The position numbers were made by a program, and so were the translations under genes. From Candidatus Poribacteria bacterium (GTDB lineage Bacteria; Poribacteria; WGA-4E; GCA-2687025): a stretch of DNA of 36,902 bases. The notes under the pieces were generated by a model, which was given only the letters and a program-made list of their open reading frames with translations, searched no databases and had not been told where the DNA came from. Positions within the stretch are counted from its first letter, which is position 1; every line of letters begins with the position of its first letter. The stretch is from positions 1-36,902 of the forward strand of contig VGLH01000026.1 in assembly GCA_016866785.1 (NCBI GenBank). Reading direction: 5' to 3'. Positions 1-36,902 of the stretch are shown here, piece by piece.

Positions 1-194
1 CGTCGTCGTCTCTCCAGCGGGATGAGTTTCTTCACCCGATTCCAGAGCGCGCGGGGTTTGAGAGGATGGCTGCGCAGAAAGTCGCTCACGACATCATGGC
101 TGCATGCGAGGATCCCTGCGAGATACGTCCCCGTGCCGTTGCCGAACGATGCCAGAAGAACCTGCGTGTAGAGAATCGGATTGAGTCTGTCCAT
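1..194 (-). CDS. Transposase, N-terminal fragment (runs off left edge)
   Basis: The minus-strand frame opens with ATG at 194, has a stop codon two codons upstream (198-200), and stays open to the window edge, giving 64 visible residues. The residues around SHDVVSDFLRSHPL, followed by ALWNRVKKLI, resemble the N-terminal part of DDE transposases whose early region carries an SHD-(I/V)-x-x-FL motif and then a LW-x-x-VK segment. In such proteins this part precedes the catalytic DDE core, which would lie outside the window. No terminal inverted repeat can be confirmed because only one end is visible. The gene starts head to head against the truncated TfoX gene, which suggests the element inserted into or beside it. 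The family call rests on motif memory only and is moderate. Confidence 0.55.
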   Translation of the reverse strand, partial: MDRLNPILYTQVLLASFGNGTGTYLAGILACSHDVVSDFLRSHPLKPRALWNRVKKLIPLERRR

Positions 195-510
195 GCCTCA
201 TAGGATGGCAGAATCCCATCCAAAGACCAAGGGAGCGAAAGTCCTGGGCAAGATGTTCTGCGGGATCGCGAACGGTGATCTCATGGTGCGCGTGGGCCCG
301 GAGCGCTACGAGGCCGCGCTGTCTTTGCCGCACGTCCGCCCCATGGACTTCACAGGGAGACCGATGACCGGTTACGTCTACGTCGGACCTGAAGGGTCCG
401 GCTTTGACGAGCAGGTCCGAGCGTGGGTGGACGAAGCGCTCGCCTTCGTTTCCACACTCGAAGCACAGCCAACTGCCAAACGGAGCCGGCGGTCACCGAG
501 GCGACCGTAG
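193..510 (+). CDS. TfoX/Sxy N-terminal-domain protein, probably 5'-truncated
   Basis: Residues from about GKMFCGIANGDLMVRVG through RPMDFTGRPMTGYVYV to the WVDEALAFV helix match the C-terminal two thirds of the TfoX_N domain, a small fold found in the competence regulator TfoX/Sxy and in many short stand-alone bacterial proteins of about 110 aa. The usual first part (an amphipathic helix, then a KKMFGG strand-turn) is missing. Upstream of residue 17 or so the sequence looks unrelated, and it collides with the start of the divergent transposase fragment. ATG 193 and ATG 205 are both possible starts (TTG 181 is in frame too), and none has a convincing ribosome binding site. It is most simply a gene truncated by the mobile element. 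Residual function cannot be excluded, since the phosphate-type motif region and C-terminal helix are intact. Confidence 0.6.
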   Translation: MPHRMAESHPKTKGAKVLGKMFCGIANGDLMVRVGPERYEAALSLPHVRPMDFTGRPMTGYVYVGPEGSGFDEQVRAWVDEALAFVSTLEAQPTAKRSRRSPRRP

Positions 511-707
511 AGCCGTGGCGCAGACCGGCGGCGGGAGCTGTCTGCGCACGCCGTCTGGCTACGATGGTTCCCAGGCGTCTCGCGGAGCCACGGGCCCGCA
601 TGCGTGACGGACACCACGCGCACAACGACAAGGACCTCGTCGGTCAGTCCGACGAGGTCCTCTTCACGTTCACGCGTCTTGCCCGAAGCCGCAGCCTCAG
701 GCGCAAA
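511..707. other. Intergenic stretch between tfoX-like gene and tRNA-Asn
   Basis: Apart from the hairpin at 631-661, no gene, RNA or repeat is recognisable here. Short open frames in this stretch have no start signals and no family resemblance. Confidence 0.5.
631..661 (-). terminator. Intrinsic-type terminator downstream of tRNA-Asn
   Basis: A perfect 13-bp stem (631-643 with 649-661) closes a 5-nt loop. Read on minus it lies 46 nt after the tRNA CCA end and is followed by a T-rich run (TTGTCGTTGT). The orientation and position fit termination of the tRNA transcript, possibly including read-through from the exopolysaccharide operon. The U-tract is interrupted, so efficiency is uncertain. Confidence 0.6.
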
Positions 708-783
708 TGGCTCCGGTGGCAGGACTCGAACCTGCGACCTGGTGGTTAACAGCCACTCGCTCTACCGACTGAGCTACACCGGA
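708..783 (-). tRNA. tRNA-Asn (anticodon GTT)
   Basis: The 76-nt minus-strand sequence folds as a tRNA. The acceptor is TCCGGTG paired with CACCGGA, then discriminator G and an encoded CCA. The D-arm is GCTC/GAGC, the anticodon loop is CTGTTAA with GTT as anticodon, and the T-arm is GCAGG TTCGAGT CCTGC. The outermost anticodon-stem pair looks like an A-C mismatch (positions 27-43); the rest pairs well. The gene lies downstream of the O-antigen ligase on the same strand but has its own promoter. Confidence 0.96.
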
Positions 784-812
784 TCATGAGGGGACGAATC
801 ACAAACGTGGTA

Positions 813-841
813 ACCATACCATATGGAGCAGCATCCGACAA
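813..841 (-). promoter_or_regulatory. Promoter for tRNA-Asn
   Basis: On minus, TTGTCG (836-841) and TATGGT (813-818) are separated by 17 bp. The -10 box ends 29 nt before the tRNA 5' end, which fits a short leader removed by RNase P. Confidence 0.55.
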
Positions 842-886
842 GGCGAACGCTCTCGCCAACGTGTTCCGCCAGGCGCTTGCGGCACG

Positions 887-2386
887 TCACGCCTCGACCG
901 TACTGGGCGTGCTCCGGGCAGGCTCCATCCGGTGGTGGCCCACACGCGGGAGTGCCGCGAGCAACGCGATGTAGATCCAGTAGAGCGACCCGGTCGGCGT
1001 CATCGATGCCGTCGCGCCAACCACCCACGACCCCAAGTATCCAGACGCGAGCCCGACTGCGACATACCGGTTCGGCGACCCAGGCCGCGTCTGGCGGACC
1101 GCAAGCGCCGCGATACCGACGTGAGCCACGAGCCACGGGATCGCCGCCATCACTCCCCCAGAGTGAAGGATCTCGAGTTGCGTGTTTTCACTGGGGTACT
1201 GGTAGTGTGAGACCTGGTGGATCGCTGCCATGTACAGTCGGTAGGCGTCTGCTCCGACTCCGAGGATCGGATGTAGCTGGATATCACGGAGCATCAATCC
1301 CCACGTGTAGATCCGGGGCGCTGCGGTGCCGCGACCAAACTCGAACATCGTGAGGACACGACCTGTGAAGGCTCGAACGTAGGCTGTTTCGCGCATCAGG
1401 CTCAGCGCGACGGCGCCCAGCACGACCATGGCGAAGATGCCCAGCACGTAGCGGAGCACGACACGAGCATTGCTCCGGAGCATGATGAGAGCGCTGAAGA
1501 CTCCCGCGCTGAGTGCGAAGGCGGCGATGGGCGCGCGCGCCAGGCTGATGACCACGCCAAGCAGACCCGTGGCGGCAGCGACCACGTACAGAGCCCGGTC
1601 TCGTCGATGCGCGCTAATGGCACATCCCAGCGTGCAGAAGATCAGTGAGACGAGCAGGCAGCCAGAGACCGTGCCCCAGCCATACGGCCGGTAGACCGTG
1701 CGGATATCACCAGCAAGCGTGAACAGTCCGAGGTTCTGCTTGATCCCTATTTCGCGCAGGGCTGTGGAGATCACCGGTACATCCACGGAGAGCAAAATGA
1801 CGTGGGCCGTGCCCAATGCGACGACGCCGATCACAATGGCTCCGATGGCGCGTAGCGACTTCTGGTATAGCCCAGGTTGGGAGACCAGCAGCCAGTAGAG
1901 CACTGGGTAGTGGGCTACGTTGGACGCCAGCAGCATCGTCGTTCCGATACCGCGCACCACCAATGGCGAGTTCAGGACGGTACTCACGGCAAGCACGCCG
2001 AGGGTCGCGGCGAACCATCTGAGGTAGGGCACGCGGGGCAGCGTTCGCCGTTCCAGAAGCAAGCGGGATACGGTCGTCAGGAGCATGACGTACATGACGA
2101 CGTGACTGAATCGGACGTTGAAGGATCCGACAGTCATCATCAGCGGGTAGAGGTTCTGCAACACAGCCACGGCGATCAGCGAGTATGCCGCCCATTCAGC
2201 CGACACCAACACGAGTAGGACGGGCACTCCAAGCAGCGCTGCCAGGAAAGACAGCCGAGCCCCAGCCGCGAGATAGAGCACAAGCGCGAGACACGCGACG
2301 ATGCCGTAGAGCGAAAGCACGATGTGAGCGCCGACCGGAGTCGCTCGCGTGGCGCATCTGTCGGCTGCCGCCCCGACGGTGTCCAT
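887..2386 (-). CDS. O-antigen ligase / polysaccharide polymerase family membrane protein
   Basis: A 499-aa integral membrane protein with roughly ten or more hydrophobic helices. It has a long extracytoplasmic loop in the C-terminal half (around RIYTWGLMLRDIQLHPILG to SENTQLEILHSGG) typical of the Wzy/WaaL O-antigen ligase superfamily (Wzy_C). These proteins polymerise or ligate lipid-linked glycans at the outer face of the inner membrane. The RAPIAAF segment in the preceding helix also fits the family. ATG 2386 is chosen because it lies 14 nt after the heparinase stop and has a GGTAGAAAG-like Shine-Dalgarno. The longer frame to 2518 would overlap the heparinase gene with a non-membrane N-terminus. 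It is the last gene of the Wzz-heparinase-ligase operon. Polymerase and ligase cannot be told apart from sequence alone. Confidence 0.85.
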   Translation of the reverse strand: MDTVGAAADRCATRATPVGAHIVLSLYGIVACLALVLYLAAGARLSFLAALLGVPVLLVLVSAEWAAYSLIAVAVLQNLYPLMMTVGSFNVRFSHVVMYVMLLTTVSRLLLERRTLPRVPYLRWFAATLGVLAVSTVLNSPLVVRGIGTTMLLASNVAHYPVLYWLLVSQPGLYQKSLRAIGAIVIGVVALGTAHVILLSVDVPVISTALREIGIKQNLGLFTLAGDIRTVYRPYGWGTVSGCLLVSLIFCTLGCAISAHRRDRALYVVAAATGLLGVVISLARAPIAAFALSAGVFSALIMLRSNARVVLRYVLGIFAMVVLGAVALSLMRETAYVRAFTGRVLTMFEFGRGTAAPRIYTWGLMLRDIQLHPILGVGADAYRLYMAAIHQVSHYQYPSENTQLEILHSGGVMAAIPWLVAHVGIAALAVRQTRPGSPNRYVAVGLASGYLGSWVVGATASMTPTGSLYWIYIALLAALPRVGHHRMEPARSTPSTVEA

Positions 2387-2400
2387 GTCCGGCTTTCTAC

Positions 2401-4374
2401 CTACTGAGGCTCGGAACGCGACAGTTCGACTCGCAGAGCCCTGGGCAGGCGAGCCTGGAACGCGCCCACCAGCACCTGACTGGCAACACGCACTCCATAG
2501 CTCGGAGAGATTTCGCATGGTTCGACAGTCATGTCAAAGTCGGCATCCAGAGCCACGCAGACGCCCTGGAACTCCAGCACAGCCCGCCGTCCTTCCGCGC
2601 GTACCTGAACTCCCGGCTCCAGGTGCGCCAACCATCGGATCGAGTGCTCGCCTATCCCTTCGAGCTCGTCCTGTACGACGAGTTGGTCTGTGGTCCGTGA
2701 CAGCATGAACCGACGTCGGTGAGTCACCGGATGCGGCAGACGTCGGTAGCCATCGTGCTCGGCGCACAGCCGTGTCTCATCAGCGTCGGAATGCCATTCG
2801 ATGACGCGTACCCTGTACGGATCGTCGATGGTCCACAGCCGCCGTCCAGTTCCGAGGCGAGCCGGCTCTGCGTTGTCGACGACGACGGCGTTGTGTGCAA
2901 GCGCGCTCCGGAAGCGGTTCCGCGCCGCCGGGTCCGCAGCGTAGGTGTACGTCCCGCTGTCGATGATGAAATCGACGCCATCGCAGCTCAGCTCGAAGCT
3001 CAACGCGTCGTTGTGCCCGTGACCCCCCGTGTTGCGGAGCCCGATCGGCGCAGCATCGACGAAGACGTACCAGCCGTTGGACCGGAGCACGTAGTAACCG
3101 CTTTCCGGGAAGCCAATCGGTTTCGTGACCCGACCGGATTCAGAACCCGCCCACTTGCCGCCGGTCAGCCAGAACGCTTCCTCAGAGCCAGCACTTCGAC
3201 GCCATTCCGGGCGGTCGAACAGTGCGGCTCCGACATCGCAGAACGCCGCATGGTTGCTGTGCGGAACCTCGCTGAGCGGATGGAGCCTTCCGTCATCTGT
3301 GTCGCCGACAGACGGACAGTCGCCGTTGTCCTTCGTGTAGGCGGCGAGGAAGCCGAATGCAGCGCCGACACGCGCCCAAGCGGCATCGTCGATCGGCATG
3401 TAGGACCGGCGGCACAGCCACAGTGGCACGCCGAGCAGCTCGCAGATCAGCATGTGGTACGGGATGGACCCTTCGCGATTTCCTCCATCCTCCGCGATCT
3501 GCACGAGGGCTTCTGAAGCCAGGATCGACACGCCACGATTGAGCCATCGTCGCGCCCCAGGCATGGGATCGAGCAACAGCCCGCAGTAAGCCAGCGCAGC
3601 GCCATTCGATAGGTAGTGGTTGTTGGTGAGCGGGCCCCATTCGTCGTTGCGATCCACAAACCGAGCGTGCTCCGACAAACTGCTCAGCAAGAGCTTCCTG
3701 AGATCATCGCTGACGGTTTCCGAGTCCATCATCAAAGCGTACGCCCAGAGCCAGTTCACCGCGCGGATGCCGACATCCATCGCACAGATCCAGTTGATCC
3801 CGAACTCGGGCGGGTTGTGATCGATCCAGTCGCGGAGCTGGTCGGCAAACGCAGCCGCGTAGGCATCGTCGCCGGTGAGGGCGTAAGCCTGTCCCAACGC
3901 GATGAAGTGGTGACACCGACTCAGTTCCCACGGAACCTTGTAGTCGGAGCCTTCGCCCACCGGATCCATGTGGTAGATCGCCGTGTGGTGGGTGTCCGCG
4001 CGCCAACTGTAGCCTGTCTTGAAGTCCGTGTGCCACGGGATCGATCCGTCGAAGCGGACAGGTCCCGACCCCAGGAGATCGAACTCGCGGTGAACCGCAC
4101 GCGTACCGCGCACAACCACGCGCTCGACCGCATCCTCCCCGTATCGATCCCGATAGGTGGCGGCAAATGTTGCGTTGCCGGTTGCGGCGATGGGCAGACG
4201 CTGGCGGATCGTCGCATCGACGGAATCGAGCAGATGTCGGCTGTAAGGATGGACTCGCTGAGGACGCGGACCCCGCATCGATACGAACCGCCCGCGCAGG
4301 ACTCGCCGTGCCTTCTTGCGCGCCAGGTGCAGAATGCGCTCTGGCGGCAGCGAGAGGGCGATCTTGATATCCAC
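2401..4374 (-). CDS. Heparinase II/III family polysaccharide lyase
   Basis: A 657-aa protein with the two-part architecture of heparinase II/III-like proteins: an alpha/alpha toroid in roughly the first 400 residues and a beta-sandwich after it. TNNHYLSN at residues 250-257 and HGHND at 452-456 correspond to the conserved catalytic/structural motifs of the family (NxH and HGHxD). The family cleaves uronic-acid-containing polysaccharides by beta-elimination. Members inside exopolysaccharide clusters are thought to trim or edit the polymer. The start is GTG at 4374, preceded by AAGGA and 14 nt after the Wzz stop. The nearby ATG at 4385 is in another frame. No clear Sec signal peptide is visible, which is a little odd for a lyase acting on exported glycan, although cluster-encoded members often lack one. 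Confidence 0.9.
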   Translation of the reverse strand: MDIKIALSLPPERILHLARKKARRVLRGRFVSMRGPRPQRVHPYSRHLLDSVDATIRQRLPIAATGNATFAATYRDRYGEDAVERVVVRGTRAVHREFDLLGSGPVRFDGSIPWHTDFKTGYSWRADTHHTAIYHMDPVGEGSDYKVPWELSRCHHFIALGQAYALTGDDAYAAAFADQLRDWIDHNPPEFGINWICAMDVGIRAVNWLWAYALMMDSETVSDDLRKLLLSSLSEHARFVDRNDEWGPLTNNHYLSNGAALAYCGLLLDPMPGARRWLNRGVSILASEALVQIAEDGGNREGSIPYHMLICELLGVPLWLCRRSYMPIDDAAWARVGAAFGFLAAYTKDNGDCPSVGDTDDGRLHPLSEVPHSNHAAFCDVGAALFDRPEWRRSAGSEEAFWLTGGKWAGSESGRVTKPIGFPESGYYVLRSNGWYVFVDAAPIGLRNTGGHGHNDALSFELSCDGVDFIIDSGTYTYAADPAARNRFRSALAHNAVVVDNAEPARLGTGRRLWTIDDPYRVRVIEWHSDADETRLCAEHDGYRRLPHPVTHRRRFMLSRTTDQLVVQDELEGIGEHSIRWLAHLEPGVQVRAEGRRAVLEFQGVCVALDADFDMTVEPCEISPSYGVRVASQVLVGAFQARLPRALRVELSRSEPQ

Positions 4375-4388
4375 GGTTCTGGCATTCC

Positions 4389-5831
4389 TTAACCGAGCGA
4401 TCTGCCTGGATGAGGGTCGCCGTCTGAGCGAGAGATATGGAACGCGCCCGACAGGACCTGTCGCAGGAAGGCGTACGCGAGCCCCAGCAGCAGTCCCAAC
4501 GCAGCTCCGAGGACCATGTCCAGCGAGCGTCTGGGCCTCAGCCTCTTCGCAGCCGGCTGCGCCGCGTCCAGCACCTGGAAACTGGGCTGATCCTGGGCTT
4601 CCTGGATGCGTGCCATCTCCGCCTGCTGAACCAGCAACGTGAACAACGTCTCTTGGACGACACGCTCTCGCATCAGGTCTGCCAGCTCACGCTCCATGCG
4701 AGGCGCGGATCGGATCGAGACGCTGTTCATCATCGACGCGCGGCCCTTCTCGGCTCGGATAAGCTGTTCCGACAGCGCTTCGATCTGGAATGTTGTTGCC
4801 CGCAGCTTGGCGTTCTGCGCCGAGGTGCCCGACCGCACCAGCACGTCGCGTTCGATCTTCTTGGCTTCGAGCTCCGCCTGGATCTGCCCGGCTCGGGTCA
4901 CGTACTCCTTGAGTTGATCCGGGAGAGAGACGATCCGGTTGCCGCTCTTGTATGCTTCGAGGTCTTGGTCCGCCTTCTGCAGGGCAGCGGTTGCCACGGT
5001 CACCTGACTGTCGAGGAACTCGCGGTTCTTTCGCGCCTGCGTGAGCGAGTTGTCCTGGAGATACTCACGAAGCAGTGATACCGCCCGATTCGCGACATCC
5101 GACGCCATCTGAGCCGACTCCGGCATCTCGACATGGATGATGACCAGGTCATCCCGCGTGGCGCTGACCGAAACGCCCCGCGCGAAGTCCGCCATGGCGC
5201 GTTCCACGAGACGATGCCACTGCCGCCGGATTTCGGACAGGTGGAAGTCGTCCGGCTTGCCTTCGATCCCGGGAAGCGCCTCGACGAGCGCACGGAGTTG
5301 GTCATCCGTCATCGACAGGATGCCGCGAGTGCCGTCTTCGGTGTCCACGCTGGCAACGATGTCGGGGTGCTCGGCGACCAGCTCCGTTGCGATGCGCGAC
5401 ATGTCATCGAGATCGAACGAGGGACCCGACTTGCGTTCCTTGTCAATGGTCTTCCGCAGCATGTGCGGTACAACGCCCAGATCGGAGGCGAGTCGGTCTC
5501 GGACTGTACGGCTGCTGAGTATGTTGACCAAACGAGCCTTGTCGCTCGCACCCAGCGAGGTTCCAAGCCCGCCGATGAGATCGCCGACAGATCCCAGCGC
5601 CCGGAGCGCCGCAAGCGAGCCCCCGCTGGTCTCCTTCAAGGGGAGCAGCGTCGATGTGGCGCCAAAGACCTCGGGCACCAGGTACATCGTTCGCACGAAT
5701 GCGACGGCGATGGACAGAATCAGGATCGCGACGATGGACCACTTCCGCGCCCACACGCTGTGCACGTAGACCATGATATCCAGTTCGTCGCTCGCGTCCT
5801 GGACGTTCAGGTCGTCAGTCGGTTGCGCCAT
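4389..5831 (-). CDS. Wzz-type polysaccharide chain-length/export co-polymerase
   Basis: A 480-aa protein with an N-terminal transmembrane helix (about residues 32-53) preceded by LDIMVYVHSVWARKW. It then has a large periplasmic coiled-coil region (about 270-390, rich in Q, E, K and A) and a C-terminal transmembrane helix (about 435-457) after a proline-containing stretch (AQPAAKRLRPRRSLDM). This is the polysaccharide co-polymerase (Wzz/GNVR) topology that sets glycan chain length with a Wzy polymerase. There is no C-terminal BY-kinase domain, so it is the kinase-less type. ATG 5831 is the only reasonable start. It is the first gene of an operon with heparinase and O-antigen ligase (14-nt gaps) and has a near-consensus promoter 51 nt upstream. 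The insert between residues 150 and 215 is longer than in typical Wzz. Confidence 0.87.
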   Translation of the reverse strand: MAQPTDDLNVQDASDELDIMVYVHSVWARKWSIVAILILSIAVAFVRTMYLVPEVFGATSTLLPLKETSGGSLAALRALGSVGDLIGGLGTSLGASDKARLVNILSSRTVRDRLASDLGVVPHMLRKTIDKERKSGPSFDLDDMSRIATELVAEHPDIVASVDTEDGTRGILSMTDDQLRALVEALPGIEGKPDDFHLSEIRRQWHRLVERAMADFARGVSVSATRDDLVIIHVEMPESAQMASDVANRAVSLLREYLQDNSLTQARKNREFLDSQVTVATAALQKADQDLEAYKSGNRIVSLPDQLKEYVTRAGQIQAELEAKKIERDVLVRSGTSAQNAKLRATTFQIEALSEQLIRAEKGRASMMNSVSIRSAPRMERELADLMRERVVQETLFTLLVQQAEMARIQEAQDQPSFQVLDAAQPAAKRLRPRRSLDMVLGAALGLLLGLAYAFLRQVLSGAFHISRSDGDPHPGRSLG

Positions 5832-5881
5832 GCAGGGGTTCCGTGTCGTGACAGGTCCTTGGCAGGGGGTTGACGGAAGGG

Positions 5882-5910
5882 AATGTAGAACCCGCGCGTC
5901 GGCATGTCAA
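5882..5910 (-). promoter_or_regulatory. Sigma70-type promoter of the exopolysaccharide operon
   Basis: On minus, TTGACA (5905-5910) and TACATT (5882-5887) are 17 bp apart, about 50 nt ahead of the Wzz start. A small hairpin (910-924 of the 5 kb block: AGCCGC, 3-nt loop, GCGGCT) overlaps the -35 edge and could help end the upstream helicase transcript. Confidence 0.7.
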
Positions 5911-5943
5911 GCCGCATTGCGGCTCGCCGTGCGAAGGCGGCAC

Positions 5944-7650
5944 TCAGCTCTGGCGGCGTGCCTTCGCCAGGGCAGGATCGAGGCCGACGAGATGGAAGTA
6001 CTCGGCGTCGGACAGCGCTCGGGGTGCGCTATCGGACTGCGCTTCGTCGATCACCTGGTCGAACAGCGCCTGCTTCTCCGTTAGCACTTGGTCGATGCGT
6101 TCCTCGACCGTGTCGTTCATCACGAGTCGTGATACCAGTACGGGTCGGGTCTGCCCCATCCTGTAGGCGCGGTCCTCCGCTTGGCGCTCTACGGCGGGGT
6201 TCCACCACCGGTCGAAGTGGTAGACGTACGACGCTTCCTGCAGGTTCAGCCCAACGCCGCCTGACCGGAGCGACACGAGCAACAGGCGGATCGACTCTTC
6301 TTCCTTGAACCGACGGATGGTTTCGTCCTTCTGCACGCGACTCAATCCCCCGTGGTACAGCAGAGGACTGCATCCGTCGAGCTTTCCGGCGAGGTATTCG
6401 AGCGTCTGGGTGTACTGCGAGAAGATGAGCGCCTTCTCGCCGCTCTCAACAATGACGTCCAGCGAATCGGCGAGGTAGTCGAGCTTGGCGCTTTCGCTGG
6501 TCTCCGGGTCGAAGTTGCAGATCTGCTTCAGCTTCGTGATAAGCGCCAAGACGTGTTGGAGCGTCACGGTCTCGCCAAGGCTGCGCAGGTAGACCGTTCC
6601 CTCTTCTTCTGCAGATTGATAGGCGTCGCGCTGGGCGTCGGTTAGGTCGAGACGAACCGTGTGCTGCTGCTTCGGTGGCAGGTCGCGGAGCACTTCTCCC
6701 TTCCGCCGACGCAGGAAGTACGGCGCGAGTGTCTGGCGCACAGCCTCAGGCGCGGCGGAGTCCGGCAGGATCAGATCAGGCTTCATGAACGCGGCGATGG
6801 CTGCCAAGTCGTGCCCGCTGTTCTCGATGGGCGTGCCGGTCAGGCACCACGATGCCCGTCGCGGGATGGCGCGCACTGCGCGAGATGTGTTCGTCTCGGT
6901 GTTCTTGATCCGCTGGGCTTCGTCCAGCACGACGAGATCGAACGGACGTTTGGGCAGCAATTCGGAGTCGTTCCGCATCAGCTCGTAGTTGGCAATCGCG
7001 ACGTGAGCCGTGCCGTTCCATTGAGCGTTGCGCTGGCTGGCGTCGCCCTGGATCACCCGCACACGGATTTCGGGGGCCCACCGCCGGAACTCCGACTTCC
7101 AGTTGGACTTCAGTCCGGCAGGACAGATGACGAGAGCCCGATGGACGAACCCGCTGCCGAGCAGCGCGCGGATGGCGACGATGGTCTGGATCGTCTTTCC
7201 CAATCCCATGTCGTCGGCCAGGAGGGCATGCTTGCGCCTTGCGAGGAAAGACACCCCGTCCGCTTGGTAGGCGTGCAGCGGGAAGGGCAGATCGAAGCCC
7301 TTCTGCAACACGTCCCGCAATGGCGGGAAAAGCAGGAAGTACAGCGACCGAAGCGGGTCCCTGCCGTCGGAGGTCTCTGGCTCGATGGCGTCCGTGGGCA
7401 CTCCATCGAGCCGCCCGTCGACGAGGGCTCCTTCAAACAGGCTGGCTTGGTCGATCTGCCCCGGTTCCGTCGCCTGCTCGAAGAATCGGGCGCCCCGAAT
7501 GGCGATCCCGCCGGGAACCGCATCGACGCCTCGGACCACCACTCGCGGACGCACGATGACGTCGCACGCCGAGACGCGGATATCTCTGAAATCGAGGGCC
7601 CGCGCGGCGACGCCCGGTTGCGCCGCCGCTGAGTGGATGGGGGCGGACAT
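5944..7650 (-). CDS. SNF2-family DEAD/DEAH-type helicase (ATP-dependent DNA translocase)
   Basis: A 568-aa protein with both RecA-like lobes of the SNF2 family. Motif I is DDMGLGKT (146-153), motif II DEAQ (243-246) and motif III LTGTP (270-274). The second lobe has the ALIFSQYTQTLEYL strand, the LRSGGVGLNLQEA motif V region and the DRWWNPAVERQAEDRAYRMGQ motif VI region. Such enzymes translocate on duplex DNA using ATP. The first 125 residues are not a recognised domain and may be a partner-binding or accessory segment. The ATG follows the stop of the upstream 401-aa gene by three bases (TAG TCG ATG), so the two are translationally coupled. Bacterial SNF2 proteins of this RapA/HepA-like group work in transcription recycling, repair or phage defence. 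Nothing here decides which. Confidence 0.93.
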   Translation of the reverse strand: MSAPIHSAAAQPGVAARALDFRDIRVSACDVIVRPRVVVRGVDAVPGGIAIRGARFFEQATEPGQIDQASLFEGALVDGRLDGVPTDAIEPETSDGRDPLRSLYFLLFPPLRDVLQKGFDLPFPLHAYQADGVSFLARRKHALLADDMGLGKTIQTIVAIRALLGSGFVHRALVICPAGLKSNWKSEFRRWAPEIRVRVIQGDASQRNAQWNGTAHVAIANYELMRNDSELLPKRPFDLVVLDEAQRIKNTETNTSRAVRAIPRRASWCLTGTPIENSGHDLAAIAAFMKPDLILPDSAAPEAVRQTLAPYFLRRRKGEVLRDLPPKQQHTVRLDLTDAQRDAYQSAEEEGTVYLRSLGETVTLQHVLALITKLKQICNFDPETSESAKLDYLADSLDVIVESGEKALIFSQYTQTLEYLAGKLDGCSPLLYHGGLSRVQKDETIRRFKEEESIRLLLVSLRSGGVGLNLQEASYVYHFDRWWNPAVERQAEDRAYRMGQTRPVLVSRLVMNDTVEERIDQVLTEKQALFDQVIDEAQSDSAPRALSDAEYFHLVGLDPALAKARRQS

Positions 7651-7653
7651 CGA

Positions 7654-8859
7654 CTAGCGCCGCCCTTCGGGCTTGCTGAACATCCAGTGCAGGTCGGGGC
7701 GCGTTCTCAGGCTGGCTGGCTGTCGAACATCGTGGTCTCGCGGCGCCGCTGCGACCGCCATCTCCTGCGCGTCATCGGCTTCTGGCGTCTGTTTCCATGT
7801 GGAGAGCCGTTCGCGCCACCGGCGGATCTCGGACTCGGTGCGAACCGCACGCGAGCTCGCCATCGCCAGGTCGGTATCGCTATCGTCCTTGCGCCGAGAG
7901 ACGGGTCGTCGAACGATCTCGGTTTCGACGCGCGTCGTAGGACGCGTGTGCTGGGCTTCCCGGAGCCGGCGGACGCGCTCGGCGTGCTCGTCCGTGCGCA
8001 TGCCGAATCGGCGCAGACGCTGCTGGATCGCCTCGCTGGTGAGCTCCGCGTCGGGGGCGGCGTCGGGTTCGGCTGCGCGACGCTGCGCCGCGATGGGAGC
8101 CCTCGGCGCATCGCGCACCGGTTCCGGTCCTCGAATGGGGGTGAGTTCCGCAGGAACCCGGGTCGCTCCGTGTACAGACGGGACATCGCTCTCCAGCACT
8201 CGGCTCTGTCGCATCAGTTCCGTGGCGCGCGGCGTGCGCGTCGTCTCGGCAGGCGGCTCAGGAACGGCGGTCGCGCTTGCCGCACGCTCCGCGCCGACCT
8301 TCACGCGCTCCTCGTTTGCCGGCAGCTTGTGGATCGCCCGGAGGATCGCCTCGATACGCTCGAACGGTTCATCAATTCGCATCTTGCCTGCGGCGTTGTT
8401 CAGCGCTCGCTCCATCTCTTGGAGGGCGTCGTCGCCGTCGGGAGTGACGTGCGCGCGCACGAGCCGCTTGGAGCCGCCCTCGACGGGCACCAGCACGGCG
8501 CCGCGATGCTCCGGCAGTTGGAAATCATCCGACGGGGCGACCTCCAGACGAGCGACGATACCAGGCGCAGCCATGTGGTCCCACACGCCCGAGAGGCTCG
8601 CGTCTTCGACCAGTAGGTAGCGTGGCTTCTGCTCGACCGACGCCCAAAGCGACCTACCAATCGTCGCCGCCATCGCGTCTGTCAGTTGCCCGTCCGGGTG
8701 CAGCAGTCGCTGTGTCTCGGATACCTCGACCGGTTCCGTGTAGCGGAACTCGATGGGCAAGCCGCGATGGTTCGTCACCAACAGCCCCGCGACGGAGGCG
8801 TTCAGCGACGGGCTCTGGATCCAGGTCAGGTAACCGAAGAGCAGGTCCTGGGTCGGCAT
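7654..8859 (-). CDS. Unrecognised 401-aa protein coupled to the SNF2 helicase
   Basis: No named family is recognised. Residues 1-170 look globular: an N-terminal LLFGYLTWIQSPSLNASVAG segment, the strand GLPIEFRYTEPVEVS, a helix with AMAATIGRSLWASV, and strands YLLVEDASL and RGAVLVPVE. Residues 185-345 are rich in R, P, A and E and likely disordered. The C-terminus carries short charged helices (RRWRERLSTWKQ). From memory, proteins with a similar N-terminal pattern (GYL, RGLPLEF, TxPV) sit beside SNF2 helicases in Planctomycetes, which would make it a conserved helicase partner; this is not verified. AAGGA lies 8 nt before ATG 8859. The gene ends 3 nt before the helicase start, pointing to one mRNA and equimolar synthesis. 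No membrane segment or signal peptide is seen. Confidence 0.75.
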   Translation of the reverse strand: MPTQDLLFGYLTWIQSPSLNASVAGLLVTNHRGLPIEFRYTEPVEVSETQRLLHPDGQLTDAMAATIGRSLWASVEQKPRYLLVEDASLSGVWDHMAAPGIVARLEVAPSDDFQLPEHRGAVLVPVEGGSKRLVRAHVTPDGDDALQEMERALNNAAGKMRIDEPFERIEAILRAIHKLPANEERVKVGAERAASATAVPEPPAETTRTPRATELMRQSRVLESDVPSVHGATRVPAELTPIRGPEPVRDAPRAPIAAQRRAAEPDAAPDAELTSEAIQQRLRRFGMRTDEHAERVRRLREAQHTRPTTRVETEIVRRPVSRRKDDSDTDLAMASSRAVRTESEIRRWRERLSTWKQTPEADDAQEMAVAAAPRDHDVRQPASLRTRPDLHWMFSKPEGRR

Positions 8860-9113
8860 GGAGCGTCCTTACTCACTCAGGTGTGGCACTGACAGCAATC
8901 GGCGTCATCGGCGCTCGCGCGAATCGCTGCAAGTTTTCCTGCCGTAATGCCTCTGTGTTACTGGCAGCGGTCGGCGTCATCGGCGCTCGCAGGGAGCGCC
9001 CTCATCGGTCTCATAGGAACATCGCGCGCAGTCCACCCATGAGCACGCGATAGGGCGATGAGTGGTTACATCATTGGGTGGGAGGCGTCCAAGTATTGAG
9101 TCGCGATGAGCCC
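8860..9113. other. Intergenic stretch between divergent operons
   Basis: This gap lies between two divergently transcribed genes. It holds the imperfect direct repeat described separately and must also contain the promoter of the 401-aa gene/helicase pair, which I could not place. No small gene or structured RNA was recognised. Confidence 0.5.
8882..8990. repeat. Imperfect direct repeat, two copies 72 bp apart
   Basis: Copies at 8882-8918 and 8954-8990 match at 32 of 37 positions by eye, including an identical 20-bp core (8899-8918 and 8971-8990). The spacing is an exact multiple of 3. It lies upstream of the 401-aa gene, so it could be a regulator-binding site or a decayed duplicated sequence. 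Confidence 0.6.
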
Positions 9114-9142
9114 TTGAGCCTCGATCGCAGACCGGCTAGAGT
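9114..9142 (+). promoter_or_regulatory. Promoter for the enolase-superfamily gene
   Basis: TTGAGC (9114-9119) and TAGAGT (9137-9142) are 17 bp apart. The predicted start of transcription is about 25 nt before the ATG, just ahead of a strong AGGAGG ribosome binding site at 9164-9169. Confidence 0.6.
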
Positions 9143-9174
9143 GCCGCTGCCGTTTGCTGACCCAGGAGGAGCCC

Positions 9175-10314
9175 ATGCGGATCGACCGAATCGACGTCTA
9201 TCCCGTCTCGTTCCCATTCCTTCGCGAGTTTCGCATCTCGCGCGGGACGGTCGGGTCCGCGCGCGTCGGACGCCCAAGCCTGATCGTCAAGCTGACGACC
9301 GACTCGGGGATCGTCGGGTGGGGCGAATCGGTTCCCGTGCGGCAGTGGTCCTACGAGACGGTCGAGTCGGTCTACACGACGCAGAAGACGTACCTGGCTC
9401 CCGCCCTGATCGGCGCCGACGTGATGGACGTTGACGGGCTCCACACTCGGATGGATCGCGAAATCGCCCCCGGCTACACGCTGGGACAACCCATAGCGCG
9501 AGCCGGAATCGACATCGCCGCTCACGACGCCATCGGGAAGGCGCTTGGCGTGCCGCTCCACGCCTACTGGGGGATCCGGCGCAAGGACTCCCTCGTTCTG
9601 TCGTGGACGGTGGCGGTTTCCTCGCTCGATGAGGTGGCGGAGCTCGTGGACGAAGGCAAGTCCAAAGGCTACCGCAACTTCAACGTGAAGGTCGGGCACG
9701 AGTCCGATCCGTCCTTCGACGTGACGCTGTGTCGCACGGTGCGCCGACTTGCTCCGGACGGGTTCCTGTGGGCAGATGCGAACGGGGGCTACTCGGTCGA
9801 GACCGCGAAACGTCTGGTTCGGACGTTCGCGGACATCGGCGTCGATGTCTTGGAGCAGCCTCTACCGCCGAACGCTTTGAGCGGGTACGTCGAGCTCCAG
9901 CGACTGGCGGCGCTGCCGATCACGGTCGATGAAGGTCTCATCACTCCCCGCGACCTGATCGAGATGATCCGGCTCGGGGCGATCAGCGGCGTTGCGATGA
10001 AGCCGGCGAGGGTCGGCGGGCTCCGCCCGCAGCGCCGGCTGATCGAGATCGTACAGGACGCCGGCATGCTGTTCTTGGGCAGCGGCTTGACCGATCCGGA
10101 CATCTCGTTCGCCGCCAGCGTTGCGGTCTACGCCGCGCACGGGCTACAGTATCCTGCAGCCTTGAACGGACCCCAGTTCCTGAGCGCTTCCATAGCAAGC
10201 CACGGCGTTCGCATCGACGGCGATGTCGCCCACGTGCCCGACGGACCGGGTCTCGGCGTCGACGTCGATGAGGAGCGCATCCCCGAGCTCGCAATGCCCG
10301 CGCTTGGCGGGTGA
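9175..10314 (+). CDS. Mandelate racemase/muconate lactonizing enzyme-type enolase-superfamily protein
   Basis: A 379-aa protein with the enolase-superfamily capping domain (1-125) and a TIM-barrel. The metal ligands read as D201 (WADANGG), E227 (LEQPL) and D252/E253 (VDEGL). Catalytic lysines are K172 (NVKVG) and K276 (AMKPAR), which places it in the MLE-like subgroup that abstracts an alpha-proton from carboxylates. The usual KxK at the end of the second strand is NxK here (N170), so the substrate or stereochemistry may differ from classic muconate cycloisomerases and dipeptide epimerases. ATG 9175 has an AGGAGG site 5 nt upstream; the longer frame from 9154 would swallow that site. The gene stands alone with its own promoter. 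Likely roles are sugar-acid dehydration, cycloisomerisation or epimerisation; the substrate cannot be named. Confidence 0.85.
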   Translation: MRIDRIDVYPVSFPFLREFRISRGTVGSARVGRPSLIVKLTTDSGIVGWGESVPVRQWSYETVESVYTTQKTYLAPALIGADVMDVDGLHTRMDREIAPGYTLGQPIARAGIDIAAHDAIGKALGVPLHAYWGIRRKDSLVLSWTVAVSSLDEVAELVDEGKSKGYRNFNVKVGHESDPSFDVTLCRTVRRLAPDGFLWADANGGYSVETAKRLVRTFADIGVDVLEQPLPPNALSGYVELQRLAALPITVDEGLITPRDLIEMIRLGAISGVAMKPARVGGLRPQRRLIEIVQDAGMLFLGSGLTDPDISFAASVAVYAAHGLQYPAALNGPQFLSASIASHGVRIDGDVAHVPDGPGLGVDVDEERIPELAMPALGG

Positions 10315-10357
10315 TTTCTCGGATTCCGACACGACCATCGCGGCGAGGACGCGGCAT

Positions 10358-10375
10358 CGGTCTGCCGACAGACCG
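10358..10375 (+). terminator. Weak hairpin after the enolase-superfamily gene
   Basis: A 7-bp stem (CGGTCTG with CAGACCG) closes a 4-nt loop 43 nt past the stop. No T-tract follows, so it may only be a stabilising 3' structure. Confidence 0.3.
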
Positions 10376-10496
10376 ACAGAGGCGCGCGAACGGGGCTGTC
10401 CGCCGCCTCGCTCTGGGTATCTCATCCTATATATAGCCGCTCACGCATAGCCGCCTATCGCATGGAGCCGCAACGCACGGAAGGAGGGCAACGACG

Positions 10497-12482
10497 ATGC
10501 CTTGGACCCATCTCGCCAGACCTCGCGTGCTCGCATCGGCGCTCGCGCTCGTGTCACTGATGCCGGGGATGTCCGTTGCGGCGGAGGAGTCGGAGACCGT
10601 TCGGCGCACGATGCCGGGCGTCGTCGTGTCTTCGCCGCCCACGATCGACGGCGTGCTGGACGACGCGTGCTGGTCGGAATCTCCCAGCTCGACGGCGTTC
10701 ACCGATCCGGTGACGCTCCAGCCCGCGACGCAGCAGACGGTCGTGCGGATCGCCTACGATTCGCGCGCCGTGTACGTGGCGTTCGAGGCGTTCGATGCGG
10801 AACCGGAGCGGATCGTCGGGCGGAACACCAAGGATCAGGTTCGTCCGCGTGGAGAGGACTACGTCGCGTTCGGGCTCGACCCCTTCCATACGCACCAGTT
10901 CGCCGACCGAAACTTCTTCATCATCAACCCGGCTGGAGCGAAGTACGCCCACTTGGCGGCGGGGCGAGCCGAGAAGGCTGAGTGGCTTGGGCTGTGGAAG
11001 GCTGTCGCGCGCGTCACGGAGCGCGGTTGGATTGCGGAGATGGAGGTACCGTGGCGCATGCTCGCGTACCCGGAGAGGAGCCAACCCATCGACATCGGGC
11101 TGAACTTCGACCGATATCGACAGAGCACCGGCGAGAAATCCTGGTGGTCGAACATCGGGTTGCAGGAGTTCAACGAGCTCGACGGTCATTGGACGGGCGT
11201 ACTGCCCCCTCCGCGCGAGCGCGACCTGCGCTTCATGCCCTGGGTCTACGCAGGCGTCGGCGGTTCCCGCAGCGATGATATGACCGCGCGTGCCGGGCTC
11301 GACGCGCGCTATGCCTTCACACCCCAGTTCACAGTGGTCGGAACCGTGAACCCGGACTTCGAGAACGTCGAGCAGGCGGTGGAAGGCATCGATTTCTCCT
11401 ACGGCGCGCGCTTCGTCGGTGACCGAAGGCCCTTCTTCCAAGAAGGGAAGACGATACTCGGCTCGGGGTACTACCACTCTCGTCGGATTCCGAACATGGA
11501 CGCCGGCATCAGCCTGTTCGGAAAGGTGGGGAACCGCTCTTCAGCCGGGGCGCTCGCGACCTACGACGACGGCGGCGAGGCGAACCTGATCGCGCGGGGC
11601 ACGCGTACGCTGACGGACACGACGAACGTCGGCGTTGTGTTCCTGAGCCATCGCGACGACGACGGAACCAACCTCATCGGAGACGTGAATGGATCGACGC
11701 GCTGGAGACGCGTCGTCGTCGGAGTCGACGTCGCCCAGACATGGGACGGCGAGCTCAGGGGACGCCAGGCGCAGGGGAGCATCAGCTTCCGCGGGGACAA
11801 TCTATCCGTCGAGATCCGTCCGGCGCTGATCGATGCGGACTTCGTCAACCGGCTGGGGTACCACCCCTTCCTGGGTTACCGCGGCGTGCGCGGGCTCGCC
11901 TATTACGGTCGGCAATGGCGGTCGGGTCCGATCCGCAGGGCGTCGGCGTTCGCCGGCTTCGAGCGCCAGGACTTCGAGATCGGGACCGTGTTCCGCCGTA
12001 CCGCTGAATACGGAGCCAACGTGCTGACCCAGAGCGACTACTCGTTGAGGCTGTGGTGGTACGGCGGCAGATACGAGGAGCTTCAGGGCGAGGGCACGCT
12101 CGTCACCGATCTCGGCGCGCGGAGCTCGGATGCGTTCACGAACTACGGTGTGAGACACGAATGGGGAACACGGCAGGGCTTGCCATACCGCTCAGAGGGG
12201 GTGTACGGCAGCGTGCGGGTCGGTGACGTGTCGTCGAGCGTCAACGCGGCGTTCGTCCGACACGATGTCAGCCGTCGCCAGACGATCTGGACGCTCACCT
12301 ACGACCGCTCGTCCGCGCTGAGCATCGGCGGTAGGCTCATCTGGCAGGACGACGACATGAACGGCTATCTGGCGATCCGCCGGTCGGGCTACGCTGGCAC
12401 GGAGTTCTACGTCATCGCGGGCGACCCGAACAGCGCGCGGTTCCGAAGCCGGTACGTCGTCAAGGTCATCCAGGCGTTCTGA
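10497..12482 (+). CDS. CBM9-like/DUF5916 outer-membrane beta-barrel protein
   Basis: A 661-aa protein with a Sec signal peptide (about 28 residues, ending MSVAA). A carbohydrate-binding family 9-like domain at about 45-240 shows PPTIDGVLDDACW, VVRIAYDSRAVYVAFEA and the GWIAEMEVPWRML strand. A long region of alternating polar and hydrophobic strands of the DUF5916 type follows (VGTVNPDFENVEQ, then RRPFFQEGKTIL) and continues to the end. The last residue is F, as in Omp85/BAM-inserted barrels. AAGGAGG at 10481-10487 supports ATG 10497. The family is thought to sit in the outer membrane and bind glycans or other ligands, but its biochemical role is not established. The neighbouring sugar-acid-type enzyme may be linked, without proof. 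It ends 8 bp from the convergent DUF6785 gene. Confidence 0.85.
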   Translation: MPWTHLARPRVLASALALVSLMPGMSVAAEESETVRRTMPGVVVSSPPTIDGVLDDACWSESPSSTAFTDPVTLQPATQQTVVRIAYDSRAVYVAFEAFDAEPERIVGRNTKDQVRPRGEDYVAFGLDPFHTHQFADRNFFIINPAGAKYAHLAAGRAEKAEWLGLWKAVARVTERGWIAEMEVPWRMLAYPERSQPIDIGLNFDRYRQSTGEKSWWSNIGLQEFNELDGHWTGVLPPPRERDLRFMPWVYAGVGGSRSDDMTARAGLDARYAFTPQFTVVGTVNPDFENVEQAVEGIDFSYGARFVGDRRPFFQEGKTILGSGYYHSRRIPNMDAGISLFGKVGNRSSAGALATYDDGGEANLIARGTRTLTDTTNVGVVFLSHRDDDGTNLIGDVNGSTRWRRVVVGVDVAQTWDGELRGRQAQGSISFRGDNLSVEIRPALIDADFVNRLGYHPFLGYRGVRGLAYYGRQWRSGPIRRASAFAGFERQDFEIGTVFRRTAEYGANVLTQSDYSLRLWWYGGRYEELQGEGTLVTDLGARSSDAFTNYGVRHEWGTRQGLPYRSEGVYGSVRVGDVSSSVNAAFVRHDVSRRQTIWTLTYDRSSALSIGGRLIWQDDDMNGYLAIRRSGYAGTEFYVIAGDPNSARFRSRYVVKVIQAF

Positions 12483-12490
12483 TGCGTCGG

Positions 12491-14401
12491 CTACGGAAAC
12501 AGCGTGTACATGTTCCGTTCGGTGATGATCCCGATGAGGCTCCACAGGCTTCCGGCGAGGAATTGCCCCAGCAGGAACCCCAGGAACAGCGGCATGTACC
12601 GGCGGTAGGCTCCGAGGCTGCCCGCCGTCATGATGATCCGCTTGGACGCCCATCCCAGGAAGATCGAGAACCACATCCATCCGATCGCCCATCCGTACCC
12701 GACGGCGTACCCGACGGGGTAGAGGGGCCACCAGATGAACGTCCGCTTGAGCGCCGCCAGAAACAGCGTGAAGCCGAACCCGAACAGGATGCGCAGCATG
12801 TTCGGGATGTCGGGTCCGCGGGGATTCGTGATCCAGCTCGCCAGGCGTCCGAACTCACCGACTCCCCAGACCGCGAAGCGATGGCGGTAGTAGAGCACAA
12901 TGTGCAGACCGATGGCGAGGAGACTCCCGGCCACCCCTGCCAACACCATCGAGACGACCAACCGGCGAGTGCTCATCCGAAACGCCGACGCGATCTTGAA
13001 GCCCTCGAGCTGATGCGGCATCGGATGGCAGCGGAACCCGTAGGCGAGCCACGAGAAGAGCGTCGTCACGGAGAGATTGTGCGGGCCCAGCACGCGGGTT
13101 CCTGCGAACACGGTCATCAGGTAGTCGGGGTGGACGCCGTGGAGCTCGTGGGTCGGCGGACCCAGTTCCGCCCGCATGCGTGTCATGGCGATGGCGCAGA
13201 GGAAGTAGATGGTGAAATAGGCTCCCGTCATCCAGTACGAGATGCCTGCTGCGCGGCAGAACAGCAAGATGAACGCGGAACCGAGGACGAGTCCGATGAC
13301 CGCGAATCGCTCTACGGGTCGGTCCTCGTCGCTGGTCGCGCCGCGCCGGAACGCGCCGACCAGGACTTCCCGGATGTGGCGTCGCGTCGTCCAGATCGCC
13401 AGTACGCCGATCGCTACCCAGGCTCCCGCGCGCTGATCGCCCTCCCATCCGGCTCCCTGGGGAACGCCGAACGCCGTGATGAGCACCAACTGGACTTTCC
13501 ACAGTAGGAAGAAGACCCACAGCGAGAGCGACAAATCGAGTGGCATCAGATAACCAAGACCGACCGCGAACAGGTAGACGTAGATGTAGAGCCCGCCCAT
13601 GCCGCTCCAGGGCTTTTCGGAGAAAAACGGCGACAGATCGTACTTCATCTGAAGGAACGGAAACGACGGGAACAGGTAGTGGAGCCCCGCCGCTGCTTCG
13701 ATCACGAACGCGATGGCGAAGCCGGTCCACATCAAGCCGCTGCGGAAGAAGCGATCCGAGTCGCCAATGACCTGAATGGGTATCTGGGCGATTGGGTAGT
13801 TCAGCTTCTCGTGCTCGGTCCACTGCTTCTTCACGATGACGTTGATGCAGAGCATCACCAGCAGCAGCACGGACACGAACGCCGACCATGCGAGGAACGG
13901 CTTGAGCCACGCGCCGAGGATGTTCGGCTTCCAGAAGGGCCCGCCCTCGTAGTAACCACGCAGCACGTCACGGTTGCCTACGGTCAGCCAGGTCGGGAAG
14001 TGCATGTGGAACAGCTCAGCCCACTCGTTCTCCGGTGTGGCGAACCAGTAGCCGTTGCCGATGAGGGGAACCAACTGACGGATGATGTCGTGTCCAGCCA
14101 GCGCCGTCGCCACCGACACCATGATGTAGAGCGTGGCGAGCTCGGCTGAGCTGAGCGCTGCTGATGGAGCGAATCGGCGCAGACCCAAGTTGAGCAGCGA
14201 CAGGGCGAACAGCGTGAAGAGCACCGTCGGGAAGAACGAGAAGTCGGTGAGCTCCCAGACGACCCGGTTCTCGGCTGAGATGATCCAGAAGCAGTTGGCG
14301 AAGATGAGCAGGGAACCAACGAGCAAGACACGGAATCCGAATCTGAGAGCGGACGTCGTGTCGGGTGCTGCTCGCGCCGGCTTGTGTCTGTGGGAGTCCA
14401 T
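12491..14401 (-). CDS. DUF6785/DUF6784-type polytopic membrane protein
   Basis: A 636-aa protein with about 13-15 hydrophobic helices. Landmarks are ELATLYIMVSVATALAGHD in the second helix region, KKQWTEHEKLNYPIAQIPIQ after helix 5, ELGPPTHELHGVHPDYL, and CHPMPHQLEGFKIAS before a C-terminal half with several Trp-rich helices. I recognise this pattern as the DUF6785 family with a C-terminal DUF6784 part, common in Planctomycetes, Armatimonadetes and Poribacteria and distantly reminiscent of oligopeptide-type transporters. The substrate is unknown. ATG 14401 is chosen because GAGGTG lies just upstream and it follows a matching promoter. The frame extends 32 codons further upstream (to 14497) through promoter sequence. 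It is a single-gene unit, convergent with the CBM9/DUF5916 gene. Confidence 0.85.
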   Translation of the reverse strand: MDSHRHKPARAAPDTTSALRFGFRVLLVGSLLIFANCFWIISAENRVVWELTDFSFFPTVLFTLFALSLLNLGLRRFAPSAALSSAELATLYIMVSVATALAGHDIIRQLVPLIGNGYWFATPENEWAELFHMHFPTWLTVGNRDVLRGYYEGGPFWKPNILGAWLKPFLAWSAFVSVLLLVMLCINVIVKKQWTEHEKLNYPIAQIPIQVIGDSDRFFRSGLMWTGFAIAFVIEAAAGLHYLFPSFPFLQMKYDLSPFFSEKPWSGMGGLYIYVYLFAVGLGYLMPLDLSLSLWVFFLLWKVQLVLITAFGVPQGAGWEGDQRAGAWVAIGVLAIWTTRRHIREVLVGAFRRGATSDEDRPVERFAVIGLVLGSAFILLFCRAAGISYWMTGAYFTIYFLCAIAMTRMRAELGPPTHELHGVHPDYLMTVFAGTRVLGPHNLSVTTLFSWLAYGFRCHPMPHQLEGFKIASAFRMSTRRLVVSMVLAGVAGSLLAIGLHIVLYYRHRFAVWGVGEFGRLASWITNPRGPDIPNMLRILFGFGFTLFLAALKRTFIWWPLYPVGYAVGYGWAIGWMWFSIFLGWASKRIIMTAGSLGAYRRYMPLFLGFLLGQFLAGSLWSLIGIITERNMYTLFP

Positions 14402-14427
14402 GGCACCTCGGATCTCAGCGGACGACC

Positions 14428-14456
14428 ATTCTAGCCGGTTCCCGCCCCTGCGTCCA
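14428..14456 (-). promoter_or_regulatory. Promoter of the DUF6785 gene
   Basis: On minus, TGGACG (14451-14456) and TAGAAT (14428-14433) are 17 bp apart, giving a leader of about 20 nt. It sits back to back with the plus-strand promoter at 14482-14510. Confidence 0.55.
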
Positions 14457-14481
14457 CGTCCGTGCGGCGCGCGCTCGGCTC

Positions 14482-14510
14482 TTGACACGTCCTGCACGCG
14501 AGCCTAGACT
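14482..14510 (+). promoter_or_regulatory. Near-consensus promoter of the lipoprotein/ADH/RFAPS-like/Clp1 operon
   Basis: TTGACA (14482-14487) and TAGACT (14505-14510) are separated by 17 bp. Transcription would begin near 14517, with GGGAGG at 14525-14530 serving the TTG start. Confidence 0.75.
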
Positions 14511-14537
14511 CCGGGCGACCGCTCGGGAGGAACACCG

Positions 14538-15113
14538 TTGCGCCGCCATCTGACGCGATTGCCCGCTGCATTCGCTTTGGTCGCTGCCCTGTCTGGCTGC
14601 TCCGGAGCTCTCAAGACGCTCTTTGCGCCTCAGGAGCTCAGCGACAACTACGCGCAGACACCTGGGACGACTGCCGTCTACAACTGGCAGGGCGTCTCGA
14701 CCCCAGCGCCGGCGATCATCGACGGTGACGCTGCAACGTTCGAAGAGATGAGCCGCGAAATCGAGGTGCGACTGCCGGAGCCTCGTCCGATCCGCCGGAT
14801 CGTCATACGCAACACCAACTTCGAGGATGTCATCGTCTACGTGGGAGGCCCGGGCGGCGAAGGCGACTGGAAGATACAGACGCAGATCCGTCAGAACAAA
14901 AACACCACGATCACGATACCGCTGTCGCTGATGACCGACCGCATCCGGTTCCGAATCGGCGGTACGCTCGACGACTCTATCGGACCCGCGCAACCGATCA
15001 TCGTCGAGGGTATTGAGATTCGGCGCTCGACGCTCCACCAGGCGCGCCCGAAGGCAGGCGAGGTGGAGATCTACGGGTTTCGCACCAAGCGCGAGGCAGA
15101 CGACGTTTTCTAG
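14538..15113 (+). CDS. Lipoprotein with discoidin-like (galactose-binding-fold) domain
   Basis: A 191-aa protein starting at TTG 14538 (GGGAGG 7 nt upstream). The N-terminus is a lipoprotein signal: MRRHLTRLPAAFALVAALSG followed by the lipobox cysteine C21. The mature part, about 40-180, carries IIDGDAATF, a strand REIEVRLPEPRPIRRIVIRN and VEIYGF near the end. This is the pattern of F5/8 type C-like beta-sandwiches that bind glycans or surfaces; this is a fold-level inference only. It is the first gene of a plus-strand unit with an alcohol dehydrogenase 21 nt downstream. It probably sits in the periplasm anchored to a membrane. Confidence 0.7.
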   Translation: MRRHLTRLPAAFALVAALSGCSGALKTLFAPQELSDNYAQTPGTTAVYNWQGVSTPAPAIIDGDAATFEEMSREIEVRLPEPRPIRRIVIRNTNFEDVIVYVGGPGGEGDWKIQTQIRQNKNTTITIPLSLMTDRIRFRIGGTLDDSIGPAQPIIVEGIEIRRSTLHQARPKAGEVEIYGFRTKREADDVF

Positions 15114-15134
15114 GAAGACTTCGGACAGATCGCC

Positions 15135-16304
15135 ATGCCGACTGACCCTTGGAACAAGTTCCACTTCCCTGCCACCATCGAGTGCGGGGCCGGGTGCGCA
15201 CTCGCCGTGGGAAGGCGCATCCGTCGCATCGAGGCTGAGCGACCTCTGGTCGTATCCGATCCGGGAGTTGTTCAGGCACATCTGGTGGCTCCCATCATCG
15301 ACGCGCTGGAGCGAGCCGGATGCCAGCCGACGCTGTTCAGCGACATCCGACCCAACCCCACCGACAAGAACGTCTACGCCGGCTCGGTGCGCTACCGCGA
15401 AGGGCACTGCGACAGCATCGTCGCGGTGGGAGGCGGCAGCGTGATGGACGCTGCGAAGGCGATCCGCATTCTGGTCTCACATCCGAATGCGCTCCCGGAG
15501 CTCTACGCCGATGCTGGCGGAGTCGAGCGGATCAGCCGACCGATGCCACGCCTGATCTGCATACCGACGACGGCAGGAACCGGCAGTGAAGTGTCGCGCG
15601 GAGCGGTGATCACGGACACCTCCGAAGGACGCAAGCGAGTTGTCCTCCATCCGCGGATGTCTGCCACGATCGCTCTGCTCGACCCGAACATGACGGTACA
15701 TCTTCCGAAGTTCCTGACGGCGGCGACCGGCGCAGATGCCTTCGCTCACTGCGTCGAAGGCTACTCGGCGAAGGGCTACCACCCGATTGCGGAAGGGATT
15801 GCGCTCCAAGGGATCCGTACCGTCGTCGAAAACCTGCCGGTCGTCGTGGAGGAACCGTCGAACATCGAGGCGCGCGGCAGGATGCTGCTGGCAGCCTCGA
15901 TGGGAGCGCTCGCGATACAGCGAGGGGCTGGCGCCGCGCACGCGCTCTCGCACCCGTTGTCCCACGTCAGCGGGATTCACCACGGTATGGCGAGTGCCAT
16001 CGTGCTCCCAGCGGTCGTGCGCTTCAACCTAGCTGAAGTCCCTGCGCGCCTGGCGCAGATCGCATACGCCATGGGCGTCGATCCTTGCAGTCACGGACCG
16101 GAAGCGGCAGCGGAAGCATTGAGCCAGAGGATCTCAGACTTGCTCGCGCGGCTCGGCTTGCCTCTCCGCCTGCGAGACGCCGGCGTGCGACGCGAAGACC
16201 TTCCCTCCCTAGCAGCGGCAGCAGCTCGCGACGACAGCCACCGAACGAATCCGCGAACCTGTGCCGAAGCCGACCTGTTGTCGCTCTACGAAGAGGTGTA
16301 CTAG
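15135..16304 (+). CDS. Iron-containing (group III) alcohol dehydrogenase
   Basis: A 389-aa protein with the group III metal-dependent alcohol dehydrogenase layout. The NAD-binding loop is VGGGSVMDAAK (98-108), followed by PTTAGTGSEVSRGAVIT (144-160). Metal ligands are D201 and H205 (TGADAFAHCVEGY), H273 (HALSHPLSH) and H283 (GIHHGMASA). All four ligands of the Fe2+ site are present, so it should oxidise an alcohol or reduce an aldehyde with NAD(P). The substrate cannot be read from sequence. It lies between the lipoprotein and the RFAP-synthase-like gene, whose GTG start is 2 nt after this stop. If that neighbour does make a methanopterin-type cofactor, a role in C1 alcohol/aldehyde oxidation would be attractive. 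Confidence 0.92.
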   Translation: MPTDPWNKFHFPATIECGAGCALAVGRRIRRIEAERPLVVSDPGVVQAHLVAPIIDALERAGCQPTLFSDIRPNPTDKNVYAGSVRYREGHCDSIVAVGGGSVMDAAKAIRILVSHPNALPELYADAGGVERISRPMPRLICIPTTAGTGSEVSRGAVITDTSEGRKRVVLHPRMSATIALLDPNMTVHLPKFLTAATGADAFAHCVEGYSAKGYHPIAEGIALQGIRTVVENLPVVVEEPSNIEARGRMLLAASMGALAIQRGAGAAHALSHPLSHVSGIHHGMASAIVLPAVVRFNLAEVPARLAQIAYAMGVDPCSHGPEAAAEALSQRISDLLARLGLPLRLRDAGVRREDLPSLAAAAARDDSHRTNPRTCAEADLLSLYEEVY

Positions 16305-16306
16305 AC

Positions 16307-17293
16307 GTGGAAGGCGGAGGCTCGACGATCGTCGTGACAACGCCCTCGCGACTCCACCTCGGCTTGATCGATCTGCACGGCGGCGAAGGACGGGTTGACG
16401 GCAGTGTAGGACTCGCCCTGTCGGAGCCTTGCTTCGAGCTTCGGCTCACGCGCTCGCAGACCGTTCGGATCGACGCAGACCCGATCTACCATCCGCGCAT
16501 CGGAGCTGTCGTCGCTCGCGCCCGGGAACGTTGGGGCATCGGACCGGCAGCCGTCCGAGTCATCCAGTCGATTCCATCCCATGCCGGGCTCGGGTCGGGA
16601 ACCCAGTTGACATTGGGCGTTCTCGCCGCTCTCTCGGAGCTCAATGGCGTCGGAGCCACGCACGACGACATCGTCGCGCTGTCGGGGCGAGGCGGCACGT
16701 CGGGCATCGGCGCTCACGCGTTCTGTGCCGGCGGATTCCTGATCGACGGCGGTCACCGGTTCCCCCAGTCCAAGGCGACGTTCCTGCCGTCGGCGGCGTC
16801 GGCATCGGCGGGATTGGGCCCGCTTCTCTGGCGGCAGGACTTCCCGGCGTGGGATATCGTCATCGCGACTCCTCACGGAAGGCACGTGTCGGGCGAGGAG
16901 GAGATTCGGCTGTTCCAGACGCTGTGTCCGATCCCCGAAGCGGATGTCGGAGCGGCGTGCCGAAGCCTGGTCATGGGGATGATGCCCGCTCTGGTCGAGC
17001 AAGACCTCGCGTCGTTCGGAGCGGCTCTGGAGCGGTTCCAGTCTGTCGGATGGAAGCGGATCGAGATCGACGCCCAAGACGAGCTGGTTCGTGATATGAT
17101 GGGCGCGATGAGATCGCATGGCGGCTGCGGCGTGGCGATGAGCAGTTGGGGTCCGACCGTCGTGGCGTTCACCACGGATGGGCTTCGGCTGGCAGATGTG
17201 GCACGACGATGGCTGTCACGGCGCAACCTTGGAGGAACCGTCGTGGGGACGCGGGCTCGCAACACGGGAGCCACCATCGAGCGACGGGATTGA
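16307..17293 (+). CDS. Beta-ribofuranosylaminobenzene 5'-phosphate synthase-like GHMP protein
   Basis: A 328-aa protein. The N-terminus TPSRLHLGLIDLHG (12-25), then GRVDGSVGLALSEP (28-41), and the GHMP signature PSHAGLGSGTQ (90-100) match beta-RFAP synthase. That enzyme condenses 4-hydroxybenzoate or pABA with PRPP in the first committed step of (tetrahydro)methanopterin synthesis. The C-terminal GGCGVAMSSWGPTVVAF resembles the GHMP C-terminal motif. GTG 16307 is the start: a GAGGTG site lies 8 nt before it and it follows the dehydrogenase stop by 2 nt. The longer open frame to 16085 runs through the dehydrogenase. In bacteria this enzyme marks methylotrophs and some Planctomycetes. Without other mch, ftr or mptG-neighbour genes here, the exact reaction is inferred from family resemblance. 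Confidence 0.75.
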   Translation: MEGGGSTIVVTTPSRLHLGLIDLHGGEGRVDGSVGLALSEPCFELRLTRSQTVRIDADPIYHPRIGAVVARARERWGIGPAAVRVIQSIPSHAGLGSGTQLTLGVLAALSELNGVGATHDDIVALSGRGGTSGIGAHAFCAGGFLIDGGHRFPQSKATFLPSAASASAGLGPLLWRQDFPAWDIVIATPHGRHVSGEEEIRLFQTLCPIPEADVGAACRSLVMGMMPALVEQDLASFGAALERFQSVGWKRIEIDAQDELVRDMMGAMRSHGGCGVAMSSWGPTVVAFTTDGLRLADVARRWLSRRNLGGTVVGTRARNTGATIERRD

Positions 17294-17332
17294 GATCTGC
17301 TGGATCGCCGTCGAATGTGGGGTGGGATCGCA

Positions 17333-18226
17333 ATGGATACGCTGTTCGTCCCAGAAACCGTGCCGGAGGAATGGGCGGCGCTCGCCGACCGAGCGACGCA
17401 AGGCGGTGGCGTGTTCGTGCTGATTGCCGGCATGGATTCTGGCAAGAGCACGCTCGGGCGGTACCTAGCGCGCGCCGCGCTAGCCAGGCAGCTCATTGTC
17501 GGCTTCATCGATTCCGACATAGGCCAATCCGTGATCGGGCCCCCGACGACGATCGGCCTCAAGATTCTACAGGAATCGACGGACGAGCTCAGCGCCGCCC
17601 CGGACGCGCTCTACTTCGTCGGCGCCACGTCGCCTGCGAATGTGCGAATCGAAATGGTCGTCGGAACAAGACGCCTTGCGGACTTCGCGCGCCGGCGGGG
17701 AGTGGACGTGCTCATCGTCGACACGACGGGTCTCGTCGAGGGCTCTTCCGGCTACCTGCTCAAGGCGCACAAGATCGAGTGCCTCCGTCCCGCGCAGGTG
17801 GTGGCGATCGAGCCGTCCCCGGAGTCCGACACGCTCCGGCATATTCTCGACGCGTTCGAGGGGCAGTCGGATATCGTGATCCATCGGCTGGCACGTCGTC
17901 CAGAGGCGCAACGCCGAAACCCGAATGTCAGACGAAGTTTCCGGGACGAGAAGCTGCGGGAATACTTCTCGAACGCGACCGAGTTCACTTTGCCCGCCAG
18001 CAGCGTCGTGATGAGTGGAGAGGCGCTGACCCAGGACAACCACGAGCCCAGCCGCTTCAAGGACGTCCTGATCGCCTTCCTCGACCGTCGCGGCTTTGCG
18101 TCGGGCCTCGGCATCCTACGCGAGTGGGACGCCGCGAAGGAAACGCTGCGCGTGCTGGCTCCGGCTGATTTCACGGGCAGTGGGCTGCGGATACGCGTCA
18201 GCCTGTTCCACCCTTACCAGCCGTAG
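17333..18226 (+). CDS. Clp1/Grc3-like polynucleotide 5'-hydroxyl kinase
   Basis: A 297-aa P-loop protein. The Walker A is GMDSGKST (33-40). It is followed by the family-specific FIDSDIGQS (59-66) with the GPPTTIGL segment, then LIVDTTGLVEGSSGYLLK (127-144), which holds the Walker B/switch region. This order matches CLP1_P domains, which phosphorylate 5'-OH ends of RNA or DNA in eukaryotic and archaeal tRNA or rRNA processing; bacterial members are poorly studied. The C-terminal 90 residues differ from Clp1's C-terminal domain. ATG 17333 follows GGGGTGGG and is preferred over ATG 17315. It is the last gene of the operon. Its 3' end overlaps the convergent nucleotidyltransferase gene by 13 bp. 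Substrate and partner enzymes are not evident. Confidence 0.8.
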   Translation: MDTLFVPETVPEEWAALADRATQGGGVFVLIAGMDSGKSTLGRYLARAALARQLIVGFIDSDIGQSVIGPPTTIGLKILQESTDELSAAPDALYFVGATSPANVRIEMVVGTRRLADFARRRGVDVLIVDTTGLVEGSSGYLLKAHKIECLRPAQVVAIEPSPESDTLRHILDAFEGQSDIVIHRLARRPEAQRRNPNVRRSFRDEKLREYFSNATEFTLPASSVVMSGEALTQDNHEPSRFKDVLIAFLDRRGFASGLGILREWDAAKETLRVLAPADFTGSGLRIRVSLFHPYQP

Positions 18227-19593
18227 CGGCTCGGGCCCCACGGCTTGGTGATGAGTTCCTGCTTGGCGAGGAGCAGTGTTCCGCTGGGCACGTCCTCGTA
18301 GCAGATGACGCCGGGACCCACACACGAATACGAACCCACCTTGACGCCTGGCATGAGCATCGCGTTCACGCCGGTTCGACAGAAGTCGCCCATGTAGGTG
18401 GCGTCTGCCCCATGTGAGGGCGTCTCCGTGCGTCCGCCGATCCGATGGGGCGTGTCCCGGTCGTCGAACCGCAGCGTGCCGCAGACGCTCGCAGCGCCGA
18501 TGTCCGTCGCCTCGCCGAACACGCCGGACATCTCGCAGTAGTGGTACAGATACACCTTGTCGAACAGCACGCCGCTGAACTCCGCCCCATGTCCGATGAT
18601 GCACCGGTTGCCGACCACGGATCGACCGCCGACGTCGCAGTAGTCGCTGATGCGGCAGTGGTTCCCGATGACGAAACCACCGTGGAGGATCGCCCCGTTG
18701 GTGATCTGGCAGTTGCCCCCGACGATGGCGTTGCCTCGCAGCACGACGCGCTTGCCGATGGTCGTGTTAGACCCGACGACCACGTGCCCGGTGATGTCGG
18801 CTCCATCGGAGATGCGCGCTCCGTCGGCGACCACGTCCGTATGGAGCTGACTGGTGAGATGCTCGACCATGCGGGCGTTGGCTTCCAGGACATGCCACGG
18901 CTTGTCGATATCGACGAAGAATCCCATCGTCTCCGACGCGAACACGTCCACATGATCGTCGATGAGAACCTGGATCGAGCCGGCGACTTCCGATTCTGCG
19001 GGCGGCATGCCTCCCACGTCGACGCGCGTCGCGATGCCCGGGTTGCGCGCAAGCGCCGGCAATGCGTGAGCCTGAAACGCGTACACGCCGCACAGGCGGT
19101 GCGAACCGCCTCGCGGGTGACCGGTCACCTGGGTGACGAGCCCGCCTGAGGTCGCAGCACAGATCCAGCTCCCGGGCTCCTCCTCGCCGAGTCGGTTCAG
19201 CAGAACACCGGCTAGAGCGCCGCTGTTCCCGAACTCGGTGACGAAGCGCCGGAGGTCCTCCGTCGTCAGCACGATGTCGCCGTAGACGACGAGCAGCGGC
19301 TCGCGTTCCGCGCAGGTTTCAGCGGCGGCGTACGCGGCGGCGGCGGTTCCATCGAGCGTCGTCTGCGTGACGAAGCGCACACCAGGCAGGTCCGCCGTCG
19401 CGCCCATCACCTGCTGCTTCCGATGCCCGACGGCGACGACGATCTCCGTCACACCGATCTCGATCAGGCTGAGGCATAGCCGTCGCACTGCCGGAACGTT
19501 GGCAATCGGCAGTACGCACTTCTGGCGCACGTCTCCGTACGGGAAGCACTTGCTGCCGCGACCCGCCGCGAGCACGATGGCTCGTCGAATCAT
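18214..19593 (-). CDS. Sugar-nucleotidyltransferase with left-handed beta-helix (GlmU-like)
   Basis: A 459-aa protein. Residues 1-240 form an NTP-transferase domain that begins AIVLAAGRGSKCFPYGDVRQ and has the KCVLPIANVPAVRRL lysine segment and a VYGDIVLT metal aspartate. Residues 255-430 are hexapeptide repeats (IGKRVVLRGNAIVGGNCQI, VGNRCIIGHGAEF, VKVGSYSCVGPGVI) of a left-handed beta-helix. This is the two-domain GlmU/GlgC-like layout: nucleotide activation of a sugar-1-phosphate plus an acyl- or oligomer-forming helix. The signature loop reads GRGSKCFPY instead of the usual GxGTRLxP, and a bulky loop with HYCEMSGVFGEATDIG interrupts the helix. It follows alanine racemase by 15 nt, so a cell-wall or envelope-sugar role is plausible. 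It is convergent with the Clp1-like gene. Substrate unknown. Confidence 0.82.
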   Translation of the reverse strand: MIRRAIVLAAGRGSKCFPYGDVRQKCVLPIANVPAVRRLCLSLIEIGVTEIVVAVGHRKQQVMGATADLPGVRFVTQTTLDGTAAAAYAAAETCAEREPLLVVYGDIVLTTEDLRRFVTEFGNSGALAGVLLNRLGEEEPGSWICAATSGGLVTQVTGHPRGGSHRLCGVYAFQAHALPALARNPGIATRVDVGGMPPAESEVAGSIQVLIDDHVDVFASETMGFFVDIDKPWHVLEANARMVEHLTSQLHTDVVADGARISDGADITGHVVVGSNTTIGKRVVLRGNAIVGGNCQITNGAILHGGFVIGNHCRISDYCDVGGRSVVGNRCIIGHGAEFSGVLFDKVYLYHYCEMSGVFGEATDIGAASVCGTLRFDDRDTPHRIGGRTETPSHGADATYMGDFCRTGVNAMLMPGVKVGSYSCVGPGVICYEDVPSGTLLLAKQELITKPWGPSRYGW

Positions 19594-19608
19594 GTCTGTT
19601 CCCGTCGA

Positions 19609-20703
19609 TCAGGAGGTATAGAGCCGCTTGACGCGCCTACCCAGTCCAGTGAGCACGTCGTAGGAGATGGTGTCGCCCCACGCCGCCAGTTCGTCAGCGG
19701 AGATGCAACCGTCGCCGTCGCGACCGATGAGCGTCGCTGTATCGCCGTACGACGTATCCGGGATGTCGGTCACATCGCAGACAATGGTGTCCATACATAC
19801 AGAGCCCAGGATGGGAGCGCGCCGACCTCGGATCAGCACGGATCCGCGATTGGACGCGACACGCGGATAGCCGTCCGTGTAGCCCACCGAGACGGTCGCG
19901 ATGCGCCTGGCGGTTTGAGCGATGAAGCGGCGGTTGTAGGACACCGACTCGCCGGCAGCCAGGTCTGCGACGCGGCATACCCGAGCTCGCCAGGTCAACG
20001 CCGGCGACAACGCAATGGGATGAGCTGACTCGGCGCTAGGATAGACTCCATACAGACCGATCCCGATGCGCGACGCATCGAAGCGCATCTCCGGGAAGTT
20101 CAGCGCGGTTGCCGTGTTGCCGACGTGCCGCAGCAAGCCGGGTCGCGCGTGTCTGGAAGCCACGTCGAGGAAGCGGCGCCGTTGCACGTCGGTGAACGGA
20201 TCGTCGGGCTCGTCGGCGCTGGCGAAGTGCGTCCACAGCCCCGCCAGGGCGATGGACGCGTTCGAATCGCAGACGCTGATGAGCTCGGCGACCTGATCGG
20301 GCGCGGCTCCATAACGGTTCATTCCCGTGTTGACCTTGACATGCACCCGCGCGACGCGGCGAGCCCGAGTCGCCGCATCTGCGACGAGGCAAAGCTCCTC
20401 ACGCGAGGAGATGGTGATGGACGCATCGACAGCGATCGCCGGTTCCGCCGCATCGGGCGTCAGCGAGTAGAGCAGCAGGATCGGTTGCTCGACGCCTGAG
20501 TCGCGGAGCTCGGCAGCCTCTTCGGGCGACGCGACGGCGTAAGCGTCGGCAAGAGAGCCGAGGGCGCCAGACACACGAACGGCGCCGTGTCCGTAGCCGT
20601 CCGCCTTGATGACGGCGATGAGCGCAGACCCTTGCAGAAGGCTGCGGAACGCTCTCGCGTTCGCCCGGATCGCCGACAGATCGACTTCCGCCCACGTTCT
20701 CAT
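19609..20703 (-). CDS. alr: Alanine racemase
   Basis: A 364-aa PLP enzyme of the fold-III family. The Schiff-base lysine is K33 in VIKADGYGHG, the second catalytic base is the tyrosine in GESVSYNRRF, and the conserved KVNTGMNRYG, WTHFASAD and SVCMDTIVCDV motifs are present. It interconverts L- and D-alanine for peptidoglycan. Start ATG 20703 (MRTWAEVDLSAI) has GAGG upstream; the longer open frame to 21117 would add a non-homologous tail antisense to the peroxiredoxin gene. The length is standard for the family. It heads a two-gene unit with the GlmU-like gene and is divergent from the peroxiredoxin gene. Confidence 0.95.
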   Translation of the reverse strand: MRTWAEVDLSAIRANARAFRSLLQGSALIAVIKADGYGHGAVRVSGALGSLADAYAVASPEEAAELRDSGVEQPILLLYSLTPDAAEPAIAVDASITISSREELCLVADAATRARRVARVHVKVNTGMNRYGAAPDQVAELISVCDSNASIALAGLWTHFASADEPDDPFTDVQRRRFLDVASRHARPGLLRHVGNTATALNFPEMRFDASRIGIGLYGVYPSAESAHPIALSPALTWRARVCRVADLAAGESVSYNRRFIAQTARRIATVSVGYTDGYPRVASNRGSVLIRGRRAPILGSVCMDTIVCDVTDIPDTSYGDTATLIGRDGDGCISADELAAWGDTISYDVLTGLGRRVKRLYTS

Positions 20704-20755
20704 TCCCGGCCTCGTTGGCTTCCTGCAAGCAAGAACGGCAAATTCGACGACTGTG

Positions 20756-20784
20756 TTCCAGATGGGTGCCGGGAGTGATAGACT
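20756..20784 (+). promoter_or_regulatory. Possible promoter of the selenoprotein-like peroxiredoxin gene
   Basis: TTCCAG (20756-20761) and TAGACT (20779-20784) are 17 bp apart. The -10 matches the strong promoter at 14505-14510, but the -35 is poor, which would suit activator-dependent expression. The region 20704-20875 is otherwise unassigned and must also hold the alr promoter. Confidence 0.35.
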
Positions 20785-20875
20785 GTGCGAACTACTTGCA
20801 CAAACGCCGAGCCAGCCGATGGTCTTCGGTGGCTTGGCGAGTAAGCCTTGGTTTGTCATGGACAGGGAGGCGCTG

Positions 20876-21601
20876 ATGCGATCCGCTCGGCGACACCGGA
20901 TACTGCCGTGGGTGAGTGTGATCGGATTGGTGTTAGCCGTCGTGTCGGTTGGCGGCTGCGCCGGCAAGAAGGTCGTGCCCGTCGTGCACGAAGGGACGTC
21001 GGCTTCGGTTGAGCCGGCTGAGGCGACCGCCGATCCGTCGGTGCCCCTCTCGCACACCGAGACGCCAGCCGTCGCGCAACGTGAAGACGTTGTCGAGACT
21101 ATTGCGGTTGTTGGCAACGAGGTGGGACAACGGGCGCCCGAATTCGCGCTACGGAACGCCGCAGGGGAACCGGTGAGCCTTTCGGACTACGGAGGGAAAC
21201 CCCTCGTGGTGGTCTTCTACCGTGGATTCTGGTGAGGGATCTGCATGGAGCAGCTCGGCGAGCTGCAAGAAGCGTTGCCGCGTATCGCAGGCGAAGGAGC
21301 GAACCTCATCGCGATCGCTGTGGATAGTCCATCCCAGAACAAGAAGGTGATGGCTGACCACAAGCTCGCGTATCCCGTGCTCAGCGATCCGAAGAGGAAG
21401 GCGGTCGTTGCCTACGGTGTGCTCGACCCGGAGAGTAACCCGTTCACGAACCCCGGGTCCCACGCCAACATCGCGCGACCTGCTACGTTCGTCATCGATG
21501 GGGGGGGCGTCATCCGATGGAAGCACGTCGGAACGAGCACCAGCGACCGTCCGAGCGTGGCGACCATCATCTCTCAACTGAGGTCGGTCGCCGGGATATA
21601 G
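20876..21601 (+). CDS. Peroxiredoxin-like lipoprotein with in-frame UGA (probable selenocysteine)
   Basis: Two collinear same-frame segments join across a single TGA at 21233-21235 into one 241-residue protein. Residues 1-28 are a lipoprotein signal (MRSARRHRILPWVSVIGLVL, lipobox cysteine C28). A Pro/Ala/Thr-rich linker follows. From about residue 80 (VGNEVGQRAPEFALRN) comes an AhpC/TSA thioredoxin fold. The active site reads FYRGFW-UGA-GIC-MEQLGELQ, exactly where family members have FYRGxWCxxC, so UGA replaces the first (peroxidatic) cysteine and gives a UxxC motif with C123. The second half is complete and undamaged to TAG 21601 (PVLSDPKRK, ARPATFVIDGGGVIRWKHVG). GGGAGG 5 nt before ATG 20876 sets the start. 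A hairpin 22 nt past the UGA fits a bacterial SECIS. A Sec role is inferred; a pseudogene or sequencing error in one codon is the alternative. It probably detoxifies peroxides in the envelope. Confidence 0.75.
21250..21266 (+). promoter_or_regulatory. Candidate bacterial SECIS hairpin
   Basis: A 7-bp perfect stem (21250-21256 with 21260-21266) closes a GGC loop. The loop starts 22 nt after the UGA, within the usual 16-37 nt window, and G occupies the first loop positions, as SelB-binding elements require. It lies inside the coding sequence for EQLGELQ, so part of the self-complementarity could come from codon choice. Confidence 0.6.
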
Positions 21602-21608
21602 CCGCCGG

Positions 21609-22829
21609 CTACCGACGGATGCCGGCTTCTCGCAGCAGCATTCCGTTCGCGGCTCGGAGGGTGTACGAGATCGTGTCGCTCGGATGCCCGTGCTCTGTCC
21701 GCACATCCGCCGGGAACCAGATCCGTCCGGCGCGGACCGTCGCCCAAGTCGTCAGGCGCTGGGAACCCACCTCACGAATGCCATGGGTATCGAAGAACTC
21801 GAACTCGCCTTCATCGAGGTCGAATACGGCGACGTCTGCGACGCGTCCCGGGACCAGAGCCCCGATCTCCCCCTCTCGACCAATCGCCTTCGCCGGGGCG
21901 GCGGTCACTCGGTCGATGACGTCGCGCAGCGACATGCCCATGTTGAGGAATTTCGAGGCGGTAGTTGGCATGTCGAACACGGGTCCTTCGACGCTGATGC
22001 TGTGCAGATCGCTGCTGATAACATCGGGCAGGAACCCGGACTCGATGGCGCGTCTGCCCGTCGGGTAGTGGAAGCTGCCGCTGCCATGTCCGACATCGAA
22101 CAGCACGCCAGCTTGTCTGGCGTCGTGGACTTCGGGCAGGAAGCTCCCGCGATCATCCAGGATCGAGTCGCCACGTCCGTGAAAGCAATGCGTGACGATG
22201 TCGCCTGGTCGGAGCAGACCCAACACGTCCGGCAGAGGGACGCCGGCTCCGATGTGGACCATGACGCGCGTTCCAGCGGCTTCGGCGGCGGCGATTGCCA
22301 GGCGCAGAGGTTTGACGCCGTTCGTCCCGACCTGCGACGCTCCTTGCCGCACCTTCACGCCGGTCGTGATTGCCGCGTGCTCGTCAATCGTCTGCGCCGT
22401 ATACTCGACGGAGGCGTAGCGCAGGTCCTCCATCTCCCCGACTAGCGCATACGTGAGACCGATGCCGGAGATGTGGACGAACGACAGCACGCGCGTATGC
22501 GAGCCTTCGACGATCCACTTCCGAAACGCCGGGAAGTTCGCCCATCCGGGCGAACCCGCGTCCACGATGGTCGTGACGCCGGATGCCAGGCAGAGCGGGT
22601 CGGGCAGGATGCCCCACGTGGTCACCCCCCAGTAAGTGTGGGCGTGGATGTCCACCCAGCCAGGCGTGACGATCTTGTCGCGAACGTCCAGCGACTCGCG
22701 GCACGCCAGTCCACTCAAGTCTCGCTCGATGGAATGGATCCGTCCGTTTGAGATTGCGACGTCACGCACGCCGTCCAAGCCGCTCGACGGGTCGATCACG
22801 CGTCCACCACGGATCAGCAGATCGAGCAT
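21609..22829 (-). CDS. Metal-dependent amidohydrolase (dihydroorotase/deacetylase-like)
   Basis: A 406-aa amidohydrolase-superfamily protein. Ligands are H62 and H64 in VDIHAHTYWG, a probable carboxylated lysine K159 in TTGVKVRQ, H192 (MVHIG), H214 (VTHCFHG) and D274 (ISSDLHS). This is the binuclear site of the amidohydrolase/deacetylase group related to EF_0837-type enzymes and dihydroorotase. It would hydrolyse an amide or cyclic amide; the substrate is unknown. It starts at ATG 22829 with AAGGAGG 8 nt upstream. A hairpin terminator separates it from the transketolase genes, so it may have its own promoter or depend on read-through. It is tail to tail with the peroxiredoxin gene (7 bp). Confidence 0.87.
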   Translation of the reverse strand: MLDLLIRGGRVIDPSSGLDGVRDVAISNGRIHSIERDLSGLACRESLDVRDKIVTPGWVDIHAHTYWGVTTWGILPDPLCLASGVTTIVDAGSPGWANFPAFRKWIVEGSHTRVLSFVHISGIGLTYALVGEMEDLRYASVEYTAQTIDEHAAITTGVKVRQGASQVGTNGVKPLRLAIAAAEAAGTRVMVHIGAGVPLPDVLGLLRPGDIVTHCFHGRGDSILDDRGSFLPEVHDARQAGVLFDVGHGSGSFHYPTGRRAIESGFLPDVISSDLHSISVEGPVFDMPTTASKFLNMGMSLRDVIDRVTAAPAKAIGREGEIGALVPGRVADVAVFDLDEGEFEFFDTHGIREVGSQRLTTWATVRAGRIWFPADVRTEHGHPSDTISYTLRAANGMLLREAGIRR

Positions 22830-22877
22830 CGGGTTCCCTCCTTATGGTGTCTGAGCGGTCGGCATTCGGCGCGGAAA

Positions 22878-22902
22878 CGGCGCGCCAGGTATGGGCGCGC
22901 CG
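22878..22902 (-). terminator. Intrinsic terminator after the split transketolase genes
   Basis: A 9-bp perfect GC-rich stem (22878-22886 with 22894-22902) closes a 7-nt loop. Read on minus it is followed by TTT. It lies 31 nt past the stop of the transketolase C-terminal subunit. Confidence 0.7.
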
Positions 22903-22933
22903 TCGAAGTGCCAGTGATGTCGAACCGGTGCGG

Positions 22934-23884
22934 TCACGCCTTCCGAGCGATCACCTTCTCCACGGCGCGGACGATGTCCGCTGCGACCAGTCCGTAGCGC
23001 TCCAGCAGCTCGCGTGGCGTGCCGGACTCGGCATAGGTGTCCTGAATACCCACAAACTCGATGGGAACCGGTCGCGTGACGGCAGCCGCCTGAGCGACCA
23101 TCGAGCCCAACCCCCCGATGACGGAGTGCTCCTCGGCAGTGACGATTGCGCCCGTGTCACGCGCCGCTGCGGCGACCGCGTCGATGTCGAGCGGCTTCAC
23201 CGTGTGCATATCGATCACGCGGACGCTGATGCCACGGGGTTCGAGAATGTCTGCGGCGTCCAGCGCTTCCGCAACCTGAAGGCCATTGGCGATGACCGTT
23301 GCATCGCTGCCGTCGCGGAGCTGGTTCGCCTTTCCCAACGAGAACTTCGCGTCGTCCGCGTAGACGATCGGCACTTTGGGTCTTCCGACGCGGACGTATG
23401 CCGCCCCGGACATCGCGGCGACGGAGTGAAGCAGCGCCTTCGCCGCGACCTGATCGGCGGGGACGCAGACAACGAAGCCCGGCAACGAGCAGGCAAGCGC
23501 GACGTCCTCCACGCTCATCTGCGAGGGACCGTCTTCGCCGATGCTGATTCCGCCGTGCGAGGTCACGACCTTGACGTTGAGACCGGGATACGCCACCGAC
23601 TGTCTCAACTGGTCGAGTCCCTTGCACATCAGGAAGACAGCGAAGCTGCTGATGAAGGGGACCTTGCCCGTCAGAGCTAGTCCGGCTGCTGCTCCGACCA
23701 TGTTCGCCTCGGCGATCCCGAAGTTGAAGAAGCGGTCAGGGTACTTCTCCGCGAACTTGGCGGTTCGCGTCGAGCCGGAGAGGTCCGCATCGAGCACAAC
23801 GACATCAGGGCTGGCGGCTCCCAGCTCCAGTAGGACCTTGCCGTAGGTGTCGCGCGTCGCTTCGCCCATCGGACGAGGATTCAT
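22934..23884 (-). CDS. Transketolase, C-terminal subunit
   Basis: A 316-aa protein containing the pyrimidine-binding and C-terminal domains of transketolase. Landmarks are DVVVLDADLSGSTRT, FFNFGIAEANMVGAAAGLA (the conserved glutamate that activates TPP), SHGGISIGEDGPSQMSVED and EEHSVIGGLGSMVAQ. It needs the N-terminal subunit encoded 6 nt upstream to form the TPP enzyme. Together they transfer two-carbon ketol units in the pentose phosphate pathway, or act on a related substrate as many split transketolase-like pairs may. The split form is common in Archaea and several deep bacterial lineages. Confidence 0.92.
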   Translation of the reverse strand: MNPRPMGEATRDTYGKVLLELGAASPDVVVLDADLSGSTRTAKFAEKYPDRFFNFGIAEANMVGAAAGLALTGKVPFISSFAVFLMCKGLDQLRQSVAYPGLNVKVVTSHGGISIGEDGPSQMSVEDVALACSLPGFVVCVPADQVAAKALLHSVAAMSGAAYVRVGRPKVPIVYADDAKFSLGKANQLRDGSDATVIANGLQVAEALDAADILEPRGISVRVIDMHTVKPLDIDAVAAAARDTGAIVTAEEHSVIGGLGSMVAQAAAVTRPVPIEFVGIQDTYAESGTPRELLERYGLVAADIVRAVEKVIARKA

Positions 23885-23890
23885 CTTGGG

Positions 23891-24727
23891 CTACCCCTCC
23901 GCGTCGAGTTCCGCAAGCGCTCTCGACAGCTCATCAGCGGTCGGCGCGATACCGTGGTACTTGGGACCGTCCGCTTCCATGAACGACACGCCTTTGCCCT
24001 TGATCGTCCGGGCGACGATTGCCGTTGGCGCGTCCTGACGGTTCCGGGCAGCGTCGAAGGCGTCGAAGATCGTCGGAAACGAGTGACCGTCGATCTCCAC
24101 GACATTCCATTTGTTGGCTCGCCACTTGTCGGCGAACGGCTCCAGCGGCAGGATGTCGTCGATCCAGCCATCGAGCTGGGCTCCGTTCGCGTCCACGACT
24201 GCGCAGAGGTTCGACAGCCCGTGTGCGCCGGCGAACATCGCGGCTTCCCAGACTTGTCCCTCGTCGCACTCGCCGTCGCCGAGCATCACATAGACGCGGG
24301 CGGGGTTGGCGTCGAGTCGCAGACCCAGAGCCATTCCGACGCCGATTGAAAGCCCTTGCCCAAGGGAGCCGGTCGATGCCTCCAACAAGGGCATCTTGCG
24401 GACGTCCGGGTGACCCTGCAGCGGGCTGTCGAGCTTCCTGAGGCTGGGCAACTCGGCGACATCGAAGTAGCCGGACATGGCGAGCGCCGTGTAGAGCGCC
24501 GGGACGCCGTGCCCCTTGCTGAGAATGAACCGGTCGCGGTCCGGGTCCTTCGGGTTCCTCGGATCGTGCTTGAGTTCATGCCAATAGAGAGCGGTCAGCA
24601 GCTCGACAGCGGACAACGACCCGCCCGGATGCCCGGAACCCGCCTCGGCGATCATCCGAAGAATGTGGCGTCGCATCTCCCGCGCAATGTCCCGGAGCGC
24701 AGTCAAGTCGGGAATCTTGGCAGGCAT
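23891..24727 (-). CDS. Transketolase, N-terminal (TPP-binding) subunit
   Basis: A 278-aa protein with the TPP-binding half of transketolase. It has EAGSGHPGGSLSAVELLTAL at the start, SKGHGVPALYTAL, LEASTGSLGQGLSIGVGMAL, and the metal/TPP motif GDGECDEGQVWEAAMFAG with DANG about 30 residues after the GDG. It ends with the IKGKG segment. It is 6 nt upstream of the C-terminal subunit, and AAGGA precedes ATG 24727. It follows rpmH by only 30 nt, so all three genes likely share the rpmH promoter. That arrangement is unusual. Confidence 0.92.
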   Translation of the reverse strand: MPAKIPDLTALRDIAREMRRHILRMIAEAGSGHPGGSLSAVELLTALYWHELKHDPRNPKDPDRDRFILSKGHGVPALYTALAMSGYFDVAELPSLRKLDSPLQGHPDVRKMPLLEASTGSLGQGLSIGVGMALGLRLDANPARVYVMLGDGECDEGQVWEAAMFAGAHGLSNLCAVVDANGAQLDGWIDDILPLEPFADKWRANKWNVVEIDGHSFPTIFDAFDAARNRQDAPTAIVARTIKGKGVSFMEADGPKYHGIAPTADELSRALAELDAEG

Positions 24728-24757
24728 GGGATGCGCAGTCCTTCCAGGACGGGAGTC

Positions 24758-24910
24758 CTAGGAGTTGGCAGGCTTGGAGACGGACAGCCGGATTCTGCCG
24801 CGACGGCGGCGACGGCTGAGCACCTTGCGACCGTCAGCGGTCAACATACGACGGCGAAAGCCGTGCTTGTTCCGGCGCTTGCGATTGTGTGGCTGGTATG
24901 TGCGCTTCAT
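24758..24910 (-). CDS. rpmH: 50S ribosomal protein L34
   Basis: Too short for most gene calls: 50 residues from ATG 24910 to TAG 24758. It begins [20 protein letters not shown], the universal L34 start, followed by [19 protein letters not shown]. It is a basic protein of the large ribosomal subunit. The Shine-Dalgarno is weak, as often for this gene. rpmH normally precedes rnpA near dnaA; here neither is present, and the transketolase pair follows instead. A strong promoter lies about 68 nt upstream. Confidence 0.95.
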
Positions 24911-24977
24911 GTTCGCGGTCTCGCTTCGAGTTCTGGTGGCGATGCAGGCTGTGTCTGGTTGTGCGCCAATCTGCCCG

Positions 24978-25007
24978 ATTGTATGGCGTCAAACGCTGGC
25001 AAGTCAA
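24978..25007 (-). promoter_or_regulatory. Promoter of rpmH (and probably the transketolase genes)
   Basis: On minus, TTGACT (25002-25007) and TACAAT (24978-24983) are 18 bp apart. The transcript would have a leader of about 60 nt. Confidence 0.7.
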
Positions 25008-25078
25008 GAGCGATGCGGCTGTGCGAAGGGCGGTTCCATGAACGGATCGCCTGATCCCGAATCGGATCAACCCAACGG

Positions 25079-25163
25079 GTCATTCCCGCGAGCCCCGTCT
25101 TCGCGGGGCCAGGAAGCGGGAATCCAGGCCTCTGGGCTCCCGCTTTCGCGGGAGCGACGGAGC
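25079..25163. repeat. Dispersed palindromic repeat (two GC-rich hairpins)
   Basis: A long imperfect palindrome: ATTCCCGC (25082-25089) pairs with GCGGGAAT (25116-25123) around a CCCCG/CGGGG inner stem. A second hairpin GCTCCCG/CGGGAGC follows. The 'CATTCCCGC...GCGGGAATCCAGG...CCCGCTTTCGCGGGAG' style is a widespread REP-like non-coding repeat. It should be multi-copy in the genome, which cannot be checked here. Confidence 0.6.
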
Positions 25164-25167
25164 GGAA

Positions 25168-25200
25168 ACGGTGGCTCCACGGTGGCTCCACGGTGGCTCC
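25168..25200. repeat. Tandem repeat, 3 x 11 bp
   Basis: Three exact copies of ACGGTGGCTCC run head to tail. The core GTGGCTCCATG recurs at 25193-25203 and near 25263-25273, so the unit seems scattered through this intergenic region. Confidence 0.75.
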
Positions 25201-25301
25201 ATGGACGGCTGGTGTCCCGTTGGAGCAGCGGACGTTCGTCTGGACCCCGCCGTGCGAGGCGAGTGGCTCCATGAAACAGCCCTGGACGAGGTAAGGCCGA
25301 A

Positions 25302-25330
25302 TTGACAAGAACCGGCAGCGGCAATATACT
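25302..25330 (+). promoter_or_regulatory. Near-perfect sigma70 promoter of the giant surface protein
   Basis: TTGACA (25302-25307) and TATACT (25325-25330) are exactly 17 bp apart, the closest to consensus in the window. Transcription from about 25337 leaves a leader of about 300 nt before the ATG at 25640. Confidence 0.8.
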
Positions 25331-25336
25331 GCTACG

Positions 25337-25639
25337 TCGGCTTCCTGTGTCGATGGGTGTCGCGGTGTGTGCAGTCGCTGCCGAGGCACTCGACGAAATG
25401 AACTTCCGACGCCGCCCGTGAGTTATGTGTCGGCGAAGCCGTGTTTCCGCCTCCTGGTGAAGGTCGACACAGCAGTCGGACGATAGAGGACACAACGGTT
25501 CTACGACAGTGGACGATGCTTGTGGTAACGCGACGGGATTGCGCAGACGAGTGTATTGAGAGCGCTCAGGGCGCGCGGTGGCGTGACGCGTTGAGAGGGT
25601 CCCGCCCTCTCCGTTCGCGAGCGGTGAAAGGTGGATAGG
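25337..25639 (+). other. Long 5' leader of the giant surface-protein gene
   Basis: About 300 nt with no convincing gene. It contains a perfect 7-bp stem (GAGAGGG 25593-25599 with CCCTCTC 25605-25611) about 28 nt before the ATG, which could mask or expose the AAAGGTGG ribosome binding site. No known riboswitch core was recognised. Confidence 0.45.
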
Positions 25640-28600
25640 ATGCCGAGGTCTATGACACGTCGAGGGCTTGCGAGCTACTGGTCCGGCGTCTTGGTGGCGC
25701 TCTGCGCGGCGGCGTTGATGCCCTCCGCGTATGCAGCGGCACCGCGCGGATCGATGTCCTCCGAGTACTACCGTCCTCGCGTCACCCTTGTGCCCGCAGA
25801 CGTTGCTGGGGCAGTTGTGCCCGCCAACGGAGGCCTTCCGCTTGCCGACAACAACTGGAAGATCGCGCTCAATGCATCTGGGCAGTACGTGGATCGGTCG
25901 GGCATTCTGAGGGACTCGTCGCTCCTGCCTTTGGAGTTCGGCATCCATCCGTCGGCGACCAACGGGTTCGACGTCCTCATCGACTTCCTCGCTCCGCCGC
26001 CGCATCCGAGCCCCAAGCACCCGGACGGCTACCTGGAAAACCTCAGCCACGCTGTTGATTTCCGACTTCTTGCGACGGATCTTCGCTCCATGCCGGCCGA
26101 CGCGGGCGCAGGACTCAGTTGGACGGCCGTGATCCGCAACAACGCCGACACGCCCTGGACGCTGGCTTGGTCGGCCGACGGGCTCCCGGCGTTGTGGAAG
26201 AGCCTGACGATCACGCCTGCCGGCGGTACGGCCATCAACATGCTCACGACGACATCTCTGGTCGTCCCTGCCGGCGGCATCACGACTCGCTACACGATCA
26301 CAGCGCGATCCGACGCGACGCCCCCGACGATCACCGCCTCTACGGACCAGGGCATCCGCCGCGTCGCGTTCACGCCCTCGGTGACGGCAACCGACAACGT
26401 TACGCCAGTCGCGAGCCTGACCTACCTGTGGACGGGACCTGCAGGTGTGACATTTGCGCCGAACAACGCCCTCGCCACGTCGGTGTCGGCGTCCACAGAC
26501 GGGCCCAAGTCGATTACGCTGACCGTCACGGACCAAGCGGGGAACGCGGCGAGCCAGACGATGTCCTTCTTGTGGGACACGGCTTCGCCAACCGTGGCTG
26601 CGGGTTCGCCTGCCGGCTTTCAGCGGGCTCTGTTCACACAGACCGGTTCCGCCACCGATGCGACTTCGGACGTGGCGACTTACGCCTGGTCGCAGGTGTC
26701 CGGTTCCGGGACGGTGACGTTCGGCACTCCCGCCGCCGCGTCGACGAGCGTGACGGCAAGCGCGGACGGTCCCTATGTGATCCGCCTGACGGCGACGGAC
26801 GCCGCGGGCAACGTGGCGTTCGCGGACACGAACTTCACGTGGGACGCGACGGTTCCGGTGGTGAACGCGGGCACGCCTGCCGACTTCCAGCGGGCTCTGT
26901 TCACACAGACCGGTTCCGCCACCGATGCGACTTCGGACGTGGCGACTTACGCCTGGTCGCAGGTGTCCGGTTCCGGGACGGTGACGTTCGGCGCACCCGC
27001 CGCCGCGTCGACGAGCGTGACGGCAAGCGCGGACGGTCCCTATGTGATCCGCCTGACGGCGACGGACGCTGCGGGCAACGTGGCGTTCGCGGACACGAAC
27101 TTCACGTGGGACGCGACGGTTCCGGTGGTGAACGCGGGCACGCCTGCCGACTTCCAGCGGGCTCTGTTCACACAGACCGGTTCCGCCACCGATGCGACTT
27201 CGGACGTGGCGACTTACGCCTGGTCGCAGGTGTCCGGTTCCGGGACGGTGACGTTCGGCGCACCCGCCGCTGCGTCGACGAGCGTGACGGCAAGCGCGGA
27301 CGGTCCCTATGTGATCCGCCTGACGGCGACGGACGCTGCGGGCAACGTGGCGTTCGCCGACACGAACTTCACGTGGGATACCGCGCTTCCAACGGTCGTT
27401 CTGCCTGCATCGCTCGGCGCATACCGACTGGCGTTCACACCGACGGGCGTATCGGCGACGGACAGTTCGACGCCGCTGGCGTACCATTGGACGAGCCCGA
27501 CTGGCGCCGTCTTCTCGCCGGTCGATGCGCTCTTGCCCCTGGTCTCCGCCGGCGTCGAGGGCGACCACAGCGTAACCCTCACGGTGACCGACGCCGCCGG
27601 AAACGCCCGGTCTTCCTCAGCGACCTTTCGCTGGGATACGCGTCTGCCGACGCTCGCGGCTCCGACGTCTTTTGGCGTTTTCCGAGCCCCATTCACAACT
27701 TCCGGCGTGACGGCGACTGACGCCAGCGCTCTCACCTATTCGTGGACGAGCCCGTCGCCAGCCGTGGCCTTCTCGCTGCCGAACGCTCTCTCGACCTCCA
27801 TCTCGGCGACGGCTGACGCTGACCACACGGCGACGATCCGTGCGACGGATGCCGCCGGCAACTTCGCGGAGGCGACGATTGCGTTCCGATGGGATACGAC
27901 GCCGCCAAGCGTCAGCGTGGCTCCGGTCGGCGAGGTCGGTGAGCCCTTCACGCCTGCCGTGACCGCGAGCGACAACCTCACGACAGTCGGTTCCCTGGCG
28001 TTCAAGTGGTCTGGTCCTACGGGCATCGCGTTCTCGAGCACGACCCTCGCAGCCCCGACCATCGAGGCGAGCGCCAACGGCGGCTATTCCGTGACCCTCT
28101 CGGTCACCGATACGGCGGGCAACGCCACGACCGTCGATGTGCCGTTCACGTGGAACTCTGCGCGGCCCAGCCTGACTGCGGACGCCGATCAAGGCGTTCA
28201 TGACACGCCGTTCTTCCCAGTCGTATCTGCAGTCGATCCAGACCTCCTGACGTTCCTTTGGACGGTTCCGGAGAACGTCGTCGTGTCCGATCCGACTGCG
28301 CTCGTCCCCGAGATCAGCGCACTTGTCGAAGGGCACTACGTACTGACTCTCACGGCAACCGACGCGCTCGAGCAGTCTACCAGCGTGACGATGACCTTCG
28401 CGTGGGACGTGACGCCCCCGATCGCCTCGGGACCGTCTAGCCAAGAGCACCGGAACAAAGCCTTCGAGCCGACGTACACGGTGGCGGACACCGTGGCGAC
28501 GGCAGACGAGCTCATCTATGAGTGGTCGAGCGATGAGTTCGTGTTCTTCTCCGCTCCCGGCGCGGCGGTCACCACCATCTCGGCGACGACCTTCGGCTTG

Positions 28601-31600
28601 CACAGCGTGACTCTGACGGTGATCGACCAAGTCGGTCACACGGATGAGTACACGTTCACCTTCACCTGGGACGTCGACGAGCCGTTGATCGCGCTGGTTC
28701 CGGACCAGGGGGACTTCCGCGAGGCATTCACGCCGGATGTTGAAGCGGTGGACGATATCACTGCCGCTGCCTCGCTCGAGTTCGAGTGGTCGGGGCCGCC
28801 TGAGGTCAGCTTCTCGAACTCGGGGATCCTGCTACCGACGATCACGGCGTCCGCCGACGGGGTCTACGAGATCGCGTTGAGCGTCTACGACCTCGCCGGG
28901 AACGTTGCGTCCGCGACGACGACGTTCGTGTGGGACACGACACCTCCGATTGTCGAGGGTCCTGCTGATCAGGGCATCCATCGTGTTCCGTTTGCCCCGG
29001 ACGTGATCGCATCGGACGCGCTGAGCCCCTTCGATGGCTTGGAGTTCGCATGGGTTGCCGACAGCCGGGTCCACTTCAGCGACGCGAACGCGCTCTCGCC
29101 GACGATCGATGCGTCTGAGGACGCTGTGTACGAGCTCGGGCTGAGCGTCATCGACCTTGCGGGCAATGTCACGCATGTGCCCATGGAGTTCGTCTGGGAT
29201 ACCACGGCGCCCGCCATCACGATCACGGCGGAGCCCGCGCTACCCGTGTACCTGACGCCGTTCACCGCGACGGCGACCTATGAGGACCTGGCGGGTATCG
29301 ACCTCGAATCGGTCCTGTGGAAGCAGACCAGCGAGCTCGGTACGGTCTCGCTCGACACGCCGAAGGCGCTTTCGACCGTCGTGGTCGCGGATCGCCCCGG
29401 CGAGTACGCGATCTCGGTCAGCATGACCGACCTCGCGGGCAATGTCGGAACGAAGACACTGGCGTTCGTATGGTCTGAGCCGATCACCATCCGGCGCGCG
29501 ATTCCGGCGTTCGCAAAGGCGATTGGCGGCGACACGATCGTGATCGAGGGTTCCGGCTTCGCCAACCCGATGCGCATCACAGTCGCCGGTAGTTCGGCGA
29601 CGGGCACGGTTGGCGCTGGCGGATCGAGTGTGACCATTACGGCTCCACCCGCCGCGCCTGGGCCCGCCGGTGTCGAGATCGAGAGCCGATTCGGAACTCC
29701 GATGGCGCAAACGGCGAGCGCTCCTGGGATCGTTACCTACCTGGCTGCGCCAACAATCGCCGGCGTTGAGCCTGCCACCGGAAGCGTTCTCGGCGGCGTT
29801 CCCGCCCGCGTGTCAGGAACCGGGTTCCGAGCAGAAGCTCGGCTGTTCCTGGGCGAGACTGCCATCAGCGACGCCGTCGTGGCTCCGCCGTCGTCGATCA
29901 CCTTCACGGTTCCGCCGGGCAGGGAGGGTGCGCTGAGCGTGCGTGTCGTGAACGACACGGATCAGCCCTACTCTCAGCAAGCCACGGCTGCCAACGCGTT
30001 CACCTATGTCAAGGAGAGCGCGACGGCGACGGTGTCGCCGAGGTTCTCAACGCTCAGTGGCGGCGTACCGCTGACGATCACGAGCGCTGGGCTGCCCGAC
30101 GACATCGTGGTGGCGATCGCGGGTACGGCGATTCCAGCCACACGCGTGTCTCCGACCACTGTGACGACGCTGTCGCCGGAACGCACGGAGCCGGGGCCCG
30201 TCGGCATGGAGCTCCGAAGCGCGCGGTTCGCTACTCCAATCAGCGTCGCGAACGCGGTCGAGTACCTGCCCCGCATGGCGATCTCCAGCGTGACGCCGAA
30301 GCGGTCGCTTCCTGCCGGCGGCGAGACGCTGACCATCGAGGGGTCGGGCTTCCGCACTCCGGCGGTCGTGTTCCTCGGCAGCGCCCGGCTGACTCCGTCG
30401 ACCGTCGAACCCACGTCGATTACGCTGGCGATCCCGCCTGGGACGCCTGGCGTGGTGGGTGTGCGCGTCGTCACGGACACCGGCGAGCCGTTCCAGCGCG
30501 AAGCGACCCTGGCTGCGGCGTTCGAGTATGTGCCGGACATGACCTTCACGGGCATCGAACCGAAGGAGGGCCCGGTCGCCGGCGGCACCGAAGTGACCAT
30601 TCTTGGCAGCGGGTTCAGTGCGGACGCACAGGTCCTCTTCGGCACGACGCCGGCAAGCGTCGTGTCTCGGACGCCGTCGCTGCGAGTGACCTCGCCCGCC
30701 AGCGGCACGGCAGGACCGGTCGGCGTCACGGTAGTGAACTTCCCGGACAGCCCACTGACAAAGCGAGTGACGCTGGAGAACGCGTTCACCTACACGTCGC
30801 CGATGTCCCTCACGTCGTTGAGCCCTAAGATCGGCTCGTCTGACGGCGGGACGGTCGTCACGATCACGGGAGCCGGGTTCCTGGCAGACGGCAGACCCGT
30901 CGTCCTCTTTGGGACGGCGCGTGTGACGCCAACCGCCATCACCCCCACCACGTTGACGGTGACGGTTCCCAAGATGGACTCCGAGAAGGTCGTTTCCGTT
31001 ACGGTCGTTCAGTATGAAGGCACTCCGCGCGAGGCGCGACTGGTCCTCGAGAAGGCGTTCGAGTTCGACACGCCGCCGGTCGTGTCCGACGTGACGCTGA
31101 CCAGCGCCGGGCCCGAAGGCAAGTTCGTCACGAACGCCCCGCTGACGGTCTCATACGTCGTCAAGGACGACTTCGACGATCCATCGACGCTGCCGGTGAC
31201 GATCCGGTGGATCAAGAACGGTGCGACGATCCCCGGCGAGACCGGCACGACGCTGCGCGGGAACCTGTTTCGACGCGGCGACACGATTTCCGTCGAAGTC
31301 TTCGTGGTTGGGTCGAGCGGCAGGAAGTCCAACGTCGCGGCTTCCGCGCCGACGAAGATACTCAACACGCCGCCGACCAAGCTGGTGGCGTCGCTGATTC
31401 CGGCGAACGCGGCGGCGGTGGGGATCGGCACGACCACGTCGCTCGGCGTCCGGATCGATGGGGCTGCGCGAGACATCGACGAGGATCGGCTGACCGTCAA
31501 GTACGTCTGGAGCAAAGACGGAACGCCTCAGCCAGACATCACGGGAGCCATCCTCGAATCGACGAAGACGCGGAAGGGCGAATCCTGGACGGTCGCCGTC

Positions 31601-34600
31601 AGCGCCAACGACGGCGAAGCCGATGGTGAGGCGGTCGTTCTGGGTCCCGTCCGCATCCTGAACGCCAAGCCCGTGCTCGAGCTGATCCGAGCTCAGAGCA
31701 TCGATGAGGGCAAGGAGCTCACGTTCACGGCACGCGGCACCGATACCGATCCCGGCGATGCGGAGCTTCTGGCGTACTCGATGACCGTTGCGAACCGCGA
31801 CGCCGCTAGCCCGGGCTCGCTCGATCCAGTCTTCTCGATCGATCCCAAGACCGGTGTGGTGACGTTCACGCTGTCGGAGATTCGTCGTCCGACGCGCGCC
31901 TTCATGGCTACCATCACGGTGAGCGACGGGTTGGACGAGGCGACGCAGGACGTGCTGATCACCGTCCTCAACGTCAACAAGGTTCCCGTTCTGACGCTGA
32001 GTGCCACGGAGATTCCGGGTGAGGTCGGGGTCCCGTTGACGATCACCGCGACTGCCACGGACGGCGACGGCGAAGCGATCACACTGCGAGCGTTCTCACC
32101 CGACGTGACCGGAACCTCGCACCCTGGCTTCAATGCTGGCATCGCGGCGTTCAACTCGGCGACGGCGACCGTCGCCGGCGAAGGCGTCGCCGCCGTTACA
32201 ACCAAGACGCTCACGGTGACGCCATCTGCGGCAGCAGCCGGCAATATCGTCACGCTCAACTTCATCGCGCGCGACGGTAACCCAGGGTCGCAGGCGAGCG
32301 TCAGCGCCCGGGTGACGTTCGGCGCCGTCAATCTGCCGCCGGTCGTGACGGTGATCCCGGAACAGGCAGTTAACGAGAATCAGCTCTTCAGCCTGAACTT
32401 GAGCCCGTTTGCCAGCGATCCCGAAGGTCAGCCGCTCTTCTTCACGAGCACGAGCTTGCCTCGCGCCACGACGCTTAACGAGACCACGGGCGTCATCGAG
32501 TGGCAGACGACCTTCGACGACTCCAAGAGCTACTCGATCGCCGTCAACGTCCGCGACCGAGCCGATGCGGCGGCGCCGGATGTCCAGACGACTGGCATCG
32601 CCTTCACGCTCGTCGTCCGCAATGTGAACCGTGCGCCGCAGCTCGAAGGCGCCCCGGCGGTGCCGATCACGCTGAGCGAGGGCGACTCGCAATCGCTGCT
32701 TGTTCGGGCGTTCGACCCCGACAACGAGCCGGTCGTATTCCTGGAGACGGTGACCCCGTCGCTTCCGTCCTACATCAGGATCGCGACGCGGACGCGCTCG
32801 GATGGCGTCTACAAGCAGATCGAGATCAACCCTCGGTTCGGCGACACGGCGGGCACCACGACCATCCAACTCCATGCTGAGGACGCCGGCAAGCTCGCGG
32901 CAGACGCGTCCATCGGAGTGACGCTCGTTGTCGTCAATCGTCCGCCGGTGCCAGGCACGGTCCCTGCTCAGTTCGCTCAGGAAGGGACGACCCACACCTT
33001 CGGGCTGACCAGCACGGACGTCAATCCTCAGGACGCGACCAAGCTGTCGGTGCGTCTGACGAACACGCCCGCGGGCGCAACGCTGACGCTAGGAGCGCCA
33101 GGAAGCGCGACGTTCTCGTGGGATGTGCCTTCCGACGCCATCGCGACGCTGGGCGCGTCGGTCACCCTGAACTTCGTGTTCAGCGACGGAACCGTCGAAG
33201 TGCCGTTGGATGTGCCGGTCACGTTCGTCCCCGGTCGCGCCGAGGCAGACGTTCGCCCGCTGGCTTCGGGCGTGTCCGCATCGGGCGCGTTCGGCGACAT
33301 CGGCATCTCGTTCACACTCGAGCACCCCGACCCCGCTCACACGATGGGCGTGGAGGTGTCGTACCGCGCAATCGGCGAGTCCGCTTGGCAACCGGCGACC
33401 ATCGTGGGCAGCAGCGCCGGGTTGCTGCCCGGCGCGCAGCGTGTGGTGTGGAGCTCGGCTGCGGACGTTCCGGGTCGCGGGTCCTACCAGGTGCAGGTCT
33501 TGCCGACCGACGACGCTGAGGGCATCGCAGGACTGTCGTCTGGGTTCCCGGTCGACAACGAGCCGCTGCTTGCTCCGACGCTCAACGCGCCGACCGTGTC
33601 CGGCTCGACGGTCGCCTTTGGTGGAACCGCAGCCACTTCGGGTGGCGAGATCGAACTCACCGTCTTCGGCATCAAGATCGCCACGAGCTCGGTGGGCGAG
33701 GACCTGTCCTTCGCCATCAAGATCGCCATGCCCGATGGCGAGTTCCCGGTGGTTGCGAGACATGCTCGCAGCGGCAGGACCGGTCCCGATTCCAAGCCCG
33801 TCACGGTCGTTGTCGACACGACGCCGCCTCGGTTCGTCATGATCTCGCCGGAGGCTGATGCCGATGGCGTTCGAAGGACGACGAGCCGAACGCCGCGCAT
33901 CGTGTTCTCGATTGACGGCGGCCGCAGCGGCATCGTGCCTGAATCACTGACTGCCATCATCGACGGAGCCGCCGTCGCTCCCGTCTACGACGCGAAGACG
34001 AGCTCGGCGACCCTCCCGACGACGACCGATCTTGTCAATGGTCACACCTACGTCGTGGTCATCCGAGGCCGCAACAAGACAGGGCTGGAGGGCAGCGGGC
34101 TCGGCGGCTTCATCGTGCAGGTGGCTCGTGACCGCAAGGGCCCGACGATCACGGCGGCTTCGCCGTCCAGTGGGAGCCGGTCGGCCGCCACCAGTGTCGA
34201 CGTCATCGTGACGGTGACCGACGACAGCGGCATCGACGCGAGATCGACGACGCTGACACTGGACGACGCTCCGCTGACGATCTCGTTCACCGCGACCGAC
34301 GCGTCAGGCGGCGAGATCAGAGCCTCGGCAGCAGGGCTCGTTGAGGGTGAGCATCACCTGCGTCTCAACGTGTTCGACACCGTTGGGAACTCGACGGAGC
34401 GGCGGTGGCCCTTCCAAGTGATCCGCAGTCGCCGCGAGTCCACCAAGCCGCTGGCGACCGTACAGCAGGCAACGCGGTCAGCCGACTACGCCCTGTCAGG
34501 TACGACCGCACCCCAGTCGCTGGTATCTCTCGTCGTGAACGGGAACGTCGCATCGACGACCGTTGCCGATTCGACCGGCGCCTGGTCGCTCACCGCGCGA

Positions 34601-36902
34601 CTGTCGGTGAGCCGCAACACGATCCAGGCGTTCTCGACCGACCAGTTCGGCGCGCGTGCCGCCGTGTCCGATACCTATGAGGTCGTCTATGACACGGTCG
34701 CGCCCGTCGTCTCGCTGCTGTCGCCCGTCTTCGGCGGCAAGACCCCGGAGGCGACGCCGACGTTCCGCGGTACGGTCACCGACGCGCTTTCGGGCCTCGA
34801 GGCGGGCCGTGTCACGGCGACGATTGACGGCGTGCCGGTCGAGATCGCCTATGACGTCGCAAGCGGAGCGTTCCAGTTCTCACCCGCCGCCCCGTTGACG
34901 AACGGTTCCACGGCGACGGTGGCGATCAGCGCCACGGACCTCGCGGGCAACGCGGTCACTCGGTCTGGACAGATCACGGTGGATGCGACGGTTGCGGATA
35001 CGTCGCCGCCGATTGTGAGCAGTCCGACCGTCGCCGGGAAGCCCTTCGCGACAGGCGCGGCGCTCGCGGTGTCGAGTACGACTCCGCGCATCGCCGTGGT
35101 CGTCACCGATGAGTCCGCCATCGATCAGGTGACCGGCAAGCTCGATGGCGCGGACGTCGCCTTCGCGGTCGAGGGTTCCGTGGCGTCTCTGACGCCGCCA
35201 ACCCTCGCGCCCGGGAAGCACTCGGTCTCCGTGGTTGCCAAGGACGCCAAGGGGAACGTGTCGCCGGCGCGTAACATCGAGTTCGTGGTGGACGTCGAGA
35301 CCTCGACTCCGGTGTTCCAGGCGATTGCGTCCCCGACGAACCAGACGAGCGTTCAAGTGCGGATCGGCTCGGTGGAACCGGGCGCGAGTGTCGCGCTTAC
35401 GTGGAACGGCGTGCCGGTCGCGGTCCGCCAGAGCGAATCCGACGCGACGACCGTCGTGAGCAACGAGGTCGCTCTGTCGGACGGTGCAAACCGGTTTGCA
35501 GCGACCTCTACCGACGCAGCCGGCAACCTGGCGGCGGCGGCTCCGATGGAAGTCGTGCTGGACACGCGTCCGCCGCAGATCATCGTTGCCGCGCCGCTGA
35601 ACGAGAGCACGGTCGCGGCGGCGTTCCGCGACTTCCGGGCGACGTTCAGTGACGCCAATGGCGTTGATCTGAACTCGCTCGAGGCGCTGCTGGATGGGTC
35701 GGTGATTCCCGCCGCGTCCCTGACGGTGTCGGACACGGGTCTGAGCTACACGCACGGCGCGGCGCTGGCACCGCACGAGACGGTTCCGTCGCATGTGTTC
35801 ACGGTGACTCTGCGCGACAAGGCTGGGAATCAGGCGACGCAGACATCGACCTTCACGGTCGATGCGACACCGCCCGACATCGTCGGGCTCGATCCCCAGG
35901 GCTCCATAGGTACGTTGGAGCCGATCGTGTCGGCGACCATCCGAGGCACGGACACGGATGAGGCGTCGATCAAGTTGCTCATCGGACCCGACGGCGGAAC
36001 GCTGTCCGACGTGAGCGTGTCGGCGTCCTACGATCTGGGTACGGGGCAGGTCACCTACGTGTCGCCGCCGCTGGTGGATCAGACCACCTACCGCGCTGTG
36101 CTCGAAGTGCGCGACGTGGTGGGCAACGCCGCGACGCGGGAGTGGACGTTCACGGTCGAGACCGGCTCGGCTGATACGGCGCCGCCGCAGTTGACGATCG
36201 GGTTCCCCCAACCGGGGTCCACGATCAACAACACCAACCTCGATGCGTTGTCGTTCCAGCTCGTCGACGGTAACACGGGAATCGACGAGCAGGGCGTCAC
36301 GCTCTACATCAACGACCCGGCCGGCGCGAATCCGCTGGGTCTGACCACGCTGGAAGAAAACGGAATCGCCTCGTTCAACCGGACGACCGGCGAGGTCCGC
36401 ATCAACCTGCGTCGGCTGTTCATGCCGTTCGCGCCTCGGGGCGGCGGTTTCTCGCTGGATCCGCTCGAGTTGAACGCGTTGGAGCGTTCGCTGGGCGGCG
36501 GCGGAGCCTCGTTCGATCCGCTCGAGTTGAACGCGCTGGAGCGTTCGCTGGGCGGCGGCGGAGCCTCGTTCGATCCGCTCGAGTTGAACGCGCTGGAGCG
36601 TTCGTTGGGCGGCGGCGGAGCCTCGTTCGATCCGCTCGAGTTGAACGCGTTGGAGCGTTCGCTGGGCGGCGGAAGTGGCTCGTTCGATCCGCTCGAGCTG
36701 AACGCGCTGGAACGCTCTCTGGGCGGCGGCGGGCAGACGTTCGATCCGCAGCAACTGACGGCGATCGAGAACTCGCTCGCTGCCGGCGGTCTGTTGGGTG
36801 TGGGCGAGAACGTATTCGCGGTGCAGGCGTCCGACAAGGAAGGCAACGTGACCTTCCTCGAATGGCGCTTCACCATCGTCACGGATCCCCCGAGCAAGCC
36901 CG
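25640..36902 (+). CDS. Giant secreted Ig-like/IPT-TIG/cadherin-like repeat protein (runs off right edge)
   Basis: One open frame of more than 3750 codons, incomplete at the 3' side. ATG 25640 follows AAAGGTGG. Residues 1-33 are a Sec signal peptide (ending SAYAAA). Residues about 40-220 are an unrecognised N-terminal domain. Next come about twelve 85-90-residue Ig/PKD-like domains joined by FxWDTxxP linkers (to about 29480). Six IPT/TIG domains with GG(G/E)TxxTIxGxGF motifs follow (29492-31065). Then come cadherin-like and putative-Ig domains (about 31070-33240) and bacterial Ig-like domains (TDxAGN motifs) to the edge. The 267-bp and 57-bp internal repeats are listed separately. It is probably a cell-surface or secreted fibrous protein for adhesion or matrix formation. 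Any C-terminal sorting signal lies beyond the window, so the export route is unknown. Confidence 0.88.
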   Translation, partial: MPRSMTRRGLASYWSGVLVALCAAALMPSAYAAAPRGSMSSEYYRPRVTLVPADVAGAVVPANGGLPLADNNWKIALNASGQYVDRSGILRDSSLLPLEFGIHPSATNGFDVLIDFLAPPPHPSPKHPDGYLENLSHAVDFRLLATDLRSMPADAGAGLSWTAVIRNNADTPWTLAWSADGLPALWKSLTITPAGGTAINMLTTTSLVVPAGGITTRYTITARSDATPPTITASTDQGIRRVAFTPSVTATDNVTPVASLTYLWTGPAGVTFAPNNALATSVSASTDGPKSITLTVTDQAGNAASQTMSFLWDTASPTVAAGSPAGFQRALFTQTGSATDATSDVATYAWSQVSGSGTVTFGTPAAASTSVTASADGPYVIRLTATDAAGNVAFADTNFTWDATVPVVNAGTPADFQRALFTQTGSATDATSDVATYAWSQVSGSGTVTFGAPAAASTSVTASADGPYVIRLTATDAAGNVAFADTNFTWDATVPVVNAGTPADFQRALFTQTGSATDATSDVATYAWSQVSGSGTVTFGAPAAASTSVTASADGPYVIRLTATDAAGNVAFADTNFTWDTALPTVVLPASLGAYRLAFTPTGVSATDSSTPLAYHWTSPTGAVFSPVDALLPLVSAGVEGDHSVTLTVTDAAGNARSSSATFRWDTRLPTLAAPTSFGVFRAPFTTSGVTATDASALTYSWTSPSPAVAFSLPNALSTSISATADADHTATIRATDAAGNFAEATIAFRWDTTPPSVSVAPVGEVGEPFTPAVTASDNLTTVGSLAFKWSGPTGIAFSSTTLAAPTIEASANGGYSVTLSVTDTAGNATTVDVPFTWNSARPSLTADADQGVHDTPFFPVVSAVDPDLLTFLWTVPENVVVSDPTALVPEISALVEGHYVLTLTATDALEQSTSVTMTFAWDVTPPIASGPSSQEHRNKAFEPTYTVADTVATADELIYEWSSDEFVFFSAPGAAVTTISATTFGLHSVTLTVIDQVGHTDEYTFTFTWDVDEPLIALVPDQGDFREAFTPDVEAVDDITAAASLEFEWSGPPEVSFSNSGILLPTITASADGVYEIALSVYDLAGNVASATTTFVWDTTPPIVEGPADQGIHRVPFAPDVIASDALSPFDGLEFAWVADSRVHFSDANALSPTIDASEDAVYELGLSVIDLAGNVTHVPMEFVWDTTAPAITITAEPALPVYLTPFTATATYEDLAGIDLESVLWKQTSELGTVSLDTPKALSTVVVADRPGEYAISVSMTDLAGNVGTKTLAFVWSEPITIRRAIPAFAKAIGGDTIVIEGSGFANPMRITVAGSSATGTVGAGGSSVTITAPPAAPGPAGVEIESRFGTPMAQTASAPGIVTYLAAPTIAGVEPATGSVLGGVPARVSGTGFRAEARLFLGETAISDAVVAPPSSITFTVPPGREGALSVRVVNDTDQPYSQQATAANAFTYVKESATATVSPRFSTLSGGVPLTITSAGLPDDIVVAIAGTAIPATRVSPTTVTTLSPERTEPGPVGMELRSARFATPISVANAVEYLPRMAISSVTPKRSLPAGGETLTIEGSGFRTPAVVFLGSARLTPSTVEPTSITLAIPPGTPGVVGVRVVTDTGEPFQREATLAAAFEYVPDMTFTGIEPKEGPVAGGTEVTILGSGFSADAQVLFGTTPASVVSRTPSLRVTSPASGTAGPVGVTVVNFPDSPLTKRVTLENAFTYTSPMSLTSLSPKIGSSDGGTVVTITGAGFLADGRPVVLFGTARVTPTAITPTTLTVTVPKMDSEKVVSVTVVQYEGTPREARLVLEKAFEFDTPPVVSDVTLTSAGPEGKFVTNAPLTVSYVVKDDFDDPSTLPVTIRWIKNGATIPGETGTTLRGNLFRRGDTISVEVFVVGSSGRKSNVAASAPTKILNTPPTKLVASLIPANAAAVGIGTTTSLGVRIDGAARDIDEDRLTVKYVWSKDGTPQPDITGAILESTKTRKGESWTVAVSANDGEADGEAVVLGPVRILNAKPVLELIRAQSIDEGKELTFTARGTDTDPGDAELLAYSMTVANRDAASPGSLDPVFSIDPKTGVVTFTLSEIRRPTRAFMATITVSDGLDEATQDVLITVLNVNKVPVLTLSATEIPGEVGVPLTITATATDGDGEAITLRAFSPDVTGTSHPGFNAGIAAFNSATATVAGEGVAAVTTKTLTVTPSAAAAGNIVTLNFIARDGNPGSQASVSARVTFGAVNLPPVVTVIPEQAVNENQLFSLNLSPFASDPEGQPLFFTSTSLPRATTLNETTGVIEWQTTFDDSKSYSIAVNVRDRADAAAPDVQTTGIAFTLVVRNVNRAPQLEGAPAVPITLSEGDSQSLLVRAFDPDNEPVVFLETVTPSLPSYIRIATRTRSDGVYKQIEINPRFGDTAGTTTIQLHAEDAGKLAADASIGVTLVVVNRPPVPGTVPAQFAQEGTTHTFGLTSTDVNPQDATKLSVRLTNTPAGATLTLGAPGSATFSWDVPSDAIATLGASVTLNFVFSDGTVEVPLDVPVTFVPGRAEADVRPLASGVSASGAFGDIGISFTLEHPDPAHTMGVEVSYRAIGESAWQPATIVGSSAGLLPGAQRVVWSSAADVPGRGSYQVQVLPTDDAEGIAGLSSGFPVDNEPLLAPTLNAPTVSGSTVAFGGTAATSGGEIELTVFGIKIATSSVGEDLSFAIKIAMPDGEFPVVARHARSGRTGPDSKPVTVVVDTTPPRFVMISPEADADGVRRTTSRTPRIVFSIDGGRSGIVPESLTAIIDGAAVAPVYDAKTSSATLPTTTDLVNGHTYVVVIRGRNKTGLEGSGLGGFIVQVARDRKGPTITAASPSSGSRSAATSVDVIVTVTDDSGIDARSTTLTLDDAPLTISFTATDASGGEIRASAAGLVEGEHHLRLNVFDTVGNSTERRWPFQVIRSRRESTKPLATVQQATRSADYALSGTTAPQSLVSLVVNGNVASTTVADSTGAWSLTARLSVSRNTIQAFSTDQFGARAAVSDTYEVVYDTVAPVVSLLSPVFGGKTPEATPTFRGTVTDALSGLEAGRVTATIDGVPVEIAYDVASGAFQFSPAAPLTNGSTATVAISATDLAGNAVTRSGQITVDATVADTSPPIVSSPTVAGKPFATGAALAVSSTTPRIAVVVTDESAIDQVTGKLDGADVAFAVEGSVASLTPPTLAPGKHSVSVVAKDAKGNVSPARNIEFVVDVETSTPVFQAIASPTNQTSVQVRIGSVEPGASVALTWNGVPVAVRQSESDATTVVSNEVALSDGANRFAATSTDAAGNLAAAAPMEVVLDTRPPQIIVAAPLNESTVAAAFRDFRATFSDANGVDLNSLEALLDGSVIPAASLTVSDTGLSYTHGAALAPHETVPSHVFTVTLRDKAGNQATQTSTFTVDATPPDIVGLDPQGSIGTLEPIVSATIRGTDTDEASIKLLIGPDGGTLSDVSVSASYDLGTGQVTYVSPPLVDQTTYRAVLEVRDVVGNAATREWTFTVETGSADTAPPQLTIGFPQPGSTINNTNLDALSFQLVDGNTGIDEQGVTLYINDPAGANPLGLTTLEENGIASFNRTTGEVRINLRRLFMPFAPRGGGFSLDPLELNALERSLGGGGASFDPLELNALERSLGGGGASFDPLELNALERSLGGGGASFDPLELNALERSLGGGSGSFDPLELNALERSLGGGGQTFDPQQLTAIENSLAAGGLLGVGENVFAVQASDKEGNVTFLEWRFTIVTDPPSKP
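26576..27376 (+). repeat. Three nearly identical 267-bp tandem units (89 residues each)
   Basis: Units at 26576-26842, 26843-27109 and 27110-27376 differ at only a few bases in the shared core (beginning CAGCGGGCTCTGTTCACACA at 26621, 26888 and 27155). Each encodes one Ig/PKD-like domain. Flanking domains in the same gene are far more diverged. Confidence 0.9.
36455..36790 (+). repeat. 57-bp tandem repeat encoding a 19-residue unit, six copies
   Basis: Copies place their GAT (Asp) codon at 36458, 36515, 36572, 36629, 36686 and 36743, an exact 57-bp period. The consensus peptide is FDPLELNALERSLGGGGAS. The first copy begins SLDPLEL and the last is diverged (FDPQQLTAIENSLAAGG). The unit looks like a short amphipathic helix followed by a glycine hinge. 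Confidence 0.92.

Follow-up and report, generated by a model that had tools for sequence, protein, structure and literature searches.

A predicted lipid-anchored, peroxiredoxin-like UxxC selenoprotein of Candidatus Poribacteria

Results

A solitary gene with one in-frame TGA

We analyzed a stretch of 36,902 nucleotides (the window), positions 1 to 36,902 of the forward strand of contig VGLH01000026.1 from the Candidatus Poribacteria bacterium assembly GCA_016866785.1. A gene on the plus strand of this window contains a sole in-frame TGA at 21233-21235 and is otherwise open in frame on both sides of it. The preliminary description had placed this TGA on the first cysteine of an FYRGxWCxxC motif, and its coordinates are correct: the residue is Sec120 in the context FYRGFW-U-GIC, in which UGIC comprises residues 120-123. 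The gene and its features are listed below.

20864..20870, plus strand: Shine-Dalgarno-like AGGGAGG, 5 nt upstream of the ATG (motif match only)
20876..21601, plus strand: whole selenoprotein gene, ATG at 20876, Sec120, 241 residues (homology on either side of the TGA)
20876..20956, plus strand: residues 1-27, MRSARRHRILPWVSVIGLVLAVVSVGG, predicted as a lipoprotein signal peptide by a simple rule on lipobox and hydropathy
20957..20959, plus strand: Cys28, predicted lipidated residue, lipobox VGG-C (sequence rule; lspA in the genome)
20960..21121, plus strand: linker, residues 29-82, low complexity, without Pfam match
21122..21520, plus strand: AhpC/TSA (PF00578) thioredoxin-fold domain, residues 83-215 (Pfam E 3.7e-34; model pLDDT 93; Foldseek)
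21233-21235, plus strand: TGA for selenocysteine (Sec120), the leading residue of UxxC (TGA or Cys in every homologue read)
21242..21244, plus strand: Cys123, predicted resolving residue, aligned to the peroxiredoxin peroxidatic Cys (Cys in 126 of 130 rows, Ser in 4; AhpE and BCP alignment)
21250..21266, plus strand: bacterial SECIS hairpin GCAGCUC-GGC-GAGCUGC, 7 bp, loop GGC (co-variation in 57 homologues; fold)
21479..21481, plus strand: Pro202, at the thioredoxin cis-Pro place, which is the catalytic Arg in peroxiredoxins (114 of 130 rows have Pro and no row has Arg; AhpE alignment)
21599-21601, plus strand: TAG stop codon (read from the sequence)

The gene is solitary, the flanking genes on both sides lying on the opposite strand, and none of the adjoining genes indicates a partner. 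At 16085-18226 the window holds a beta-RFAP synthase-like ORF (RLHLGLIDLHG) and, after it, a Clp1-like P-loop protein; the synthase-like ORF has a homologue beside tandem Sec genes in another genome, G007 (L064:2486-3616). A transketolase at 22934-24727 is apparently split into two adjoining half genes, N-terminal and C-terminal. A very long, repetitive ORF of surface-protein type occupies 25631-36901 and encodes no fewer than 3757 residues; close to the end of the window it contains SFDPLELNALERSLGGG as a tandem repeat.

Homologues carry TGA or Cys at the position of Sec120

Homologues were found in 79 of the 83 genomes of the class and, among the matches listed from these genomes, almost every one had exactly one TGA. 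At the homologue loci that we read, the codon at the place of Sec120 was TGA in 124 and Cys in 8, and no locus had any other residue. Two of the eight Cys homologues, L024 and L063, are from the class and six are from outside it. All but four of the TGA homologues (120 of 124) fall outside a UPNS group; the four members of that group are UxxS paralogues (L093, L095, L137, L138; FFRGTWUPNS) with Sec and a Ser at +3. A search of genome contigs for related loci matched, outside the class, only Cys homologues; this is due at least partly to search patterns that used Cys-substituted letters, and the result is uninformative on Sec members elsewhere.

Downstream of the TGA, dN/dS was about 0.1-0.3 among the pairs listed, indicating purifying selection. 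The earlier statement that both flanks of the TGA are intact, in frame and conserved is confirmed. The source genome also encodes a second Sec-containing, peroxiredoxin-like lipoprotein with the same SECIS (C159:5264-5713 of G000, L061:2265-2723; FYRGKWUPYC), beside which no obvious redox gene was seen.

A co-varying hairpin lies downstream of the TGA

The stem of the putative SECIS element pairs 21250-21256 with 21260-21266 and encloses the loop GGC at 21257-21259, so that a stem-loop with a G in its apical loop lies just 3' of the UGA, as in bacterial SECIS elements. The 7-bp stem and the loop had been described correctly before, but the distance of 22 nt given for the hairpin is that to the start of the loop; the stem begins after 14 nt.

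Folded alone, the hairpin gave a z of -2.4; in a 58-nt context it was not the minimum-energy fold. A permissive screen for SECIS-like structures was passed by 22 of the 146 in-frame TGAs of the window (15%), and the single-sequence hairpin by itself is thus not better than chance. Since single-sequence folding was not decisive, we relied on co-variation. Because the protein motif QLGELQ could alone yield a palindrome, we examined synonymous codon choice as well.

In an alignment of 57 homologues less than 86% alike in the hairpin stretch, 96.7% of the hairpin cells were paired, and four of the seven stem pairs showed changes on both sides. None of 500 shuffles reached as high a covariation score, and registers slid along the stem paired at only 16-51%. 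One exchange in the stem, CAA..TTG for CAG..CTG (Gln and Leu), is synonymous on both sides. Two others have a cost in the protein: C-G to U-A in L118 replaces Leu with Phe, and C-G to G-C in L080 replaces Glu with Gln; at these double changes the protein yields to the RNA. Codon choice is similarly narrow, with Leu at +7 encoded by CTC in 117 of 120 sequences and Glu at +9 by GAG in 118 of 120; at other sites of these domains the shares of CTC and GAG are 24% and 32%.

The 7-bp hairpin is found below the TGA in 120 of the 124 TGA homologues; the four UPNS paralogues lack a stem at the register shared by the other SECIS elements. No Rfam family matched the SECIS at its gathering threshold.

The machinery is present in the source genome, and Cys copies occur where it was not found

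The preliminary description had proposed looking for the sel genes in the same genome, and all were found in the source assembly (4.35 Mb, 95% complete). The selA and selB genes are adjacent on contig C5, selD is present and likewise interrupted by one in-frame TGA (CAGUASK), and a tRNA-Sec (selC) was matched at 78.8 bits with the anticodon tca, which completes a bacterial selenoprotein machinery. Two tRNA-Sec matches, L015 (C41:31543-31633) and L016 (C76:20147-20237), share exactly 118 bp where one of the contigs ends, and represent either a contig overlap or two copies.

Within the class, Cys copies occur in a single genome, G008, which contributes both of them (L024 and L063). In a tree of 130 sequences, in which the Sec/Cys character needs three changes, the two are nested separately among Sec sequences, and the hairpin is absent in both. 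In G008 (61% complete) no match to selA was found, neither selD nor tRNA-Sec was found, and for selB nothing exceeded the cut-off, the only match being an elongation-factor-like one of 195 bits. Each of these absences is weak singly because of the low completeness of the genome; taken with the two Cys conversions, the four are coherent. In a second genome, G002 (95% complete), none of selA, selB, selC and selD was found (the best selB match was below the cut-off), and this genome is also without the peroxiredoxin-like UxxC family. The G008 paralogue pair, converted from Sec to Cys in a genome in which the machinery was not found, offers a ready natural experiment on the benefit of Sec.

Taken together, the machinery, the TGA at the same codon throughout, the co-varying hairpin and the hairpin-less Cys copies of G008 make the window gene almost certainly a selenoprotein gene, with selenocysteine at the first Cys position as originally proposed. 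Two other readings of the TGA were weighed against this one. If the TGA were a real stop, the product would be a lipoprotein of only 119 residues, or else the locus would be a pseudogene or carry a sequencing error. Under translation table 11 the frame does end at the TGA, and such hairpins are common in a single genome. However, more than 100 independent homologues have TGA at the same codon with dN/dS well under 1 beyond it, on which grounds we rejected a pseudogene or sequencing error, and a co-varying SECIS with the full Sec machinery already contradicts a stop; we consider this reading very improbable. The TGA could instead have been reassigned, or be read through independently of SelB, to give Trp, Cys or Arg; in favour of this, one may cite that the homologous residue is Cys in relatives lacking Sec. 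Yet TGA serves as an ordinary stop for 7 of the 18 window genes, on which ground we rejected genome-wide recoding, a hairpin of SECIS type is retained solely alongside TGA, and tRNA-Sec, SelA, SelB and SelD are present with TGA and were not found with Cys. Reassignment is the least probable of all the readings considered here.

A peroxiredoxin-type fold without the peroxiredoxin active site

The domain scored 117.8 bits against PF00578 (curated cut-off 26), and its model was confident. The nearest folds in Foldseek were the peroxiredoxins Bcp4 and AhpE (TM 0.82-0.88), with ResA further away (TM about 0.7). The earlier assignment as a peroxiredoxin therefore holds at the level of the fold. It does not hold for the active site, in which three of the four catalytic positions of the peroxiredoxin signature (PxxxT/SxxC plus a catalytic Arg) are replaced in essentially all members. 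The Pro place is occupied by Arg in 126 of 130 rows and by Pro in none, and the Thr place by Sec or Cys in all 130. The catalytic Arg, mutated in the AhpE R116A entry 4xih, aligns with Pro202. Only the peroxidatic Cys is retained, aligned with Cys123. The replacements of P by R, T by Sec and R by Pro rule out a true peroxiredoxin, and the loss of these residues together with the thioredoxin-type Pro argues against peroxiredoxin chemistry.

The residue-by-residue alignment with peroxiredoxins thus makes Sec the leading residue of a thioredoxin-type motif. In the model, Sec is residue 46, where the first active-site helix (model residues 47-65) begins. Glutathione peroxidases carry their Sec at this same point of the structure, and Sec here therefore occupies the nucleophile place of thioredoxins and glutathione peroxidases.

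Export signals are conserved across the phylum

The predicted signal peptide combines a basic RRHR n-region, the hydrophobic h-region ILPWVSVIGLVLAVVSV and the lipobox VGG-C28, the lipobox being assigned by a pattern rule. By the same simple rule, 116 of the 124 Sec homologues have a signal peptide and 48 have a strict lipobox; many of the remaining signal-bearing homologues share the layout with Asn at -1 of the Cys. The eight Sec homologues without a signal are the four UxxS paralogues and others that are truncated by contig ends or whose start is uncertain. The preliminary description had regarded a Sec redoxin on a lipoprotein signal as unusual. The predicted signal stands, but it is not peculiar to this gene: since most homologues in the phylum are predicted to be exported or lipid-anchored, the architecture appears to be a phylum-wide habit rather than one gene's oddity.

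The number of family matches per genome ranged from 1 to 7, with several paralogues in many genomes. In the large family f8, one form has CarboxypepD_reg beta-sandwich domains between the anchor and the redoxin. Three Sec lipoprotein genes of f8 lie in tandem in genome G037 (L068, contig C12, 3385-6661), with beta-sandwich-like segments in the same place; an exported protein (MKPNDEVIQ...) follows this array at 6661-7776. The signal-bearing Sec redoxins L077, L079 and L029 are extended at the C-terminus by about 190-300 unannotated residues, an addition common to families f5 and f6.

Discussion

Our explanation of the locus as a whole, a peroxiredoxin-like UxxC selenoprotein that is exported, lipidated and cycles through Sec120, is one that we regard as probable. 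The downstream hairpin would recruit SelB to the UGA, and SelB would deliver Sec-tRNA, placing Sec at residue 120; sequence and comparison back the Sec insertion, the SECIS, the machinery and the fold. The protein is predicted to be exported, cleaved before Cys28 and lipid-anchored, so that the thioredoxin-fold domain would face the envelope on a 54-residue linker. We infer the remaining steps, namely substrate, resolution and reductant. Sec120 would attack an oxidized substrate, most likely a hydroperoxide, otherwise a disulfide. The resulting selenenic acid, or a mixed selenenylsulfide, would be resolved by Cys123 with formation of a Sec-Cys bond. This bond would be re-reduced by a thiol carrier of the membrane, for example DsbD, which the genome encodes in full length with a thioredoxin-like C-terminal domain. 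Sec attack, Cys123 resolution and reduction by an envelope thiol make the simplest cycle. The window protein is thus most likely, judging from its sequence, an envelope selenol peroxidase or disulfide reductase with a resolving Cys at +3 and DsbD as the reducing partner.

As to the substrate itself, a peroxide is a realistic candidate, a disulfide a less probable one, and something else an unlikely one. The same selenoprotein might instead act as a ResA/TlpA-like envelope thiol-disulfide oxidoreductase on protein disulfides, reducing or shuffling them, or on other oxidized sulfur, and not on peroxides. Its CxxC-type motif with Sec first, the Pro at the cis-Pro place in place of the peroxiredoxin Arg, the match of the ResA profile to all 36 aligned members and the presence of DsbD would fit such a role. 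Against it, the closest folds are peroxiredoxins, and the UPNS variants point to a Sec that can work by itself, in the manner of a peroxidase. We hold this alternative only tentatively.

Because export signals are conserved across the phylum, with 1-7 matches per genome, selenium is apparently spent repeatedly on envelope redox chemistry. Selenoproteins of peroxiredoxin-like fold are usually catalogued without a location, and the conserved export opens selenium use at the cell surface to testing. We put forward, as a speculative proposal, that the phylum carries multi-copy, lipid-anchored selenoenzymes outside the membrane, some of them on beta-sandwich stalks. They would form a dedicated selenium-based redox system outside the cytoplasm whose chemistry is its own, with Sec in the glutathione peroxidase place on a peroxiredoxin scaffold, and all of them would turn to Cys upon loss of the Sec machinery from a lineage. 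Such genes are likely to be annotated as a truncated lipoprotein and an orphan fragment, since translation by table 11 stops at the TGA in every case; the annotation could be repaired with a family model.

Comparison with known systems

A lipoprotein NiFeSe hydrogenase may provide a precedent for a selenoprotein that is a lipoprotein. UxxC selenoproteins of peroxiredoxin-like fold are themselves an established family (PMC1088965, PMC1794560, PMC2398784, PMC9312934, PMC13188914), as the preliminary description had recognized, and the window protein has the features by which the published accounts define it: PF00578 with UxxC, TGA first, and Cys homologues at the same position. With its peroxiredoxin P, T and R replaced, we file it among the peroxiredoxin-like thiol:disulfide oxidoreductases (PF00578, UxxC/UxxU; 'Prx-like 1' of the GOS selenoproteome; PMC13188914, PMC9312934, PMC2398784, PMC1088965), with which it shares the domain, the Sec-first UxxC, a downstream SECIS and Cys homologues elsewhere. 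It differs in having a predicted lipoprotein signal, phylum-wide export signals and several paralogues per genome, and some phylum members have beta-sandwich stalks or C-terminal additions. A term search of the open-access literature gave no mention of a lipoprotein form.

No NCBIfam model reached its cut-off for the window protein. The best, NF040769 (SelL-related redox protein), also matches all 36 aligned members and is alike in its peroxiredoxin-like fold and Sec in a thioredoxin-type motif, but the scores of 71-73 bits against a cut-off of 120 make the protein a non-member by NCBI's rule. AhpE and PrxQ-BCP are the closest solved structures; their peroxidatic Cys aligns with the Cys at +3, whereas their Pro, Thr and Arg are Arg, Sec and Pro here. 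With ResA/TlpA the protein has in common an exported thioredoxin fold, the CxxC place and the cis-Pro place, but its fold and sequence are nearer to AhpC/TSA, and Sec comes first. The peroxiredoxin-like UxxS selenoprotein listed in PMC13188914 (cd02970 row) resembles the UPNS paralogues of the phylum, which lack a signal peptide, whereas the window protein combines UxxC with a signal. Set beside these systems, Sec and the SECIS are as expected; what is new is the architecture at the envelope and the fact that it is conserved.
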